Assembly: GCF_007827695.1 (NCBI RefSeq)
Contig: NZ_VITA01000005.1
Location: 62,001 to 126,000 of the forward strand
DNA from: Sinorhizobium medicae
Lineage (GTDB): Bacteria > Pseudomonadota > Alphaproteobacteria > Rhizobiales > Rhizobiaceae
DNA length: 64,000 nt
Reading direction: 5' to 3'
The notes beneath the pieces are model-generated. The model saw only the letters and a program-made list of their open reading frames with translations. It searched no databases and was not told where the DNA came from. Numbering within the stretch: position 1 is the first letter of the stretch; each line of letters starts with the position of its first letter. Position numbers and translations under genes: made by a program. Positions 1 through 64,000 of this stretch are shown here, piece by piece.

Positions 1-175
1 GAACCTCTGGATCGACGAATTGCTGGCTAGGCACACCGGCGCAGCGTCGACTGGAATTGCTCTAATGTGCGTCAAATCCTGCTTCTCCCAGCGGCTGCGG
101 CCTCTGCGGAGCCGTTCGTGTTTCGTGATTCGTTTCCCGCATTTGGAATCGAGACGGCGCCCGAGCGCAAGGGCT
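1..175. other. Left-edge non-coding stretch
   Basis: This stretch lies downstream of the leftward YejA-like gene. I see no convincing gene, terminator or repeat in it. Short open frames here lack a ribosome site and family resemblance. If the binding protein is part of a yejABEF-type operon, the permease genes would lie beyond the left edge of the window. Confidence 0.4.
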
Positions 176-2035
176 TCATTTGGCAGCGGCGCTCTTCGAC
201 CACCACGCAGCCGGGAAATCCATCCCGTAATAGGGCAGCTCCTCCGGGCGGGCCAGGTGGCTCCAATAGGCGATGCGGTAGGCCTTCGAATAGAAAAGAG
301 GCACGACGTAATGATGGGCGAGAAGGACGCGGTCGAGCGCCCGTGTCGTCGCGACGAGTTCCTCGCGGTTCGGCGCGAAGATGATTTTCCGGATGAGTTC
401 GTCGATGGCCGGATCGGCGATACCGGCATAGTTCATGGATCCCGGCCGGTCAACCGACGCCGAGCCCCAGTAATCGCTCTGTTCGTTGCCGGGCACCAGA
501 GTCTGCGCCCAGACGCCGTAGATCATGTCATAGTCGAAGCTTCTGACGCGATTTGTATATTGCGAGTCGTCGACCGTGCGAATGCGAGCATCTATGCCGA
601 TTTTCCTCACGCTGTTCACGAAGGGCGTAACCGTACGCTCGAGTGAGGGATTGGGCAGAAGGATCTCGAAGCGGAACGGCTCGCCGGTCTTCGAGTTCAC
701 CAATCGGCTGCCCTTGAGTTCGTAACCCGCTTCCTTGAAGAGAGAGAGCGACTTGCGCAAGTTATCGCGTACCTTCTGCGGATCGCCGTTGACGGGATTC
801 TTGTAGGGCTTGTCGAAAACGGCGGCGGGGACCTTGTCCTTCAGTTCCTCGAGGATCTCCTTTTCGCGCCCCTCGGGCAGACCGGAAGAGGCAAGCTCGG
901 TGCCCCAGAAATAACTGTCGACGCGCTGATACGCATTGTGGGCGAGGCTGCGATTCAGGTCTTCGAAGTCGAAGGCGTAGTTCAACGCTTCGCGTACCCG
1001 CTGATCCTTGAATTTTTCCCGACGCAGATTGGGTACGAAGGCCTGCATCACGCCGGTTGCGCGCAGCGGGTTCTCGATTTCCTCGCGGATCACCCGTCCG
1101 TCCTTCATTGCCGGAAAGTCGTAGGCCGTGGCCCAGTGGCTCGCGCTGTTGTCCCGGTAGAAATGGACATTGCCGGCACGGAAGGCTTCGAACTCCACGC
1201 TTCGGTCACTGAAGAAAACGTAGTTGATCGTGCGGAAATTGTACCTGCCGACATTCACATTGAGATCCTTGCCCCAATAGTCGTCGCGCAATTCGAAACG
1301 GATGGAGCCGCCAGGCTGGAAAGCGGCGATCTTGTAAGGACCGGAGCCCATGACCGGTTCCAGTGTCGTGCGTCCGATATCGCGCTTCTTGCCTTCTGCG
1401 TCCTGACCTTCCCACCAGTGCTTCGGCAGGATGGGAAACTGGCCGAGAATGTTCGGAAGTTCGAGATTGTTCTTCTCGTCGAACCGGAAGGTAACGTCCC
1501 GTTCGCCGGTCTTTTCCGCTGAAACCACGTGACGGTAGTAGTTGGAAAAGAGCGGATTGTGCTCCTTCACCCTATCGAAGGAGAAGATGACATCCTCCGG
1601 TCTCACCGGTCTGCCGTCGGCCCATCTGGCTTCTGCCCTCAGGCGAAAAGTGGCGGAGGAAATATCGGCCGGATAGGAAACGCCCTCTGCAAGCAGGCCG
1701 TAGGAGGTGGTGATCTCGTCCTCGGACGACATCAGGAGTGTGTCGAAGACCAGCGAAGAGACGCCCGTAGCCACCTCGCCCTTGGCGAGGATGGGATTGA
1801 AGGAGTCGAACGTCCCGTTCTCCGAAAGCTGTAGCTCTCCGCCTTTTGGCGCATCGGGATTGACGTAGTTGAAACGCGCAAAATCCGTCTTGTATTTGGG
1901 CTCGCCGATCGACGAGGTAGCGTGGCGCCAGGCGGGCTGTTCCTCGGCATTCGATGCAGCAGGGAGGAGGAGAAGCGCTGCTGTCAGAAGCGAGGCCGCA
2001 AGGCCTGGCTTCATGGTCCTGCAGAAGTTTGGCAT
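176..2035 (-). CDS. ABC transporter solute-binding protein, family 5 (YejA/oligopeptide type)
   Basis: This is a periplasmic binding protein of about 619 residues, the normal size for YejA-like proteins that bind oligopeptides or microcin C-like compounds. The N-terminus has a cleavable signal peptide: a charged start, a Leu/Ala-rich core and an Ala cleavage region near residues 22-30. The mature part shows the SBP_bac_5 pattern, with the HATSSIGEPKY opening typical of the YejA branch, the SFNPI segment, and an ADGRPVRPEDVIFSFDRV block around residues 130-150. The start is uncertain: an ATG at 2014 would also leave a complete signal peptide, while the ATG at 2035 has AAGGGG ten bases upstream. 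The permease and ATPase genes are not in the window. The ligand cannot be told from sequence. Confidence 0.85.
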   Translation of the reverse strand: MPNFCRTMKPGLAASLLTAALLLLPAASNAEEQPAWRHATSSIGEPKYKTDFARFNYVNPDAPKGGELQLSENGTFDSFNPILAKGEVATGVSSLVFDTLLMSSEDEITTSYGLLAEGVSYPADISSATFRLRAEARWADGRPVRPEDVIFSFDRVKEHNPLFSNYYRHVVSAEKTGERDVTFRFDEKNNLELPNILGQFPILPKHWWEGQDAEGKKRDIGRTTLEPVMGSGPYKIAAFQPGGSIRFELRDDYWGKDLNVNVGRYNFRTINYVFFSDRSVEFEAFRAGNVHFYRDNSASHWATAYDFPAMKDGRVIREEIENPLRATGVMQAFVPNLRREKFKDQRVREALNYAFDFEDLNRSLAHNAYQRVDSYFWGTELASSGLPEGREKEILEELKDKVPAAVFDKPYKNPVNGDPQKVRDNLRKSLSLFKEAGYELKGSRLVNSKTGEPFRFEILLPNPSLERTVTPFVNSVRKIGIDARIRTVDDSQYTNRVRSFDYDMIYGVWAQTLVPGNEQSDYWGSASVDRPGSMNYAGIADPAIDELIRKIIFAPNREELVATTRALDRVLLAHHYVVPLFYSKAYRIAYWSHLARPEELPYYGMDFPAAWWSKSAAAK

Positions 2036-2279
2036 CCGGCCGGTACCCCTTTTTGTTCCAATGTTCTTTTTTCATGAAGATAGGCGAAATCAGGGCAATT
2101 GACAGGACCTGCCCAAAATCAGGCGAAATTCTTCAGTCACATCCCGGTGAGTCGCAAGGTTGATGCAATCGCGGCGAAATCAGGATAGGAGAGGACGGCG
2201 GGCTGCGGCGCCGCGCGCCGTGTCAGAGGCGCAAAAATCGCCGTAGCTCCAAAGTTGCCGCATGCTCGTGGGGAATGGA

Positions 2280-3347
2280 ATGAGATTTGATGCGCGTGCT
2301 GCGCTTAGGCGCTGCGGTTCGGCCGTCCTGGCTCTGATCATGGGGGCAAGCCTCGTCTCCGCGGAGGCGGCTGCGGACGACGCTCCGCCGGCCAAGGAAC
2401 TCTTCGGCGCCAAAGGCCTGCCGATGCAGGCGGCGCCGGCCGCGTTCGGATTCTACTCCAAGGGCTGCCTCGCCGGTGGCGTGGCCATCCCGACCGACGG
2501 ACCGACATGGCAGGCGATGCGCCTGTCGCGAAACCGCCGCTGGGGACATCCGGCGATGATCGCGCTGATCGAGCGCTTCTCCCATGATGCCGTCGACAAG
2601 ATCGGCTGGCCTGGCCTCTTGCTCGGCGATATCTCGCAGCCGCGCGGCGGCCCGATGCTTTCGGGCCACGCATCGCACCAGATCGGGCTCGATGCCGACA
2701 TTTGGCTGACTCCGATGCCGCGAAAGACGCTGAGCTACCAGGAGCGCGAGACGATTTCCGCGACGTCCATGCTCGATAAGAGCAAGTTCCTGACGGTCGA
2801 TCCCTCCATCTGGACGCCATCGCACGCACGGCTGATCATGATGGCAGCCAGCTATCCGCAGGTCGAGCGGGTCTTCGTGAACCCCGCTATCAAAAAGAAG
2901 CTCTGCGACACCTGGAAAGGCGATCGTTCGGCGCTCGGCAAGGTGCGGCCGATCTATGGCCATGATTATCACTTCCACATCAGGATCAAATGCCCTCCGG
3001 GCTCCAAGGGCTGCAAGGACCAGGCCGCGGTTCCGGCGGGTGACGGCTGCGGCAAGTCGCTGGCGTGGTGGTTCACCGACGAGCCCTGGGCAAAGCCGAA
3101 GCAAAAGCCCGCTGCGAAGCCGCCGCGGCCGAAATTCGCGAAACTCTCCGATCTTCCGAAGGCCTGCGCCCTTGTGCTGAACGGCCCCGCTCCCTCTTCC
3201 GAACAGGAAGCGACCTACGGTACTGCCTATCGCGCTCCCGCCGCCATTCCTGCAGCGGCAACCAGCATCGAAGCGGTCATCGAAGCGGCAGGCGAGGCGC
3301 CGCTCGCGGATATTCCCGTGCCTTTGCCGCGGCCGGGCTTGGAATAG
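2280..3347 (+). CDS. mepA: Penicillin-insensitive murein endopeptidase (MepA, peptidase M74)
   Basis: This is a secreted zinc peptidase that cuts D-alanyl-diaminopimelyl cross-links in peptidoglycan. A signal peptide (ALIMGASLVSAEAAA) is followed by the family's conserved blocks: GPMLSGHASHQIGLDADIW carries the first metal-binding His and Asp, and GHDYHFHIRIKCP carries the HxH zinc ligands. Cysteines after the HxH motif (CPPGSKGC and CGKS) fit the periplasmic disulfides of MepA. The protein is about 355 residues, longer than the E. coli enzyme because of a Pro/Lys-rich C-terminal extension. I chose the ATG at 2280 because GGGG lies six bases upstream; an in-frame ATG at 2262 lacks a site. It diverges from the YejA-like gene across about 240 bp. 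Confidence 0.9.
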   Translation: MRFDARAALRRCGSAVLALIMGASLVSAEAAADDAPPAKELFGAKGLPMQAAPAAFGFYSKGCLAGGVAIPTDGPTWQAMRLSRNRRWGHPAMIALIERFSHDAVDKIGWPGLLLGDISQPRGGPMLSGHASHQIGLDADIWLTPMPRKTLSYQERETISATSMLDKSKFLTVDPSIWTPSHARLIMMAASYPQVERVFVNPAIKKKLCDTWKGDRSALGKVRPIYGHDYHFHIRIKCPPGSKGCKDQAAVPAGDGCGKSLAWWFTDEPWAKPKQKPAAKPPRPKFAKLSDLPKACALVLNGPAPSSEQEATYGTAYRAPAAIPAAATSIEAVIEAAGEAPLADIPVPLPRPGLE

Positions 3348-3369
3348 CCGCGGGCGCGCGAACAATAAG

Positions 3370-3477
3370 GTGCATGTTTTCAGGCCGATCGATCCCAAAC
3401 ATGCACGATACCGATTCCAGTAGGATAGAGCGGGATTTCGGCGGAAAACCGCACACGCTTTCCCTCATCCCGCTCTA
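3370..3477. repeat. RIME-type double palindrome
   Basis: There are two adjacent inverted repeats. GTGCATGTTT at 3370-3379 pairs with AAACATGCAC at 3397-3406. TAGAGCGGGAT at 3426-3436 pairs with ATCCCGCTCTA at 3467-3477. Two-palindrome elements of this length are known from rhizobial intergenic regions as RIMEs, and the AGAGCGGGAT end is typical. The element sits between mepA and mgsA and could fold into two RNA hairpins after mepA. Confidence 0.75.
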
Positions 3478-3591
3478 GCACTTTGCAATTCCGCCGGGCT
3501 CATGTATAGGCGCTTCAAATCGATTTAAATCGGTTCGCAGAGCGCGCCTGCCCAGACGCGTCCGGCGAACATTCGCCGAGAGGGCTCTCGC

Positions 3592-3972
3592 ATGGCAGAT
3601 CGGAAATGTCTCGCCCTGATCGCCCATGATCAGAAGAAGGATGACCTTGCGGCGTTTGCCAAGGCGAATGAGGCGGTCCTCTCCAAGTGGAGGATCGTCG
3701 CCACAGGGACCACCGGCGGCCGTGTTCTCGACGTGTGCCCGGGGCTCGACATCGTCAGACTCAAGAGTGGTCCGCTCGGCGGCGACCAGCAGATCGGCGC
3801 GCTGATCGCCACGGGCGACGTGAACTGCCTGATTTTCTTCGTCGATCCGCTGACTGCCATGCCGCACGACGTCGACGTCAAGGCGCTGATGCGGCTTGCG
3901 ATCGTCTACGACATTCCGATGGCGCTGAACCGCGCGACAGCCGAACAGTTGATCGATTTCAGGCGCAATTGA
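3592..3972 (+). CDS. mgsA: Methylglyoxal synthase
   Basis: This enzyme converts dihydroxyacetone phosphate to methylglyoxal and phosphate, a bypass that relieves sugar-phosphate accumulation. At 126 residues it is shorter than the 152-residue E. coli enzyme but contains the full core. [13 protein letters not shown] is the N-terminal active-site His block, GTTGG is the phosphate-binding loop, [15 protein letters not shown] carries the catalytic Asp, and [12 protein letters not shown] carries the C-terminal active-site residues. The ribosome site is probably GAGAGGG seven bases before the ATG. It is followed by a 57-bp tandem repeat and then glk on the same strand, so it sits directly beside a glycolytic entry enzyme. 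Confidence 0.92.
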
Positions 3973-3980
3973 TACAACTG

Positions 3981-4151
3981 CATGTCGCCCAAAAGTGCGC
4001 AGCGGTTTTGGGGCAACGACATGCACAAGCACGGAAGCATGTCGCCCAAAAGTGCGCAGCGGTTTTGGGGCAACGACATGCACAAGCAAGGAAACATGTC
4101 GCCCAAAAGTGCGCAGCGGTTTTGGGGCAACGACATGCACAAGCAAGGATA
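3981..4151 (+). repeat. Three tandem 57-bp repeats, each holding a hairpin
   Basis: Three near-identical units start at 3981, 4038 and 4095, with a period of exactly 57 bp. Each unit begins CATGTCGCCCAAAAG and carries CGACATG about 37 bases later; CCCAAAA pairs with TTTTGGG inside this, so each unit can fold into an imperfect hairpin of about 44 nt. Units two and three differ from unit one at only one or two positions before the tail. The first unit starts 9 bp after the mgsA stop and the last ends 73 bp before glk. Because 57 is a multiple of three, the repeats stay open as repetitive peptides in several frames, but I see no reason to call them a gene. Confidence 0.9.
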
Positions 4152-4224
4152 TAAATCGGGCGCATGAAATGCGGCCCGCTTTACCCCGGACATCCACGCC
4201 CGCGATCAGGACGGAAATTCTGCC

Positions 4225-5244
4225 ATGCCCAATGCGAGTGACCAAAGCTTCCCCTTTCCGATTTTGATCGGCGACATCGGCGGCACCAATGCCCGCTTCG
4301 CATTGCTTACCGACGCCTATGGCGAGCCGAGGCAGCTTGAGCCGATCAGGACGGGCGATTTCGCCACCATCGAAGAGGCAATGCAGAAAAGCATCCTCGA
4401 CAAGACTTCCGTCCAGCCGCGCTCGGCGATTCTTGCCGTAGCGGGGCCGATCAAGGGCGACGAGATACCGCTGACGAATGCCCATTGGGTGATTCGCCCG
4501 AAGGATATGCTGGCGAGCCTCGGCCTCGAAGACGTGCTGATCATCAATGATTTCGAGGCGCAGGCGCTCGCCATTGCCGCCCCGGCCGACCAGGACGTCG
4601 TGCAGATCGGCGGCGGCGCGGTCCGGCCCTTCAATTCGCGCGTCGTCCTTGGTCCGGGTACCGGTCTGGGGGTCGCGGGCCTCGTCTATGCGCAGCACAG
4701 CTGGATACCCGTCCCCGGAGAAGGCGGGCATGTCGATTTAGGTCCGCGCACCGAGCGCGACTTTGAGATATGGCCGTTTCTGGAGCCGATCGAGGGGCGC
4801 ATGGCCGGCGAGCAGATACTGTGCGGCCGCGGCATCATGAATCTCTATCGCGCGGTCTGCGCCGCCAATGGCGAAGCGGCGGTTCTCGCGGATCAGGCGG
4901 CGGTGACGACGAGTGCGTTGTCCGGTGCGGATGCCGCGGCGGTCGAAACCGTGTCGCTCTTTGCGACTTATCTCGGGCGCGTTGCCGGCGATATGGCGCT
5001 TATCTTCATGGCGCGGGGCGGGGTATTCCTTGCCGGCGGCATTTCGCAGAAGATCCTGCCGGCGCTGATGAAGCCTGAGTTCCGCGCCGCCTTCGAGGAC
5101 AAGGCGCCACATTCGGCGCTGATGCGGACGATCCCGACCTTTGCCGTCATCCACCCGATGGCCGCGCTCTCCGGCCTCGCAGCCTTTGCCCGCACGCCGA
5201 GGGACTTCGGTGTTGCAATGGAGGGACGCCGCTGGAGAAGGTGA
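4225..5244 (+). CDS. glk: Glucokinase
   Basis: This cytoplasmic enzyme phosphorylates glucose with ATP at the top of the Entner-Doudoroff pathway. It is 339 residues, the normal length for the proteobacterial Glk family, which is distinct from ROK kinases. Visible landmarks are the phosphate-1 loop [15 protein letters not shown] near residue 12, [11 protein letters not shown] with the catalytic Asp near residue 110, [14 protein letters not shown] near 148, the [15 protein letters not shown] sugar-binding segment near 170, and [15 protein letters not shown] near 265. It lies downstream of mgsA beyond the tandem repeat. Confidence 0.95.
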
Positions 5245-5307
5245 CGCCGCGGCCGGCTCCGAGACTCGCCAAATCCGCAGCAAACCACTATAGAGCCCCG
5301 GAAAGCG

Positions 5308-7158
5308 ATGCCGGTGTGCGGTACGCGAGCGGGCTCAGGGAAGACGGGCTTATTGAGCGACAGGGATAGAAACAAGCGCGCAGTCGATTCCGAGACGATC
5401 ACCGGAATCCTCAAGCGCGTCATCGCCGAAAACGGCCGTGATCACATCCGGGGCTATGCCTTCGCAATCGCATGCCTGATCGTCGTGGCAGCAACGACGG
5501 GCTTCACCGCCTGGATCATGGAAGCCGTGGTCAACGAGGCTTTCGCCAACAGACGGGCCGATATCGTTCTCCTGATCTGCGGCGCGATCTTCGCCGCCTT
5601 CGTCCTCCGGGGCCTTGCGACCTACGGGCAGGCGGTCGCCCTTTCCAAGATCGGCAATAATATCGTCGCGCGCTATCAGCGCCGGCTCTACGCGCATCTG
5701 ATGGCGCTCAGCGTCGGCTATTTCCACGAGCACCGCTCGGCCCAGCTCGCCGCCAAGGTGAGCCAGAACGTCAGCGGCATCCGCGACGTGCTCAACATGA
5801 CGGTCACGTCGATCGCCCGTGACCTTCTGACACTGATCGGCCTGATCGTGGTCATGTTCAGCAAGGATTGGCTCCTCTCCCTGATCGTCTTCTTCGTCGC
5901 GCCGCCACTGCTCTTCGGCCTGCGTTACATTTCGCGGCGCCTGCGGTTGGCGACACGGGAGGCGGTCGAGGTCAACAGCCGGGTTCTCGGCGCGATGCAG
6001 GAGACCATCCAGGGCATCACCATCGTCAAAGCATTCACGATGGAGAACGAATTGCGGCGCAAAGTCGAGTCGATCATCGACCGCGCAGAGAACCGCGCCA
6101 ACCGCATCGCGCGCCTGAGCGAACGCACCGCGCCGATGACGGAGACCTTCGCCGGCCTCGCAATATCCAGCGTGCTCGCCTATGCCGCATTCCGCACGAT
6201 TTATCACAATGTCCCGCCCGGCGCGTTCTTCGCCTTCGTCACCGCTCTGCTGATGGCCTATGATCCGGCCCGGCGTCTCGCGCGTCTGCAGGTGTCCATG
6301 GAACGGGCCGCCGTCAATGCCCGTATGATCTACGAAATACTCGACACGGTGCCGCACCAGCGCGACCGTGCCGACGCGGGCGAACTGAAGCTGGGCGAGG
6401 CGGCCGTCGAACTGCGTGACGTGCGCTTCGCCTATGGCAATGGCGACGAAATCCTCAAAGGGGTCAGCTTCCGTGCCGAGGGCGGAAAGACGACCGCGCT
6501 GGTCGGCCCCTCAGGCGCCGGAAAATCGACGATCATCAGCTTGATCCCCCGCTTCTACGATCCGGTTGCGGGCGAGATCCTGATCGATGGGCAGAATATC
6601 GCCGGCGTCACCAAACAGTCGCTCCGCCGCGGCCTCGCCTACGTCTCTCAGCAGCCCTATCTCTTCGAAGGCTCCATTCGCGACAACATCCGCTATGGCC
6701 GGCCCGATGCGACCGATGCGGAAATCGAGGAAGCGGCACGGCTTGCCTATGCGCATGATTTTATCATGGCGCAGCCCCAGGGCTACGACACACCGGTCGG
6801 CGAGCATGGCGTGACGCTTTCCGGCGGTCAGCGCCAACGCCTGTCGATCGCCCGCGCGCTCGTGCGCAACGCGCCCGTCCTGCTTCTGGACGAGGCCACA
6901 TCGGCGCTCGACACCGAATCGGAAGCGGCCGTCCAGAAGGCACTCGAAGAGGCGATGAGCGGCCGGACCGTCATCGTCATCGCGCATAGGCTCTCCACCG
7001 TCGTCAATGCCGACAAGATCGTCGTGATGAAGGACGGCACGGTCGTGGAAGAGGGCACCCATGAGGAGCTTGCGCGGCGTCCGGACGGCCTTTACGCTCG
7101 CCTCCACAATCTCCAGGGCAGCGGAGCGGATACGGCAGCCGAGGCCCGGATCCTCTAG
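5308..7158 (+). CDS. ABC exporter, fused membrane and ATPase domains (MsbA/LmrA type)
   Basis: This is a half-transporter of 616 residues that should work as a homodimer in the inner membrane. The N-terminal half (residues about 40-330) has six predicted membrane segments of the ABC_membrane family. The C-terminal half carries Walker [10 protein letters not shown] near 400, a Q-loop [11 protein letters not shown], the signature [15 protein letters not shown] near 510, Walker [13 protein letters not shown] and the switch His in VIAHRLST. Such exporters move lipids, glycolipids or drugs; the substrate is not evident. The first 25 residues are poorly conserved in character and the true start may be slightly downstream. 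It follows glk by 63 bp and precedes dapB by 34 bp. Confidence 0.88.
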
Positions 7159-7192
7159 AGCCCGGACCTGTAAGCATGAAGGGAAATTGACG

Positions 7193-8011
7193 ATGAGCGA
7201 AACGGACATGAGGCTCGTGGTGGTCGGTGCGGCCGGCCGTATGGGCCAGACGCTGATCCGGATCGTTCACGAGACGCCCGGCGTGCGCCTTCATGCCGCC
7301 ATCGAACGGAGTGGATCGCCCTTCCTCGGACGCGATGCCGGAGAGCTGGCCGGCGTCGGCCAGATGGGGGTCGCCGTTTCCGACAAGCCGCTCGAAGCCT
7401 TCGTCGAGGCCGAGGGTGTGCTCGATTTCACGGCGCCCTCGGCCACGGTGGAATTCGCGGACCTTGCCGCGCAGGCGCGCATCGTCCATGTCGTCGGCAC
7501 GACCGGCTGCTCGGCGGATGACGAGGCGAGGATCCGTGCCGCCGCCCGTCACGCCCGCGTCATCAAGTCAGGCAATATGAGCCTCGGCGTCAACCTGCTT
7601 GGCGTGCTCACGGAAAAGGCAGCGCGTGCGCTTCCGGCTCAGGGGTGGGACATAGAAATCCTCGAAATGCACCACAGGCACAAGGTCGATGCCCCTTCCG
7701 GCACGGCGCTGCTTCTCGGCGAGGCGGCAGCCAGAGGTCGCGGCATCAAACTTGCGGATCACTCCGTGCGGGTACGCGACGGTCACACCGGAGCGCGGGT
7801 CGAAGGGGCAATAGGCTTTGCCACATTGCGCGGCGGCTCCGTGATCGGCGAGCACTCGGTGGTGATCGCCGGAGAAGGCGAAATGGTCACGCTTTCCCAC
7901 AGCGCGACCGACCGCTCGATCTTCGCTCGCGGCGCCGTATCTGCGGCGATCTGGGGGCGGAGCCAGAAGCCGGGCTTTTACTCCATGCTCGACGTTCTCG
8001 GGCTTGACTGA
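7193..8011 (+). CDS. dapB: 4-hydroxy-tetrahydrodipicolinate reductase
   Basis: DapB reduces hydroxy-tetrahydrodipicolinate with NAD(P)H in lysine and diaminopimelate synthesis. The protein is 272 residues, the family norm. The Rossmann dinucleotide motif [14 protein letters not shown] is at residues 10-23, VVGTTG near 103, and the substrate and catalytic block [20 protein letters not shown] near 160-178, with the conserved His pair and Lys. I chose the ATG at 7193: the AAGGGAAA site lies just upstream, and an upstream in-frame extension overlaps the ABC gene without family similarity. gpmA follows 27 bp later. Confidence 0.95.
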
Positions 8012-8038
8012 CATCCTAATCACAAAGAGGAAATAGAA

Positions 8039-8674
8039 ATGAGCGGCACACTCGTCCTTGTCCGGCACGGCCAGAGCGACTGGAACCTGAAGAACCTCTT
8101 CACCGGCTGGCGCGATCCCGACCTGACCGAGCTCGGCATCGAGGAGGCAATGGCCGGCGGCAAGGCGCTTGCCGACTACGGCATCAAATTCGACATCGCC
8201 TTCACCTCGGATCTCATCCGTGCCCAGCGCACCTGCCAACTGGTGCTGGACGCTGTCGATCAGTCATCGCTCGAAACGATCCGCGACCAGGCTTTGAACG
8301 AGCGCGACTACGGTGATCTTTCCGGCCTCAACAAAGACGATGCACGGGCGAAATGGGGCGAGGAACAGGTCCACATCTGGCGCCGATCCTACGACGTGCC
8401 GCCGCCGGGCGGCGAGAGCCTGCGCGACACCGGCGCTCGCGTCTGGCCTTACTATCTCACCGACATCCTGCCTCGCGTGCTTTCCGGTGAAAAGGTTCTG
8501 GTCGCCGCCCACGGCAACTCGCTGCGCTCGCTGGTGATGGTGCTCGACGGCTTGACCAAGGAGCAGATCCTCAAGCTCAACCTCGCGACCGGGGTGCCAA
8601 TGGTCTACAAGCTCAACGCGGATTCCACCGTCGCATCGAAGGAAGTGCTCGGAGATATGTCAGCGGCGCATTGA
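8039..8674 (+). CDS. gpmA: 2,3-bisphosphoglycerate-dependent phosphoglycerate mutase
   Basis: This glycolytic enzyme interconverts 3- and 2-phosphoglycerate. At 211 residues it is the short alphaproteobacterial form. The phosphohistidine motif [10 protein letters not shown] is at residues 6-15, [12 protein letters not shown] near 60, the acid/base Glu lies in [14 protein letters not shown] near 88, and the second catalytic His is in [11 protein letters not shown] near 155. The site AAAGAGGAAATAGAA precedes the ATG. It closes a short rightward run after dapB and is followed by a rhizobial intergenic repeat. Confidence 0.94.
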
Positions 8675-8740
8675 GAGGGCGGTTGCCCCCTCGTCCCGCT
8701 CGCGTCGAGCAGGACTCGAGCGCTCGCTCGCCGCTTGTCC

Positions 8741-8787
8741 CTTCCCCCGCTTGCGGGAAGAAGGTGCCGGCAGGCGGATGAGGGGGC
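8741..8787. repeat. Interspersed rhizobial intergenic repeat (GC-rich)
   Basis: CTTCCC and GGGAAG form a small hairpin, followed by AAGGTGCCGGCAGGCGGATGA. This composition recurs between genes in rhizobial genomes. It lies between the convergent ends of gpmA and the Ada-like gene and may act as a hairpin for either transcript. Its identity rests on memory of the motif and not on a search. Confidence 0.45.
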
Positions 8788-8820
8788 GTTCGCTGCCCGG
8801 CTCCAGCCACACCCCGGCCA

Positions 8821-9693
8821 TCAGGCCTTCCCCGCCTCCCAGCCGAGGATCGCGCGCTTGCGCGTCAGCCCCCAATGGTAGCCGGTGAGATCGCCGGCCT
8901 TGCCGAGCGCCCGGTGGCAGGGCACGACGAAGGAGATCGGATTGCGCCCCACCGCGGCGCCGACGGCGCGCGAAGCGGTTGGCTGGCCGATATTCTCCGC
9001 GATTTTCGAATAGGTCGTTGCCTTACCGAGCGGAATCTTGAGAAGCGTCTGCCATACGCGGACCTGAAAATCGGAGCCGATCAGAAAAATCCTCAGCGGC
9101 TCCTCCGCGGACCACCGATCGGGGTCGAAAATGCGCGCCGCATAGCGCGCCGTTGCAGCGCTGTCTTCAAGGTAGATTGCGTTCGGCCAGCGGGAGGCCA
9201 TGTCCTCGAAGCTCGCGTGCTCCTCGCCTGAATCGGCGAAGGCCAGTCCGGCGAGACCGCGCTCGGTCACCATGACCAGCGCCGTCCCGAAGGGTGAAGG
9301 GTGAAACCCGTAGCGGATGGTAAGGCCCGCGCCGCGCGCTTTCCATTCACCGGGGGACATCGCCTCATGCGTTACGAAGAGATCGTGCAGCCGGCTCGGC
9401 CCGGACAGGCCGATCTCAATGCTGGTCTCCAGCAACGGCAGGTCTTCCTGGCGCAGGAGCCGTTTGGCGTGATCGAGAGTGATTGCCTGCAGAAAGGCCT
9501 TGGGTGAGAGCCCCGCCCAACGGGTGAAAACTTTCTGAAGTTGCGTCGGCGACTGCCCGAGGCGACGGGCGAGCGACTCGAGCGACGGCTGCTCGCGATA
9601 GTCTTCGGTCAGCATCGCGATGACACGAGTCACCGTGTCGTAGTCGGTGCCTTCCGGAGTGATGTCGGTGGGAATGGATGTAGCAACGTTCAT
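8821..9693 (-). CDS. AraC-type regulator fused to O6-methylguanine-DNA methyltransferase (Ada-like, lacking the N-terminal Ada domain)
   Basis: The protein of about 290 residues joins two domains. Residues about 15-110 are an AraC-type helix-turn-helix (LARRLGQSPTQLQKVF, then SPKAFLQAITLDHAKRLL). Residues about 205-288 are a methyltransferase domain with the alkyl-acceptor Cys in VVPCHRALGKAGDL. The zinc-bound N-terminal domain of E. coli Ada, which senses methylphosphotriesters, is absent. I chose the ATG at 9693 because AAGGAG lies six bases upstream; an ATG two codons earlier abuts that site. It probably repairs O6-methylguanine and may control its own expression. It is convergent with gpmA. 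Confidence 0.88.
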   Translation of the reverse strand: MNVATSIPTDITPEGTDYDTVTRVIAMLTEDYREQPSLESLARRLGQSPTQLQKVFTRWAGLSPKAFLQAITLDHAKRLLRQEDLPLLETSIEIGLSGPSRLHDLFVTHEAMSPGEWKARGAGLTIRYGFHPSPFGTALVMVTERGLAGLAFADSGEEHASFEDMASRWPNAIYLEDSAATARYAARIFDPDRWSAEEPLRIFLIGSDFQVRVWQTLLKIPLGKATTYSKIAENIGQPTASRAVGAAVGRNPISFVVPCHRALGKAGDLTGYHWGLTRKRAILGWEAGKA

Positions 9694-9772
9694 GATCATC
9701 TCCTTGAGCTTCAGATAATCATGCGCGCGAGCCTGGAACCACCCGATTCTTGTCGGGCTCGATCGCAGGCAT

Positions 9773-10270
9773 TCATCGGGACCTGGCGGTCGCCAGTGCC
9801 CGCGAGAAGGCGACGGCGAAGGTTTCCCGGTCGTCGCGGTTGAGGAAGGAACCGACATCCGTCTGACGTCCGCCGCCGCTGATATTCATCGACACGATGC
9901 CGATCTCCTGATGGCGCTTGATGCTGAAGCGCGTCCAGAAAGTGTTGAAGCGATGCTCGACCATCCTTCCGGAGGGCGCAAATTTCCTGACGGACACGTC
10001 CGTGCGGGACACGCTGACTTCCTCGCGGGCGCGTGCCGCATGGTAGTTCAGCCGGAAAGCGCCGGCGAGCAGGATGAAATCGAGGCCGAAGAAAAAGACG
10101 ATCGGCCAGGCGCCGATGAGCAGGAACACGGCTATGTGGATCAGGCTCATGATGCCGGCGATCAACAGGAAAACCTTGAACCCTTTCGATCCGAGGGAGC
10201 GGTAAGGGGTCAGTTCGGCCGCAAAGATCGGCTCGTCGTTGAAGTTTTGCGCGGCGTTGCCTTCGATCAT
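9773..10270 (-). CDS. DUF2244 family membrane protein
   Basis: This is a 165-residue protein with two membrane segments close together (about residues 31-50 and 55-72), flanked by cytoplasmic ends. The N-terminal PIFAAELTPYRSLG and the later NTFWTRFSIKRHQEIGI fit the DUF2244 family found in alphaproteobacteria. Function is unknown. It is divergent from nth, with only about 22 bp between the starts, so the two promoters must overlap. Confidence 0.75.
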   Translation of the reverse strand: MIEGNAAQNFNDEPIFAAELTPYRSLGSKGFKVFLLIAGIMSLIHIAVFLLIGAWPIVFFFGLDFILLAGAFRLNYHAARAREEVSVSRTDVSVRKFAPSGRMVEHRFNTFWTRFSIKRHQEIGIVSMNISGGGRQTDVGSFLNRDDRETFAVAFSRALATARSR

Positions 10271-10292
10271 AACCCATGACTATAGATGCAGC

Positions 10293-11093
10293 ATGAAAAA
10301 CGTGAAGCTCAAATCGCCATCACAGCAGCCAAAGCCGGCGAAAGCGTCAACGGGACGCATGGCGGGCCGCACGGGTGGCCGCATGAGCGCGCGGCAGCGC
10401 AGTGCCTACAGCACCGAGGAAGTGGAGGAGATCTTTCGCCGCTTTTCCGTTCAGCGCCCGGAGCCGAAGGGCGAACTCGAACATGTCAATCCGTTCACAC
10501 TGGTGGTGGCGGTCGCGCTTTCGGCGCAGGCGACCGACGCAGGCGTCAACAAGGCGACGCGGGCGCTCTTCGCCGTCGCGGATACGCCCGAGAAGATGCT
10601 GGCGCTCGGGGAGGAGCGCGTTCGCGACTATATCAAGACGATCGGTCTCTACCGCAACAAGGCGAAAAACGTCATTGCCCTGTCCCGCAAGCTGATCACC
10701 GACTTCGGGGGCGAGGTGCCGCGCACGCGCGAAGAGCTCGTGACGCTGCCGGGCGTCGGGCGAAAGACAGCGAATGTGGTGCTCTCGATGGCCTTCGGCG
10801 AGGCGACCATCGCGGTCGACACCCATATCTTCCGTATCGCCCACCGTATCCGCATTGCACCCGGCAAGACACCGGATGAGGTAGAGGCGCATCTTCTGCG
10901 GGTCATCCCCGAACACCGTCTGTACCACGCTCATCATTGGCTGATCCTGCACGGCCGATACGTGTGCAAGGCGCGCCGGCCGGAATGCGAGCGCTGCGTC
11001 ATTGCCGACATCTGCAAGTCGCCGGAGAAGACCTCGGATATCCCGGCGCCGCTCGTCGAATTGCCGCCGCAGGCAATTGCCGCCGTCGGCTGA
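10293..11093 (+). CDS. nth: Endonuclease III (DNA glycosylase/AP lyase)
   Basis: Nth removes oxidised pyrimidines and nicks the DNA by beta-elimination. The core helix-hairpin-helix LPGVGRKTANVVLSMAFG carries the catalytic Lys near residue 160, and the catalytic Asp follows in VDTHIFR. Four cysteines for a [4Fe-4S] cluster appear in CKARRPECERCVIADIC with C-x6-C-x2-C-x5-C spacing. The N-terminus has about 40 extra basic residues typical of rhizobial homologues. The ATG at 10293 begins this extension; an upstream in-frame start would overlap the divergent DUF2244 gene. Confidence 0.95.
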   Translation: MKNVKLKSPSQQPKPAKASTGRMAGRTGGRMSARQRSAYSTEEVEEIFRRFSVQRPEPKGELEHVNPFTLVVAVALSAQATDAGVNKATRALFAVADTPEKMLALGEERVRDYIKTIGLYRNKAKNVIALSRKLITDFGGEVPRTREELVTLPGVGRKTANVVLSMAFGEATIAVDTHIFRIAHRIRIAPGKTPDEVEAHLLRVIPEHRLYHAHHWLILHGRYVCKARRPECERCVIADICKSPEKTSDIPAPLVELPPQAIAAVG

Positions 11094-11110
11094 TAGAACC
11101 CGAAGAAGGA

Positions 11111-11140
11111 GAGCGGGCGACAGGTTTCCCGATCCCGCTC
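11111..11140. terminator. Hairpin between convergent nth and TetR genes
   Basis: GAGCGGG at 11111-11117 pairs with CCCGCTC at 11134-11140 across a 16-nt loop. It lies between two convergent stop codons. No long T-run follows, so efficient intrinsic termination is uncertain. Confidence 0.35.
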
Positions 11141-11153
11141 GGCGCCATCGTCG

Positions 11154-11747
11154 TTACGGGGTGATCAGGCGATCGATGAGCCGGTCGATGGCGTAGGCAT
11201 AGTCGGTGCGCGCCGCGCCGGCATCGATCTCCAGCGCGGCCCGGTCGAAGGCGGCCGACAACAGGAACGCCATCGCCTTCACCGTCTTTTCCTCCAGGCG
11301 GTGCGGAGCCATGGCGGCTGCCAGCCCTTCTTCGAGTGTCCTGCCGCCATGAGCGGCATCAAGGGCGGCCATTTCCGTGACGCCAAGCACAGCAGGTCCG
11401 TCGAGCAGCAGCAGTCGTACCCTTCCGGGCATCGCCATTGCGTCGAAATAGGCGGCAGCTCCGGCCAGCAGTGCCTCGCGCGGAGCGAGGAGCGCGCCGG
11501 CCAGCTGCTCGATCGTTGCCGCGACGTCGAGCGCCTCCCGTTCTATGACGGCCCGAAAAAGTGCCTTCTTGTCCTCGAAGTGATGGTAGAGCGCGCCACG
11601 GGTGAGCCCGGCCGCGGCAACGATGTCCGGCGTCGCAGTGTCGGCATAGCCTCGGGACACGAACAGCGCGCGGGCGGCATTGAGGATAGAAGATCGGGTC
11701 GCATTGGAGCGCTCCCGATTGGATCGCCTTGGTTCTTTCTGTTGCAT
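11154..11747 (-). CDS. TetR-family transcriptional regulator
   Basis: The protein is about 197 residues with an N-terminal TetR helix-turn-helix (residues about 10-60: ILNAARALFVSRGYADTATPDIVAAAGLTRGALYHHF). The C-terminal ligand domain resembles TetR_C regulators with variable ligands. I chose the ATG at 11747; an upstream in-frame reading would pass through the operator region. It is divergent from a VOC-family gene, and two direct copies of a 17-bp palindrome lie between them, so it probably represses both. Confidence 0.88.
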   Translation of the reverse strand: MQQKEPRRSNRERSNATRSSILNAARALFVSRGYADTATPDIVAAAGLTRGALYHHFEDKKALFRAVIEREALDVAATIEQLAGALLAPREALLAGAAAYFDAMAMPGRVRLLLLDGPAVLGVTEMAALDAAHGGRTLEEGLAAAMAPHRLEEKTVKAMAFLLSAAFDRAALEIDAGAARTDYAYAIDRLIDRLITP

Positions 11748-11764
11748 ACATGCAGCCTGTATGT
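11748..11764. promoter_or_regulatory. Probable TetR operator, copy 1
   Basis: ACATGCAGCCTGTATGT is an imperfect palindrome. It immediately abuts the TetR start codon and sits 28 bp from a second copy that differs at two central positions. Its position between the divergent TetR and VOC genes supports an operator role. Confidence 0.7.
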
Positions 11765-11775
11765 TAACAATGAGT

Positions 11776-11792
11776 ACATGCAGATTGTATGT
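11776..11792. promoter_or_regulatory. Probable TetR operator, copy 2
   Basis: ACATGCAGATTGTATGT repeats the first site with a 28-bp start-to-start spacing. Both copies are followed by TAA. This copy ends 24 bp before the VOC gene start, so a bound repressor would cover its promoter or block initiation. Confidence 0.7.
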
Positions 11793-11815
11793 TAATATTC
11801 GACGGAGGAAAAGGA

Positions 11816-12241
11816 ATGAAATCGACAAGCTATTACCCGGTCATCATGACGGAGGACGTGCAGCAGACGGCAGATTTCTACGTCAGGCACCTGCGCTTCG
11901 AGCCGCTCTTCACCAGCGACTGGTACGTTCACCTCCAGTCGAAAGAGGACGAGCATGTAACGCTCGCAGTTCTCGACTGCCGTCACGAGACGGTACCGGA
12001 ACGGCATCGCGCGCCCGTGCGTGGCCTTCTCCTGAATTTCGAGGTGGAAGATCCCGACCGTCTTTATGCCGAAATGCAGGATGCCGGCCTGCCCATTCTC
12101 AAGCCGATCTGCGACGAGGAATTCGGTCAGCGTCATTTCATCACCGCTGATCCGAACGGCGTGATGATCGACATCATCAAGCCGATCCCCCCGAGCGCCG
12201 GCTTTGCCGATGCCTATGATGAAAGGGCGCTGCCAACGTGA
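11816..12241 (+). CDS. VOC-superfamily (glyoxalase/bleomycin-resistance fold) protein
   Basis: This 141-residue protein has the paired beta-alpha-beta-beta-beta pattern of the VOC fold: [17 protein letters not shown] at the N-terminus and [17 protein letters not shown] near the end. GACGGAGGAAAAGGA provides a strong ribosome site before the ATG at 11816. Such proteins act as dioxygenases, lyases or drug-binding proteins; with a divergent TetR regulator, a detoxification role is plausible. The substrate is unknown. Confidence 0.8.
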
Positions 12242-12367
12242 GGGTGGAGACGCCAACTGCCCGGTCTACCTGTCCCGAACACGCGAAAAAGGCTGAAGGC
12301 GTCTTCCAAATGCCCGGAAAACCGCTATTAACGAACACCGGTCACCAAGGAAACCCGGACGGAGTTC

Positions 12368-13360
12368 ATGGCAAAATACGACGTGCTGACGATCGGTAAC
12401 GCGATCGTCGATATCATTGCGCGCTGCGATGACAGCTTTCTCGAAGAAAACGGCATCATCAAGGGCGCGATGAACCTCATCAATGCCGATCGTGCCGAGT
12501 TGCTCTATTCGCGGATGGGACCGGCGGTCGAAGCCTCGGGAGGAAGCGCGGGAAATACCGCGGCTGGTGTCGCCAGCCTCGGCGGACGGGCTGCGTATTT
12601 CGGGAAGGTCGCCGACGACCAGCTCGGTGAGATCTTCACACACGACATCCGCGCGCAGGGCGTCCACTTTCAGACGAAGCCTCTTGACGGACAGCCGCCG
12701 ACGGCGCGTTCGATGATCTTCGTCACCGAGGATGGCGAGCGATCCATGAACACCTATCTCGGCGCCTGCGTCGAGCTCGGCCCGGAGGATGTCGAAGACG
12801 ACGTCGTCGCCCATTCGAAAGTCACCTATTTCGAGGGCTATCTCTGGGACCCGCCGCGCGCCAAGGACGCGATCCGCGAAGCGGCGCGCATCGCCCACGC
12901 GCATGGACGGGAGACCGCGATGACTCTGTCCGACAGTTTCTGCGTGCATCGCTACCGGGGCGAGTTTCTCGAGCTCATGCGCTCCGGCACCGTCGATATC
13001 GTCTTCGCCAACCGGCAGGAGGCACTCGCGCTTTACGAAACAGAGGATTTCGACCGCGCGCTCGAGCTGTTGTCCAAGGACTGCAAGCTCGCGGCTGTCA
13101 CGCTCAGCGAGGAAGGTTCCGTCGTCGTACGCGGGGCTGAGCGCATATACGTCGGTGCAAGCGTTCTGGAGCAGGTGGTCGACACCACCGGCGCCGGTGA
13201 TCTCTACGCCGCGGGTTTCCTCTTCGGCTATACTGCTGGCCGTTCCCTCGACAGTTGCAGCAAGCTCGGCAATCTGGCCGCAGGCATCGTCATCGGCCAA
13301 ATCGGCCCGCGGCCGCTGATCTCGCTTGCCTCCGCTGCCCGCCAGGCTGGCCTCGTTTAG
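12368..13360 (+). CDS. PfkB-family carbohydrate/adenosine kinase
   Basis: This is a 330-residue ribokinase-fold enzyme. The N-terminal YDVLTIGNAIVDIIA and the GGSAGNTAAGVASLGG signature near residue 58 bind the sugar. The C-terminal signature DTTGAGDLYAAGFLFGY near residue 278 holds the catalytic Asp and anion hole. Rhizobial proteins of this branch are often annotated as adenosine kinase, but ribokinase-type sugars cannot be ruled out. It is convergent with the SH3 gene. Confidence 0.85.
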   Translation: MAKYDVLTIGNAIVDIIARCDDSFLEENGIIKGAMNLINADRAELLYSRMGPAVEASGGSAGNTAAGVASLGGRAAYFGKVADDQLGEIFTHDIRAQGVHFQTKPLDGQPPTARSMIFVTEDGERSMNTYLGACVELGPEDVEDDVVAHSKVTYFEGYLWDPPRAKDAIREAARIAHAHGRETAMTLSDSFCVHRYRGEFLELMRSGTVDIVFANRQEALALYETEDFDRALELLSKDCKLAAVTLSEEGSVVVRGAERIYVGASVLEQVVDTTGAGDLYAAGFLFGYTAGRSLDSCSKLGNLAAGIVIGQIGPRPLISLASAARQAGLV

Positions 13361-13365
13361 GACCG

Positions 13366-13387
13366 CGCCGGTTCCGGGGAACCGGCG
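13366..13387. terminator. Perfect hairpin after the PfkB kinase
   Basis: CGCCGGTTCC at 13366-13375 is the exact reverse complement of GGAACCGGCG at 13378-13387. It begins five bases after the kinase stop codon, before the convergent SH3 gene. There is no T-run, so it may be a transcript-end stabiliser instead of an intrinsic terminator. Confidence 0.4.
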
Positions 13388-13507
13388 AGCCGCGCGGATC
13401 AGGGGGGGCGGTACGAGATAAATCCGCACAAGGATCGTCATCTGACACAAGGTCAGATCGCGGCTGTGGCGTGGCTGATCGGGGTGCCGACCGCGATGGT
13501 TCGCGGC

Positions 13508-14047
13508 TTACTTGAAGGCCTCGCCCGGATAGGCCCCCCATATCTCGCTCTGGGCGATCCAGCCCTCGACGCCCTGTGTCTCGGCATGGCACCAGTCGCC
13601 GTTGCATTCGCCGATATGCAGCATCACGCCCGGTTCGATGCGGGCGACGATCGGCGCCGTCCCTTGCGGATCCCGGCGCATATTGACGAAAACACCTTCG
13701 CCTTTGCTGCGCATCCAGGGGGCTGCCATCGCCGTGCGGTCGCCGGAGAGGAGCGCCTGGTTCACCCAGCCTTCGGTACCGTCGGCGTCGCGGATGCGGC
13801 GCCAATTGTCATATTCCTGGATGATCTCGACGGGCACGCCGGACTTGAGATAGCGGAAGGCGACGGCGTAATCGACGCTGGGGCCGATGCGCAGGTTCAC
13901 GCTTTTCGCCTTCAGGCTGACGAAACGGGGGAGGGGAAGCCCGCTCGGACCCTTCGCCGCCTGGGCATGGGCGGTGGAGGCCGTCAAAACCGCTCCAAGC
14001 AGGGCTGCCATGGTGAGGGCGGAAATTCTGGAAATGACGTGACGCAT
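13508..14047 (-). CDS. Secreted SH3-domain protein
   Basis: This is an exported protein of about 179 residues. The signal peptide (ISALTMAALLGAVLTASTAHA) is followed by two bacterial SH3-like repeats. The first is about RFVSLKAKSVNLRIGPSVDY and the second about VFVNMRRDPQGTAPIVARIEPGVMLHI. Such domains usually bind cell-wall glycans or peptides, and alphaproteobacterial homologues are periplasmic with unknown partners. The start is uncertain: an in-frame ATG at 14059 sits immediately after GGAAG, too close for a normal spacing, so I prefer 14047. Confidence 0.78.
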   Translation of the reverse strand: MRHVISRISALTMAALLGAVLTASTAHAQAAKGPSGLPLPRFVSLKAKSVNLRIGPSVDYAVAFRYLKSGVPVEIIQEYDNWRRIRDADGTEGWVNQALLSGDRTAMAAPWMRSKGEGVFVNMRRDPQGTAPIVARIEPGVMLHIGECNGDWCHAETQGVEGWIAQSEIWGAYPGEAFK

Positions 14048-14262
14048 GACGAAGCTCATCTTCCGAACGTAAGCAGAACTTTTCTTAAGCCCTTTGGTGC
14101 TGACCGGCCAGCCGCTCGCAAATCCCCGCAGCTTTCAAATCCCGCATGGGGGCGGCGACTTTCAATTGTGTTCCCCACCGGGTCTGGTAGAAATTGCGGC
14201 TGTGGGGAGAACTATCACCCGACTTGGTTAAGGACCCGTCAACGGGGGCGCCGCTCATAGCA

Positions 14263-15267
14263 ATGACAAGCAAGAAAAAGCCAACGGTCTACATCACCCG
14301 GAAACTGCCGGATGTCGTCGAAACAAGGATGCGCGAACTTTTCGATGCGGAATTGAACATCGATGACACGCCGCGCAGCCAACCGGAGCTGGTTGCCGCG
14401 CTCAAGCGCGCGGACGTGCTCGTGCCGACGGTGACGGATCGGATCGACGCCGCGCTGATCGAGCAGGCTGGGCCGCAACTGAAGCTCATTGCCGCCTTTT
14501 CGAATGGCGTCGACAACATCGATGTGGATGCAGCAGCGCGCAAGGGCATCACCGTTACCAATACGCCTAACGTTCTGACCGAGGACACGGCCGATATGAC
14601 CATGGCGCTGATCCTCGCGGTGCCGCGCCGCCTTGCCGAGGGAGCGCAGGTGCTGACCGATCGCAAGGGCGAATGGGCGGGCTGGTCTCCAACCTGGATG
14701 CTCGGCCGGCGCATTGCCGGCAAGCGCATCGGCATCGTCGGCATGGGGCGCATCGGCACGGCCGTTGCCCGCCGCGCCAAGGCCTTCGGGCTTTCGATCC
14801 ACTACCATAATCGCCATAGGGTCAAGCCGGAAACCGAGGAGATGCTGGAGGCGACCTATTGGGACAGCCTCGACCAGATGCTCGCCCGCGTCGATATCGT
14901 CTCCGTCAACTGCCCCTCGACCCCGGCGACCTATCATCTGCTCTCGGCCCGGCGGCTGGCGCTGATGCGGCCCGAGAGCTACATCGTCAACACCGCGCGC
15001 GGCGGCATTATCGACGAGACGGCGCTTATCAAGAGCCTTCGCGAAGGGAAGATCGCCGGTGCAGGGCTCGACGTTTTCGAGAACGAACCGTCCGTCAATC
15101 CGAAGCTCATCAAACTTGCCGGTGAGGGAAAGGTCGTGCTCCTGCCGCATATGAGCTCGGCGACGCTGGAAGGCCGTATCGACATGGGCGAGAAGGTGGT
15201 GATCAACATCCGCACCTTCTTCGACGGCCACCGTCCGCCCGACCGGGTGCTGCCGGGGCGGGATTGA
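14263..15267 (+). CDS. D-2-hydroxyacid dehydrogenase (glyoxylate/hydroxypyruvate reductase type)
   Basis: This NAD(P)-dependent enzyme of 334 residues has the split catalytic and Rossmann domain pattern. GMGRIGTAVARRAKAFG near residue 160 binds the cofactor. The substrate Arg is in NTARGGIIDE near 243, the Glu of the relay in ENEPSVNP near 270, and the catalytic His in LPHMSSAT near 292. Close rhizobial relatives are called glyoxylate reductase (GyaR). The ATG at 14263 begins the conserved part; the upstream in-frame residues look non-coding. Confidence 0.9.
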   Translation: MTSKKKPTVYITRKLPDVVETRMRELFDAELNIDDTPRSQPELVAALKRADVLVPTVTDRIDAALIEQAGPQLKLIAAFSNGVDNIDVDAAARKGITVTNTPNVLTEDTADMTMALILAVPRRLAEGAQVLTDRKGEWAGWSPTWMLGRRIAGKRIGIVGMGRIGTAVARRAKAFGLSIHYHNRHRVKPETEEMLEATYWDSLDQMLARVDIVSVNCPSTPATYHLLSARRLALMRPESYIVNTARGGIIDETALIKSLREGKIAGAGLDVFENEPSVNPKLIKLAGEGKVVLLPHMSSATLEGRIDMGEKVVINIRTFFDGHRPPDRVLPGRD

Positions 15268-15494
15268 ACCTCTGCGCGTCTGATAAGGCGCGCGGCGCTG
15301 CAGGAAACGTATCGGAGCCCTGCAATCACTCCTCTTCTCCTCGCCTCTGCGCTTGTGTCACGGTGATCGAGTGGCGCCGCGCTTGCGGCGAGGGAAGAAT
15401 TGTTTCAGCCCGAGGACTTGGTCTGGCCGGATTCCGGTGAAAAGCACGAGGTGAGGAAATCTAACAAGCCGCGGCGCGTCCAAATATCAAGAGC

Positions 15495-18400
15495 TTAATG
15501 CGCCTCGTCCCAATTGTGCGCCGCCCGCGCATCGACCTTCAACGGCACTCTCATATCGAGGGCGGGCATTGCGGCATTCTCCATCACGGACACGATGACG
15601 GGAATAGTCCGTTCGATCTCGCCCTCCTCCACCTCGAAGATCAGTTCGTCGTGAACCTGAAGGAGCATTCGCGCGGATAGCTTGGCGGCTTCGAGCGCGG
15701 GCTCCATCTTGACCATTGCGCGACGGATGATGTCGGCGGCCGATCCCTGGATCGGGGCGTTGATCGAGGCGCGTTCGTTGAAGGCGCGCATCGACGGGTT
15801 GGACGAACGAATGTCCGGGTAATGGGCACGGCGACCGAAGATCGTTTCGACATAGCCGTTCTCGCGGGCAAAGGTCTTGGTGTTTTCCATATAGTCGCGA
15901 ATGCCGGGAAAGCGCTCGAAATATCGCTTGATGTAGTCCCCGGCCTCGGACCGCTCGATGGAAAGCTGGTTGGCAAGGCCGAAGGCGGAAATACCGTAGA
16001 TGATGCCGAAGTTGATCGCCTTGGCGCGGCGGCGGATTTCGCCAGGCATGCCGTCGACCGGCACGCCGAACATTTCGGAAGCGGTCATCGCATGGATGTC
16101 GACGCCATCCGCAAACGCCTGGCGCAGCTGCGGGATGTCGGCGACATGGGCAAGCACCCGGAGTTCGATCTGGCTGTAGTCCGCCGAGACCAGCTTGTGT
16201 CCCGGCGTGGCCACGAAGGCAGTGCGGATCTTGCGACCCTCGCCAGTCCGTATCGGAATGTTCTGCAGGTTCGGGTCGGACGAGGAAAGCCGTCCGGTTG
16301 TCGTCGCGGCCAGTGCAAAACAGGTGTGAACGCGCTTGGTTTCCGGGTGCACGAAGCCGGGGAGAGCGTCGGTATAGGTCGATTTGAGCTTGGTCAGCTG
16401 CCGCCAGTCGACGATCTTGCGGGGCAGGTCGTGTCCAGCGGCCGCAAGGTCCTCGAGAACCTGCGCGGAGGTCGACCATTGCCCGGTCTTGGTTTTGGAA
16501 CCGCCCGGAAGGCCCAACTTGCCGAAGAGAATGTCGCCAAGCTGCTTCGGCGAGCCGATGGTGAAGGTTTCGCCGGCAAGGCGATATATCTCGTCTTCCA
16601 GCGCCGCCGCTCCCTGCGCCAGTTCGCCGGAGAGGCGCGATAGGATCTGCCTGTCGACGGGGATGCCGCGTTCCTCCATTCCGGCAAGCACCGAAATCAG
16701 CGGCCGCTCCAGCCGCTCGTAGACACGCGTCAGACCCCTGGCAGTAAGGCGGGGCTTCAGCACATGCCAAAGCCTCAGCGCAATATCCGCATCTTCCGCC
16801 GAGTAGGCCGCTGCCTTGTCGATATCGACGAAGTCGATGGTGAGCGACGACCTGCCACTGCCGGTGATGCCCTTGGAGGCGATCGGCGTGTGGCCAAGCC
16901 ATCGCTCGGCGAGCGACTCCATGCCGTGGGCTCCGTTGCCGGCATCGAGCACATAGGATATCAGCATCGTGTCGTCGAAGCCCTGCATGGTAACCCCATG
17001 GCGCTTCATCACCAGATAGCCGTATTTCAGGTTCTGTGCGACTTTGAGGATGGACGGGTCCTCCAGCAACTCCTTTAGCCGGCTCAGCGCCTCGCGAGCC
17101 GGGATCTGGTTGTCGATGTGTCCGCCTCCCAGCAGATCGCCGGTGCCGTTCTTGTGCGCGAGCGGCACATAGGCAGCCCGGATCCTCGAGCCCGACGGGT
17201 CGTTCGCGTAATCGGCTATCGCCAGCGAAAAGCCGACGAGATCGGCGCGCATGGCGTCGGACGATGTCGCCTGGGTGCCGAAACCGACAAGCCCGGCCTC
17301 GCGCGCGTCGGCGATCCAGCGTTCGAGCGATGCGAGATCGCGTATGGTGATATAGGCGGAATGGTCGAAAGGAGCGCTGGCGAAATAGGCGGCACGCGCC
17401 TCGGCAAGGTCGGCCGGCGTTGCGCCGGTCGCATCGGCATCCTGGCCGGGGGAGAGGAATGAAACCGCAGCCCTTGCCGCATTTCCGCGCGGCGGCGCCG
17501 CGCTTGAGGATTGCGGCGACGGCGGAGGTCCGCCAGCCTCTCCGACGTCGAGATCCGGTCCATGCGCCTCGGTTCCCCATTCAACCGGAACATGAGCGGG
17601 CTCTATCGATTCGGCGTCCGTGTCCGTCGCCGCCGCGACGCGGCGCGTGAGCGTTGTGAATTCCATCGCCTTCAGAAAGGCGATGAGCTTCGGGCCATCC
17701 TGAGAATCGAGCATGAAGTCGTCGAGCGGCACGTCGAGCGGCGTGTCTTTCTTCAGCGTCACGAGCTCACGCGAAAGGCGCGCCAGATCGGCATTGGCGA
17801 TGATGGACTCGCGCCGCTTCTGCTGTTTGATCTCGCCAGCCCGTGCAAGCAGCGTGTCGAGATCGCCATACTCCTCGAGGAGTTGGGCCGCGGTCTTTGG
17901 TCCTATCCCTGGGATTCCAGGCACGTTGTCGGTCGAATCGCCGGTCATCGCCTGGAGATCGATCATCTTTTCCGGCGGCACGCCCCATTTTTCGATTACG
18001 TCCGGAACGGTGATCTGCTTGTCCTTCATGCTGTCATACATCGACACCTTCGGCGTGACGAGCTGCATGAGGTCCTTGTCCGACGAGACGATGGTCACGT
18101 CGGCGCCTGCCTCTTCGGCAAGCCGCGCATAGGTCGCAATGAGGTCGTCCGCCTCGTAGCCTTCCTTCTCGATGCAGGGCAGATTGAATGCGCGGGTGGC
18201 ATGGCGGATCAGCCCGAACTGTGGGATCAGGTCTTCCGGCGGGGCGGTCCTATTCGCCTTGTACTGGTCGTAGAGCCCGTTGCGGAAAGTCTTGGAGGAA
18301 TAATCGAAGATCACCGCGAAATGCGTCGGCGTCACGCCCACGGAGGTATCGCGCGCGTCGGTCAACAGCTTCCAGAGCATGTTGCAGAAACCTGCCACCG

Positions 18401-18509
18401 CATTCACCGGAAGTCCGTCCGACTTGCGGTTGAGCGGGGGGATGGCGTGGAACGCCCGGAAGATGAAGCCCGAGCCGTCGACGAGGAAGAGATGATCACC
18501 GTTTTTCAT
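15495..18509 (-). CDS. polA: DNA polymerase I, with degenerate 3'-5' exonuclease site
   Basis: PolA fills gaps and removes RNA primers. The protein is about 1004 residues against 928 in E. coli, partly because of a Pro/Ser/Ala-rich linker near residues 320-380. The 5'-3' nuclease domain (residues 1-290) is intact, with SSDKDLMQLV and GDSTDNVPGIPGIGPKTA. The polymerase domain has motif A (DYSQIELRVLAHVA), the O-helix region (RRRAKAINFGIIYG) and motif C (LLQVHDELIFEV). The proofreading domain has lost three of four metal ligands: the family DTE motif reads GTQ (Gly411, Gln413) and NLKYD reads NLKYG (Gly497); only the YSAED Asp near 573 remains. It should polymerise without proofreading. The ATG at 18509 begins the conserved nuclease domain. 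Confidence 0.95.
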   Translation of the reverse strand: MKNGDHLFLVDGSGFIFRAFHAIPPLNRKSDGLPVNAVAGFCNMLWKLLTDARDTSVGVTPTHFAVIFDYSSKTFRNGLYDQYKANRTAPPEDLIPQFGLIRHATRAFNLPCIEKEGYEADDLIATYARLAEEAGADVTIVSSDKDLMQLVTPKVSMYDSMKDKQITVPDVIEKWGVPPEKMIDLQAMTGDSTDNVPGIPGIGPKTAAQLLEEYGDLDTLLARAGEIKQQKRRESIIANADLARLSRELVTLKKDTPLDVPLDDFMLDSQDGPKLIAFLKAMEFTTLTRRVAAATDTDAESIEPAHVPVEWGTEAHGPDLDVGEAGGPPPSPQSSSAAPPRGNAARAAVSFLSPGQDADATGATPADLAEARAAYFASAPFDHSAYITIRDLASLERWIADAREAGLVGFGTQATSSDAMRADLVGFSLAIADYANDPSGSRIRAAYVPLAHKNGTGDLLGGGHIDNQIPAREALSRLKELLEDPSILKVAQNLKYGYLVMKRHGVTMQGFDDTMLISYVLDAGNGAHGMESLAERWLGHTPIASKGITGSGRSSLTIDFVDIDKAAAYSAEDADIALRLWHVLKPRLTARGLTRVYERLERPLISVLAGMEERGIPVDRQILSRLSGELAQGAAALEDEIYRLAGETFTIGSPKQLGDILFGKLGLPGGSKTKTGQWSTSAQVLEDLAAAGHDLPRKIVDWRQLTKLKSTYTDALPGFVHPETKRVHTCFALAATTTGRLSSSDPNLQNIPIRTGEGRKIRTAFVATPGHKLVSADYSQIELRVLAHVADIPQLRQAFADGVDIHAMTASEMFGVPVDGMPGEIRRRAKAINFGIIYGISAFGLANQLSIERSEAGDYIKRYFERFPGIRDYMENTKTFARENGYVETIFGRRAHYPDIRSSNPSMRAFNERASINAPIQGSAADIIRRAMVKMEPALEAAKLSARMLLQVHDELIFEVEEGEIERTIPVIVSVMENAAMPALDMRVPLKVDARAAHNWDEAH

Positions 18510-18662
18510 GCGGCCATGGATAGCGCGAGGCAAAGGAAAGGTCCATTGCGCTTTTCCGTTTGCCGCACGACTTAACAGGATGGCGCAGGAGGCTCCGGAC
18601 ACTCACGCAAACGTTACGCATTTGTAATGCGCGATTCAGTCTGCCAATCCTTGAAATGCCAC
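18510..18662. other. polA promoter region
   Basis: This stretch between polA (leftward) and the sRNA must hold the polA promoter on the minus strand. No gene is visible in it. I could not assign -35 and -10 boxes with confidence. Confidence 0.3.
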
Positions 18663-18678
18663 ATTTGGCACCACAAAT
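18663..18678. promoter_or_regulatory. Candidate LysR-type (T-N11-A) box upstream of the AbcR-like sRNA
   Basis: ATTTGGCACCACAAAT is a perfect 5+5 inverted repeat (ATTTG and CAAAT around six bases). It lies about 30-45 bp upstream of the inferred sRNA start, where LysR activators usually bind. AbcR sRNAs in related bacteria are known to depend on a LysR regulator (VtlR/LsrB), which makes this an attractive but untested site. Confidence 0.5.
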
Positions 18679-18709
18679 CATGTCGAGCGGCAGTCATAAA
18701 ATGCCGTGT

Positions 18710-18836
18710 GTCTGGTGATTGGCCTGTCCCCCGCCCGCACCAGATAAGGACAAAGGCCTCATCCCCCTCTCCGGGCCTTTGTCCCGCTTTCAAAAAAACC
18801 GTCACGGCGCCGCCTCCGCGCCGTGACGGTTTTTTA
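18710..18836 (+). ncRNA. AbcR/alpha-r15-type trans-acting sRNA
   Basis: Three consecutive hairpins can be drawn. The first uses CTGGTG at 18713-18718 with CACCAG at 18739-18744. The second pairs GGACAAAGGCC with GGCCTTTGTCC around a C-rich loop (CATCCCCCTCTCC). The third is a rho-independent terminator in which ACCGTCACGGCG (18798-18809) pairs with CGCCGTGACGGT (18819-18830), followed by a run of six Ts from 18830. Three stem-loops, C-rich unpaired anti-Shine-Dalgarno motifs, about 120 nt, and a place between polA and a MarR gene match the S. meliloti AbcR sRNAs, which silence ABC-transporter mRNAs with Hfq. The 5' end is inferred. Only one copy is visible here. Confidence 0.8.
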
Positions 18837-18962
18837 TTGCCGGTAACAGCGCGCAGGGGCGGCTACCAGCGCGATCTCAAATCCCCGTGAACTCGGCACA
18901 GATAGGCTTCATCGCAAGCATTGTAACTTGTCATCGCGCCCCTTCCCGCGTAGGCATAAGGC

Positions 18963-19406
18963 ATGGCCTTCAATCGTATGGAATCTGCGACTTATCTGGC
19001 CAGCCTGTTGGCGAGAGGCTTCTCGCGCGCCCTGCAGGAGCGCGGCCAGAAGCTCGGCTTCGCTCCCGGGCAGTTCCCGGTTCTCCTGGAATTATGGTCT
19101 GAGGAAGGGCTGACGCAAAGACAGCTTCTCGACAGGCTCGACATCGAGCAGGCAACCATGGCCAATACGCTTGCGCGCATGGAGCGTGATGGCCTTATCA
19201 TCCGCCGCAAGCATCCGAACGACAAGCGCTCGCAACAGATATTCCTGACGGATCGAGCCCGCAAGATGGAGACGGCTGCGAAGGAGGCCGCAGCGGCGGC
19301 GGAGCAGTCGTTGCTGTCCGGCTTTCACCGCTTCGAGAAGGAGCTGATGCTCGAATATATGCGCATGGCCCTCGCAAACTCGGCCCGCCAGGGGGAGACT
19401 TCCTGA
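18963..19406 (+). CDS. MarR-family transcriptional regulator
   Basis: This 147-residue winged-helix protein has the MarR core at residues about 35-105: LTQRQLLDRLDIEQATMANTLARMERDGLI is the recognition helix region and RRKHPNDKRSQQIFLT is the wing. Long N- and C-terminal helices provide dimerisation. The ligand and targets are unknown. It follows the sRNA terminator by about 125 bp, and the M20 peptidase gene follows 82 bp later. Confidence 0.85.
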   Translation: MAFNRMESATYLASLLARGFSRALQERGQKLGFAPGQFPVLLELWSEEGLTQRQLLDRLDIEQATMANTLARMERDGLIIRRKHPNDKRSQQIFLTDRARKMETAAKEAAAAAEQSLLSGFHRFEKELMLEYMRMALANSARQGETS

Positions 19407-19488
19407 CGCGTGGCCCACCGGCAATTTAACCGGTTACGGTTTAAGCAAACATGCATTAGTTTTGCCGCGAAACCATACAAGGATTCGC

Positions 19489-20880
19489 ATGATGGCAGAT
19501 ATCACCCCGGTTCTCGAGCGCGCCGACGCCAATCTCCCGGCTAGCCTCAATCGGCTCTTCGACCTCGTTCGCATCAAGTCCATTTCCACCGATCTTGCCT
19601 TCAAGGCTGAGTGCCGCAAGGCGGCCGAATGGTTGGTGGCGGAGCTCGAAACTCTTGGATTCGAGGCCTCGCTGCGCGACACGCCTGGCCATCCGATGGT
19701 CGTAGCACACCACACAGCCGAGAAGGCGGACGCTCCGCACCTGCTCTTCTACGGCCATTACGATGTGCAGCCGGTCGATCCCCTCAATCTCTGGGAGGCG
19801 CCGCCCTTCGAGCCCTCCATCAAGGAGATCGAGCCCGGGCGCAAGGTCATCACCGGCCGGGGCACGGCCGACGATAAGGGCCAGTTGATGACTTTCGTCG
19901 AAGCGGTGCGGGCCTATAAGGAAACCCGTGCTGCGCTGCCCTGCCGCATCACCATCCTCTTCGAGGGCGAGGAGGAATCCGGCTCTCCGTCGCTCAAGCC
20001 CTTCCTGGAAGCCAATGCCGGGGAACTCAAGGCCGACTACGCGCTCGTCTGCGACACCAGTATGTGGGACCGGGAGACGCCCGCGATTTCGGCCGGCCTG
20101 CGCGGCCTTGTCGGCGAGGAGGTCACGATCAGGGCGGCGGATCGCGACCTGCACTCCGGCTATTTCGGCGGTGCGGCCGCCAACCCGATCCACATTCTGT
20201 CCGGAATTCTTGCCGGTCTTCACGACGAGACCGGCCGCGTGACCCTCGAGGGTTTCTATGATGGCGTCGAGGAGACGCCGCCCGCGATCAAGGCTGCGTG
20301 GGAAACGCTCGGGCAGTCCGCCGAGAAATTTCTCGGCGAGATCGGCCTCTCGATTCCCTCGGGTGAAAAGGGCCGCTCCGTGCTCGAACTCACCTGGGCG
20401 CGGCCGACGGCGGAGGTCAACGGTATCGCCGGGGGCTACACCGGCGAAGGTTTCAAAACGGTGATCGCCGCCGAAGCCTCCGCGAAGGTATCGTTCCGTC
20501 TCGTCGGAAAGCAGGACCCGGACAGGATACGCGAGAGCTTCCGCGCCTATGTTCGCTCGAAGATCCCGGATGACTGCTCCGTCGAGTTTCAACCGCACGG
20601 TGGTTCGCCGGCTATCCAGCTGCCCTATGATTCGGCGCTTCTGACGACAGCGAAAACAGCACTTTCGGATGAGTGGCCGAAGCCTGCCGTAGTCATTGGC
20701 ATGGGCGGCTCCATTCCGATCGTCGGCGATTTCCAGCGCATGCTCGGCATGGAATCGCTGCTCGTCGGCTTCGGCCTTTCCGACGACCGCATCCACTCGC
20801 CGAACGAGAAGTACGAACTGGCGTCCTTCCACAAGGGCATCCGCTCTTGGATACGCATCCTCGACGCAATCGGCGCCTGA
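19489..20880 (+). CDS. M20-family dipeptidase/metallopeptidase
   Basis: This is a 463-residue zinc peptidase of the M20 carnosinase-like branch. LFYGHYDVQPVDPLNLWE near residue 84 carries the first zinc His and Asp. GRGTADDKGQL near 123 carries the bridging Asp, and LFEGEEESGSPSL near 155 carries the general-base Glu and a zinc Glu. HSGYFGGAAANP marks the dimerisation lid. The start is ATG at 19489, or the adjacent ATG. Substrates are probably small peptides or N-acylated amino acids. Confidence 0.88.
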   Translation: MMADITPVLERADANLPASLNRLFDLVRIKSISTDLAFKAECRKAAEWLVAELETLGFEASLRDTPGHPMVVAHHTAEKADAPHLLFYGHYDVQPVDPLNLWEAPPFEPSIKEIEPGRKVITGRGTADDKGQLMTFVEAVRAYKETRAALPCRITILFEGEEESGSPSLKPFLEANAGELKADYALVCDTSMWDRETPAISAGLRGLVGEEVTIRAADRDLHSGYFGGAAANPIHILSGILAGLHDETGRVTLEGFYDGVEETPPAIKAAWETLGQSAEKFLGEIGLSIPSGEKGRSVLELTWARPTAEVNGIAGGYTGEGFKTVIAAEASAKVSFRLVGKQDPDRIRESFRAYVRSKIPDDCSVEFQPHGGSPAIQLPYDSALLTTAKTALSDEWPKPAVVIGMGGSIPIVGDFQRMLGMESLLVGFGLSDDRIHSPNEKYELASFHKGIRSWIRILDAIGA

Positions 20881-21245
20881 CGAACAGCCTTCGGCGCCGT
20901 GGGCGTTATCACAGGGATGAGAGCCCTGCAGCGTCTGCGGCGCGGAGTCGACAATTCGCGCCGGCGGGTCGTATAACCGGCCGACTTTGCTTGACCTGCC
21001 AGCCGTGGGATGCTTCCCTTTTCGAAAACGATTAAAGTGGGAAACGGGCTGTTGGCAATTGCTGGGATCGGGACGCCGCGTTCCGGACATGGTTCTTTCA
21101 ATAGACAGGATGGGCATCGTTACTGCGGTAGACCTGCGGGGTGGCCGGCATGCCCACAAACGGCTGCTGCCGTCGGGCATTTGCGCCGCAAGGCTCCTAC
21201 CTTCGTGATTAGATTTCCGAGAGGGAATCACGCAGAAGCGCCGGC
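20881..21245. other. Intergenic region with no visible gene
   Basis: These 365 bases separate the peptidase from the YbhN-like gene. Short open frames exist but none has a plausible site plus family resemblance. TTGCTTGACC near 20989 could be a -35 element. I see no terminator with a T-run. Confidence 0.4.
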
Positions 21246-22193
21246 ATGAATCGGTTCAAAGCATATTTCTGGCCCATTGTCGGGCTTATGGCCATCGTGA
21301 TTTCGGTGCGCGCCCTTATCGATGAACTACGCGGCCTGTCGCTCAACGAATTCCTGGCAAGCTTCCAGGCCATATCGCTTGAAAGCTGGCTGCTCGCAAT
21401 CGGTTCGACGCTTCTGGCCTATGCGGCTCTTGCCGCTTACGACAAGCTGGCGCTCGACCACCTCGGCCATCGAATCTCGCTCTGGTTCATCACGCTCTGC
21501 TCGTTCACCACCTATGCATTGTCGCATAATCTCGGCGCCTCGGTTTTTTCCGGCGCCGTGGTGCGTTATCGCGCCTACCGGTCGAAAGGCCTGACGGCCG
21601 GAGAGGTGGGCGTTCTCGTTGCCTTCTGCTCCTTCACCTTCACGCTCGGCACGCTGGTGCTCTCGGCAATCGTTCTGATTCTGAAGCCCAACATAATCGA
21701 GAGATTTTCGGAGTTCCTGCCGCTCGAAATGTCGTTGACGACAGGCGGGCTCATTCTGGCGCTCATAGCGCTTTACGTGCTCGGCAGCCTGGTCGGGCTC
21801 AGACCTCTGCACACACGCTGGTTCCAGCTGCACTATCCGCGGCCCTCCATCGTGCTGAGGCAGTTGATCATCGGCCCTCTGGAGCTTCTGGGTGCTGCCG
21901 GCATCATCTATTTCGCGCTGCCGGAAGCCGGCAATCCCGGCTACGTCGTCATTCTCGGCATTTTCCTGGCATCCTTTTCCGCCGCGCTTCTCTCCCATGC
22001 GCCCGGCGGACTCGGCGTGCTCGAACTCGTCTTCATCGCTGCGCTTCCGGAAATGGATCCGGCCGACGTTCTGGCTGCACTGGCAATTTTCCGGCTGCTC
22101 TATCTCCTCATCCCCTTCGTTATGGCTCTGGTTGTTATCCTCGCCTTCGAGCATTCCCGCTTTGTGGAGGAGCGGAGCGAGAAGGAGCCATAG
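21246..22193 (+). CDS. UPF0104/YbhN-like membrane protein (lysylphosphatidylglycerol synthase TM family)
   Basis: This 315-residue protein has about eight membrane segments. It corresponds to the flippase-like N-terminal part of MprF without the aminoacyl-transferase domain. Landmarks are TTYALSHNLGASVFSGAVVRYRAYRSKGLT near residue 90 and LLSHAPGGLGVLELVFIAALP near 255, both typical of the family. A lipid transport or translocation role is plausible but unproven. The gene stands alone and converges on a small secreted protein. Confidence 0.83.
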   Translation: MNRFKAYFWPIVGLMAIVISVRALIDELRGLSLNEFLASFQAISLESWLLAIGSTLLAYAALAAYDKLALDHLGHRISLWFITLCSFTTYALSHNLGASVFSGAVVRYRAYRSKGLTAGEVGVLVAFCSFTFTLGTLVLSAIVLILKPNIIERFSEFLPLEMSLTTGGLILALIALYVLGSLVGLRPLHTRWFQLHYPRPSIVLRQLIIGPLELLGAAGIIYFALPEAGNPGYVVILGIFLASFSAALLSHAPGGLGVLELVFIAALPEMDPADVLAALAIFRLLYLLIPFVMALVVILAFEHSRFVEERSEKEP

Positions 22194-22204
22194 CGAAGGG
22201 ACGC

Positions 22205-22230
22205 GAGATGCGAGCGGAAAACCGCATCTC
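22205..22230. terminator. Hairpin between convergent genes
   Basis: GAGATGCG at 22205-22212 pairs with CGCATCTC at 22223-22230 around a GAAAAC-containing loop. It sits between the stops of the YbhN-like gene and the leftward secreted-protein gene. No T-run follows on either strand. Confidence 0.4.
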
Positions 22231-22244
22231 AGGCGCCTGGAAAT

Positions 22245-22736
22245 TCAAGGAATGTTGCAGGTGGCGGGGAGCGCCTTCTCTATCGGCCCTTCGACCTTGT
22301 CGAGCCGGGCCGTCTCGATCTGGTAGGGGGTAAAGGGCGGAACCTGCAGTGACGGATTGATGATCCTCGTGACGTAGCAGCCGGAGAAGAAGTGGATCTT
22401 ACTGCCTTCCTCGACGGATTTGATCGCGACGGGCACCGCCGAATAGATGCTGCCTGCAGCGCCTTCCGTCGTTACCTTGCCGATCTTCACCTCGACGGAC
22501 GCCGTTTTCGCGTAACCTTCGGCAAAGGCCTTGAACTCGCCAACCGGCTTCGCTGCACCGAAATAGCCGTAGGCTCTGGCATATTCCTTGCGATTGATTG
22601 CATTGTAGAGCGAGCGGACCAGCGTCCCGCCATCGGATCGGTCGTCGACATAGGCTATGGCTTCCTGCGCCCCGACGGTGGTGACCTGCGTCGTGAGCGC
22701 CGCAAGGACGAACAGGGCTGTGTGGCGTAACCTCAT
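22245..22736 (-). CDS. Secreted hypothetical protein
   Basis: This exported protein has about 163 residues. The signal peptide (RHTALFVLAALTTQVTTVGAQ) is followed by a small alpha/beta domain resembling periplasmic NTF2-like folds (LVRSLYNAINRKEYARAYGYF). Two cysteines near the end (GCYVT and ATCNIP) could form a disulfide. I chose the ATG at 22736 because GAGGAGA lies just upstream. I recognise no named family and its role is unknown. Confidence 0.65.
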   Translation of the reverse strand: MRLRHTALFVLAALTTQVTTVGAQEAIAYVDDRSDGGTLVRSLYNAINRKEYARAYGYFGAAKPVGEFKAFAEGYAKTASVEVKIGKVTTEGAAGSIYSAVPVAIKSVEEGSKIHFFSGCYVTRIINPSLQVPPFTPYQIETARLDKVEGPIEKALPATCNIP

Positions 22737-22850
22737 GATCTCTCCTCTCGAACGGACAGTTCCGCTTTTTGCGAACGGCATCGGAGTTTGAAGGCGCACC
22801 CTCGGGGCTTGTATCGGCGAGGATCCCGACGATTTTGAGTCGGGAAAGCC

Positions 22851-23738
22851 TTACTGCGGCGGCAGTCCGGATTTTCGCCGGCTGACGACATGTTCGCGCC
22901 AGATGGTGAAGATGCCGGCGGCAACCACCAGCACCGAACCGAAGACCATGTTCGTCGTCAGCGTCTCGCCGAAGATCGTCACGCCCATGACCGAGGCGAA
23001 GACGAGCTGCAGGTAGGTCAGCGGCTGGACCGCGGCCGCATCGAGCATGTCATAGGCGCGGATCAGAAAATAATGGCTCGACGTGCCGGTGATGCAGAGC
23101 AGCACCATCCAGACCCAGTCCGTGCCGGAAAGCGTTGCCCAGAAGAAGGGGCCGACGAGAGTGATCGCGAAGGCGCCGACGACGCCGGTATAGAAGAAGC
23201 TGGTCACCGCAGAGTCGCCGCGGCTGGCAAGCCTGGTGGTGATGACATAGAAGGCGAACATCACCGCCGCCGCCAGCGGCAGCAGAAAATTCACGTTGAA
23301 CGAGCCGTCTTCCGGCCGAAGGATCAGGAGAACGCCGAGAAGACCAACGGAAATCGCCGACCAGCGCCGCCATCCCACCCGTTCGCCGAGCAGCGGCATC
23401 GACAGAAGCGCCACGAAGAGCGGCGTGGCTGCGAGGATCGCCTGCGACTGCGCCAGCCCGACGATGGTGAATGACGTGATCACCAGGACGATCTGCACCG
23501 GCAGCAGCACGCCGCGCAGGAGCTGAATGAGCGGTTTTTTCGTCACCATTGTCGCGGCAAACCCGCCCGGTGCCCGCGCCGCGAGCACCGCGGCAAAGCC
23601 GGCAAAGGCCCAATAGCGGATCATCGCGACGAAGACGGGCGGATAGAGAGCAGCCAGATGCTTCGAGATGCCGTCCTGCATCGCGAAGATGACGATCGCC
23701 AGCAGCGTGAAGACGTAACCGTTTGCCTTGGGTGTCAT
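22851..23738 (-). CDS. EamA/DMT-superfamily transporter
   Basis: This protein of about 295 residues has ten predicted membrane segments in two EamA repeats. It starts with GYVFTLLAIVIFAMQDGISKHLA and has the paired-repeat signatures near residues 60-130 and 190-280. DMT exporters move metabolites, amino acids or drugs across the inner membrane; no substrate is evident. I chose the ATG at 23738; the 85 residues of in-frame sequence upstream run through an sRNA gene and are not coding. Confidence 0.83.
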   Translation of the reverse strand: MTPKANGYVFTLLAIVIFAMQDGISKHLAALYPPVFVAMIRYWAFAGFAAVLAARAPGGFAATMVTKKPLIQLLRGVLLPVQIVLVITSFTIVGLAQSQAILAATPLFVALLSMPLLGERVGWRRWSAISVGLLGVLLILRPEDGSFNVNFLLPLAAAVMFAFYVITTRLASRGDSAVTSFFYTGVVGAFAITLVGPFFWATLSGTDWVWMVLLCITGTSSHYFLIRAYDMLDAAAVQPLTYLQLVFASVMGVTIFGETLTTNMVFGSVLVVAAGIFTIWREHVVSRRKSGLPPQ

Positions 23739-23829
23739 AGGGTATCTGTTACACGCGCTTTGCCGCCGCAACCATGGCCTTTTTGCATTCGGCGGCAGAT
23801 TCGAGGCGCCGGGTTGCGGAGTGCCTGAT

Positions 23830-23955
23830 ACAGAAAGACCCCGAGCCGGGAGGAGGTGGCTCGGGGTCTTAAACCTGATCGGTTCTGGGAGGAGGAGTGA
23901 ACCGATCGAATGCCGGGCGCCGTGGGAGGAGGTACAGCGCTTCGACAAGGAGGAG
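23830..23955 (-). ncRNA. Anti-Shine-Dalgarno sRNA, 'cuckoo'/CcsR (alpha-r14)-like
   Basis: Read leftward, the transcript contains three copies of CCTCCTCCC, at about 23920-23930, 23885-23895 and 23848-23857. The last two lie in hairpin loops: GATCGGTTC pairs with GAACCGATC (23877-23907), and a perfect 13-bp stem pairs GGCTCGGGGTCTT with AAGACCCCGAGCC (23835-23870) and ends in a T-rich tail as a terminator. Repeated CCUCCUCCC loops are the hallmark of alphaproteobacterial CcsR/cuckoo sRNAs. The 5' end is not defined. It lies upstream of the DMT gene on the same strand. Confidence 0.8.
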
Positions 23956-24026
23956 AATAAATCATTTTCGCTGAGGTAATAGTGCGAATGTTGCATTGCA
24001 GCATTGCGCCGGACGCAAGACGGCGT

Positions 24027-24458
24027 TCAGCCCTCTGCCCCTGGCAGGTCCCCAGCCGGCGCGGTGGTGATCCGCAGAGCCGCCTGGCTTACCCGTTCGC
24101 TGATGCGCTCCCGGTTGAGAGCCATCGCGTCCGGCGTCGGCTCCCATTCATTGCACCATTCCGGGGGAATCCCCTCGAGCAACCCGTTCGGATCCAGGAA
24201 TGACGGCATATAGCCACGGCGCTGCATTTCCGCGATCAGCGCGGCCTGGCGCGCAGCCAGATAGCCGAGGCGGCTGTAGAAGAAGCGGACATGCCCCTTG
24301 CCGAGGGTATAGAACTCCGGATTGCGGCGGTCGTTCGGCTCCTCGCCGCGGGCGATTGCCCCGCGGACAAGCGCAAAGATGCGCGGCAGCTCGCGATATT
24401 CGGCGACGAGATGCGGGCCGCTCAGCTCCGAGGGCGGAATGCAATTGATTCTGGTCAA
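24027..24458 (-). CDS. Pyrimidine-dimer DNA glycosylase, T4 endonuclease V (DenV) family
   Basis: The 143-residue product matches T4 endonuclease V along its length. The N-terminal TRIN is followed by HLVAEYRELPRIFALVR, which holds the catalytic Glu; LGKGHVRFFYSRLGYL and RQAALIAEMQRRGY complete the core. In T4 the nucleophile is the alpha-amine of Thr2 after Met removal, so translation must begin one codon before TRIN. That codon here is TTG at 24456-24458. An ATG at 24494 would add about 12 residues before the Thr and should block catalysis. The enzyme would remove cyclobutane pyrimidine dimers. The ribosome site before the TTG is weak. Confidence 0.82.
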   Translation of the reverse strand: MTRINCIPPSELSGPHLVAEYRELPRIFALVRGAIARGEEPNDRRNPEFYTLGKGHVRFFYSRLGYLAARQAALIAEMQRRGYMPSFLDPNGLLEGIPPEWCNEWEPTPDAMALNRERISERVSQAALRITTAPAGDLPGAEG

Positions 24459-24737
24459 GCCTGGCACCCGATCGTGGACTGATGACTGCACCATAATAGT
24501 CGCGGCAGAGCGCGCAAGGGTCTCGACGCGACGACAGGTCCGATGATGCAAGGTTTTGAACAATCTGCCTTTTTCGCAAGAGAGCTCTTAACTTCCCCTT
24601 AAATTGCCGCATTTAGAGTACAACGGATCGGCACCAGCGGACGGGGCGGAGCCTCCCGCACGACAACGGCCCAGCCGGGAGCAGCTTGCGAGCGATGTTC
24701 ACCCCGGTTCGGCCCTAAATGGGTATTTCCTTCCGGC

Positions 24738-26990
24738 ATGGCGAGCGGCAAATCAGGACAGCGGATCGAGCCTTCCTTCGGCGGTAACGACGACGGCGGC
24801 GAGCTGCGGGTCGACGCGAGCGATCGCGTGGCGGGCGGCGGACGCAAGCCGAAGCGCGCCAAGCCGCCCGAACGCGGCGCCAAGGGAGAAAAACGCGCCA
24901 GGCGTGCCGGCGGGCGCGGCTCCGGCAAAAGCGGTTCCGGCGGGTTCTTCGGCCTCGCCCGGCGGTTCGCCTATTGGTGCGTCGTGCTCGGCATATGGGG
25001 TGCGATCGGCGTCGGCGGGCTCGTGCTCTATTACGGAGCGCGCATGCCGAGCGCGACGAGCTGGTCGATCCCAGAGCGGCCGCCCAACGTCAAGATTGTC
25101 GCTGCCAATGGCGAGATCATCGCCAACAGGGGCGCGACAGGCGGAGAGGCTGTCGCGCTCGAAGACATGTCGCCCTATATCCCTCAGGCGGTGATCGCCA
25201 TCGAGGACCGCCGATTCCATTCGCATTTCGGCGTTGACCCGCTGGGGCTGGCGCGCGCCATGCTCACGAACGTCATGAGCGGCCGCATGGTCCAGGGCGG
25301 CTCCACGCTCACCCAGCAGCTTGCCAAAAACCTGTTCCTCTCGCCGGAGCGCACGCTCGAGCGAAAGGTGCAGGAGGTGCTGCTCGCTTTCTGGCTGGAG
25401 CAGAAATACACCAAGGACCAGATCCTGGCGATGTATCTCAACCGCGTCTTCTTCGGGTCGAACGCCTATGGCGTCGAGGCGGCTTCGCGGCGCTACTTCA
25501 ACAAGTCGGCGCGCGACGTCAATCTCGGCGAGGCGGCATTGCTCGCGGGCCTTCTGAAAGCCCCTTCACGGCTGTCGCCGGCCCGGAACCCCGAAGCAGC
25601 GGAGGAGCGCGCGCAGCTCGTGCTTGGCGCCATGCGTGAGGAAGGCTTCATCAACGATGCCGAGATCAAGACGGCGATGTCGCAGGCGCCGACCCGGGCA
25701 AAGAGCTTCTGGTCCGGCGCCGAACACTACGTCGCGGATATGGTTATGGACCAGCTCCCCGGCATGATCGGCGAAGTTACACAAGACCTCGTCATCGACA
25801 CGACCATCGACCTTGCGCTCGAGAAGAGGGCCGAAGAGATTCTCGCCGAAAGGCTTGAGACGGAGGGCGGCAAGGTCAACGCCTCGCAGGCGGCGCTCGT
25901 CTCCCTCGACGGCACCGGTGCCATCCGGGCACTGGTTGGCGGCAGGGACTATGCCGAAAGCCAGTTCGATCGCGCCTCCAAGGCCAAGCGGCAGCCAGGA
26001 TCGGCCTTCAAGCCTTTCGTCTATGCAGCGGCACTCGAGATCGGCCGCACGCCGATGTCCGTTCGCAACGACGTGCCTGTCAGGATCGGCAACTGGACGC
26101 CTGAAAACTATGACCAGAAATATCGAGGCGAGGTGACGCTCGCCGATGCGCTCGCCAATTCGCTGAACACCATCGCCGCCCAGCTGGTGATGGAGGTCGG
26201 GCCGCAAAACGTGGTCAAGCTCGCGCACCGCCTCGGCATCGATTCCGAGATGCAGGCCAATGCATCGATCGCGCTCGGCACGTCGGAAGTGACGCTGGTG
26301 GAGCTGACGTCCTCCTATGCGCCTTTCATGAATGGCGGCTACAAGGCGACGCCGCACGTTATCCGGCGCATCTCTACCGCCGACGGCACCGTGCTTTACG
26401 AGAACACCTACGACAATCCGCCCCGGGTGCTCGATCCGGCGGTCGTCAGCGAGATGAACCGGATGATGGTGCGCGTGCTGACTGACGGCACCGGCAAGAA
26501 TGCACGTCTGCCGGGCTGGGAGGCAGCGGGAAAGACCGGAACGACGCAATCATTCCGCGACGCGCTCTTCGTCGGCTACACCTCCAGCCTCGCGACCGGT
26601 ATCTGGTTCGGCAATGACGACGGCAAGTTCATGAAGAAGGTCACCGGCGGCGGCCTTCCCGCCCGTGCCTGGCATGATTTCATGACGGCGGCGCATGAGG
26701 GCCTCTCGCCCTCGCCGCTCTTCGGCACGACGGGCGTACAGCCGGTTTTCGACCAAGGCATCGCGGCTGCGGAGGAGATGCCGGTTGACGGTTTCGATAC
26801 CGGTAGCCCGGATGTTTTTCCTGAGCGCCCGGCAGGTATGGATGGCATGGAAAGCATGGACGGCATGGCCGCCGCCGATCAGATCCGGCCGGCAGAACAG
26901 GCGGGAGGGCCGATTCCGCCGGCGGGCGTCGGCGAGACCACCGGAGGCACCCGCCGCACGACGCTTTTCGATCTGCTGACCGGAGGCTGA
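24738..26990 (+). CDS. Class A penicillin-binding protein (PBP1-type glycosyltransferase/transpeptidase)
   Basis: This bifunctional cell-wall synthase has 750 residues. A basic, Gly-rich cytoplasmic tail (about 75 residues) precedes one membrane anchor (VVLGIWGAIGVGGLVLYYGA). The glycosyltransferase domain has EDRRFHSHFGVDPLGLARA with the catalytic Glu, GGSTLTQQLAKNLF, and KVQEVLLAFWLEQKYTKDQIL. The transpeptidase domain has the active-site Ser in GSAFKPF near 420, SLN near 475, and KTGTTQ near 600. The tail after residue 690 is acidic with GMDGMESMDGMAAA. No good Shine-Dalgarno precedes the ATG. Confidence 0.92.
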   Translation: MASGKSGQRIEPSFGGNDDGGELRVDASDRVAGGGRKPKRAKPPERGAKGEKRARRAGGRGSGKSGSGGFFGLARRFAYWCVVLGIWGAIGVGGLVLYYGARMPSATSWSIPERPPNVKIVAANGEIIANRGATGGEAVALEDMSPYIPQAVIAIEDRRFHSHFGVDPLGLARAMLTNVMSGRMVQGGSTLTQQLAKNLFLSPERTLERKVQEVLLAFWLEQKYTKDQILAMYLNRVFFGSNAYGVEAASRRYFNKSARDVNLGEAALLAGLLKAPSRLSPARNPEAAEERAQLVLGAMREEGFINDAEIKTAMSQAPTRAKSFWSGAEHYVADMVMDQLPGMIGEVTQDLVIDTTIDLALEKRAEEILAERLETEGGKVNASQAALVSLDGTGAIRALVGGRDYAESQFDRASKAKRQPGSAFKPFVYAAALEIGRTPMSVRNDVPVRIGNWTPENYDQKYRGEVTLADALANSLNTIAAQLVMEVGPQNVVKLAHRLGIDSEMQANASIALGTSEVTLVELTSSYAPFMNGGYKATPHVIRRISTADGTVLYENTYDNPPRVLDPAVVSEMNRMMVRVLTDGTGKNARLPGWEAAGKTGTTQSFRDALFVGYTSSLATGIWFGNDDGKFMKKVTGGGLPARAWHDFMTAAHEGLSPSPLFGTTGVQPVFDQGIAAAEEMPVDGFDTGSPDVFPERPAGMDGMESMDGMAAADQIRPAEQAGGPIPPAGVGETTGGTRRTTLFDLLTGG

Positions 26991-27076
26991 GGCAGCCGTC
27001 TGCGATGGCAGCCGGCGCGCGTCGGGCGTTTGCGAAAATGCGGCTTGCATTTGCCGCTGATAGCCCCGCAGAATGC

Positions 27077-27105
27077 CTTGCAGTCCGAAACGCCGGTCCT
27101 TATAT
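27077..27105 (+). promoter_or_regulatory. Candidate dnaK promoter (heat-shock/housekeeping hybrid)
   Basis: CTTGCAG at 27077-27083 and CTTATAT at 27099-27105 have about 16 bases between them. CTTG followed by a T/A-rich box fits alphaproteobacterial RpoH promoters and also sigma-70. It lies about 118 bp upstream of the dnaK start. No CIRCE inverted repeat is visible here. Confidence 0.45.
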
Positions 27106-27222
27106 ACGCCGCATCGCCGCAGCCACGGCTGCGAAGAGACAAGATGCAAAGACCATCCCGTTAGGGGCTGTCCCACGAATGCCTGACCGGGTTCCGACAG
27201 TCCGCTGCAAGGAGAGAACGAC

Positions 27223-29148
27223 ATGGCTAAAGTTATTGGTATTGACCTGGGAACGACCAACTCCTGCGTCTCCGTCATGGACGGAAAGGACGCGAAGGTA
27301 ATCGAGAACGCCGAGGGCGCGCGCACGACCCCCTCGATGGTGGCATTCACCGAAGACGGCGAACGTCTCGTCGGACAGCCGGCCAAGCGCCAGGCCGTGA
27401 CCAATCCCGAGAACACGCTTTTTGCGATCAAGCGCCTGATCGGCCGCACCTTCGAGGATCCGACGACCCAGAAGGACAAGGGGATGGTCCCCTATAAGAT
27501 CGTCAAGGCCGATAATGGCGACGCCTGGGTCGAAGCCCATGACAAGAGCTATTCTCCCTCGCAGATTTCCGCGATGATCCTTCAGAAAATGAAGGAAACG
27601 GCCGAGTCCTATCTCGGTGAAAAGGTTGAGAAAGCGGTTATCACCGTTCCGGCCTACTTCAACGACGCCCAACGACAGGCCACCAAGGACGCCGGCAAGA
27701 TCGCCGGCCTGGACGTGTTGCGCATCATCAACGAGCCGACCGCGGCCGCGCTTGCCTATGGCCTCGACAAGAAGGAAGGCAAGACGATCGCCGTTTACGA
27801 CCTTGGCGGCGGCACCTTCGATATTTCGGTTCTCGAAATCGGCGACGGCGTCTTTGAAGTGAAGTCGACCAATGGCGACACCTTCCTTGGCGGCGAAGAC
27901 TTCGACATGCGTCTGGTCGAATATCTTGCATCCGAGTTCAAGAAGGAGCAGGGAATCGACCTGAAGAACGATAAGCTCGCTTTGCAGCGCCTGAAGGAAG
28001 CTGCCGAAAAGGCGAAGATCGAGCTTTCGTCCTCGCAGCAGACCGAAATCAACCTGCCGTTCATCACCGCGGACGCTTCCGGTCCGAAGCACCTGACGAT
28101 GAAGCTGTCACGCGCCAAATTCGAGAGCCTCGTCGACGACCTGATCCAGAAGACCATCGCGCCGTGCAAGGCCGCGCTCAAGGATGCAGGCGTTTCGGCT
28201 GCCGAGATCGACGAAGTCGTTCTCGTCGGCGGCATGACCCGCATGCCGAAGGTCCAGGAAACGGTGAAGCAACTTTTCGGCAAGGAGCCACATAAGGGCG
28301 TCAACCCGGATGAGGTCGTCGCCATGGGCGCCGCCATCCAGGCCGGCGTTCTGCAGGGCGACGTCAAGGACGTGCTGCTGCTGGACGTTACCCCGCTCTC
28401 GCTCGGCATCGAAACGCTGGGCGGCGTCTTCACCCGCCTGATCGAGCGCAACACCACGATCCCGACCAAGAAGAGCCAGGTCTTCTCGACGGCCGACGAC
28501 AACCAGTCCGCCGTGACGATCCGCGTTTCCCAGGGCGAACGTGAAATGGCGGCCGACAACAAGCTGCTCGGCCAGTTCGATCTCGTCGGCATTCCGCCGG
28601 CGCCTCGCGGCGTGCCGCAGATCGAAGTCACCTTCGACATCGATGCGAACGGCATCGTGCAGGTGTCTGCCAAGGACAAGGGCACGGGCAAGGAGCACCA
28701 GATCCGCATTCAGGCCTCTGGTGGTCTTTCCGACGCCGAGATCGAGAAGATGGTCAAGGATGCCGAGGCCAATGCGGAAGCCGACAAGAAGCGCCGCGAA
28801 GGCGTAGAGGCCAAGAACCAGGCCGAAAGCCTGGTTCATTCCTCGGAGAAATCGCTACAGGAACATGGCGACAAGGTTTCCGAGACGGACCGGAAGGCCA
28901 TCGAGGATGCGATTGCAGCGCTGAAGAGCGCCGTCGAAGCTTCCGAGCCGGACGCCGAGGACATCAAGGCCAAGACCAATACGCTCATGGAAGTCTCCAT
29001 GAAGCTCGGTCAGGCGATCTATGAGGCTCAGCAGACGGAATCCGCCCATGCTGATGCCGCCGCCGACGCTAAGCGCTCCGGGGACGACGTGGTCGACGCC
29101 GACTACGAGGAAGTCAAGGACGAGGACGACCGTAAGCGGTCGGCGTAA
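27223..29148 (+). CDS. dnaK: Chaperone protein DnaK (Hsp70)
   Basis: DnaK is the ATP-driven Hsp70 that folds and refolds proteins with DnaJ and GrpE. The protein has 641 residues. The three Hsp70 signatures are present: [10 protein letters not shown] at the N-terminus, [19 protein letters not shown] near 190-208, and [15 protein letters not shown] near 330-344. The substrate domain opens with [14 protein letters not shown] near 390. The C-terminus is acidic and ends in [31 protein letters not shown] precedes the ATG. A terminator follows the stop, so dnaJ is probably also transcribed separately. Confidence 0.98.
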
Positions 29149-29172
29149 AAGACTTCGCGTTTCGTCGAACAG

Positions 29173-29197
29173 GCCCGGGAGCGATCCCGGGCTTTTT
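29173..29197 (+). terminator. Rho-independent terminator after dnaK
   Basis: GCCCGGGA pairs with TCCCGGGC around GCGA and is followed by TTTTTC. It lies 24 bp after the dnaK stop. It implies that dnaJ, 215 bp further on, uses partial read-through or its own promoter. Confidence 0.85.
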
Positions 29198-29411
29198 CAT
29201 AGGTGGCTCAAGGCTGCCGGGAAGAACTGCCGGCGGGCGGAGGAAAGTGGCCGCAAAACCGCCATTTTCCGACAAAAAACCGCTTCCGTTCCGGTTTGGC
29301 TATGGTATCGCGCTTAAAGGTTTACTAAATCCTGTGGCAAGATAATCAGGCAGCCGTCGGATTCCTCGCGCTGGCAAGCCCTGTCGCTGACAACAGGACG
29401 ATCTTTGAAGC

Positions 29412-30539
29412 ATGAAACGTGATCTTTACGAAACGCTTGGCGTTCAGAAAAGCGCGGACGAAAAGGAGCTGAAGAGCGCCTTTCGCAAGCTCGCGATGAA
29501 ATATCATCCGGACAGGAATCCCGGAGACAATGAAGCGGAAAAGTCATTCAAGGAAATCAACGAAGCCTACGAGACGCTGAAGGATCCGCAGAAACGCGCG
29601 GCCTATGACCGCTATGGCCATGCGGCCTTCGAGCAGGGCGGCATGGGCAACGGCTTCGCCGGTGGTGGCGCGCACGGCTTCTCCGATATTTTCGAGGACA
29701 TCTTCGGCGAGATGATGGGTGGCCGGCAGCGCCGCTCGTCCGGTGGACGCGAGCGCGGCGCGGACCTGCGTTACAACATGGAAATCTCGCTCGAGGAGGC
29801 CTATTCCGGCAAGACGGCGCAGATCCGCGTGCCTACGTCGATCACCTGCGACGTCTGCACCGGTACGGGCGCCAAGCCGGGGACCAGCCCGAAGACCTGC
29901 GGCACCTGCCAAGGCACCGGCCGCGTCCGCGCCGCCCAAGGCTTCTTCTCGATCGAGCGAACCTGCCCGACCTGCGGCGGCCGCGGACAGACGATCACCG
30001 ACCCGTGCACCAAGTGCCATGGTCAGGGCCGCGTCGTGGAGGAGCGGACGCTCTCGGTCAACATTCCGGCCGGTATCGAGGACGGCACGCGCATCCGGCT
30101 TTCCGGCGAGGGCGAGGCTGGCCTTCGCGGCGGCCCGGCTGGCGACCTCTACATCTTTCTCTCGGTCAAGCCGCACGAATTCTACCAGCGTGACGGCGCG
30201 GATCTCTACTGCGCCGTGCCGATCTCGATGACGACGGCAACGCTCGGCGGCAAGTTCGACGTCACGACGCTCGACGGAACCAAATCTCGCGTCACGGTGC
30301 CTGAAGGCACACAGGCCGGCAAGCAGTTCCGCCTCAAGGGCAAGGGCATGCCGGTGCTGCGTTCCAGCCAGATGGGCGATCTCTATATTCAGATCCAGAT
30401 CGAGACACCGCAGAAGCTCACGAAGCGGCAACGTGAGTTGCTGCAGGAGTTCGAGCAGATCTCCTCCAAGGAGAACAATCCCGAATCGGCAGGCTTCTTC
30501 TCCCGCATGAAGGGTTTCTTCGACACGTTGAGCGAGTAG
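29412..30539 (+). CDS. dnaJ: Chaperone protein DnaJ (Hsp40)
   Basis: This is the 375-residue type I Hsp40 co-chaperone that stimulates DnaK. The J-domain covers residues 4-70 with the HPD motif in [12 protein letters not shown] Gly-rich stretch ([17 protein letters not shown]) follows near 78-95. Four zinc-binding CxxCxGxG-type repeats lie at about residues 147-205 ([33 protein letters not shown]). The C-terminal peptide-binding domains complete the family length. Confidence 0.97.
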
Positions 30540-30712
30540 GGCAGTCTCTCAGCCTGCCCGCACATCCCAGTCCTATCACCATTTACGGAGGAACTTGGGA
30601 GGGTTTCCGTGCCCGTTCGCTTTTTCGATCGGGCGGTGAGGTGGGTTCAGGTGGCGCCGCGAGTCCCCTTCGCCCCGCTTGCGGCAGTCGGCCGTGCAGC
30701 GCACCCGTCCGC

Positions 30713-31579
30713 CTATATTGCCGCCGCAGCCAATTGCCAGCCACCTAACGCCAGGAGCACGGTGCCCGCGAGGCGGGAGAGGGTCCGGTTCGGGAAAAAC
30801 ACCTTTTCTGCCAGCACGAATATGGCAATGGCTGCAATCCAAAGCACATTCATGATGCCGCCGACGAAAAGAAGCGCCATCAGCGCCCAGCAGCAGCCGA
30901 CGCAATAAAGCCCATGGCGAAAGCCAAGTCTCGTGGCTCCCCCGGGGTCCCGGCGGAAACCGCCGTTGCGATGCAGGAACACGATAGGCGTCTGGCACTG
31001 GCTGAGGCAGGCATCCTTGAGCGGCGTCCACTGGTAAAGACCTGCAGTCACCAGTACCACGCCGCTGAAGACGCCACTGGCGCTTGCCAGCGCCGGCGTC
31101 AGCAAGGTCCCCTCCAGGAGCCACTGTCCGAGCGTTGCAACGAGCGCAAACCCCGCCCAGGCCAGGAGATAGCCCCCGGCAAAGAAACCTGTCGCGGCGA
31201 AAGGCTTGTCCTCCTTTCGGCTTTGCCGGCCGACCCGGGCATAGAGCAGGATCATCGGCGTTGCCGAAGGCAGCATCATGCCGACCATCATAACGGTCCA
31301 CATGGTGAAGGTGACGCCAGCTTCGATAAAGCTCCAGGGACGCGGCGAGATGCCCAAAACGGCGTCGAGCGGATCGGTCCCGCCGTGCCCCATCCCGTCC
31401 ATTTTCAGGGCGGGGTTCATCTCCATGCCCGACCCGGACACGCTCATGCCGTCTGTATCCATGGCTGCGGCCAGCCAAAGAGTGTAGATCCAGGCGATCA
31501 CCGCCAATGCGGCGATAGATGCTGCCACGATCGCGCGGTCCCGTCGCAGCAGGCTTTCGAGCGCGGTTCCGGCCGGCAT
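30713..31579 (-). CDS. DUF2182 integral membrane protein with Met-rich periplasmic loop
   Basis: This is a 288-residue membrane protein with about six segments. Between the first and second segments lies a Met/Gly/Asp-rich loop, residues about 40-70, including DGMSVSGSGMEMNPALKMDG and GMGHGG. The MWTVMMVGMMLPSATPM block and the GLYCVGCCWALM block are characteristic of DUF2182. Paired Met, His and Cys residues suggest metal contact, possibly copper, but no function is established. It starts 3 bp after the DUF1326 stop, so the two are translated together. Confidence 0.8.
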   Translation of the reverse strand: MPAGTALESLLRRDRAIVAASIAALAVIAWIYTLWLAAAMDTDGMSVSGSGMEMNPALKMDGMGHGGTDPLDAVLGISPRPWSFIEAGVTFTMWTVMMVGMMLPSATPMILLYARVGRQSRKEDKPFAATGFFAGGYLLAWAGFALVATLGQWLLEGTLLTPALASASGVFSGVVLVTAGLYQWTPLKDACLSQCQTPIVFLHRNGGFRRDPGGATRLGFRHGLYCVGCCWALMALLFVGGIMNVLWIAAIAIFVLAEKVFFPNRTLSRLAGTVLLALGGWQLAAAAI

Positions 31580-31582
31580 GGG

Positions 31583-32218
31583 TCAGTGAACCACGCCGCT
31601 TCCGGTTATGTGCAGGCTGGCGAAATGGGCGTGAGAATCGGCGAGTGAGAGTGCGAGCGGTCCGCTTGTCTCGGCCCAGCCGCGCCCGACCTCGCAATGG
31701 TCATATTCGAAGCCGTTCGGAAGGTTGATGCGGGCGCGATGCTGTTCTCCCGTGACCGGATTGACGATGGGCTCGCCGCGGGCTTCGATCCAGCCGGGTA
31801 TGTTGACGCGTGCCGCGCGCCCTTGGACGTCGATCTCGAAATCGATCGGCGCGAAAACCGGATCATGAAAGGTCTCGAAAGTCGTCGCGAAGACCTGGAA
31901 GAAGGTGGCGCCGGGCTCGGTATCCTGACCGCTCATGATCCGCAGCAGCGCCTCCCGCTGCTCGTCCGAGGCGCGTTCGTCGATAATGGGAACCACAGCA
32001 CCCCTGCCCTCGTGAATCGCACCGGGCCAGGAGATGATCATGCCGCACCTCAGGCCGTCGAGCCGGGTGTCGCCATGGTTTCCCTCATCGATATCGATCA
32101 GGCCGATCGCGCTGCAATGCCCCTCGGTCGGCAGGGCATTGAACTGGCACGGGCAGCCATAGGCGCAGTTGCAATGGATGAATTCCCGACCCTTGATCGT
32201 CCACTCGACGTCCGTCAT
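31583..32218 (-). CDS. DUF1326 family protein
   Basis: This soluble protein of about 211 residues has a Cys cluster at its N-terminus (FIHCNCAYGCPCQFNALP) that defines DUF1326 and could bind metal. There is no signal peptide. GGAGGAGACG gives a strong site for the ATG at 32218; an in-frame ATG ten codons upstream lacks one. The downstream partner is the DUF2182 membrane protein. The pair recurs in proteobacteria, so they probably act together, perhaps in metal handling; this is inference. Confidence 0.8.
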   Translation of the reverse strand: MTDVEWTIKGREFIHCNCAYGCPCQFNALPTEGHCSAIGLIDIDEGNHGDTRLDGLRCGMIISWPGAIHEGRGAVVPIIDERASDEQREALLRIMSGQDTEPGATFFQVFATTFETFHDPVFAPIDFEIDVQGRAARVNIPGWIEARGEPIVNPVTGEQHRARINLPNGFEYDHCEVGRGWAETSGPLALSLADSHAHFASLHITGSGVVH

Positions 32219-32333
32219 CGTCTCCTCCCCAGATACGATGGAGTTCATTTTCCTTCGGATGCGATTCTATTAGGTGGTGAAAATATACTCCCTACCGCCG
32301 GCGATGCCAACGGGCCACCTGACGAAGGAAGGA

Positions 32334-33338
32334 TCAGCCGACCAGACCGACGGCGAAATAGCAAAGGGCGGAGATCAGGGCGGCGGCGGGAAGCGTAATC
32401 ACCCAGGCGACGACGATGTTGCCGGCAAGGCCCCAGCGCACCGCCGACACGCGCCGCGCCGCGCCGACGCCGATGATCGCGCCGGTGATCGTGTGGGTTG
32501 TCGAGACCGGAATTCCGAGCCAGGTCGCGGCGAACAGGGTAATGGCACCGCCCGTCTCGGCGCAGAAACCCTGCATCGGATTGAGCTTGGTTATCTTCGA
32601 GCCCATCGTGTGTACGATCCTCCAGCCGCCGAAGAGCGTGCCGAGTGCGATCGCCGCCTGGCAGGTGATGACCACCCAGAAAGGCACGTAGAAATCCGAA
32701 CCGAGATAGCCTTGCGAGAAAAGAAGCACGGCAATGATGCCCATGGTTTTCTGTGCATCATTGCCGCCGTGGCCGAGCGAGTAAAATGAAGCGGAAACGA
32801 ACTGCAGCACCCGGAAGGTGCTGTCGACGGCGAAAGGTGTCTGGCGAACGAAGAGCCAGGAGACGATCAGCACCAGGAGCAGCGCCAGAACGAAGCCGAT
32901 TCCCGGCGACATGACGATGGCCCCGGCCGTCTTCAGGAGGCCCTGCCAGACGATCGAACTGAAGCCCGTCTTGGCGAGGCCGGCGCCGACGAGGCCGCCG
33001 ATCAGAGCGTGTGAGGAACTCGACGGAATTCCGAAAATCCAGGTAACGATGTTCCAGATGATCGCGCCCATCAAGGCCGCGAAAATGACCTGTGGCGTAA
33101 CGATACCCGGATCGATGATGCCGGTGCCAAGCGTTTCGGCAACGTGAAGCCCGAAGAAGAGGAAGGCGATGAAGTTGAAGAACGCCGCCCATAAGACGGC
33201 ATATTGCGGCCGGAGCACGCGGGTCGAAACGATGGTCGCGATCGAATTGGCCGCGTCGTGCAATCCGTTGAGGAAATCGAAGAACAGCGCGACGGCGATG
33301 AGCCCCACAAGCAGGGGGAAGGCGAGCGTCGCATCCAT
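32334..33338 (-). CDS. pit: Low-affinity inorganic phosphate transporter (PiT family)
   Basis: This 334-residue permease has about ten membrane segments. The duplicated PiT signature appears as FDFLNGLHDAANSIATIVSTRVL near the N-terminus and LGIPVSTTHTITGAIIGVG near residue 275. GHGGNDAQKTMGIIAVLL in the middle is the other conserved block. It imports phosphate driven by the ion gradient. Its ATG overlaps the stop of the upstream DUF47 gene (TGATG), so translation is coupled. In S. meliloti this pair is known as orfA-pit and is turned down by PhoB when phosphate is short. Confidence 0.93.
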   Translation of the reverse strand: MDATLAFPLLVGLIAVALFFDFLNGLHDAANSIATIVSTRVLRPQYAVLWAAFFNFIAFLFFGLHVAETLGTGIIDPGIVTPQVIFAALMGAIIWNIVTWIFGIPSSSSHALIGGLVGAGLAKTGFSSIVWQGLLKTAGAIVMSPGIGFVLALLLVLIVSWLFVRQTPFAVDSTFRVLQFVSASFYSLGHGGNDAQKTMGIIAVLLFSQGYLGSDFYVPFWVVITCQAAIALGTLFGGWRIVHTMGSKITKLNPMQGFCAETGGAITLFAATWLGIPVSTTHTITGAIIGVGAARRVSAVRWGLAGNIVVAWVITLPAAALISALCYFAVGLVG

Positions 33339-33982
33339 CAGACGTTCTCGATCACGATGCCGCTGATTTCGTTTGCAACGTCCTCAAAGCGGTCGACGAC
33401 CTTTTCCAGTTCGCCATAGATCTCGCTGCCGATGATATAGGCCATCGGGTTGGAAGCGCCGTGGCGCTGGAAGAGATCCTTCAGACCCTGCTCGTGCAAC
33501 TCGTCGGAGCGGCCCTCGACGCGCGTTACCTCCTCGGCGATGGTGCTGAGGCGCTGGGCGTTGGCACCGATACGGTTGAGGAGCGGAATGGCCTCGGCGA
33601 CGAGATGGGCGGCCTCGACGACCGCAGCGCCCATGGCCTGCATGCCGGGGTCGAAGCTCTTCTGTTCGTAAAGCCGTATGGTCTTCACCGTCTTGTGCAT
33701 CATGTCGATGGCGTCGTCCATCGATTGAATGAGATCCTTGATGTCACCGCGGTCGAAGGGCGTGATGAAGCTGCGGCGCACCGCGAGAAGGACCGCGCGG
33801 GTGATGTCGTCGGCCTCGTTCTCGAGCGTGACGATCCGTTCGCAATGGCTCTCGATGTCCGGTCCGCCGGCGAGCAGCGCATTCAATGATTCCGCTGCAC
33901 TCATGACGGTGCGCGAATGTTCGGCGAAGAGGTCGAAGAAACGATCTTCCCGGGGGAGGAGCTTGCGAAACAGGCCGAGCAT
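33338..33982 (-). CDS. DUF47 (PhoU-like) Pit accessory protein (OrfA)
   Basis: This is a helical, PhoU-like cytoplasmic protein of about 214 residues. It begins MLGLFRKLLPREDRFFDLFAEHS, the standard DUF47 opening, and contains FDRGDIKDLIQSMDDAIDMMHKT near residue 75. DUF47 proteins accompany Pit transporters and are thought to regulate them. I chose the ATG at 33982; a TTG five codons upstream is possible. A PHO-box-like repeat lies 23-40 bp upstream of this start. Confidence 0.88.
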   Translation of the reverse strand: MLGLFRKLLPREDRFFDLFAEHSRTVMSAAESLNALLAGGPDIESHCERIVTLENEADDITRAVLLAVRRSFITPFDRGDIKDLIQSMDDAIDMMHKTVKTIRLYEQKSFDPGMQAMGAAVVEAAHLVAEAIPLLNRIGANAQRLSTIAEEVTRVEGRSDELHEQGLKDLFQRHGASNPMAYIIGSEIYGELEKVVDRFEDVANEISGIVIENV

Positions 33983-34004
33983 CACCAATCCATCCAACTG
34001 TCGA

Positions 34005-34022
34005 TTGTCACGCAGTTGTCAT
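34005..34022. promoter_or_regulatory. PHO box (PhoB-binding site) upstream of orfA-pit
   Basis: TTGTCAC-GCAG-TTGTCAT is two 7-bp direct repeats separated by 4 bp, close to the PhoB consensus CTGTCAT-N4-CTGTCAT. It lies just upstream of the DUF47 gene and about 190 bp from recF. PhoB repression of orfA-pit is established in S. meliloti, and the site is in the right place. Confidence 0.7.
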
Positions 34023-34208
34023 ATTGTACTTGCACGCTCGGGGAAAGTTCCGATGCGGTCGAAAATAACGGCTTTCCCACAGCGGATTGGGCGCAAACGG
34101 GCCGTGCGATCCGCTACACGCACAAGGGCGGTCAGCGCCGGATGCCCTTCCGCTTGCCTTGAGGCTGCTTTCGTCCTACCTGACAGCAACGTCGAATTCG
34201 GACCCGCA

Positions 34209-35333
34209 ATGCCCCACAAGGTCTTTCTCACACGCCTGAAACTGAGCGATTTCCGCAACTATGCAACGGCGGCGCTCGACCTCGACCAGCGCCATGTGGT
34301 GCTGACCGGCGAGAACGGCGCTGGCAAGACCAACCTGATGGAGGCGATCTCTTTTCTGTCTCCCGGGCGAGGCTTGAGGCGCGCTGCGTATGCCGATGTC
34401 GTCCGCGTCGGCGCCGCTGACGGCTTCTCGGTCTTCGCCGCTGTCGATGGGATGGAGGGGCCGGTGGAGATCGGCACGGGGACTCAGGGATCCGAGGAGG
34501 GTCATTCGCGCCGCCTCAGAATCAACGGCACTGCGGCGCGCACCGTCGACGAACTCAACGACCACCTCCGGGTGCTCTGGCTGACCCCCGCGATGGATGG
34601 CCTTTTTACCGGCCCTTCCGCCGACCGCAGGCGCTTTCTCGACCGGCTGGTGCTTTCGCTCGATCCCGAGCACGGCCGCCGCGCCAGCGAGTTCGACCGC
34701 GCCATGCGCAGCCGCAACAGGCTTCTTTCGGAGTTCCGCCCCGATCCCGCCTGGGTATCGGCCATCGAACGCGAAATGGCCGGCCTCGGCATTTCCATGG
34801 CGCTTGCCCGCCAGGAGATGCTCGGCCTGCTTTCCGCTCTCGTCGACCGTAGCAGGACCGACGGGACCTTTCCGTCCGCACGTCTTTCGCTTGCCGGCTT
34901 CCTCGATGACTGCGCCGGTATTCCGGCCTTTGAACTCGAAGAGCGCTATCTCGCAATGCTCGCTGATGGCCGGGCGCGCGATGCCGCCGCCGGCCGCACG
35001 CTCGACGGGCCGCACCGCAGTGATCTCCTGATCCGCCACCGGGAAAAGGACATCGAAGCCGAGCGTTGCTCGACCGGCGAACAGAAGGCGCTGCTCGTCG
35101 GCCTGGTGCTCGCGCATGCACGCCTCGTCGGCGACATGACGGGCCACGCCCCGGTGCTGCTGCTCGACGAAATCGCCGCCCATCTCGACCAGGGACGCCG
35201 TGCCGCCCTCTTCGACCTCGTCGATGGGCTCGGCGGCCAGGCCTTCATGACGGGCACCGACCAAACCATGTTCGAGGCGCTCGGGGAGCGCGCGCATTAT
35301 CTGGCCGTTGCAAACGGCCGCGTTTCAGGATGA
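34209..35333 (+). CDS. recF: DNA replication and repair protein RecF
   Basis: This 374-residue SMC-like ATPase loads RecA at single-strand gaps with RecO and RecR. LTRLKLSDFRNY is at the N-terminus and Walker A GENGAGKTN near residue 38. The signature region is LDGPHRSDLLIRH near 265 with CSTGEQKALLVGLVLAHA near 290, and Walker B is VLLLDEIAAHLD near 320. The ATG at 34209 starts the conserved domain; a long in-frame upstream extension overlaps the divergent DUF47 gene and is not coding. Here recF is not next to dnaN or gyrB. Confidence 0.95.
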   Translation: MPHKVFLTRLKLSDFRNYATAALDLDQRHVVLTGENGAGKTNLMEAISFLSPGRGLRRAAYADVVRVGAADGFSVFAAVDGMEGPVEIGTGTQGSEEGHSRRLRINGTAARTVDELNDHLRVLWLTPAMDGLFTGPSADRRRFLDRLVLSLDPEHGRRASEFDRAMRSRNRLLSEFRPDPAWVSAIEREMAGLGISMALARQEMLGLLSALVDRSRTDGTFPSARLSLAGFLDDCAGIPAFELEERYLAMLADGRARDAAAGRTLDGPHRSDLLIRHREKDIEAERCSTGEQKALLVGLVLAHARLVGDMTGHAPVLLLDEIAAHLDQGRRAALFDLVDGLGGQAFMTGTDQTMFEALGERAHYLAVANGRVSG

Positions 35334-35384
35334 CATGGAGCGAGCGCCGTCCTCACAGGATAACGAAATGAGATGGAGACGCAT

Positions 35385-36149
35385 ATGACGACGGGTGCGA
35401 CACTCGCTCCTTCGGAGATTACGCGCTATGCACGCCACATCGTGCTGCCGGAAATCGGCGGCCCCGGGCAGCAGAAGCTCAAAGCGGCGCGCGTGCTCGT
35501 CATCGGCGCGGGCGGTCTAGGCGCGCCGGTGCTGCAGTATCTTGCGGCCGCCGGCGTGGGTACGCTGGGGATCGTCGACGACGATGTCGTCTCGTTGTCG
35601 AACCTTCAGCGGCAGGTCATCCACGCCACCGAGGATATCGGCCGGGCCAAGGTCGAGAGCGCTGCCGCGGCGATCGACGCTCTAAACCCGCATGTGAAGG
35701 TAATAACGCACGCGCTGAGGCTCGGTGCCGAAAACGCCAGGGAACTCTTCGATGCATATGATCTCGTCGTCGACGGATCGGACAATTTCGACACGCGCTA
35801 TCTCGCCGCCGATACAGCCGAGGCCGCAGCCGTGGCGCTCGTCACCGGCGCCGTCGGCCGCTTCGACGGCTCCGTCACGGTGCTGAAGCCCTACGAGACC
35901 GACGCGGACGGGCATCCGAACCCCTCCTATCGCGACCTCTTCCCGGAGCCGCCGCCGCCCGGCGCAGTGCCAAGCTGCGCCGAAGCCGGTGTTCTCGGCG
36001 CGCTCACCGGCGTCATCGGCACATTGCAGGCGATGGAGGCGATCAAGCTTGTCACCGGCATTGGCGAGCCGCTGATCGGCCGGCTGCTGCTTTACGATGC
36101 GCTTGCCGCGCAGTTCAACACGATCCGCTACCGGCGCGGTAAGCGTTGA
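35385..36149 (+). CDS. MoeB/ThiF/HesA-family adenylyltransferase lacking the zinc cysteines
   Basis: The 254-residue protein resembles MoeB, which adenylates the C-terminus of a ubiquitin-like sulfur carrier (MoaD or ThiS). It has RYARHIVLPEIGGPGQQKL, the nucleotide motif VIGAGGLGAP, SNLQRQVIH and DGSDNFDTRY. The single Cys in VPSCAEAGVLG is the conserved acceptor Cys. The two CxxC pairs that bind zinc in MoeB are missing: the family's YRCLF reads YRDLF, and the chain stops at RRGKR before the second pair. GGAG precedes the ATG at 35385; an ATG at 35373 is possible. Confidence 0.85.
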   Translation: MTTGATLAPSEITRYARHIVLPEIGGPGQQKLKAARVLVIGAGGLGAPVLQYLAAAGVGTLGIVDDDVVSLSNLQRQVIHATEDIGRAKVESAAAAIDALNPHVKVITHALRLGAENARELFDAYDLVVDGSDNFDTRYLAADTAEAAAVALVTGAVGRFDGSVTVLKPYETDADGHPNPSYRDLFPEPPPPGAVPSCAEAGVLGALTGVIGTLQAMEAIKLVTGIGEPLIGRLLLYDALAAQFNTIRYRRGKR

Positions 36150-36194
36150 GGTTTGATGCGCGTGGCGTCCCGGCCGCATCCCGCAAAGTTATCC

Positions 36195-36863
36195 TCATCT
36201 CCGGTGAGGGGCACTCTCATCGCCGATGGTTGCGAGGTTTTGTGGTGCCGCCGCCTCCTGCCGGAAGCTGGCAAAGAGGCGGTGGAGCGCCTCGCGCCCT
36301 TCGATCACCAGATCGAATCTGCGGCCGAAGAGAAGCCATTCGGTACACAGCCCCATCATCATCCAGCGCAGGGCCCGCGTTGCCGACGGAGGCGTCCAGT
36401 GTTCCTGCATCTGGCCGCGGGCGAGCGCGCGGGCGAAGGCAAGTTCGAGCAACGCATCATGGCGCTCCTCGATTTCGCGCTGGCGGACGAGCACGGCGGA
36501 CATGTCATTGTCGTAGTCGCAGCGCAGCATGATCGCGAGAATGCGCTGCCGCTGCTCGTCTGCGGCCAGCGTCGTCAGCCAGTCGCTGGTCGCGCTTTCG
36601 ACGATGGCGAGCGTGTCGAAGGCTTCCGTTTCGATCTCGCGCGCGATCATGTCTTCGTGGGGCAGCGGCACGGCCTCGTAAAGGGCGAGGAAGAGATCCG
36701 TCTTGTTGGCGAAATGCCAGTATATGGCGCCGCGGGTGACGCCCGCCTCCTTGGCCACTTCCTCAAGCGTCGTGTTGGGGACGCCCTTTTTAAAGAACAT
36801 GCGTTCGGCGGCGCACAGGATCTTCTGTCTTGTAGCCTCGGCGTCGGCCTTGGTTCGGCGCAT
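36195..36863 (-). CDS. smeR: TetR/AcrR-family repressor of the SmeAB efflux pump
   Basis: This is a 222-residue TetR/AcrR regulator. The DNA-binding domain at residues 10-60 (ILCAAERMFFKKGVPNTTLEEVAKEAGVTRGAIYWHF) is close to AcrR/TtgR, and the TetR_C_2 ligand domain follows. AAGGAG lies nine bases upstream of the ATG. It is the last gene after smeA and smeB, behind a strong hairpin. In S. meliloti the same arrangement is the SmeAB pump and its repressor. A probable operator lies upstream of smeA. Confidence 0.88.
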   Translation of the reverse strand: MRRTKADAEATRQKILCAAERMFFKKGVPNTTLEEVAKEAGVTRGAIYWHFANKTDLFLALYEAVPLPHEDMIAREIETEAFDTLAIVESATSDWLTTLAADEQRQRILAIMLRCDYDNDMSAVLVRQREIEERHDALLELAFARALARGQMQEHWTPPSATRALRWMMMGLCTEWLLFGRRFDLVIEGREALHRLFASFRQEAAAPQNLATIGDESAPHRR

Positions 36864-36883
36864 TTATTCCAATTCTCCTTAAC

Positions 36884-36917
36884 AGATGGCCCGCCGCTGT
36901 AAGCCGGCGGGCCATCT
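36884..36917 (-). terminator. Strong hairpin between smeB and smeR
   Basis: AGATGGCCCGCCG (36884-36896) and CGGCGGGCCATCT (36905-36917) form a perfect 13-bp stem with an 8-nt loop. It lies after the smeB stop and just before the smeR ribosome site. No T-run follows, so it could attenuate or stabilise smeAB mRNA and lower smeR expression, instead of ending transcription. Confidence 0.6.
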
Positions 36918-36924
36918 TCTCCGA

Positions 36925-39900
36925 TCACTCGGCGGGGCTGACGGTTTCGGATGCCTGCTTGGCCGGCTCGGGCGCCGCTCTTCCGCGTTCGAAGATCTTC
37001 ATGACGAACACGAAGAAGACGGGGACGAAGAATATCGCCAGTACCGTCGCCGAGATCATGCCGCCCATGACGCCGGTGCCAATGGCGCGCTGGCTGCCGG
37101 AACTTGCGCCTGTCGCGATCGCCAGCGGCAGAACGCCGAGGGTGAAGGCGAGCGAGGTCATCAGGATCGGCCGGAAGCGCAGATGTGCAGCTTCCAGTGT
37201 CGCATCGATAAGCGATTTACCCTGGTCGCGGAGTTCCTTGGCGAATTCGATGATCAGGATCGCGTTCTTCGCCGAAAGCCCGATGATCGCGATCAGGCCG
37301 ACCTTGAAGTAGACGTCGTTCGGCATGTCGCGCATCGTCACGGCGAGCACGGCGCCGATGACGCCGAGCGGCACGACCATGATGACCGAGACTGGAATGG
37401 ACCAGCTCTCATAGAGCGCGGCCAGGCACAGGAAGACGAGCAGGCAGGAGAGCGCGATAAGGAGCGGCGCCTGCGTCCCCGACTGGATTTCCTGTAGCGA
37501 CTGCCCCGTCCATTCATAGCCGAAACCAGCCGGAAGCTGGGCTACCAGACGCTCCATCTCGGCAATGGCATCGCCGGAGGAATAGCCCGGAGCGGCCTCG
37601 CCGCTGATGCGCACTGCCGGATAGCCGTTGTAGCCGACCGTCTGCGTCGGCGCCTTGACCCATTCCACATTCGCGAAGGCCGAGAGCGGAACCATGCCGC
37701 CGTTGGAATTGCGGACGTTCAGGTTCAGGAGGTCCGCCGGCTGCATGCGCTTCGTTTCGTCCGCCTGCACCGTCACGCGTTGCATGCGGCCGGCATTCGG
37801 GAAGTCGTTGACGTAGGACGAGCCGAGATTGGTCGAGATGGTCGAGTTGATATCGGCAAAGGTCACGCCGAAGGTATTGGCCTTCTCGCGGTCGATATCG
37901 ACGCTGACCTGCGCCGCATCGGGCATGCCCTCGAAACGGACGCCGGTCAGGATCTTGCTCTGGGAGGCGAGGCCGAGAAGCTGGTCGCGCGCTTCTGCCA
38001 GCGCCGCTTCGCCGAGACCCGCACGGTCCTGAAGGCGGAAGGAAAACCCGCCTGTCGTTCCGAGGCCCTGGATCGCCGGAGGCGACAGCGCGAAGCTGAT
38101 CGCATCCTTGATCTGGCTCATGGCCATCGTCGCGCGGCCGGCGATCGACTGCGCTGCATTGTCGGCGTCGCGTTCGCTCCAGTCCTTCAGCGTCACGAAT
38201 GCAAGACCCGCATTCTGCCCGCTGCCGAAGAAGGAGAAACCGTTGATCGCCACGATCGTGTCGACCGCCGGTTCCTGGCCGAAGATCTTCTCGGTCTGCT
38301 CGATCACCTCCGTGGTGCGGTTTGCCGTCGCTTCCGACGGCAATTGCATCATGACGATGACAAAGCCCTGGTCCTCGTCCGGCAGGAAGGACGAGGGCAG
38401 CCGGATAAATGCCCAGGCCATTGCTGCAAGCAGGATCAGATAGATGATCATGAAGCGGCCCGTGCGCCTGATGACGCTTCCGACGAAACGCGTGTAGCCG
38501 TGCGACGTCCGGTCGAAACCGCGGTTGAACCAACCGAAGAAGCCGCGCTTGGCATGATGGTGCCCCTTCGGTACCTGCTTGAGGAAGCTCGCGCAGAGTG
38601 CCGGTGTCAGCGACAATGCGAGGAGCGCCGAAAACAGGATCGAGACGACCATCGTCAGGCTGAACTGGCGATAGATCACGCCCACGGCGCCGGGGAAGAA
38701 GGCCATCGGAATGAACACCGAAGCCAGAACCAGCGTGATGCCGATCACCGCTCCGGTGATCTGCTTCATCGCCTTCCGGGTTGCATCCTTCGGCGTCAGC
38801 CCTTCCTCCGACATGATGCGTTCGACGTTCTCGACCACGATGATCGCATCGTCGACGAGGATACCGATCGCCAGCACCATGCCGAACATCGTGAGCACGT
38901 TGATGGAGAAGCCCATCGCCAGCATGACCGCGCAGGTGCCGAGCAGGGCGACCGGCACCACGATGGTGGGGATGAGCGTATAGCGGACGTTCTGCAGGAA
39001 GAGGAACATCACCAGGAATACGAGGCCGACGGCCTCGACAAGGGTGTGCAGCACCTTCTCAATCGACACCGCGACGAAGGGCGAGGTGTCATAGGGGATC
39101 GAGTATTCGAGCCCTTGGGGGAAAAACGCCGCGAGCTCGTCCATGCGTGTCTTGATCGCCGCCGAGGTCGACATCGCATTGCCGCTCGGCGAGAGCTGCA
39201 CGGCGATGGCCGCCGAGGGGCTGCCGTTGAGGCGGGTCGAGAAGGTGTAGCTTTCGCCGCCGATCTCGAGACGCGCAACGTCGCGCAGCCGCACGGCGGA
39301 GCCGTCGGCATTCGCCCGGAGTACGATCGCACCGAATTCCTCGGGGCTCGAAAGCTGGCCCTTGATGACGACCGGTGCGGTGACTTGCTGCGTGATCGGA
39401 TTCGGCTGGGCGCCGATCGAGCCGGAGGCGATCTGGGCGTTCTGAGCCTGGATCGCCGCGGTGACGTCAGCCGCGGTCAGATTGAGGCCGAGCATCTTGT
39501 CGGGATCGAGCCAGACGCGCATCGAGCGCTCGGTCGCAAAGAGCTGGGCGCGTCCGACGCCGGGCACGCGCTGGATCTCGCTGAGCACATTGCGGCTGAG
39601 GTAATCGCCAAGCCCGATGGCGTCCATCGAGCCGTCGGTCGAAGTCAGCGAGATGATCAGCAGGAAGCCGGCGCCGGCCTCGTCCACCTGTACGCCTTGC
39701 TGCCTGACGGGGTCAGGCAGGCGCGGCTCGACGCGCTGCACCCGGTTCTGGATGTCCACCGAAGCCTGGCTCGGATCGGTGCCGGGCTGGAAGGTGGCGT
39801 CGATCGAGACCGAGCCGGAGGCACTGGTCGAAGACTCGAAGTAAAGCAGCCCCTCGACGCCGTTCAGCTCGTCCTCGATCAGACGGGTCACGCTCTGATA

Positions 39901-40071
39901 GGTGTCCTGCGACGAGGCGCCGGGATAGTTCGTGTTGATCGATATCTGCGGGGGCGCGACATCCGGATACTGCGACACCGGCAATAGCGGGATCGCGATG
40001 ATGCCGGCGATCATGATGAAGATCGCCACCACCCAGGCAAAGATAGGCCTGTCTATGAAAAAACTGGGCAT
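36925..40071 (-). CDS. smeB: RND multidrug efflux transporter, inner-membrane pump (AcrB/SmeB)
   Basis: This 1048-residue HAE1-family RND pump exports drugs and plant antimicrobials through a tripartite complex. It begins MPSFFIDRPIFAWVVAIFIM, the family's standard first membrane helix. There are two large periplasmic loops and 12 predicted membrane helices. The proton-relay pair is in GILVDDAIIVVENVERIM near residue 408, with the partner Lys in IGLSAKNAILIIEFAKEL near 940. The ATG at 40071 gives the family length. It lies 10 bp after smeA; a TolC-type outer-membrane partner is not in the window. Confidence 0.95.
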   Translation of the reverse strand: MPSFFIDRPIFAWVVAIFIMIAGIIAIPLLPVSQYPDVAPPQISINTNYPGASSQDTYQSVTRLIEDELNGVEGLLYFESSTSASGSVSIDATFQPGTDPSQASVDIQNRVQRVEPRLPDPVRQQGVQVDEAGAGFLLIISLTSTDGSMDAIGLGDYLSRNVLSEIQRVPGVGRAQLFATERSMRVWLDPDKMLGLNLTAADVTAAIQAQNAQIASGSIGAQPNPITQQVTAPVVIKGQLSSPEEFGAIVLRANADGSAVRLRDVARLEIGGESYTFSTRLNGSPSAAIAVQLSPSGNAMSTSAAIKTRMDELAAFFPQGLEYSIPYDTSPFVAVSIEKVLHTLVEAVGLVFLVMFLFLQNVRYTLIPTIVVPVALLGTCAVMLAMGFSINVLTMFGMVLAIGILVDDAIIVVENVERIMSEEGLTPKDATRKAMKQITGAVIGITLVLASVFIPMAFFPGAVGVIYRQFSLTMVVSILFSALLALSLTPALCASFLKQVPKGHHHAKRGFFGWFNRGFDRTSHGYTRFVGSVIRRTGRFMIIYLILLAAMAWAFIRLPSSFLPDEDQGFVIVMMQLPSEATANRTTEVIEQTEKIFGQEPAVDTIVAINGFSFFGSGQNAGLAFVTLKDWSERDADNAAQSIAGRATMAMSQIKDAISFALSPPAIQGLGTTGGFSFRLQDRAGLGEAALAEARDQLLGLASQSKILTGVRFEGMPDAAQVSVDIDREKANTFGVTFADINSTISTNLGSSYVNDFPNAGRMQRVTVQADETKRMQPADLLNLNVRNSNGGMVPLSAFANVEWVKAPTQTVGYNGYPAVRISGEAAPGYSSGDAIAEMERLVAQLPAGFGYEWTGQSLQEIQSGTQAPLLIALSCLLVFLCLAALYESWSIPVSVIMVVPLGVIGAVLAVTMRDMPNDVYFKVGLIAIIGLSAKNAILIIEFAKELRDQGKSLIDATLEAAHLRFRPILMTSLAFTLGVLPLAIATGASSGSQRAIGTGVMGGMISATVLAIFFVPVFFVFVMKIFERGRAAPEPAKQASETVSPAE

Positions 40072-40081
40072 GATAAAATTC

Positions 40082-41290
40082 TCACTTCGCGTCGGTGGCG
40101 GGCTTTTTGCCGGCATCTGCCGACGCGCTGGCCTGTTCGGGCGCAGGCTTGGCGTTCGGATCCCAATCCGAAGGCTGCACGGGTGCGCCCGGGCCGATCT
40201 TCTGGAAGCCCTCGACGATGACCTTTTCGCCGGGCTTCAGGCCCGACGTCACCTGCCAGCGCTGGCTGACAATGCGTCCGAGAGTGACGTTGCGGAACTC
40301 CACCTTGTTGTCGGCAGTCACGACATAGACCTGCGACTGGCCGGCATTGTTGCGCTGGACCGCCTGTTGCGGAACGGTGATCGCGTCCTCTTCGAGACCT
40401 TGCTGGATTTGTACGCGGACATACATGCCGGGCAGCAGGTCATTGTTCGGATTGGGGAATTCGCCGCGCAGCGTCACCTGACCGGTCGTCGCATCGACGG
40501 CGGCTTCGGAAAAGAGCAGCTTGCCCTTGAGGGCATAGGGCGTGCCGTCATCGAGGATCAGCTGCACCTCGGCTTCGTTTTTGGAGCTCATCCACTTGCC
40601 GTCCTTGAGCGCCTTGCGCAGGCGGATCAGGTCGGTCGCGGACTGGGTGAAGTCGGCATAGATCGGGTCCAGCTGTTGGATCGTCGCGAGGTTCTGCGTA
40701 TCGTTGGTGTTGACGAGGGCGCCTTCGGTGATCAGCGCCCGGCCGATCCGGCCGCTGATCGGAGCCGTGACGTTCGTATATTGCAGATTGAGCCTGGCCT
40801 CCGCGAGACCAGCCTCGGCGATGCCGACATCGGCCTCTGCCTGGGCAAGGGTCGCTATGGCGTCGTCGTATTGCTGCACCGCTGTAACCTGCGCTTCCTT
40901 CAGCCGCGATTGGCGGTCGGCCGTTCGCCTGGCCTGATCGACCAGGGACTTGGCGCGCTTCAGCGTAGCCTCGGCGCTGTCGACCTTTACCTGGAACGGC
41001 GCCGGGTCGATGCGGTAGAGCACATCGCCTTCCTTCACCATGGTGCCCTGTTCGAACACCCGCTCGACGACGATACCTGAGATGCGCGGGCGGACCTCGG
41101 CAATCCGGGTAGCGGTGATGCGACCCGGGAGTTCGTTGGTGATCGGAAGTGGTTCGGCCTTCGTCGTGAAGACGGCGACCGGCGACGGGGGAGGGGCGGG
41201 AGCCGCGGCCTGTTCTTCATTCTTCTGGCACCCCGCGAGAAAAATCACGGTTGCCAGCGAGGCGGCCAAAATCGGTCGGTTCATGCGCAT
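40082..41290 (-). CDS. smeA: RND efflux periplasmic adaptor lipoprotein (AcrA/SmeA)
   Basis: This membrane-fusion protein has about 402 residues. A lipoprotein signal peptide ends in LAGC near residue 20, so it is probably anchored by acylated Cys. The lipoyl and barrel pieces include ITNELPGRITATRIAEVRPRISGIV, a coiled-coil hairpin (residues about 95-165), NVTAPISGRIGRALI, and QKIGPGAPVQP at the C-terminus. Several in-frame ATGs cluster at 41284-41302; I take 41290. Transcription runs on into smeB. Confidence 0.93.
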   Translation of the reverse strand: MRMNRPILAASLATVIFLAGCQKNEEQAAAPAPPPSPVAVFTTKAEPLPITNELPGRITATRIAEVRPRISGIVVERVFEQGTMVKEGDVLYRIDPAPFQVKVDSAEATLKRAKSLVDQARRTADRQSRLKEAQVTAVQQYDDAIATLAQAEADVGIAEAGLAEARLNLQYTNVTAPISGRIGRALITEGALVNTNDTQNLATIQQLDPIYADFTQSATDLIRLRKALKDGKWMSSKNEAEVQLILDDGTPYALKGKLLFSEAAVDATTGQVTLRGEFPNPNNDLLPGMYVRVQIQQGLEEDAITVPQQAVQRNNAGQSQVYVVTADNKVEFRNVTLGRIVSQRWQVTSGLKPGEKVIVEGFQKIGPGAPVQPSDWDPNAKPAPEQASASADAGKKPATDAK

Positions 41291-41401
41291 CGCAATGTCC
41301 ATATTGTCAAAGGACCGGCCGCAGCCGCGGCTTGTCGCAGCGCTGCGCGGTCCGAAAGTGAGGTGAAGCGGAGCCGGTATCGGCGTGAAAATACCGGAAA
41401 G

Positions 41402-41430
41402 CTAATATACAGACGCCAATGTATGTTAAT
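41402..41430. promoter_or_regulatory. Probable SmeR operator upstream of smeA
   Basis: ATACA at 41407-41411 and TGTAT at 41420-41424 form an inverted repeat around 8 bases, flanked by TAAT and GTTAAT. Read leftward, it begins TTAACATACATT, like the ACATACATT half of AcrR-type boxes. It lies about 115 bp upstream of smeA. The regulator is inferred from gene order. Confidence 0.5.
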
Positions 41431-41570
41431 TTCTGCCGCAGTGCAACAGAGTTTCTAAAGGCCGGTAGGAGAGCAAAAAATAGAAGAGCCGCAGCGCCTT
41501 CCGGCATTGCGCCCCGTGGGAGTCACGCAGGTGTGAATGCTGCGAAGGGGCAGCAAGGAGCGACTTTCCG

Positions 41571-41630
41571 CCTCACCCCGCTGCCGCGACCCCTCTCCCC
41601 ACACGCGCGGGGGGGCGCAGGTGGGTGCCC
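41571..41630. repeat. GC-rich intergenic repeat-like sequence
   Basis: The stretch contains CCTCACCCCGCTGCCGCGAC and CCCTCTCCCCACACGCGCGG, which resemble GC-rich repeats scattered between rhizobial genes. It lies in the 382-bp gap between the smeA start and the end of the leftward ABC ATPase gene. No gene is visible in this gap. Confidence 0.35.
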
Positions 41631-41672
41631 GCTTGCACCACGCGCCTTTGGCGCGTTGAGCTCGGTCCTGAA

Positions 41673-42683
41673 TTATTGTCCAGACCTGATTACCCGCCCT
41701 TCCGCATCGAAACGGTGCATACTGCCGATGACAGGCGTGGCGTAGACGGTGTCGTCGGCGGCGTAGCGGTGCTCGCCGAAGAGACGCACCGTCAGCAGAC
41801 CGACAGTCTCCGATTCGATATAGATGATCGTGTCGGCTCCGAGATGCTCGACATGGATGACCTTGCCCTGCCAGTCGCCGGTTTCGCGGGAAAGGCCGAT
41901 ATGCTCCGGGCGGATGCCGATGGTCTTCGCATCTCTGTCGTCAAGCTTTGCGGCGTCGATGAGGTTCATCTGCGGCGAACCGATAAAGCCTGCCACGAAG
42001 AGGTTGGCCGGACGGTTGTAAAGCTCCATCGGCGATCCGACCTGCTCGATCCGGCCGGCATTCAGCACGACGATCTTGTCGGCAAGCGTCATCGCCTCGA
42101 CCTGATCATGGGTGACGTAGATCATCGTCGCCTTCAGGCTGCGGTGGAGGCGAGCGATCTCGAGCCGTGTGTTGACGCGCAGCGCCGCGTCGAGATTCGA
42201 CAGCGGCTCGTCGAAGAGGAAGAGTTTTGGCTCGCGCACGATCGCGCGGCCGATCGCCACGCGCTGGCGCTGGCCGCCGGAAAGTTCGGCCGGACGCCGG
42301 GCAAGGTAGGGATCGAGCGACAGCATGCCGGCAGCCTTGGCGACTTTCTCTTCGATCTCCGTCTTCGGCACACCTGCCTGCTTCAGCCCGAGGCCCATAT
42401 TGTCCCTGACCGACAGGTGCGGATAGAGCGCATAGGACTGGAACACCATGGCGATACCACGCTTCGCCGGCGCCACATGGCCGACTTCGACGCCGTCGAT
42501 CTGCACGCTTCCCGAGGTCGCGTCCTCAAGCCCGGCGATGGTGCGCAGGAGAGTCGATTTTCCGCAGCCGGAGGGACCGACGAAGATGACGAACTCGCCG
42601 TCCTTCACGTCGAGGTCGATTCCCTTCAGCACCTCATGGCTGCCGAAGGCCTTGCGGATGGATTTGAGTTGAAGTGATCCCAC
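41673..42683 (-). CDS. ABC transporter ATPase, CUT1/UgpC-MalK type
   Basis: This 336-residue sugar-importer ATPase has Walker [10 protein letters not shown] near residue 36, Q-loop [13 protein letters not shown], signature [16 protein letters not shown] near 132, Walker [13 protein letters not shown] near 152, and the switch His in [12 protein letters not shown]. The C-terminal regulatory TOBE domain has [11 protein letters not shown] near 235. Translation starts at GTG (42681-42683): AAGAGGG precedes it and the family's opening [12 protein letters not shown] follows. It is the last gene of the leftward amino-sugar operon. Confidence 0.92.
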
Positions 42684-42699
42684 GTGTCGCCCTCTTGGG

Positions 42700-43764
42700 T
42701 TAAAGCTTGACCGGCTTGCCGGTGCGCACACTTTCATCCGCGGCGAGGCAGATCTTCAGCGACTGCACCGCATCGTCCATGTGCCGGTCGAGATCGATAT
42801 CGCTCCGGATGGCCCTGAGCACGAAGTCCTGTTCGCGCTCGCAAAGCTCCTGGTGGCCCGGCTCGCCCTCCATCATCAGGTCTGCGTCGCGCTTCAGGAA
42901 CCTGCCGTCCGGGCCCGTCGCGGCGCTGTGCACGCGGATGACGGAGGTTTTCGTGTGCACGTCGATGTCGTCTGACCTGGCGTTCTGATCCATGACGATG
43001 GACACCGAGCCGTTTGGGGACATTACGTCCTTCACGAAGAAGGCCGTCTCCGAGATCATCGGCCCCCAGCCCGCTTCGTACCAGCCGATCGAGCCATCGT
43101 CGAAGATCACCTGCAGATGCCCGTAATTATACATGTCGGCGGCGATCTCGTCCGTGAGCCTCAGGCCCATGCCTCTTACTTCCACAGGCTTTGCGTCCGT
43201 GATCTGGCACATCACGTCGACATAGTGCACGCCGCAGTCGACGATGGGCGACGTGGTCTGCATCAATGATTTGTGCGTTGCCCAGGTCTGCCCGCTCGAT
43301 TGCTGGTTCAGATTCATCCGGAAGACGTAGGGGCCTCCGAGCTTGCGCCCTTCCGCGATCAGCCGCATCCAGGACGGATGGTGCCGCAGGATATAGCCGA
43401 CGACCAGCTTACGGCCATTGGCCCGCGCGCAGGCGACGACGCGCTTGGCATCGGCGACCGTCGTTGCCAGCGGCTTCTCGACGAAGACATGCGCTCCCGC
43501 CTCCATAGCCATCACGGCATAATCGGCATGTGTGTCCGAATAGGTGTTGATCGAGCAGAGCTCCGGCTTCAGCGCAGCCAGCGCCTCCGGGAACGACGGC
43601 AGAATCTCGTATGCCGCAAGTTCCTCGGGCAGTGACACTTTCGAGCGGTTGACGAGCCCGGCGACTTCGAAGCCGGGGTTCTGATGATAGGCGAGCGCGT
43701 GGCTGCGGCCCATATTGCCGAGGCCGGCGCTGAGCACGCGAATCGGGGATGCGGATGGATTCAC
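42700..43764 (-). CDS. Gfo/Idh/MocA-family oxidoreductase
   Basis: This 354-residue NAD(P)-dependent enzyme begins with a Rossmann motif ([17 protein letters not shown]). [12 protein letters not shown] near residue 98 holds the conserved EKP Lys, and [15 protein letters not shown] near 180 holds the catalytic Asp/His region. The start is GTG at 43764 with AGGAG upstream; it shares GTGA with the permease stop, so translation is coupled. Members oxidise sugars and sugar acids. Placement inside a sugar ABC operon points to a first step on the imported sugar, but the reaction is not known. Confidence 0.85.
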
Positions 43765-44600
43765 TTGACTGCTCCTGCCGTGATGCCGCGGATCAGTTGC
43801 CGCGAGAAGATGACGTAGAGGACGAGCACCGGGAAGATCGCCAGCGACAGTGCCGAGAGAACTGCGTTCCAGTTGGTGACGAACTGGCCGATGAAGATCT
43901 GCGAGCCGAGCGTGACGGTCTTGGTCGCCTCGGCCGGCGCGAGGATCAGCGGGAACCACAGGTCGTTCCAGATGGGGATCATGGTGAAGACGGCGACCGT
44001 CGCCATGGCCGGTCGGATCAGCGGCAGCACCAGCCGCAGGAAGATCGCATATTCGGACAACCCGTCGATGCGCCCTGCATTCTTCAGGTCGTCCGACACG
44101 GTGCGCATGAACTCCGACAGGATGAACACCGCGAGCGGCAGACCTTGCGCCGTATAGACGAGGATCAGCGCCGTCAGCGTATTGACGAGATCGGCCGCCA
44201 CCATGCCCTGAAGGATGGCGACCGTGCCGAGCCGGATCGGGATCATGATGCCCAACGCGAGATAGAGCCCCATCAGCGTATTGCCGCGGAAGCGGTATTC
44301 GGAAAGGGCAAAGGCTGCCATGGCGCCGAAGAGCAGGACGAGCGCGATCGAGACCACGGTGACGATGATGCTGTTCTGGAAATAGCCGACGAAGTCACCC
44401 TGTTTCAGCACCGTTTCGTAGCCGATCAGGCTGAAGGTTTCGGGTGTCGGGATTGCCAGTGGCTCCCGGAAGATCGCGTTGCGGCTCTTGAACGAATTCG
44501 CGATCGTCAGGAAGACCGGAAACAGGGCGACGAGCGTATAGGCGATCAATGCCGCGTGAACGGCGCCGATACGGATGTAGGAGGCGCGTGCTTTCGACAT
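43761..44600 (-). CDS. ABC sugar permease, MalG-type
   Basis: This 279-residue inner-membrane permease has six predicted helices. The EAA loop that contacts the ATPase is SDDLKNAGRIDGLSEYAIFLRLVLPLIRPAM near residue 185. The C-terminus [14 protein letters not shown] is typical of MalG-type CUT1 permeases. GGGAGGG precedes the ATG. It lies 12 bp after the MalF-type gene and overlaps the oxidoreductase. Confidence 0.93.
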   Translation of the reverse strand: MSKARASYIRIGAVHAALIAYTLVALFPVFLTIANSFKSRNAIFREPLAIPTPETFSLIGYETVLKQGDFVGYFQNSIIVTVVSIALVLLFGAMAAFALSEYRFRGNTLMGLYLALGIMIPIRLGTVAILQGMVAADLVNTLTALILVYTAQGLPLAVFILSEFMRTVSDDLKNAGRIDGLSEYAIFLRLVLPLIRPAMATVAVFTMIPIWNDLWFPLILAPAEATKTVTLGSQIFIGQFVTNWNAVLSALSLAIFPVLVLYVIFSRQLIRGITAGAVK

Positions 44601-44612
44601 CTTTTTCCCTCC

Positions 44613-45560
44613 CTAGAACTGATAGCGGCGCATGCGGCGCTGAATGCCGAAGAGATAAAGCGAAACGCCGGCGAGGATGATCAGGAACATGATCGCGGCG
44701 ATCGTGGCGCCCATCGACCGGTCGCCGAGTTGGAGCTGGAAGCCGAAGAAAGTGCGATAAAGGAGGGTGCCCAGGATGTCGGTCGACTTATCCGGCCCGG
44801 CAAGTGCCCCTTGCACCGTGTAGATCAGGTCGAAGGCGTTGAAATTGCCGACGAAGGTGAGGATCGAGACGATGCCGATGGCCGGAAGGATCAAAGGCAG
44901 CTTGATCTTCCAGAACTGGCTCCAGCCGGTGACGCCGTCGAGCTCCGCTGCCTCGGTCACCTCGTCCGGAATATTGAGGAGTGCCGCGTAAATCAGCATC
45001 ATCGGGATGCCGACATATTGCCAGACGGAAATCAGCGAAACGGCGATGAGCGCGGTGTCGGGTTTGCCGAGCCAGGGCGCGAATAGCGATCTCAGCCCGA
45101 CCGAATCCAGAAGGAAAGGGGCGACGCCCCAGATAGGCGACAGGATCAGCTTCCAGATGAAGCCGACGATGACGAAGGAGAGCAGCGTGGGCAGGAAGAT
45201 CGCCGTGCGGTAGAAAGCGCCGAACCGCAGCTTCGGAACGGACAGCATGGCGGCGAGAGCGATGCCGATCGGGTTCTGCACGGCCATGTGGATCAGGAAG
45301 AAGACGAAATTGTTCTTGAGCGCGTTCCAGAAATCCGCAGCCCAGCGCGGATCGCCGAAGAGCACCTTGAAATTGCCGAGGCCCACGAAGGTCAACTGGC
45401 CGTCGACCGTGTTGTACAAGGACTGACGCAGGGTCTCGACCAGCGGAAGGATCATCACCGCCGTGTAGACGACGAGCGCCGGCAACAGGAAGACGAGAAT
45501 GTGCCAGCGCCGCGGGCGCTTGATCTCGCTGACGTCGGTCAGGTTTTCGCGTGGTTTCAT
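44613..45560 (-). CDS. ABC sugar permease, MalF-type
   Basis: This 315-residue permease has six helices. It opens with HILVFLLPALVVYTAVMILPLVETLRQSLYN, the usual first helix of CUT1 MalF-type permeases. The EAA loop is EVTEAAELDGVTGWSQFWKIKLPLILPAI near residue 215. I chose the ATG at 45560, seven codons inside the longest frame. A stem-loop lies in the 237-bp gap that separates it from the binding-protein gene. Confidence 0.92.
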   Translation of the reverse strand: MKPRENLTDVSEIKRPRRWHILVFLLPALVVYTAVMILPLVETLRQSLYNTVDGQLTFVGLGNFKVLFGDPRWAADFWNALKNNFVFFLIHMAVQNPIGIALAAMLSVPKLRFGAFYRTAIFLPTLLSFVIVGFIWKLILSPIWGVAPFLLDSVGLRSLFAPWLGKPDTALIAVSLISVWQYVGIPMMLIYAALLNIPDEVTEAAELDGVTGWSQFWKIKLPLILPAIGIVSILTFVGNFNAFDLIYTVQGALAGPDKSTDILGTLLYRTFFGFQLQLGDRSMGATIAAIMFLIILAGVSLYLFGIQRRMRRYQF

Positions 45561-45797
45561 CGGCCTCTGGCCCGTTCTCAAACCGGCTGGCCAACGGGCG
45601 CAGCCTCGATATCGAAATCAGGTGCGGGACCCCTGCCGCGCACCTCGATCGTCATGATGCCAGCGGGCTTCGCGGCTCCGCCGGGACGCGCGCCGTGTTG
45701 GAGCCGGATGCCCGACACGTTCATGACGGCATTGCCCATGCGGAAACCGTTCCGCATGGGAGGGGCGCGCAAAACGGAGGCGCGCCCGCTTTCGGCC
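45561..45797 (-). other. Gap between the binding-protein and permease genes
   Basis: This gap within the leftward operon holds a strong stem-loop at 45735-45760. A short open frame covers part of it but has no family resemblance or good ribosome site, so I do not call a gene. Confidence 0.5.
45735..45760 (-). other. Intercistronic stem-loop downstream of the binding-protein gene
   Basis: CCCATGCGGAA pairs perfectly with TTCCGCATGGG around a 4-nt loop. It lies 38 bp after the binding-protein stop and is not followed by a T-run. Such hairpins commonly protect the binding-protein mRNA so that more binding protein than permease is made. Confidence 0.65.
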
Positions 45798-47057
45798 TTA
45801 TTTTACCGGCTTGAACCAGCTGTCGAGCCCGTCCTGGAGCTTCTTGGCGGCCGCCTCCGGCGTGTCTGTGCCGTTGATGACGTTGGCCGACATGACCCAG
45901 GTCTCATTCTCGAGGTTCGGGGTTCCGCGCGACAGGATCTGATAGGTCGAGCGGATGGTCGGCTTGCATTTCTCCCGCCAGGAGACGAATTCCTGGGCGA
46001 GCGGATCGGACATCTTTACCGCCGTCGAATTCAGGCTGAAGAAGCCGGGCAGGGCGTTCGCATAGATTTCCGCGAATTCCGGCGAGGCGACCCAGGTGAG
46101 GAAGGTTTTGGCGGCATCGGCATTCTTGCTCTTGGCATTGAGCCCGATGCCGATGTCGTTATGGTCGGAAATGTAGCAGGTGTCGCCGGCCTTCTTCACC
46201 GGCGGCGGAAAGGCCCCCATCTTGAATTCGGCCTGCGTGTTGAAGCCCGAGATTTCCCAGGAGCCGGCCGGATAGATGGCCGCACGGCCGAGCGTGAAGA
46301 GGTTCTGGCTGTCCGGATAGGTCTGTGCCTCGAAACCGTCGCCGAGATAATCCTTCCACTTTGCCAGTACGCGGAAAGGTTCCACCCATGGTTCGTCGGT
46401 GAGCTTCTGCTGGCCTTTCAGAAGAGCCAGACGGCCTTCCTCGCCCTTCCAGTAGGTCGGGCCGATGTTCTGGTAGCCCATCGTCGCGGCTTCCCAGAGA
46501 TCCTTGGTGCCCATCGCCATTGGAATGTAGTTGCCGTCCGCCTTGATCTTTTCGAGAACCGCGAAGAATTCCTCTTCCGTCGCCGGAATGGCGAGCCCGA
46601 GCTGGTCGAAGGCATCCTTGTTGTAGATGAAGCCGTGGATGACGGAGGCCATCGGTACGCAGAAAGTCGCCTTGCCGTCGTCTGTCGTCCAGGCGGACTT
46701 GGCGACGTCCGAGAAGTTCTCCATGCCGGAAAGACCGGTCAGGTCGGCGAGATGTTTCTTATTGTAGAGTTCGAGTGAGGCATCGAAGGGCCGACATGTG
46801 ATGAGGTCGCCCGCGGAACCGGCGTCGAGCTTGGCGTTGAGCGCGGCATTGTATTCAGTCGGGGCCGAGGGAGCGAACACCACCTTGATGCCGGGGTTCT
46901 TCGCCTCGAAGGCCGGGATCAGCTTTTCCTGCCAGATCGCCAGGTCGTCATTGCGCCAGCTTTCGATCGTCAGCGTTGCGTCCTGGGCTTGTACTAGCCC
47001 GGCCGATCCGAGAATGCTCGATGCAAGCAGTAGGCCTTTCATTGTCGTGCGGGTCAT
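45798..47057 (-). CDS. ABC sugar-binding protein, CUT1 family
   Basis: This 419-residue periplasmic protein has a signal peptide (GLLLASSILGSAGLVQAQ). The mature part follows the SBP_bac_1 pattern: WQEKLIPAFEAKNPGIKVVFAPS, then TEYNAALNAKLDAGSAGDLI, and the cleft Trp pattern AAIYPAGSWEISGF. It should bind a sugar, and the flanking murQ, kinase and nagA genes suggest an amino sugar or amino-sugar oligomer. GGGGAGAAAATGC precedes the ATG. It is the second gene of the leftward operon, after murQ. Confidence 0.92.
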   Translation of the reverse strand: MTRTTMKGLLLASSILGSAGLVQAQDATLTIESWRNDDLAIWQEKLIPAFEAKNPGIKVVFAPSAPTEYNAALNAKLDAGSAGDLITCRPFDASLELYNKKHLADLTGLSGMENFSDVAKSAWTTDDGKATFCVPMASVIHGFIYNKDAFDQLGLAIPATEEEFFAVLEKIKADGNYIPMAMGTKDLWEAATMGYQNIGPTYWKGEEGRLALLKGQQKLTDEPWVEPFRVLAKWKDYLGDGFEAQTYPDSQNLFTLGRAAIYPAGSWEISGFNTQAEFKMGAFPPPVKKAGDTCYISDHNDIGIGLNAKSKNADAAKTFLTWVASPEFAEIYANALPGFFSLNSTAVKMSDPLAQEFVSWREKCKPTIRSTYQILSRGTPNLENETWVMSANVINGTDTPEAAAKKLQDGLDSWFKPVK

Positions 47058-47114
47058 GCATTTTCTCCCCTTTTTTAGCGCTTGGTCGCGCTGTTCTGGT
47101 GCGCAGTCTATTCT

Positions 47115-48011
47115 TCAGGCCTGAACGATGGCGATCGCCCGGCGCAGATTGTGATCGGCACGCTCTAGGGCGTGTTCGGCATGGGCGGCATCCCTCGCTC
47201 CGGAGGCCAGCAGGATCGCCAGTTTGACCGAGCCGCCGGCAAGGTCGAGCAGCCTCTCCGCCTCGGCCGCGGTGACGCGGGTGATGTCGCAGACGATCCG
47301 GATTGCGCGGCCGCGCAGCTTTATGTTGTCGGCACGTAGATTGACCATGTGGCCATCGAGCACGTGGCCGAGATGGATGCCGATCATGGTCGAGAACATG
47401 TTAAAGGCGATTTTCTGAGCGGTTCCGGCGCCCATGCGCGTCGAACCGGATACGATCTCCGGCGGTGTCTCGATGAGAATTGCGACATCGGCGGCCTGGA
47501 GCAGCGGTGCGCCGGCATTGTTGGCCATGGCGATGATACGCGCGCCGCGTGTCCTGGCCTCTTCGGCAGCGGCGATTGCATAGGGCGTGAAGCCGCTGGC
47601 GGATACCGAAATCAAACAGTCGCCAGCCCCTATGCCGGCGCCCCGGACATCGAAGCGCGCAAGCTCCATATCGTCCTCGTAGCCGCCCGCAAGATCGGTA
47701 AGGCTTGCGGCCCCGCCGGCGATGAGAATGGCGATCTGTTCCCGGGCTATGCCGTAGGTGCCCGGCAGCTCGAGCGCATCCGCCATGGCCATCAGTCCGG
47801 AGCTTCCGGCGCCCGCATAGGCAAGCCGGCCGCCGGAGGCGAGGCTGTCGGCGGCAAGACGGGCCGCCGCCGAAATTGGCTCGATGGCCCGGTCCACGGC
47901 CTTCGCCGCTTCCTGTTGACCGGCTGCAAGCAATCGAAGAGCGATCTCCGGGCGCATGACGTCCAGACCCTTTGCATTGTCGTGGCGCTCTTCGGTCCTT
48001 GCTGGCTGCAT
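47115..48011 (-). CDS. murQ: N-acetylmuramic acid 6-phosphate etherase
   Basis: MurQ cleaves the lactyl ether of MurNAc-6-phosphate to give GlcNAc-6-phosphate and D-lactate. The 298-residue protein has the SIS fold: RLAYAGAGSSGLMAMADALELPGTYG near residue 60, SASGFTPYAIAAAEEA near 136, and GSTRMGAGTAQKIAFNMFSTM near 190. Two positions look unusual for the family: SASGF where the motif usually reads AASGR, and TRMGAG where it usually reads TRLKAG. The start ATG at 48011 has GAGGAG eight bases upstream. It is the first gene of the leftward operon, divergent from the kinase. Confidence 0.9.
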   Translation of the reverse strand: MQPARTEERHDNAKGLDVMRPEIALRLLAAGQQEAAKAVDRAIEPISAAARLAADSLASGGRLAYAGAGSSGLMAMADALELPGTYGIAREQIAILIAGGAASLTDLAGGYEDDMELARFDVRGAGIGAGDCLISVSASGFTPYAIAAAEEARTRGARIIAMANNAGAPLLQAADVAILIETPPEIVSGSTRMGAGTAQKIAFNMFSTMIGIHLGHVLDGHMVNLRADNIKLRGRAIRIVCDITRVTAAEAERLLDLAGGSVKLAILLASGARDAAHAEHALERADHNLRRAIAIVQA

Positions 48012-48039
48012 GCATCGTTCTCCTCTTCTGGGATTAAGG

Positions 48040-48053
48040 CCAAAAAAATACCA
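48040..48053. promoter_or_regulatory. Left arm of a 14-bp inverted repeat (candidate operator)
   Basis: CCAAAAAAATACCA here is the exact reverse complement of 48171-48184. It lies 29 bp upstream of the murQ start. ACTTGTCTAG follows directly (48053-48062), resembling half of a GntR/DasR-type box. The regulator is probably the GntR protein encoded in the same cluster. Confidence 0.55.
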
Positions 48054-48170
48054 CTTGTCTAGGAAAATTTTAACTTACAAGCGAATAAACGACGATGGGT
48101 AGAATTATACATAATAAAATCAACTCGCTAGGTGGGGAGTTAACCGGGTGGTCGAAAACTGCTTGGTTAA

Positions 48171-48184
48171 TGGTATTTTTTTGG
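48171..48184. promoter_or_regulatory. Right arm of a 14-bp inverted repeat (candidate operator)
   Basis: TGGTATTTTTTTGG mirrors the left arm exactly. It lies 24 bp upstream of the kinase start. The two arms are separated by 117 bp, flank the divergent promoters, and could be bridged by one regulator. Confidence 0.55.
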
Positions 48185-48208
48185 TATCTTGTGGTGACGG
48201 AGGTCCCC

Positions 48209-49093
48209 ATGGCGTTTTACCTGATCGGAATAGATGGCGGCGGAACGAGCTGCCGTGCGGCTGTTGCAGCCTTGGACGGCCGCGTTCTCGGCCGTGGCAA
48301 AGCGGGTGCCGCGAATATCCTCACCGATCCGGAAACCGCTCTGCAGAACATAACGGACGCGGCGCGCCGGGCCTTCGAGGATGCAGGGCTCGATCCGACG
48401 GGTATTGCGGCATCGCGGGCAATCGTAGGGGTCGCTGGCCACAATGTCGGCGACGCCGTCCATTACGTGAAGAGGCGGCTTCCCTTCGCTGCGGCTGATA
48501 TCGAGTCCGATGGGCTGATCGCGCTTCAGGGCGCCCTCGGGAACGGTAACGGAGCCGTGGCAATTCTTGGGACGGGCACGATCTATATCGCGCGCCGGGG
48601 CGATGAGGTCAGCTATATCGGCGGCTGGGGGTTCACGATCGGAGATCACGGCAGCGGCGCGCGAATCGGCCACGCGCTCCTGCAGGAGAGCTTGCTTGCC
48701 TATGACGGCATACACGAAGGCTCCGCCCTGACGGATTCCGTTCTTGCCGAGTTCAATAATGACCCCCGTGATATCGTCGATTTCGCGCGGCTTGCGAAGC
48801 CGGGCGAGTTCGGCCGCTATGCGCCGCGCGTTTTCGAGTATGCGGACCGAGGCGATCCTGTGGCTCTCGTCCTCTTGAAGGCTGCCGCCGCTACGGTAGA
48901 CGAGGCGCTCGACGTGGTCGTTTCGAGGGGAAGCAGGAAGCTGTGCCTGCTCGGAGGACTGGCACCGCTCTATCGCCGATGGCTGGCGGACCGACATCAG
49001 CCGTGTTTCGTCGAGGCTGAGGCGGACGCGTTGACGGGTGCCGTCGCGCTCGCCGCAGCCCGCTTCGGCTCCCATTCCGGGGTCCCGGCATGA
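48209..49093 (+). CDS. BadF/BadG-type ATPase-family kinase (N-acetylglucosamine/N-acetylmuramate kinase)
   Basis: This 294-residue ASKHA-fold kinase has the phosphate-1 motif YLIGIDGGGTSCRAAV at the start, GVAGHNV near residue 72, the phosphate-2 motif AILGTGTIYIARR near 118, and GDHGSGARIGHALLQ near 145. Eukaryotic NagK and clostridial MurK belong to this family. Its operon suggests it phosphorylates GlcNAc and perhaps MurNAc at C6. GGAGG lies four bases before the ATG at 48209; the upstream in-frame sequence is promoter DNA. Its stop overlaps the GntR start (ATGA). Confidence 0.88.
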   Translation: MAFYLIGIDGGGTSCRAAVAALDGRVLGRGKAGAANILTDPETALQNITDAARRAFEDAGLDPTGIAASRAIVGVAGHNVGDAVHYVKRRLPFAAADIESDGLIALQGALGNGNGAVAILGTGTIYIARRGDEVSYIGGWGFTIGDHGSGARIGHALLQESLLAYDGIHEGSALTDSVLAEFNNDPRDIVDFARLAKPGEFGRYAPRVFEYADRGDPVALVLLKAAAATVDEALDVVVSRGSRKLCLLGGLAPLYRRWLADRHQPCFVEAEADALTGAVALAAARFGSHSGVPA

Positions 49094-49854
49094 ACCAGCA
49101 GCTCGCCGCCATTTTGCCGCTCGAGACCCTGCAGTCGGGTGGCGCCGGGCCGCTTTACCTGAAGCTCAGGCAGTCGCTCGAAGAAGCGATCCTGTCGGGA
49201 AAGCTCAAACAAGGAGACGCGCTGCCGCCGGAGCGCGATCTTGCCGATTACGCCAATGTCAGCCGCGTCACCGTCCGCAAAGCGGTCGATGACCTCGTGC
49301 GCGACGGGCTTCTGGTGCGTCGCCACGGTTCCGGCACCTTCGTCGTTCGGCCCGTTTCTCGCGTCGAGCAGTCGCTCTCGCGCCTGACCTCCTTCACCGA
49401 GGACATGGTCAGGCGGGGACTCAACACACGCGCGGAATGGCTGGAGCGCGGCCTTTTTCAACCCTCGCCGGACGAGATGATGACCTTGGGGCTTGCGGCC
49501 GGCGCGCTTGTGGCGCGTCTCGGGCGGCTGCGAATTGCCGATGACATGCCGCTTGCGATCGAGCGTGCCTGTGTATCGGCGGAGTTCGTACCCGATCCGC
49601 TTGCCGTCACCTCGTCGCTCTATTCGGCGCTCGAGAAGAAGAACGCCCGGCCCGTGCGCGCTGTGCAGCGCATCTCCGCCTGCAATATAAAGGAACCGGA
49701 TGCGGCAATGCTCGGCGTCTCCGTCGGCGCCGCCGGACTTTCGATCGAGCGCGTCTCCTATCTTTCTTCCGGACGCGTGGTCGAATTCACCCGGTCGCTC
49801 TATCGAGGCGACACCTATGATTTCGTGGCGGAGCTGACGATTCCGGAGCAGTGA
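49090..49854 (+). CDS. GntR-family regulator, HutC/NagR type
   Basis: This 254-residue regulator has an N-terminal winged helix (about residues 20-88: LPPERDLADYANVSRVTVRKAVDDLVRDGLLVRRHGSGTFV) and a C-terminal UTRA effector domain (about 105-250, ending SRSLYRGDTYDF-like in FTRSLYRGDTYDFV). Relatives NagR/YvoA and DasR sense glucosamine- or GlcNAc-6-phosphate and control amino-sugar genes. It overlaps the kinase gene by 4 bp and precedes the deaminase. It probably controls both divergent operons. Confidence 0.9.
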   Translation: MNQQLAAILPLETLQSGGAGPLYLKLRQSLEEAILSGKLKQGDALPPERDLADYANVSRVTVRKAVDDLVRDGLLVRRHGSGTFVVRPVSRVEQSLSRLTSFTEDMVRRGLNTRAEWLERGLFQPSPDEMMTLGLAAGALVARLGRLRIADDMPLAIERACVSAEFVPDPLAVTSSLYSALEKKNARPVRAVQRISACNIKEPDAAMLGVSVGAAGLSIERVSYLSSGRVVEFTRSLYRGDTYDFVAELTIPEQ

Positions 49855-49890
49855 GCCGGAATGGCGGCCCCCAGTTGATTATGGAAGGAC

Positions 49891-50919
49891 ATGATGATGC
49901 AGACCAACATGCGGCGAGAAATCGACGAGATTCCCGAGGCCGCCGCCCGGCTGCTGGAGCACTCGGCCGCGGCGCTGAGCGAAGCCGGAGCGGCTCTTCG
50001 TGCCAAGGATCCGGCCTTTCTGGTGACGATCGCCCGAGGATCCTCCGATCATGCCGCGCTGTTTTTGAAATACGCGATCGAGCTCACGACAGGACGGCCC
50101 GTCGCATCGCTCGGGCCGTCGCTGGCATCGATCTACGGCGCCGATCTGAAACTCGGCGGTGCGGCGGCGATTGCGATCTCGCAGTCCGGAAAGAGCCCGG
50201 ACATCGTTGCCATGGCCGAAGCCGCGACGCGCGCAGGCGCCGTTTCGATCGCGCTGACGAACACGTTGCCTTCGCCGATCGCGGAAGCCTGCACTCACCC
50301 GCTCGACATTCTCGCAGGGCCCGAAATCGCCGTTGCGGCGACCAAGTCCTATGTCAACTCGATCGTCGCGGGTCTTGCGGTTCTCGGCGAATGGACCGGT
50401 GACGGGGCCCTGAAGCGCGCGGTCGCCGATCTCCCGAACCAGTTCGCCAAGGCGGTGAAGCTCGACTGGCAGGATTTTGCCCGAGACCTCGGAGAAGCCG
50501 AATCGCTCTATGTGCTGGGCCGCGGTCCGGCGCTCGCGATCGCCAGCGAAGCGGCGCTGAAGTTCAAGGAGACGTCCGGCATGCATGCCGAGGCCTATTC
50601 TGCCGCGGAAGTGTTGCACGGCCCGGTGGCGCTGGTCGGAGCCCGGTTCCCGGTTCTGGTGCTGGCTGCCCGCGACGCGGCAGAGACCTCGGTGGCGGGC
50701 ATCGCCGACGGCATGAGTGCCAAGGGCGCGGTCGTACACGTGACGTCCGCCCGGGCACACGACGCCAAGCGCCTGCCCTTCGTCGAGACCGGGCACCCTC
50801 TGACCGACGCATTGGCACTGATCCTGCCGTTCTATGGCTTCGTCGAGGCCTGGTCCCGCTCTCGTGGCCTCGATCCCGACGCCCCGGAAAACCTCAAGAA
50901 GGTGACGGAAACACGATGA
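49891..50919 (+). CDS. SIS-domain glucosamine-6-phosphate deaminase (NagB-II/AgaS-like)
   Basis: This 342-residue protein has two SIS domains and no glutaminase domain. The motifs are TIARGSSDHAALFLKYAIE near residue 47, AISQSGKSPDIVAMAEAA near 95, AATKSYVNSIVAGL near 150, and LKFKETSGMHAEAYSAAEVLHGP near 228. Proteins with this layout deaminate and isomerise GlcN-6-phosphate to fructose-6-phosphate. AAGGAC precedes a run of three ATGs (49891, 49894, 49897); either later one may be the real start. Its stop overlaps nagA (ATGA). Confidence 0.9.
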   Translation: MMMQTNMRREIDEIPEAAARLLEHSAAALSEAGAALRAKDPAFLVTIARGSSDHAALFLKYAIELTTGRPVASLGPSLASIYGADLKLGGAAAIAISQSGKSPDIVAMAEAATRAGAVSIALTNTLPSPIAEACTHPLDILAGPEIAVAATKSYVNSIVAGLAVLGEWTGDGALKRAVADLPNQFAKAVKLDWQDFARDLGEAESLYVLGRGPALAIASEAALKFKETSGMHAEAYSAAEVLHGPVALVGARFPVLVLAARDAAETSVAGIADGMSAKGAVVHVTSARAHDAKRLPFVETGHPLTDALALILPFYGFVEAWSRSRGLDPDAPENLKKVTETR

Positions 50920-52076
50920 ACGGGAACAAGACGATCACCGGAGCACGGGTTTTCGACGGCATCGACTGGCACGACGGCGCCGCCCTCGTGGTCGAGTCAG
51001 GGCACGTGAAGTCGATTGTGCCGGCGGGGAGCGTAGCCGTCGGTGGCGAGACCGTCGACGCCCATGGCCTGCTTCTCGTACCCGGCTTCATCGATCTTCA
51101 GGTGAATGGCGGCGGCGGCGCACTCCTGAACGAAGAACCTACCCTCGCAGGCATCCGGCAGATCTGCTCGGCGCATGCGACATTCGGTACGACGGCGCTG
51201 CTGCCGACGCTGATCACCGATACCCGCGCCGTCAGGACCGCGGCGATAGCGGCAGGCCTCGAGGCTAAAGGAGCCGCGGTGCCGGGCTTCCTCGGCCTGC
51301 ATCTCGAAGGCCCTCATCTCTCGGTCGCGCGTAAGGGGGCGCACGATCCCGCGCTGATCCGCCGGATGGAGGACGACGATCTCGCCGAGATACTTGGCTG
51401 CGCAAAGGCGCTCGGCCGCCTGATGCTGACCGTGGCGCCGGAAAATGCCACAAAGGAGCAGGTTCGGGCGCTGGCCGATGCCGGGGTCGTGGTGAGCCTT
51501 GGCCATACCGATGTGGATTACGATACCGCCCGCGCCTATGCCAAAGCGGGAGCGAGAACCGTCACGCACCTCTTCAACGCCATGAGCGGGCCTGGTCACC
51601 GTGAGCCGGGCGTTGTCGGTGCCGCTCTGGCGACGGGCGCTCTCCATGCCGGCATGATCGCCGACGGCTATCATGTCCACCCGGCTTCCATGGGCATAGC
51701 ATTGCGCGGCAAGAAGGGACCGGGGCAGATCTTTCTGGTCACCGACGCCATGTCGCCCCTCGGCACTGACCAGACGAGCTTCTTCCTCAACGGACGAAAA
51801 ATCCTGCGGCAGGACGGCCGCCTGACTCTCGCCGACGGCACCCTCGCCGGCGCCGATATCGATATGTTGTCTTCTGTTCGTTTCGTCCACCAGAGGCTCG
51901 GCCTTCCGGTCGAGGAGGCGATCCGCATGGCGTCCGCCTATCCCGCCGACGCCATGGGAATAGCCTCGCACAAGGGCCGGCTCCTGCCGGGTGCGGATGC
52001 CGATTTCGTGCTGCTCACGCCGGAGCTCGGCATCAGATCGACCTGGATCGGCGGAGAAAGAGTCTTTGCCGCTTGA
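50916..52076 (+). CDS. nagA: N-acetylglucosamine-6-phosphate deacetylase
   Basis: NagA removes acetate from GlcNAc-6-phosphate. The 386-residue amidohydrolase shows LLLVPGFIDLQVNGGGG near residue 55, LGLHLEGPHLS near 125 with the metal Glu, SLGHTDVDYDTA near 188 with a metal His, THLFNAMSGPGHREPG near 212, and the catalytic Asp in FLVTDAMSPLG near 270. It overlaps the deaminase gene by 4 bp and closes the rightward operon. Confidence 0.95.
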   Translation: MNGNKTITGARVFDGIDWHDGAALVVESGHVKSIVPAGSVAVGGETVDAHGLLLVPGFIDLQVNGGGGALLNEEPTLAGIRQICSAHATFGTTALLPTLITDTRAVRTAAIAAGLEAKGAAVPGFLGLHLEGPHLSVARKGAHDPALIRRMEDDDLAEILGCAKALGRLMLTVAPENATKEQVRALADAGVVVSLGHTDVDYDTARAYAKAGARTVTHLFNAMSGPGHREPGVVGAALATGALHAGMIADGYHVHPASMGIALRGKKGPGQIFLVTDAMSPLGTDQTSFFLNGRKILRQDGRLTLADGTLAGADIDMLSSVRFVHQRLGLPVEEAIRMASAYPADAMGIASHKGRLLPGADADFVLLTPELGIRSTWIGGERVFAA

Positions 52077-52178
52077 GGCACCTTGCCGGTGCGATGCGCT
52101 GCAAGATTGCACCGCAAGCGGAGAGAGGAGCTTTGAGCCGAGGGGGGCGGACGCCGCCGGAAGCGTCACAGCTCGTGC

Positions 52179-52916
52179 TCAAGCCTTCGCCGCCAGAGCA
52201 TCGAGGCACGCCCGCATTGCCCTGATCTTTGCCGCGTCGGTGCGGCGACGCTCCGGCGCGGCGAATCCCATCTCCACGAGCCGCATGTCATTAGCCGGCT
52301 CAGAAGTCGAGCAGGACGAATGGACCTCGGCTATGGCGAGCCGCGGCAGGAGCGTTCCGGCCGTGTTGCTGGTGATGCCCGAACCCGGCATGATCGAGAT
52401 CCGTCCTGACGCCGCCGCGATGAGCTTTTCCAGAATTTCGACCGCTTCTGGTGCCGTTTTCGCGCCCCCCGAAGTCAGGATGCGTTCGAAGCCGAGTTCG
52501 ACGGCGATCTCCAGCGCCTCGGCGAAATCAGGCACCAGATCGAAGGCGCGGTGCAGCGTCAGCCCCATTCCCGCCGCGTGGCCGGCGAGCTTTGTCAGCA
52601 TGCGGGCGTCGAGGCGGCCGTCGGCGCGCGACGCGCCGAGCACCACGCCCGCAAGCCCGGCAGCACGTGCCGCATCGATGTCCCGGCGCATCACCTCGAG
52701 ATCGGCAGCGTCATAGACGAAATCGCCCGCCCGCGGCCGGATCATCGCATAGACAGGCACCGGCGGCATGCCGGCGGCGGACATCAGGCCGGGGCTGGGG
52801 GTCAACCCTCCGGCGCAAAGAGCCGAGCAGAGCTCGACGCGGTCCGCACCTCCGGCAACGGCTGCCTCCAGCCCGTCGGGATCGTCGACGCAGACCTCGA
52901 GCAATATCCGGTTCAT
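52179..52916 (-). CDS. cutC: CutC family protein
   Basis: This is a TIM-barrel protein of about 245 residues. ILLEVCVDDPDGLEAAVAGGADRVELCSAL at the N-terminus and LTLHRAFDLVPDFAEALE near residue 125 are CutC hallmarks. CutC was named for copper homeostasis, but its biochemical role is unsettled. AAGGGAG precedes the ATG at 52916. It overlaps the ROK gene by 4 bp (ATGA) and ends 102 bp from nagA, to which it is convergent. Confidence 0.9.
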   Translation of the reverse strand: MNRILLEVCVDDPDGLEAAVAGGADRVELCSALCAGGLTPSPGLMSAAGMPPVPVYAMIRPRAGDFVYDAADLEVMRRDIDAARAAGLAGVVLGASRADGRLDARMLTKLAGHAAGMGLTLHRAFDLVPDFAEALEIAVELGFERILTSGGAKTAPEAVEILEKLIAAASGRISIMPGSGITSNTAGTLLPRLAIAEVHSSCSTSEPANDMRLVEMGFAAPERRRTDAAKIRAMRACLDALAAKA

Positions 52917-53824
52917 GCCGATCTCCCTTCGCAACCGAGCAGCGCAGCGCCGATCAGCCCCGGCTCTACCCTACACTCGCCACGCACCACGAGCGGTCGG
53001 TCGAAGCGCCTGAGAATGCGGTCCCTCACCGTCCGGTCGATCTCGGCAAGCAGGGGTTCGGCATTGGAAAGACCGCCGCCGACCGGCACGATCGTCGCTC
53101 CGGTGATGTTGATCACCAGCGCCAATGGCGAACTCACCAGGTCGACGAAGACGTCGATCGTCCGCGCTGCCTCGGCGTTACCGTCCAGCCAGGCGTCAAT
53201 GATGTCATGACTTGAGAGTACCTTGCCATGGACCGTCTCATGGAGCCGTTCGAGCCCGCGCGCGCCGCCGACCGTATCGACGCAGCGGCTTTGGCCGCAG
53301 CCACAGGGAAAAGGCGGTACTGCTACCGGCGGATGCCCTGCGTCGGCCGCAACGGCAGGACCGTGGCCCCACTCGCCGGCGAAGCCGCCGTCGGAATTGA
53401 TCAGCCGGCCGTCGATCACCAGGCCTCCCCCGACGCCGGTGCCGAGGATGGCTCCGAAGACGATGCGGTGGCCGCGACCGGCGCCCACACCGGCTTCGGC
53501 AAGCGCGAAGCAATCGGCATCGTTGGCGATCACCACAGGCAGATGCAGGGCCGTCTCGAGCTCGGCGACGAGCTCGCGGCCGTTGATGCAGGGGATATTG
53601 GCGCATTTGATCCGGCGCGTCTCAGGATCGATTACCCCGGTGATCGATATCGCCACTCGTTCGGGCAGGCCGCCGGCTTCGTCGAGCACGGATTCCATCG
53701 CTTCGACGAAGCGGCGAAAATCGGTGAGCGGCGTCACGCGCCGGGGCAAGGGAAATATCCGGTCCGGCGAATGGGTGATGGCGCCCTTGATCGCCGAGCC
53801 GCCGATGTCGAAGCAGACGATCAT
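52913..53824 (-). CDS. ROK-family sugar kinase (NagK-like)
   Basis: This 303-residue kinase has VCFDIGGSAIKGAIT at the N-terminus, VVIANDADCFALAEAGVGAG near residue 105 with the catalytic Asp, GTGVGGGLVIDGRL near 135, and the zinc-binding PCGCGQSRCVDTVGG near 178, where the final family Glu position is Asp. ROK kinases near amino-sugar genes usually phosphorylate GlcNAc or ManNAc. The ATG at 53824 overlaps the amidase stop. It gives the cluster a second sugar kinase besides the BadF-type enzyme. Confidence 0.9.
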   Translation of the reverse strand: MIVCFDIGGSAIKGAITHSPDRIFPLPRRVTPLTDFRRFVEAMESVLDEAGGLPERVAISITGVIDPETRRIKCANIPCINGRELVAELETALHLPVVIANDADCFALAEAGVGAGRGHRIVFGAILGTGVGGGLVIDGRLINSDGGFAGEWGHGPAVAADAGHPPVAVPPFPCGCGQSRCVDTVGGARGLERLHETVHGKVLSSHDIIDAWLDGNAEAARTIDVFVDLVSSPLALVINITGATIVPVGGGLSNAEPLLAEIDRTVRDRILRRFDRPLVVRGECRVEPGLIGAALLGCEGRSA

Positions 53825-55182
53825 GCATCGCCCCGGATGATCGCCTCGGCGGCGAGCGCTGCGGATAGCAGGCGGTCGTCCTGGTGGTGAGGTGCCGAAA
53901 GCTGGAAGCCGACCGGCATGCCGGCCCCACCCGTGCCGCACGGGATGGAGACACCACAGAAATCCAGGAAGTTTCCGATCGAGGTATTGCGCAGCGTCCT
54001 GGCGTTTGTCTTGAAGAAGAGATCGTCGTCGGCAAGCAGCGGATCGAGCAGCGGCGCGACATGCGGCAGGGTCGGATGCGCGATCAACTCGCCGGCCGAG
54101 ATGCTCTCGCCCGCCTCATGGATCAAGCGGTCGCGCGCTTCGAGGAGAGCGATATAGTCGCTGACGGTTATCTTCTCGCCGAGGCGGGTGCGGGCGACGA
54201 CGCGCGGATCCATGTTGGCGGCCTCGGCCCCTGCGAGGCGCTCCCGATGCAGCGCATAAGCCTCCGCCGTCACCAATGCGCCGTGGCGGGCGGTGAGCTC
54301 GAAAATTTCGGCAAAGCTCGGAAAGGCCTGCCGCCGGATTTTTACGCCGGCTGCCTCGAGCCGCTTGATCGCTCCTTCGAAGGCCGTCACGATCTCCGGC
54401 TCGGCATCGTCGAAGACGATCGTATCGGCAATGACGATCGAAAGATCGGCGAGCTCGGCACGGCGGATCACCGGTGCGGTCAGTCCATGCATTGCCGCGT
54501 CTGCCCAGACCGCATCCTGCACCGTCCGGCAAAGCGGGCCGAGCGAATCCAGACTGCGGGCAAGCGGAAAGACGCCTCTCATCGCGTAGCGCCCGCGTGT
54601 CGCCTTGTAGCCGACGATGCCGTTCATTGCCGCCGGGATGCGGACCGAGCCGCCGGTATCGGTACCGATCGCCAGCGGCACGAGGCCGGCGGCGACAGCC
54701 GCGGCGGAGCCGGAGGACGAGCCGCCCGGGATGCGGTGGGCATCCGTGGAACGCGGGTTGCGCGGCGTACCGTAATGCGGGTTGATGCCAAGCCCCGAAA
54801 AGGCGAACTCGCTCAAATTGGTCCGCCCGATGCTGACCATGCCGGCGCTTGCGAGCTTTGCGACCACCGCCGCGTCGGTAACGGCCCGGGACCTGTTTTC
54901 GAGCACGGCGGAACCCGCCGTGGTGACGCTGCCGGCAAGATCGAAGAGGTCCTTCCAGGCGACCGGCAGGCCGTCGAGCAGTCCGAGGGACCGGCCGGCC
55001 CTCATGCGCTCGGAGGCGGCCTGGGCTTCCCGTGTTGCGCGCTCCCGCGTGAGCGCGACGAAGATCGATTTGTCGGGATGGCTCCCGATCTCCGTTAGCG
55101 TTTCCTCGACGAGGGTGATGGGATCGAGTTGCCCGGACTGAACGCGAACCGCGAGGCTCGCGAGTGTTTGCTGATTGGTCAT
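53821..55182 (-). CDS. Amidase-signature family hydrolase
   Basis: This 453-residue enzyme has the Ser-cisSer-Lys triad: Lys in LPVAWKDLFDLAGSVTTAGS near residue 75, the cis-Ser in HRIPGGSSSGSAAAVAAG near 150, and the Ser nucleophile in IGTDTGGSVRIPAAMNGIVGYK near 172. Amidases of this type cleave many amides and are related to GatA. There is no signal peptide, so it acts in the cytoplasm. GAGGAAGG precedes the ATG at 55182. It is the first of three overlapping genes with a ROK kinase and cutC. Confidence 0.9.
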   Translation of the reverse strand: MTNQQTLASLAVRVQSGQLDPITLVEETLTEIGSHPDKSIFVALTRERATREAQAASERMRAGRSLGLLDGLPVAWKDLFDLAGSVTTAGSAVLENRSRAVTDAAVVAKLASAGMVSIGRTNLSEFAFSGLGINPHYGTPRNPRSTDAHRIPGGSSSGSAAAVAAGLVPLAIGTDTGGSVRIPAAMNGIVGYKATRGRYAMRGVFPLARSLDSLGPLCRTVQDAVWADAAMHGLTAPVIRRAELADLSIVIADTIVFDDAEPEIVTAFEGAIKRLEAAGVKIRRQAFPSFAEIFELTARHGALVTAEAYALHRERLAGAEAANMDPRVVARTRLGEKITVSDYIALLEARDRLIHEAGESISAGELIAHPTLPHVAPLLDPLLADDDLFFKTNARTLRNTSIGNFLDFCGVSIPCGTGGAGMPVGFQLSAPHHQDDRLLSAALAAEAIIRGDA

Positions 55183-55520
55183 GGCGCCTTCCTCATCCCG
55201 CTCCAGCATATCGCATCCGCCGACCGTACACGACAGTGCCCTGCTTTCCAGCAATGCAATAGAGCAAGGCTCCTCCAGCGACAATTCCTGAAATCCGGCC
55301 AGCACAGGTCTTGGCCGAAAAGACTCCCGCGTCGCAGTTGCGCTGCCGGAAACGGGCGACAAGCATAGGTTTGCGATGAAAAACAAATCCCCTATCCTTG
55401 GCCGAGTTACGCCGCAGGCCGGAAACGATCGTCGCGGGAAAACCGCTTCACTTGCCTTGTGCCTTTCAACCGCTCTGCCTACATGCCTTTCGGTTCAACT
55501 CATCGGCCAGGGAGACGGAC

Positions 55521-56273
55521 ATGATATTCGATGCGGCGCGCCTTGCCTTCGCCAATCTCTTTGCGACGGAGACGCGCACGGTCTTCTGGAAGGTCATTGG
55601 GTTGACGTTGCTGGCGCTCGTCGCACTCTGGTTCGCGCTGCGCGAAGTTTTCGTCTGGCTTGCTCTGCCCTGGATCGATGCACTCATGCCGGGCACACCC
55701 GACTGGGCGGGATGGCTCACTTTCGTTGTCGGATTATTCGCAAGTCTCGGCCTCGCACTCGCACTGGCGCTGCTGCTGGCGCCGGTGACGGCGCTGATTG
55801 CCGGCTTCTTTCTCGACGATGTGGCCGAGGTGGTCGAGAAGCGTGATTATCCCGCCGAGGCGCCCGGCACGCCGCTGCCTCTGGTAGAGGCGATCACCGG
55901 TTCGGCGAAATTCCTCGGAGTCGTCGTTCTCGGCAATATCGTCGCGTTGTTCCTGTTGTTGGTGCCGGGCGTCAATATCGTCGCCTTCTTCCTCGTCAAC
56001 GGCTATCTGCTCGGCCGCGAATTCTTCGAGTTCGCCGCCATGCGCCATCGTCCGCCTGCGGAGGCGCGCCTCTTCCGCGCCAAGCATCGCTCGACGGTGT
56101 TTCTCGCCGGCCTCTTGCTGGCGGCGTTCCTTGCCGTGCCTCTGCTTAATCTGCTGACGCCGCTCTTTGCCGCGGGGATGATGGTACACCTGCACAAGAT
56201 GCTTTCAACGCGAGACCCCGACTTTGCGGGCACCGCAACTGCGGGTGCGCGGGGATTGAAGTCGACGGCATGA
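55521..56273 (+). CDS. EI24/CysZ-like integral membrane protein
   Basis: This 250-residue protein has about four to six membrane segments. MIFDAARLAFANLFATETRTVFWKVIGLTLL and AALLGVNIVAFF-like elements near residue 150 (VPGVNIVAFFLVNGYLLGREFFEFAAMR) fit the EI24/CysZ family, some members of which transport sulfate. Substrate specificity cannot be assigned. AGGGAGACGGAC precedes the ATG at 55521; the in-frame upstream sequence looks non-coding. It is divergent from the amidase. Confidence 0.8.
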   Translation: MIFDAARLAFANLFATETRTVFWKVIGLTLLALVALWFALREVFVWLALPWIDALMPGTPDWAGWLTFVVGLFASLGLALALALLLAPVTALIAGFFLDDVAEVVEKRDYPAEAPGTPLPLVEAITGSAKFLGVVVLGNIVALFLLLVPGVNIVAFFLVNGYLLGREFFEFAAMRHRPPAEARLFRAKHRSTVFLAGLLLAAFLAVPLLNLLTPLFAAGMMVHLHKMLSTRDPDFAGTATAGARGLKSTA

Positions 56274-56356
56274 AGCAATCGCCGAGGGCCTTGAACAGAG
56301 GCGCGCGGACGCTGCCTTGACACGCGACGGCGTGTCGTCATTCTGCGCCCGACCTC

Positions 56357-56459
56357 TACAGCGCCGTGCGTCTTATCAGACGCACAAAGGTCGCTGTAGC
56401 ACTTTGATCTGCTGCATGTTCTTGTCCTTCAATCGGATCCGATTAAAGGAAACATGCAG
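56357..56459. repeat. RIME1-type element (two palindromes)
   Basis: CTACAGCG at 56357-56364 pairs with CGCTGTAG at 56393-56400, with an inner GTGCGTC/GACGCAC pair. CTGCATGTT at 56412-56420 pairs with AACATGCAG at 56451-56459, around the inner palindrome AATCGGATCCGATT. Two palindromes of these sizes and sequences are the classic rhizobial RIME layout. It sits just upstream of slyX and would be in its leader if the promoter is upstream. Confidence 0.88.
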
Positions 56460-56481
56460 TAGCCAGCGACGGAGAAGCACG

Positions 56482-56691
56482 ATGGGCGATGCAGAGGACC
56501 GGATCACCCGCCTGGAAGAAGCGGTGGCGCACCAGCTCAAGACGATCGAAGAGCTTTCGGATCAACTGGCCGAACAGTGGAAAATCGTGGAGCAGACGCG
56601 TGTGAAGCTCGAGCGTCTGACCGAGCGCTTCCTTAGTCTCGAGGAAGAGTCGCGCGAGGCGGTCCCGGTAACGCGGCCGCCGCATTTCTGA
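56482..56691 (+). CDS. slyX: SlyX family protein
   Basis: This is a 69-residue coiled-coil protein: AEDRITRLEEAVAHQLKTIEELSDQLAEQW with heptad hydrophobics, then a Pro-rich tail ending TRPPHF, as in SlyX. The function is not well defined. GGAGAAGCACG precedes the ATG at 56482. The RIME element lies 23 bp upstream and a terminator 21 bp downstream. Confidence 0.85.
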   Translation: MGDAEDRITRLEEAVAHQLKTIEELSDQLAEQWKIVEQTRVKLERLTERFLSLEEESREAVPVTRPPHF

Positions 56692-56711
56692 TCCGTTCCG
56701 CTATAGAAGGA

Positions 56712-56743
56712 AAAGCCTCCGGTCATCACGAACCGGAGGCTTT
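56712..56743. terminator. Bidirectional terminator between slyX and the BMP gene
   Basis: AAAGCCTCCGGT (56712-56723) pairs perfectly with ACCGGAGGCTTT (56732-56743). The stem carries an A-run on one side and a T-run on the other, so it can end transcription from either convergent gene. Confidence 0.85.
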
Positions 56744-56764
56744 CTCGAACATCCTGTATGAAGA

Positions 56765-57757
56765 TCAGTAAGGGCAGGTCTCGTCGGTCATATAGTCGTG
56801 AACCTGAACCTTGCCGGCGATGATATCGGCCTTCACCTTCTCGACGGCATCCTTCATTTCCGGCGTGACAAGCGCCTGATTGTGCTCGTCGAGAGCGTAG
56901 CCGACGCCATCTTCCTTGAGGCCGAGGTTGGAGACTCCGAATTCGAACTTGTCATCCTTTGCGGCCGTGAAGGCGTCGTAGACGGCAACGTCGACGCGCT
57001 TCAGCATCGAAGTCAGCACCTTGCCCGGCTGCAGCATATTCTGGTTGGAGTCGACGCCGATCCCGAGCTTGCCCGCATCCGCTGCCGCCTGGAGCACGCC
57101 GACACCGGTTCCGCCGGCGGCGTGATAGACGACGTCGGATCCCTGATCGATCTGCGATTTGGCGATCTCGCCGCCCTTGACCGGGTCGTTCCACGCATCG
57201 GGCGTGGTGCCGGTATAGGCTTCCAGCACCTTGACGCCTTCGCCGGTAGACTTCGCGCCGCCCACGTAGCCGCAAGCGAACTTATGGATCAGCGGGATGT
57301 CCATGCCGCCGACGAAGCTGACCGTCTTGGTCTTGGAGGCGAGCCCGGCGAGCACGCCGACGAGGTAGGAGCCTTCCTGCTCCTTGAAGACGATCGATTT
57401 GACGTTGGGCTTTTCGACAACCATGTCGATGATCGCGAATTCGGTATCCGGATATTCCGGCGCGATCTTCTCGAGCGATGCGGCCCAATTGAATCCGGCC
57501 ATGACGATCGGGCTGTTGCCGTCGCTGGCGAAGCGGCGCAGCGCCTGTTCGCGCTGCGCGTCGTTGGCGATCTCGAACTCGCGATATTCGATGCCGGTTT
57601 CCGCCTTGAATTTTTCGGCGCCGTTGAAAGCCGCTTCGTTGAAGGATTTGTCGAACTTTCCGCCGAGGTCGTAGATGATCGCCGGCTTGATGTCGGCGGC
57701 CAATGCGGTCGCGGACATCATCGAGAATGCAAGGAGACCGAGAATGGTTTTTTTCAT
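56765..57757 (-). CDS. BMP-family (PnrA/TmpC-like) ABC substrate-binding protein
   Basis: This 330-residue periplasmic protein has a signal peptide ending LAADIKPAIIYDLGGKFDKSFNE. The IIYDLGGKFDKSFNEAAFNGAEK opening, the GFNWAASLEKIAPEYPDTEFAIID segment and the HAAGGTGVGVLQAAADAG block near residue 215 define the Bmp family. These proteins bind purine nucleosides or related compounds for ABC import. No permease or ATPase genes are adjacent. Its ligand is not certain. Confidence 0.88.
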   Translation of the reverse strand: MKKTILGLLAFSMMSATALAADIKPAIIYDLGGKFDKSFNEAAFNGAEKFKAETGIEYREFEIANDAQREQALRRFASDGNSPIVMAGFNWAASLEKIAPEYPDTEFAIIDMVVEKPNVKSIVFKEQEGSYLVGVLAGLASKTKTVSFVGGMDIPLIHKFACGYVGGAKSTGEGVKVLEAYTGTTPDAWNDPVKGGEIAKSQIDQGSDVVYHAAGGTGVGVLQAAADAGKLGIGVDSNQNMLQPGKVLTSMLKRVDVAVYDAFTAAKDDKFEFGVSNLGLKEDGVGYALDEHNQALVTPEMKDAVEKVKADIIAGKVQVHDYMTDETCPY

Positions 57758-57969
57758 TGTACAGCCCTGTTGTCGCTATTGATCTTATCGGGTCTTCCGC
57801 TGGTCCCGAACGGGGCCCCCACCGCGGAACCCGCCCCTCTCTTTAAGGCTTGGGTGGCCGCATCCTTGCACGGCTTCGGCAAAAAAAACACTCGAAATTT
57901 TTCGGATGGTAAAAAGCTAACCGGCCGCCGAAACGGGCTTGGCCGAAGGCGTCTTCCGGCTGAAATCAG

Positions 57970-57997
57970 GAGCGGAAGTGCCCCCGCACTTCCGCTC
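57970..57997. terminator. Perfect hairpin downstream of msrA
   Basis: GAGCGGAAGTGC (57970-57981) and GCACTTCCGCTC (57986-57997) form a 12-bp stem with a CCCC loop, 12 bp beyond the msrA stop. No T-run follows on the msrA strand, so it is a transcript-end hairpin rather than a clear intrinsic terminator. Confidence 0.5.
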
Positions 57998-58008
57998 GAC
58001 AGGAGGGG

Positions 58009-58662
58009 TCAGGCGCCGATCGGGCAGCTGACGCCGGTACCGCGCAGCCCGCAATAGCCGTCCGGATTCTTGGCGAGATATTGCTGGTGATATTCTTCGG
58101 CGAAATAGAATGGTCCGGCCATCGCGATCTCGGTGGTGATCTCGCGATCGTGCTTGTACGCCTTCAGAGCTTTCCGGAAAGCGTTTCGCGCGGCATTCGC
58201 CTCGGCAAGCTGCTCCTCGTCATAGACATAGATGGCCGAACGATAGGTCGTGCCGACATCGTTTCCCTGGCGCATGCCCTGGGTCGGGTCGTGCTCCTCG
58301 AAGAATGTCTTCAGCAGGCGCTGAAACGAAACTCTGGCCGGATCGTAGACCACGAGCACCACCTCGGTGTGGCCGGTCAGCCCCGTCGTCGTCTCCTGAT
58401 AGGTCGGATTGGGCGTGAGACCGCCGGAATAGCCGGCTGCCGTCACGTAGACGCCCGGGATCTCCCACAGAAGACGTTCCGCTCCCCAGAAGCAGCCCAT
58501 GCCGAAAAGCACCTTCTTCATGCCGTCCGGGTAGGGGCCCTTGAGCGGCCGGCCGGAGACGAAGTGGTCGGCTGCGGTCGAGATTTCCCCTTCCCGGCCG
58601 GCCAGCGCGGTCGCCGCATCGGGCAGGATGGTCTTCTTGTTGAACATATCGATCAGAAACAT
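58009..58662 (-). CDS. msrA: Peptide methionine sulfoxide reductase A
   Basis: MsrA reduces the S-epimer of methionine sulfoxide in proteins. The 217-residue protein has the catalytic Cys in [11 protein letters not shown] near residue 56, [24 protein letters not shown], and a resolving Cys region near the end ([12 protein letters not shown]). The N-terminal 48 residues before the core are usual for the longer MsrA form. AGGAG precedes the ATG. Confidence 0.94.
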
Positions 58663-58720
58663 CTGCGGCTCCTTTCGTCAGCGCTCGCCAGGCATGAAAC
58701 CAGCTGGACGGGTCCGGCGC

Positions 58721-59038
58721 TCAGGCGGCAAAGCGCCCCGCGGCGGGTTTTCTCCTGTATCCGGCCATCCACAGGAGGAGGGCGACGCAAAGAAAAACGG
58801 CGAAGGCGGGTTGCGCCAGAATCCAATGCAGCGCCCTCAGCCAAATTGCGGGCCCGGCTCCGGTACGCTGAAGCGATTGAACCCAGTTCAACGCGTCGGA
58901 CCCGATCGCCGCAATACCTTCCGCAAGAGAGGTGACGACCGGCTCCGAGGCCGCGACCGACTGGATCGAATCGATGGTCCCGGCAAAGACCGCGGCCATC
59001 AGCGCCAGAAAGCTCGCAAACCGCAGCAGCAACCGCAT
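58721..59038 (-). CDS. Small membrane protein, unknown function
   Basis: The predicted 105-residue protein has an N-terminal hydrophobic segment that could be a signal anchor (LLLRFASFLALMAAVFAG). A region of about 45 residues follows, then a second membrane segment (PAFAVFLCVALLLWMAGYRRK) close to a basic C-terminus. GGGGGAGCGG precedes the ATG at 59038. I recognise no named family. It lies between msrA and the tRNA-Ser on the msrA strand. Confidence 0.6.
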   Translation of the reverse strand: MRLLLRFASFLALMAAVFAGTIDSIQSVAASEPVVTSLAEGIAAIGSDALNWVQSLQRTGAGPAIWLRALHWILAQPAFAVFLCVALLLWMAGYRRKPAAGRFAA

Positions 59039-59267
59039 CCGCTCCCCCTTTCGGCTCATCCTGCGCAAGAGATAGGCGCAAGGCCTGCCAAGCGCAATGG
59101 TGCTCGTGCGCAGCACCTTTCACGGCATGTCAATAATATGTCAGAAACCAGTTGATCCCGCGCGTATCATCGGTATATATCGCGCCCGTCCGCCGCTGTT
59201 GCCGGCGACGCGGAGAAGCTTCTGCTTTTCCCCATCCAGCCGGATCGACCGTCGGCTGCCGAAGGAT

Positions 59268-59357
59268 GGACAGGTGGCCGAGTGGTTGAAGGCGCACGCC
59301 TGGAACGCGTGTATACGTGAAAGCGTATCGAGGGTTCGAATCCCTCTCTGTCCGCCA
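59268..59357 (+). tRNA. tRNA-Ser (anticodon GGA)
   Basis: This is a 90-nt type II tRNA with encoded CCA. The acceptor stem pairs GGACAGG with TCTGTCC, followed by discriminator G and CCA. The D-arm contains GCCGAGTGGTTGAAGGC. The anticodon stem CACGC/GCGTG flanks CTGGAAC, giving GGA. A long variable arm (TATACGTGAAAGCGTATC) and the T-arm GAGGGTTCGAATCCCTC identify it as tRNA-Ser, reading UCC and UCU codons. Confidence 0.97.
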
Positions 59358-59892
59358 TCAGCACTTGGTCCATTCTGGACACATAGGTTACGATTTATTC
59401 CTGAGACATAGGTAACACTGTCGGCCCGAACGGATTTTGAAGTGGTTCCAGTCTGCATGTCTCGTCATCGAAATATCCCAGATCATAATGCATGAAGCTG
59501 GCGAGCCATATGTGGTCGCGGCCCGATGCCCTTGTCCAGGCACATTCCGCGATAAACGGCCAGCGACCTGCGGCCTGCCTCGATCAGATCGTGGTCGCTT
59601 TGGCATAGAAGTCGGCCCCCCATTCAAGTCGACAAACTCGCCGCGCGTCATCTGAATCTCAGCATCGAAATCGACAATCGCCTACTCGCCGTTGATTCCA
59701 CAACATTGTTCATGGCTCTACTCCGTGTTCGTCCAGCCATTTCCGGATGCTGGCAACTGCACCCTCGTCCGTAGCCGGTGAGGATGCGGTCGATGAGAGA
59801 CGCGCACTTCGCCGAACAGAAACACGCTCATCCAAACAGCGCCTCGATGTCGGCCCGGCGGATCGAGCCGTGCTCATTATTTGGTACCATAT
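59358..59892. other. Degenerate region between tRNA-Ser and the MFS gene
   Basis: Its left part holds an IS481-type transposase remnant. Beyond it I see no intact gene: the short frames are interrupted and do not resemble families. The region looks like decayed mobile DNA inserted beside the tRNA gene. Confidence 0.55.
59395..59517 (-). pseudogene. C-terminal fragment of an IS481-type transposase
   Basis: Reading leftward from 59517, the frame encodes [20 protein letters not shown] and then [17 protein letters not shown] before a TAA at 59395-59397. This is the characteristic C-terminus of IS481/integrase-core transposases (a DLGYFD.ETC..EP..NPFG.....LPMS pattern). Upstream, the open frame does not continue with recognisable core motifs, so only about 40 codons remain. 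The sequence after the stop, with GTCCATTCTGGAC next to the tRNA end, may include the IS end. Confidence 0.7.
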
Positions 59893-61356
59893 TCAAGTTC
59901 GGTCTCGACCCGGCATTGCCACTCGCTCGGCGCTTCTTGCGAGAGCGCGGCTCCGGAGCGCGATGAGGAGCGCACCGATGACAAGGACGCCGGCGACTGC
60001 GAAAGTGACTTGCATCCCGGCCGAAACGGTCCCGGCATTTGCCGCTGCGACATCTTCAGCCGTTGCGAAGGCGAAGATGGCGCCCATGGCCGATGCGCCG
60101 GTGACGAGCCCGAGATTTCGCGACAGGTTGAGCATGCCGGAGACGACGCCGCGCCGATCCGGGCGGACATCCCTCATGACAGCGGTGTTATTGGCTGCCT
60201 GGAACAGCTGGTAGCCCGGCGTCAGGACGAGCATGGCGGCAAGATAACCCGCGACGCCGAACATTTCCGGAAGCACCGACAGGGCGAACGAACCGGCGGC
60301 CATCGCGACGAGACCGGCGAGGATCATGAATGGGGCGCCCAGGCGGTCGACGGCACGGCCGGCAGGCAGGCCGCTGAGGGCGGAGACGACCGGGCCCGCT
60401 GCCATCACGATCCCTACCATTGTTGCGCCGAGGCCAAGCGAGCGCGAGAGGTAGAAGGGTCCGACCACCAATGTCGCCATCATCACCGTCGAGACGAGGG
60501 TGCTCATGGCGAGCCCCGCGGCGAGAACCGGGTTGCGAAGGGTCTGGAGGCGAATCAGAGGCGATGCCGCCCGACGCTCGACAAGGACGAACAGGCCCGC
60601 ACCGAGGATGGCGGCCGCCAGCAGAGACAGGTTAAGCGGGCCGAGACCGCCGCGCGAGACCGTCATGGCGAGCGCGTAGGCAGCGATCGTAAAGCCGAGC
60701 AGCAGCGTGCCCCGAACGTCGAAGCCCGGGCGCTCCGCCTCAGGCGTTTGGCGATCGGCGGGTAGCGATCGCCAAGCGAGAAGAAAGGCGAGGGCCCCGA
60801 GCGGCACGTTGACGAGAAAGATCGCCCGCCAGCCGAGACCGGCAATCAGCACACCTCCAAGGGACGGCCCGAGAGCGGTGCCGACTGCCGACATGGTGCC
60901 AAGCAGGCCCATTGCGCTCCCCGTCCTTTCCTTTGCGACGGCATCGCCGACCAGCGCCATTGCGAGCGTCATCATGACCGCCGCCCCGAGCCCCTGCACC
61001 GACCTGGCGAAGATCAGCACCGGCAGGTTCGATGCAGCGCCGCTCAAGGCCGACGACAGCGTGAACAGAAGGATTCCGGCTAAAAGCAGCCGCCGGCGCC
61101 CGATAATGTCGCCGAGACGGCCGACGGTCACGATCAGCGTGCTGATGGCGAGCAGATAGGCAAGGACGACCCACTGGACCTGCTGAAACGAGGCGGAGAA
61201 TGCCGCAGCGAGGCTCGGCAGACCGACATTCGCGATGCTGGTTCCAAGTGAGGACAGCAAGACGGAGAGCGAAAGACTGGCGAGCGCCCATTGCGCCGCA
61301 GCGGCCCCACCCGATCCTGAAGCCTCGTCCGGTGCGGCAATGGCTGGTTTCGACAT
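59893..61356 (-). CDS. MFS transporter, DHA2 (14-TM, EmrB/QacA-like)
   Basis: This 487-residue drug:H+ antiporter-type protein has 14 predicted helices. The family's motif A is VGRLGDIIGRRRLL near residue 78, the conserved first-helix stretch is SLGTSIANVGLPSLAAAF, and motif C is GTALGPSLGGVLIAGLGWRAIFLVNVPLG near 155. AGGAG lies eight bases before the ATG at 61356; an ATG at 61362 abuts that site. It is divergent from a LysR gene that probably controls it. Confidence 0.88.
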   Translation of the reverse strand: MSKPAIAAPDEASGSGGAAAAQWALASLSLSVLLSSLGTSIANVGLPSLAAAFSASFQQVQWVVLAYLLAISTLIVTVGRLGDIIGRRRLLLAGILLFTLSSALSGAASNLPVLIFARSVQGLGAAVMMTLAMALVGDAVAKERTGSAMGLLGTMSAVGTALGPSLGGVLIAGLGWRAIFLVNVPLGALAFLLAWRSLPADRQTPEAERPGFDVRGTLLLGFTIAAYALAMTVSRGGLGPLNLSLLAAAILGAGLFVLVERRAASPLIRLQTLRNPVLAAGLAMSTLVSTVMMATLVVGPFYLSRSLGLGATMVGIVMAAGPVVSALSGLPAGRAVDRLGAPFMILAGLVAMAAGSFALSVLPEMFGVAGYLAAMLVLTPGYQLFQAANNTAVMRDVRPDRRGVVSGMLNLSRNLGLVTGASAMGAIFAFATAEDVAAANAGTVSAGMQVTFAVAGVLVIGALLIALRSRALARSAERVAMPGRDRT

Positions 61357-61422
61357 GAACATTTCTCCTGAGGACCAAAAGCTCCTCGGGAGGCTAGCCG
61401 TTCACCTGGTATGGCGGAACCC

Positions 61423-61446
61423 GCACGATTTGCACTGCATTCGTGC
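61423..61446. promoter_or_regulatory. Candidate LysR operator between the MFS and LysR genes
   Basis: GCACGA at 61423-61428 and TCGTGC at 61441-61446 form a 6-bp inverted repeat around 12 bases. It lies in the 133-bp divergent gap, about 43 bp upstream of the LysR start, where a LysR protein would control both genes. Confidence 0.45.
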
Positions 61447-61489
61447 GTTTCACGCTATATCATGACCGAAACGGTGCTACTATCCATTC

Positions 61490-62404
61490 ATGCCGAAGCC
61501 CGATCTCAACCTCCTCGTCACCCTGGACGTGCTGCTCGCCGAAGGCAGCGTCGCGCGCGCCGCGAAGCGGCTGCGCTTGAGCCCCTCGGCCATGAGCCGG
61601 GCGCTCCAGCGGTTGCGTGAGACGACGGGCGACCCGCTTCTCGTTCGAGCCGGGCGCGGCCTCGTTGCCACGCCGCGGGCGCTCGAACTGCGCGAGAGGG
61701 TCGGCCGGCTGGTGGAGGAAGCGGAAGCCGTCCTGCGTCCGCAAGGAAAACTCGAGATCGAGCGGCTGGTACGGACCTTTACCCTGCGCACCAGCGATGG
61801 CTTTGTCGAGAATTTCGGGCCCACCCTCCTTTCCCGTCTGGGCGCGGAAGCGCCCGGCGTGCGCCTGTGTTTCGTGCAGAAGCCGAACAAGGACAGCGGT
61901 CCGCTTCGGGACGGGAGCGTCGATCTCGAGACGGGCGTCCTAGCCGAGACGACGGGGCCGGAATTACGGACACAAGCTCTGTTTCGCGACCGGTTCGTTG
62001 GCGTCGTTCGCAAAGGCCACGGCCTGAGCAGGGGCGAAGTGACTCCGGAGCTTTACGCGGCCGGCAGGCATATCCTGGCCTCGCGGCGGGGCCTCGACAA
62101 GGCCGTAACAGGTATCGACGTAGCGCTGGGGGCGATCGGGTTGGAGCGCGAGATCGTCACCACGGTGGGCGGCTTTTCGAGCGCATTGGCGCTGGCTCGC
62201 GCTTCCGATCTGGTCGCCAGCGTTCCGGAGCGCCACACGAGCGTTTTACGGGCCGGAATGCACAGCTTTCCGCTGCCGTTTCAGGTGCCGCAGATCACGG
62301 TATCTCTGCTCTGGCATCCGCGGCTCCATGCCGACCCTGCGCATCGCTGGCTGCGCGGCTGCATCCGGGAGGTATGCGGCTCAGTTGCGGTTTGCCGGCT
62401 GTAG
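61490..62404 (+). CDS. LysR-family transcriptional regulator
   Basis: This 304-residue LysR regulator has a winged helix at residues 5-65 (LNLLVTLDVLLAEGSVARAAKRLRLSPSAMSRALQRLRE). A PBP2-like effector domain follows from about residue 95. It is divergent from the DHA2 exporter, a common arrangement in which the regulator senses the exported compound. The ligand is unknown. Confidence 0.9.
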   Translation: MPKPDLNLLVTLDVLLAEGSVARAAKRLRLSPSAMSRALQRLRETTGDPLLVRAGRGLVATPRALELRERVGRLVEEAEAVLRPQGKLEIERLVRTFTLRTSDGFVENFGPTLLSRLGAEAPGVRLCFVQKPNKDSGPLRDGSVDLETGVLAETTGPELRTQALFRDRFVGVVRKGHGLSRGEVTPELYAAGRHILASRRGLDKAVTGIDVALGAIGLEREIVTTVGGFSSALALARASDLVASVPERHTSVLRAGMHSFPLPFQVPQITVSLLWHPRLHADPAHRWLRGCIREVCGSVAVCRL

Positions 62405-62438
62405 AAGTTTGATAGGTCGCCAGTCGGCGCAACGCGCT

Positions 62439-62834
62439 TCAGTCTTCGCCCTCACGCATGACCAGCCTGTTTTCGACGCTCGAAACGCCGATGACGGATG
62501 CGGCTGCCTCGCCGGCAGTGGCGATGTCCGCTTCGCTTCCGACGGTACCGGAGAGTACGACGATGTTGCCCAGGGCGATCACCTCCATATCGCTCGTATC
62601 CAGGGAGGTTGCGTAGCGAAGGAAGTGCAGGACTTTTGCTGCGAGATCGTCATCGGTCAGATGAGGATCGTCGTCCTTGTGGGAGTAGGTAGGGTATTCA
62701 TTTGGCATTCCCAGCGTTCCCTCCTTGGACGCAACGCCCGGCAGCACAGGAATGTTCCGGTCGCACTGTTGCCCGTAAATCTTCTGCAATTGCTGCATGT
62801 TGGCTCGCTGCGGCCCCGATTCAAGTCGTCTCAT
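62439..62834 (-). CDS. BON-domain protein
   Basis: The 131-residue protein has a single C-terminal BON domain: DDDLAAKVLHFLRYATSLDTSDMEVIALGNIVVLSGTVGSEADI, ending in GVSSVENRLVMREGED. BON domains bind phospholipid membranes. There is no signal peptide. The start is ambiguous: ATG at 62834 has GGGAGG eight bases upstream, while ATG at 62708, which would give an 88-residue protein made mostly of the BON domain, has AAGGAGG about twelve bases upstream. Confidence 0.78.
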   Translation of the reverse strand: MRRLESGPQRANMQQLQKIYGQQCDRNIPVLPGVASKEGTLGMPNEYPTYSHKDDDPHLTDDDLAAKVLHFLRYATSLDTSDMEVIALGNIVVLSGTVGSEADIATAGEAAASVIGVSSVENRLVMREGED

Positions 62835-62902
62835 CGGATGAGCCTCCCTTGCCTCCGCGGCGCGAACGGGTCTATGGCTTGGAAACCATTCAAGGCTCTT
62901 CC

Positions 62903-63847
62903 ATGTCCGACGTCTTCCTGAACGTTCTACCGATCTTTGTCCTGATCCTGACCGGCTGGCTCATCGTCCGCCTCGGCTATCTGAAGCCGGCTGTCGGCGA
63001 AGCGCTCGGCGACTTCGTCTTCCGGGTCGCGGTGCCCGTGCTTCTTTTTCGTACCATCGCCGAGGCGGATTTCAAGGAAGGGTCCCCCTGGCCGCTCTGG
63101 GTCGCCTACTTCTCCGGCGTCGCGGTGACCTGGGCCATCGGCCACCTTGCAGCAACGATCGGGTTCGGTCGCGACGCGCGCATGGGGGTGCTTGCGGGCG
63201 TCTCGTCCGCCTTCGCCAATACCGTCTTCATTGGACTGCCCCTGGTTTCCCGTCTTGTCGGCGAAGACGGCATCGTTGCCCTGTCGATCCTGCTCTCGGT
63301 CCATCTGCCGGTCATGATGATCGCCGGAACGGTTCTGATGGAGAGAGCGGATCGCCAGACGACCGGAACGCCGGGGCAGGGGATATGGAAACTCATGGGC
63401 GGTGTTGCGCGCAATCTGGTCCGCAATCCGCTTGTGATAGGCCTTGCCTGTGGCGCTCTCTTCCACCTTCTCGGGCAGCCGCTCGGCGGGCCGGTGAAGA
63501 CCGTCGTCGACCAGCTTGCAGGCGTTGCGGCGCCTGCAGCGCTCGTCTCTATCGGCATGGCCCTCGACAAGTACGGCCTTGCCGGCAACACCGGCCTTGC
63601 AACCGTGACGAGCACGCTCAAGCTCCTGGTGCTGCCCGGCGCCGTTTTTGCCGCGTGCCACCTGCTGGGCCTGAACGACAGCTGGACCGCGGCGCTGGTG
63701 CTCACCTCCTCAGTCCCGACCGGCGTCAACGCCTGGCTGATCGCCAACCACTTCAATGTCGGACACGGGCTCGCCTCCTCGACCATTACGCTGACGACCG
63801 CGCTCGGCGTGGTCAGCGTGTCGATATGGGCTTATCTCTTGATGTGA
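62903..63847 (+). CDS. AEC-family (auxin efflux carrier-like) permease
   Basis: This 314-residue membrane protein has about ten helices. It opens with DVFLNVLPIFVLILTGWLIVRLGYL, and GVSSAFANTVFIGLPLVSRLVG near residue 105 and SVPTGVNAWLIANHFNVG near 275 are AEC hallmarks. Bacterial members move small dicarboxylates such as malate or malonate, and others are uncharacterised. I chose the ATG at 62903, where the conserved first helix begins. Confidence 0.85.
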   Translation: MSDVFLNVLPIFVLILTGWLIVRLGYLKPAVGEALGDFVFRVAVPVLLFRTIAEADFKEGSPWPLWVAYFSGVAVTWAIGHLAATIGFGRDARMGVLAGVSSAFANTVFIGLPLVSRLVGEDGIVALSILLSVHLPVMMIAGTVLMERADRQTTGTPGQGIWKLMGGVARNLVRNPLVIGLACGALFHLLGQPLGGPVKTVVDQLAGVAAPAALVSIGMALDKYGLAGNTGLATVTSTLKLLVLPGAVFAACHLLGLNDSWTAALVLTSSVPTGVNAWLIANHFNVGHGLASSTITLTTALGVVSVSIWAYLLM

Positions 63848-63877
63848 GGGGCCGCTGACCAGACACGCTTATGGCGG

Positions 63878-64000
63878 TTAGAACAGCCGGTCGAGCCAGC
63901 CATGCCTGTCCGGCGCGCGGCCGTTCTGGATATCGAGCAGTGCCGCCTTCAGGCGGTTTGCGACCGGACCGGCACCACCGTCACCGATGGTGAAGCTGTG
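63878..64000 (-). CDS. Probable branched-chain amino acid aminotransferase, C-terminal part (runs off the edge)
   Basis: The last 40 residues and TAA stop of a leftward gene are visible. The frame reads TIGDGGAGPVANRLKAALLD and then IQNGRAPDRHGWLDRLF. The GDG...GPV...L pattern followed by DIQ.GR..D.HGW is the usual end of class IV branched-chain aminotransferases (IlvE). The rest lies beyond the right edge. It is convergent with the AEC permease gene. Confidence 0.6.
   Translation of the reverse strand, partial: HSFTIGDGGAGPVANRLKAALLDIQNGRAPDRHGWLDRLF

Follow-up and report, generated by a model that had tools for sequence, protein, structure and literature searches.

Dehydrogenases without an evident task in the operon that carries them have been described in sialic-acid catabolism, where YjhC serves no obvious need in its own operon and restores anhydro-sialic acid; its reported cofactor is NAD+, not NADP+. 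For N-acetylglucosamine (GlcNAc), a fitness study of S. meliloti reports a requirement for a transporter and a GlcNAc kinase when GlcNAc, not glucosamine, is the nitrogen source (PMC11378808). The fitness passages of that study give no gene names for the kinase or the transporter, and a published table row calls SMc02873 a sugar-binding protein. Here we analyze a window of 64,000 nucleotides of Sinorhizobium medicae (the whole stretch of DNA under study), in which an oxidoreductase of the Gfo/Idh/MocA family (hereafter GFO) is embedded in an amino-sugar locus.

Results and Discussion

Gene Content

Positions 41673-52076 comprise two divergent operons, with the importer side on the minus strand and the kinase side on the plus strand. 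The gene set assigned to them by an earlier sequence-only reading, namely murQ, a CUT1 importer, a BadF-type kinase, a GntR regulator, a SIS deaminase, and nagA, was recovered in full:

41673 to about 42683, minus: ABC importer ATPase of the UgpC/MalK type (NCBIfam UgpC subfamily, TOBE domain)
42700..43764, minus: GFO, Gfo/Idh/MocA oxidoreductase, 354 aa, GTG start (Pfam GFO_IDH_MocA and C-terminal domains)
43761..44600, minus: ABC permease 2, MSD2 (Pfam BPD_transp_1)
44613..45581, minus: ABC permease 1, MSD1, exact start uncertain (Pfam BPD_transp_1)
45798..47057, minus: periplasmic solute-binding protein, SBP (Pfam SBP_bac_1)
47115..48011, minus: MurQ-type N-acetylmuramic acid 6-phosphate etherase (NCBIfam PRK05441)
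48040..48053, minus: candidate operator TGGTATTTTTTTGG before murQ, one of two genomic copies
48171..48184, plus: candidate operator TGGTATTTTTTTGG before the kinase gene, the other genomic copy
48209..49093, plus: BadF-type amino-sugar kinase, NagK/MurK-like (Pfam BcrAD_BadFG)
49090..49854, plus: GntR/HutC-type regulator with UTRA domain (Pfam GntR, UTRA)
49891..50919, plus: SIS-family protein, putative glucosamine-6-phosphate deaminase, NagB-II-like (NagB_SO3506 match below cut-off)
50916..52076, plus: NagA, N-acetylglucosamine-6-phosphate deacetylase (TIGR00221)

According to family models, the CUT1 ABC sugar importer is complete, consisting of the SBP, two permeases, and a MalK/UgpC-type ATPase with a TOBE domain; the ATPase, whose start was set at a GTG matching the MGSL start of its relatives, passes the NCBIfam UgpC subfamily model (455 bits, cut-off 432). 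The importer operon begins with murQ, and the GFO gene is placed between the permease and ATPase genes. Among the cluster genes there is no PTS transporter, and their family-model annotation includes neither a glycosidase nor a TIM-barrel partner enzyme. This gene content supports the view that an ABC importer and a separate kinase feed amino-sugar catabolism, and it also bears out that the oxidoreductase has no place in the textbook routes for N-acetylmuramic acid (MurNAc) or GlcNAc. The suggestion of an undescribed pathway is partly supported, as one unassigned accessory step; most of the remainder is an ordinary amino-sugar catabolic locus that is widespread in Hyphomicrobiales, including Sinorhizobium, Rhizobium, Mesorhizobium, and Phyllobacterium.

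NagA passes the equivalog model TIGR00221 (284 bits, cut-off 226) and stays below the cut-off of the narrower model PRK11170 (284 bits, cut-off 483). The kinase scores 193 bits with the Shewanella NagK model of the SO3507 type (cut-off 370) and the SIS protein 275 bits with the NagB-II model NagB_SO3506 (cut-off 430); since neither equivalog cut-off is reached, we name these proteins NagK/MurK-like and NagB-II-like only. Among solved relatives, the kinase matches GlcNAc kinase 1zc6 with 104 bits and MurNAc/GlcNAc kinase 8zo3 with 56 bits, and the SIS protein is related to the glucosamine-6-phosphate deaminase 8eol (E 1e-60).

MurNAc or GlcNAc as the Main Substrate

The MurQ protein scores above the cut-off of one MurQ family model, PRK05441 (328 bits, cut-off 168), and below those of two others, TIGR00274 (222 bits, cut-off 302) and PRK12570 (233 bits, cut-off 255). 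Its residues 6-293 align with the solved MurQ 4lzj (E 9e-47), in which glutamates occupy the positions of the Glu residues of both its DAxE and GxED motifs, presumably the catalytic residues. Together with the leading position of murQ in the importer operon and its occurrence in 62 of the 77 family genomes with an importer permease (close MurQ, E <= 1e-60) and in all 11 cluster-linked loci examined outside the family, this near end-to-end match speaks for dedicated scavenging of cell-wall MurNAc, in which the ABC importer and the kinase would replace the MurP PTS and GFO would modify a MurNAc derivative. The importer and GFO are, however, kept in all 15 of the 77 genomes that have no close MurQ, and several Rhizobium genomes (G189, G191, G192) contain no MurQ anywhere at E 1e-30. 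Moreover, the SBP fold and the kinase indicate GlcNAc, and the dN/dS of murQ (0.19) is the highest of the ten cluster genes. Dedicated MurNAc scavenging is, in our assessment, unlikely, and the earlier idea of a pathway specific to MurNAc or a lactyl sugar is weakened by the 15 genomes without close MurQ, by the distribution of the anhydro-MurNAc enzyme AnmK, by the kinase being nearer to GlcNAc kinase, and by the chitin-receptor folds matched by the SBP model. Conversely, MurQ occurs without an importer-linked GFO in 5 of the 77 importer genomes, and no association between GFO and MurQ was detected in this sample (57/15 vs 5/0, Fisher p 0.58).

A related reading has GFO open, with no ATP spent, an anhydro amino sugar such as 1,6-anhydro-MurNAc: A bound nicotinamide cofactor would oxidize C4, which carries the only free ring hydroxyl, the acidic C5-H would then drive β-elimination of the C6-O bridge, and after addition of water and re-reduction of C4 the kinase and MurQ would receive ordinary MurNAc. 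Such a reaction, if true, would parallel that of AnmK in a redox-neutral way and extend YjhC/RgNanOx chemistry to cell-wall sugars. We consider it very improbable. AnmK exceeds its model cut-off in 142 of the 151 family genomes, which means that a way to use anhydro-MurNAc already exists. The idea that GFO replaces AnmK was rejected, as AnmK is present in 5/5 GFO-less genomes and in 71/72 with importer-linked GFO, which is no complementary pattern; the single genome with importer-linked GFO and no AnmK over the cut-off (G082) is 76% complete and has an AnmK fragment.

The five best solved Foldseek matches of the predicted SBP model are chitin-oligosaccharide binding proteins with 21-22% identity. 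By sequence alone, the raffinose-type RafE (78 bits) precedes the chitin protein 7ehp (53 bits), and there are weak matches to the CPR_0540 and NgcE models (NgcE 46 bits, cut-off 400). The identities of SBP and GFO to the listed solved proteins, 14-23%, are too low to fix the substrate. We take the S. meliloti fitness genes to be the orthologs of the cluster described here, SMc02869-SMc02878; a literature search for the tag SMc02870 returned no paper. As main substrate, GlcNAc is a safer assignment than MurNAc, because 15 of 77 importer genomes are without close MurQ, the kinase is nearest to a GlcNAc kinase, the SBP model resembles chitin receptors, and the S. meliloti fitness report concerns GlcNAc. 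Most likely, the gene set imports and catabolizes the amino sugars of chitin and of bacterial cell walls.

Coupling and Conservation of the Oxidoreductase

The GTG start of GFO and the permease stop share a four-base overlap (...GTC AAG TGA... on the minus strand), and the coupling of the oxidoreductase to the permease that had been claimed is hence real at the level of sequence. With the permease frame checked across 80 loci, the start-stop overlap recurs in 68 of the 80 named relatives (GTGA in 41, ATGA in 27), the remaining 12 having other permease-GFO spacings of up to 476 nt. The genes for permease, GFO, and ATPase lie next to one another in 20/20 same-genus loci examined, including that of the window, and this adjacency is therefore not due to chance. 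An ortholog of GFO is found in 24/24 same-genus genomes, again counting the window's own, and 72 of the 77 importer-bearing family genomes have GFO next to the importer permease, at a distance of <=30 nt in 63 of those. With a dN/dS of 0.10 against Ensifer aridi (0.04-0.19 for the other nine cluster genes), GFO is under purifying selection.

A complete cluster without GFO occurs in five genomes, from which it follows that the core route does not require GFO. These absences are spread over about four positions in the importer tree and would, like the missing dependence on MurQ (Fisher p 0.58), fit a passenger that is held by operon inertia and has no role in the pathway. Against this stand the purifying selection, the overlap kept in 68/80 loci, and a second link to the cluster at another position: The distantly related genomes L211-L214, four members of the class, have GFO downstream of nagA in the opposite operon. 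Their GFO copies form a branch separate from the importer-coupled clade, and in L212 and L213, the two where this can be seen, the interval from permease to ATPase contains no GFO. A mere passenger is accordingly hard to believe.

Nature of the Oxidoreductase

GFO has a Rossmann domain, the C-terminal domain of the Gfo/Idh/MocA family, the EKP lysine, and the D..GxH motif, and we assume that the lysine and the motif function as they do in this family. E94-K95-P96, D174, and H178 are identical in 21/21 rows of alignment A4; a divergent copy outside this alignment (L069) has EEP in place of EKP. R38, which follows the second strand, aligns with the GRR of PmdC, at a position that is acidic in GnnA and 3e18, and this motif suggests NADP(H) as cofactor. 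As the listed solved relatives are 14-22% identical, the reaction is not readable from homologs. Against YjhC (6o15), the GFO profile gives a partial match of distant sequence that spans positions 6-285 (43 bits), and the NCBIfam model LevoglcsnDh gives 46 bits (cut-off 650). A protein search with the GFO alignment, in which at least 8000 candidates were scored, yielded generic or no names among the 120 matches listed, apart from one labeled inositol 2-dehydrogenase. Among the literature matches listed for MurNAc ABC import and for MocA proteins with muramic acid or 3-keto sugars, there was no description of this GFO step, which does not prove that it is unpublished.

The structures of the sulfoquinovosidase SqgA (8qc2, 8qc5, 8qc8) are among the best folds for GFO (TMq 0.75-0.78), and phmmer aligns GFO end to end with 8qc3 and 8qc2. 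GFO might thus be imagined as an oxidoreductive glycosidase, comparable to GH109 and SqgA, that cleaves an amino-sugar disaccharide after its import; in that case it would supply the hydrolase otherwise missing from the cluster genes, and the SBP fold is like that of oligosaccharide receptors. Yet the identity to SqgA is 17-20% only, the profile search covers just the N-terminal part of SqgA and GH109 (6t2b), and the five complete clusters do without GFO, which makes such an activity quite unlikely.

A further reading deserves more weight, although we rate it as no better than possible: GFO may be a plain dehydrogenase or reductase for an oxidized amino sugar, for instance a 3-keto or aldonic form that would arise in soil, unrelated to MurNAc chemistry. 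The intact catalytic residues and the NADP-type motif are in line with this, and relatives of the same subfamily occur in other catabolic clusters, of which L055 was scanned and has an NMT1-type importer and an amidohydrolase. In addition, a paralogous cluster combines an SBP and importer of 71-74% identity and a GFO of 52-53% identity with a xylose-isomerase-like TIM barrel and BtpA, and has no kinase or murQ match in the 18 kb covered. The coupling to the importer, however, is equally expected under other readings, and the paralogous GFO genes in other clusters provided no substrate clue.

Candidate Operator

Comparison of 79 orthologous intergenic regions (the one locus out of 80 that gave no kinase match was left out) yielded the 14-base motif TGGTATTTTTTTGG, which is found in 75 of them. 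At <=1 mismatch, it has two copies in the 6.53 Mb genome, one before each operon, both located in the murQ-kinase intergenic region and inverted relative to each other. A reversed control pattern likewise occurs twice in the genome, so the site count alone is no evidence; position and conservation are, and the motif is probably the operator of the GntR/UTRA regulator. A NagR-type operator, TGGTNTANACCA, was discarded, having one site in the window and none in the murQ-kinase intergenic region.

Proposed Pathway

We assign a probability of about 0.6 to the locus serving the substrate-induced uptake and catabolism of N-acetylated amino sugars from chitin and peptidoglycan, with GFO as an accessory step on the imported sugar before phosphorylation. 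The SBP-dependent CUT1 importer would take up GlcNAc and probably also small chito- or muro-sugars, the BadF-type kinase would form the 6-phosphate, and MurQ would strip the lactate where the sugar is MurNAc. Deacetylation by NagA would be followed by conversion to fructose-6-phosphate by the SIS deaminase, and the GntR/UTRA protein would repress both operons via the two inverted copies of TGGTATTTTTTTGG. Ahead of the kinase, GFO would act as an NADP(H)-type enzyme; in the form we prefer, it would normalize the sugar by oxidizing or reducing a ring hydroxyl of a modified (anhydro, keto, or glycosylated) amino sugar and deliver a plain sugar acceptable to the kinase, perhaps in analogy to YjhC/RgNanOx in sialic-acid operons.

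Conclusion

The Hyphomicrobiales that carry the cluster inhabit soils with plenty of fungal chitin and remains of bacterial walls. That most importer operons examined include a redox enzyme to which the sources consulted assign no reaction would mean either that a modified amino sugar is a common nutrient in soil or that a step for a known sugar has been missed; as the YjhC precedent illustrates, stray dehydrogenases can reveal a real substrate, and the five natural GFO-less clusters offer ready comparisons.

Among known systems, Shewanella-type GlcNAc catabolism has the same three enzyme families after uptake (NagK, NagA, NagB-II), whereas here the kinase and deaminase do not reach the curated cut-offs and an ABC importer, MurQ, GFO, and a GntR/UTRA regulator are present. 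Chitin-oligosaccharide importers such as NgcEFG share the top folds of the SBP model and a weak NgcE match, but the SBP is 21-22% identical, far under the NgcE cut-off, and by sequence closer to RafE-type receptors. With MurNAc catabolism the locus has in common a MurQ that passes its subfamily cut-off and aligns near end to end with solved MurQ; it differs in having an ABC importer and separate kinase instead of a PTS, and close MurQ is missing in 15/77 importer genomes. Levoglucosan dehydrogenase and other sugar 3-dehydrogenases are, like GFO, Gfo/Idh/MocA sugar enzymes, but GFO is far under the levoglucosan dehydrogenase cut-off and has no TIM-barrel partner among the cluster genes. YjhC and RgNanOx, finally, are likewise dehydrogenases without obvious need beside a sugar transporter, from which GFO differs by its distant sequence and by a motif suggesting NADP(H) where YjhC uses NAD+.

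Cluster Organization and Candidate Operator

Family models and the ORF listing recovered every gene named in the sequence-only reading, which had proposed an ABC-fed pathway for cell-wall amino sugars with an embedded Gfo/Idh/MocA oxidoreductase (GFO). The minus-strand operon runs murQ, solute-binding protein (SBP), permease 1, permease 2, GFO, and ATPase; the divergent operon runs kinase, GntR, SIS, and nagA, with four-base overlaps between kinase and GntR and between SIS and nagA. Because permease 2 and GFO overlap in GTGA, we assign GFO the shorter of two ORFs; the longer ORF was rejected, as its start falls within the permease gene. In a tree of 58 loci built from joined importer proteins, the nearest named locus is that of Ensifer aridi (94% identity), and by sequence the window's own type is Sinorhizobium/Ensifer-like.

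Features of the cluster and its surroundings
36925-41302, minus: AcrB-type RND efflux pump and HlyD/CusB-like membrane-fusion protein, adjoining the importer operon
42700-43764, minus: GFO, 354 residues, start set by the GTGA overlap with permease 2
48040-48053, minus: candidate operator TGGTATTTTTTTGG, 28 bases before the murQ start
48171-48184, plus: candidate operator TGGTATTTTTTTGG, 24 bases before the kinase start
52179-52916, minus: CutC-family gene (Pfam)
52913-53824, minus: ROK kinase (Pfam)

The 14-mer TGGTATTTTTTTGG is present in 75 of 79 orthologous intergenic regions and occurs twice, both times exactly, in the 6.53 Mb genome with up to one mismatch allowed. The reversed motif, used as a control, likewise gave two sites, so the number of sites is about that expected by chance; the weight of the candidate lies in both sites sharing one intergenic region, inverted and conserved. 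When the named loci were scanned over their whole fetched length, an exact copy turned up in 28 of the 30 that lack murQ and in 48 of the 50 that have the gene. Of the 11 distant cluster-linked loci, the 10 scanned (all but L210) contain no exact copy, although several hold near matches such as TGGTATTTAATTGG. We regard TGGTATTTTTTTGG as the best candidate operator, to which the GntR/UTRA protein would bind.

GFO is a Conserved Accessory Component

Same-genus genomes consistently carry GFO: an ortholog of 85-93% identity is present in 23 of 23 others searched, and it lies between permease and ATPase in all 20 loci fetched, the window's own included. Retrieval with the GFO alignment yielded 80 named loci, the 80 top-ranking of 586 confirmed relatives. 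All 80 contain the SBP and both permeases, with slightly to markedly lower counts for ATPase (79), kinase (79), GntR (78), SIS (51), murQ (50), and nagA (50), the absences being upper estimates because contig ends cut a few loci. The permease and GFO show a start-stop overlap in 68 of these 80; the remaining 12 have other spacings, mostly 76-476 nt. One locus (L168), on a contig titled Bacillus subtilis SK6B4, is of the typical Hyphomicrobiales version, and its assembly is most likely contaminated or mislabelled.

As these loci were picked for having GFO, the reverse, importer-first test weighs more. The importer permease (E <= 1e-100) is encoded in 77 of 151 family genomes, and 72 of the 77 have GFO on the same contig, at a distance of at most 718 nt and in 63 cases of <=30 nt. 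The other five (G105, G074, G159, G077, and G169) possess complete clusters, ordered nagA-SIS-GntR-kinase / murQ-SBP-permeases-ATPase, and their sole GFO-like genes (E <= 1e-60) lie elsewhere and on another branch. These genomes occupy about four places on the importer-protein tree, two of them unresolved forks, so GFO is accessory and was lost, or never gained, on several occasions. At E <= 1e-60, 62 of the 77 have a MurQ; since all 15 MurQ-less genomes retain GFO and the five without GFO have murQ, the two genes vary independently within this small set of cases. In G132, murQ, kinase, GntR, SIS, and nagA are present, and neither importer permease nor GFO was detected at these thresholds.

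In a sample of 289 genomes spanning the class, 15, counting the window's own, have a GFO homolog (E <= 1e-100), and loci of 13 of the 14 others were fetched. Seven (L204-L210) place GFO between permease and ATPase as in the window, one copy (L209, G315) containing an internal TAA; four (L211-L214) have it in the kinase operon, downstream of nagA and in the same orientation; around the remaining two (L215, L216) the cluster was not seen. The nagA-linked four form one branch (support 93/89, just below the program's star), separate from the importer-coupled clade (100/100). Linkage to the same pathway at two positions argues that GFO works in it rather than sitting there by inertia.

Neighbouring and Paralogous Genes

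The CutC-family gene and the ROK kinase overlap by four bases directly past nagA. They recur with the cluster in 13 and 11, respectively, of the best 80 of 586 relatives and immediately follow the importer ATPase in L079 and L085, so CutC may belong to amino-sugar rather than copper metabolism. The RND pump and membrane-fusion protein look unrelated to the pathway. Two same-genus genomes (G023, G016) contain a paralogous cluster (L022, L023; SBP and importer 71-74%, GFO 52-53% identical) that also holds a DeoR regulator, a xylose-isomerase-like TIM barrel, BtpA, and a second SBP. Neither a kinase nor a murQ match turned up within the 18 kb fetched, and this cluster may process a similar sugar without phosphorylating it.

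Substrate of the Importer

The SBP model (mean pLDDT 84) matches five chitin-oligosaccharide binding chains best among solved structures (21-22% identity), with AcbH, raffinose, and other receptors close behind. By sequence, RafE-type receptors come first (78 bits; chitin protein 7ehp, 53 bits), so the link to chitin is a hint only. The kinase scores higher against a GlcNAc kinase (104 bits) than against a MurNAc/GlcNAc kinase (56 bits). GapMind reportedly names SMc02869, SMc02871, SMc02872, and SMc02873 as the S. meliloti GlcNAc transporter; these would be the orthologs of this cluster. In S. meliloti fitness data, a GlcNAc kinase and a transporter are important with GlcNAc, though not with glucosamine, as nitrogen source (PMC11378808); the main text of PMC9007349 does not contain the word meliloti. 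Two genomes with a murQ-less importer locus, R. leguminosarum (L105) and Brucella pseudintermedia (L100), have a second GntR-SIS-nagA set elsewhere (L201 and L202; 42-53% identity to that of the window), and this set may supply the missing steps of GlcNAc use.

In Agrobacterium, YejBEF-YepA takes up muropeptides, and the recycling of MurNAc runs through AnmK, MupP, AmgK, and MurU (PMC9790009). Given this route and the presence of AnmK in the window's genome, we infer that the locus more likely imports free amino sugars for catabolism than recycles the wall. Its core is an ordinary pathway, probably led by GlcNAc; of the undescribed pathway once proposed here, what remains is one conserved accessory redox step, that of GFO.

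Possible Role of GFO and Known Precedents

The predicted catalytic set E94-K95-P96, D174, and H178 is identical in all 21 rows of the GFO alignment, which leaves out one divergent copy. That copy (L069:4130-5209; G094, a 2.6 Mb assembly) sits on a very long branch with EEP in place of EKP, so its catalytic lysine has probably been lost, though the importer remains. R38, after the second strand, is conserved in 20 of the 21 rows; PmdC, which uses NADP, has GRR at this position, whereas in GnnA and 3e18 the residue is acidic, making NADP(H) the likelier cofactor. The GFO model (mean pLDDT 83.5, weakest near 150-157 and 230-240) resembles DgpA1, scyllo-inositol dehydrogenase, aldose-aldose oxidoreductase, GenD2/KanD2, SqgA, and GnnA in fold, with 14-22% identity to the 50 best matches listed.

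By logic, the best precedent is YjhC/RgNanOx, a Gfo/Idh/MocA enzyme without obvious need in a sialic-acid operon: it converts 2,7-anhydro-Neu5Ac to Neu5Ac via a 4-keto intermediate with recycling of NAD+ (PMC7315737, PMC7535918). By analogy, GFO could act on 1,6-anhydro-MurNAc, whose sole free ring hydroxyl is at C4, through a similar C4-keto route in which elimination would open the C6-O bridge. We consider this improbable: AnmK is nearly universal (142 of 151 family genomes), GFO is kept in genomes without a close MurQ, and YjhC was reported not to use NADP+, whereas the sequence of the window's GFO favours NADP(H).
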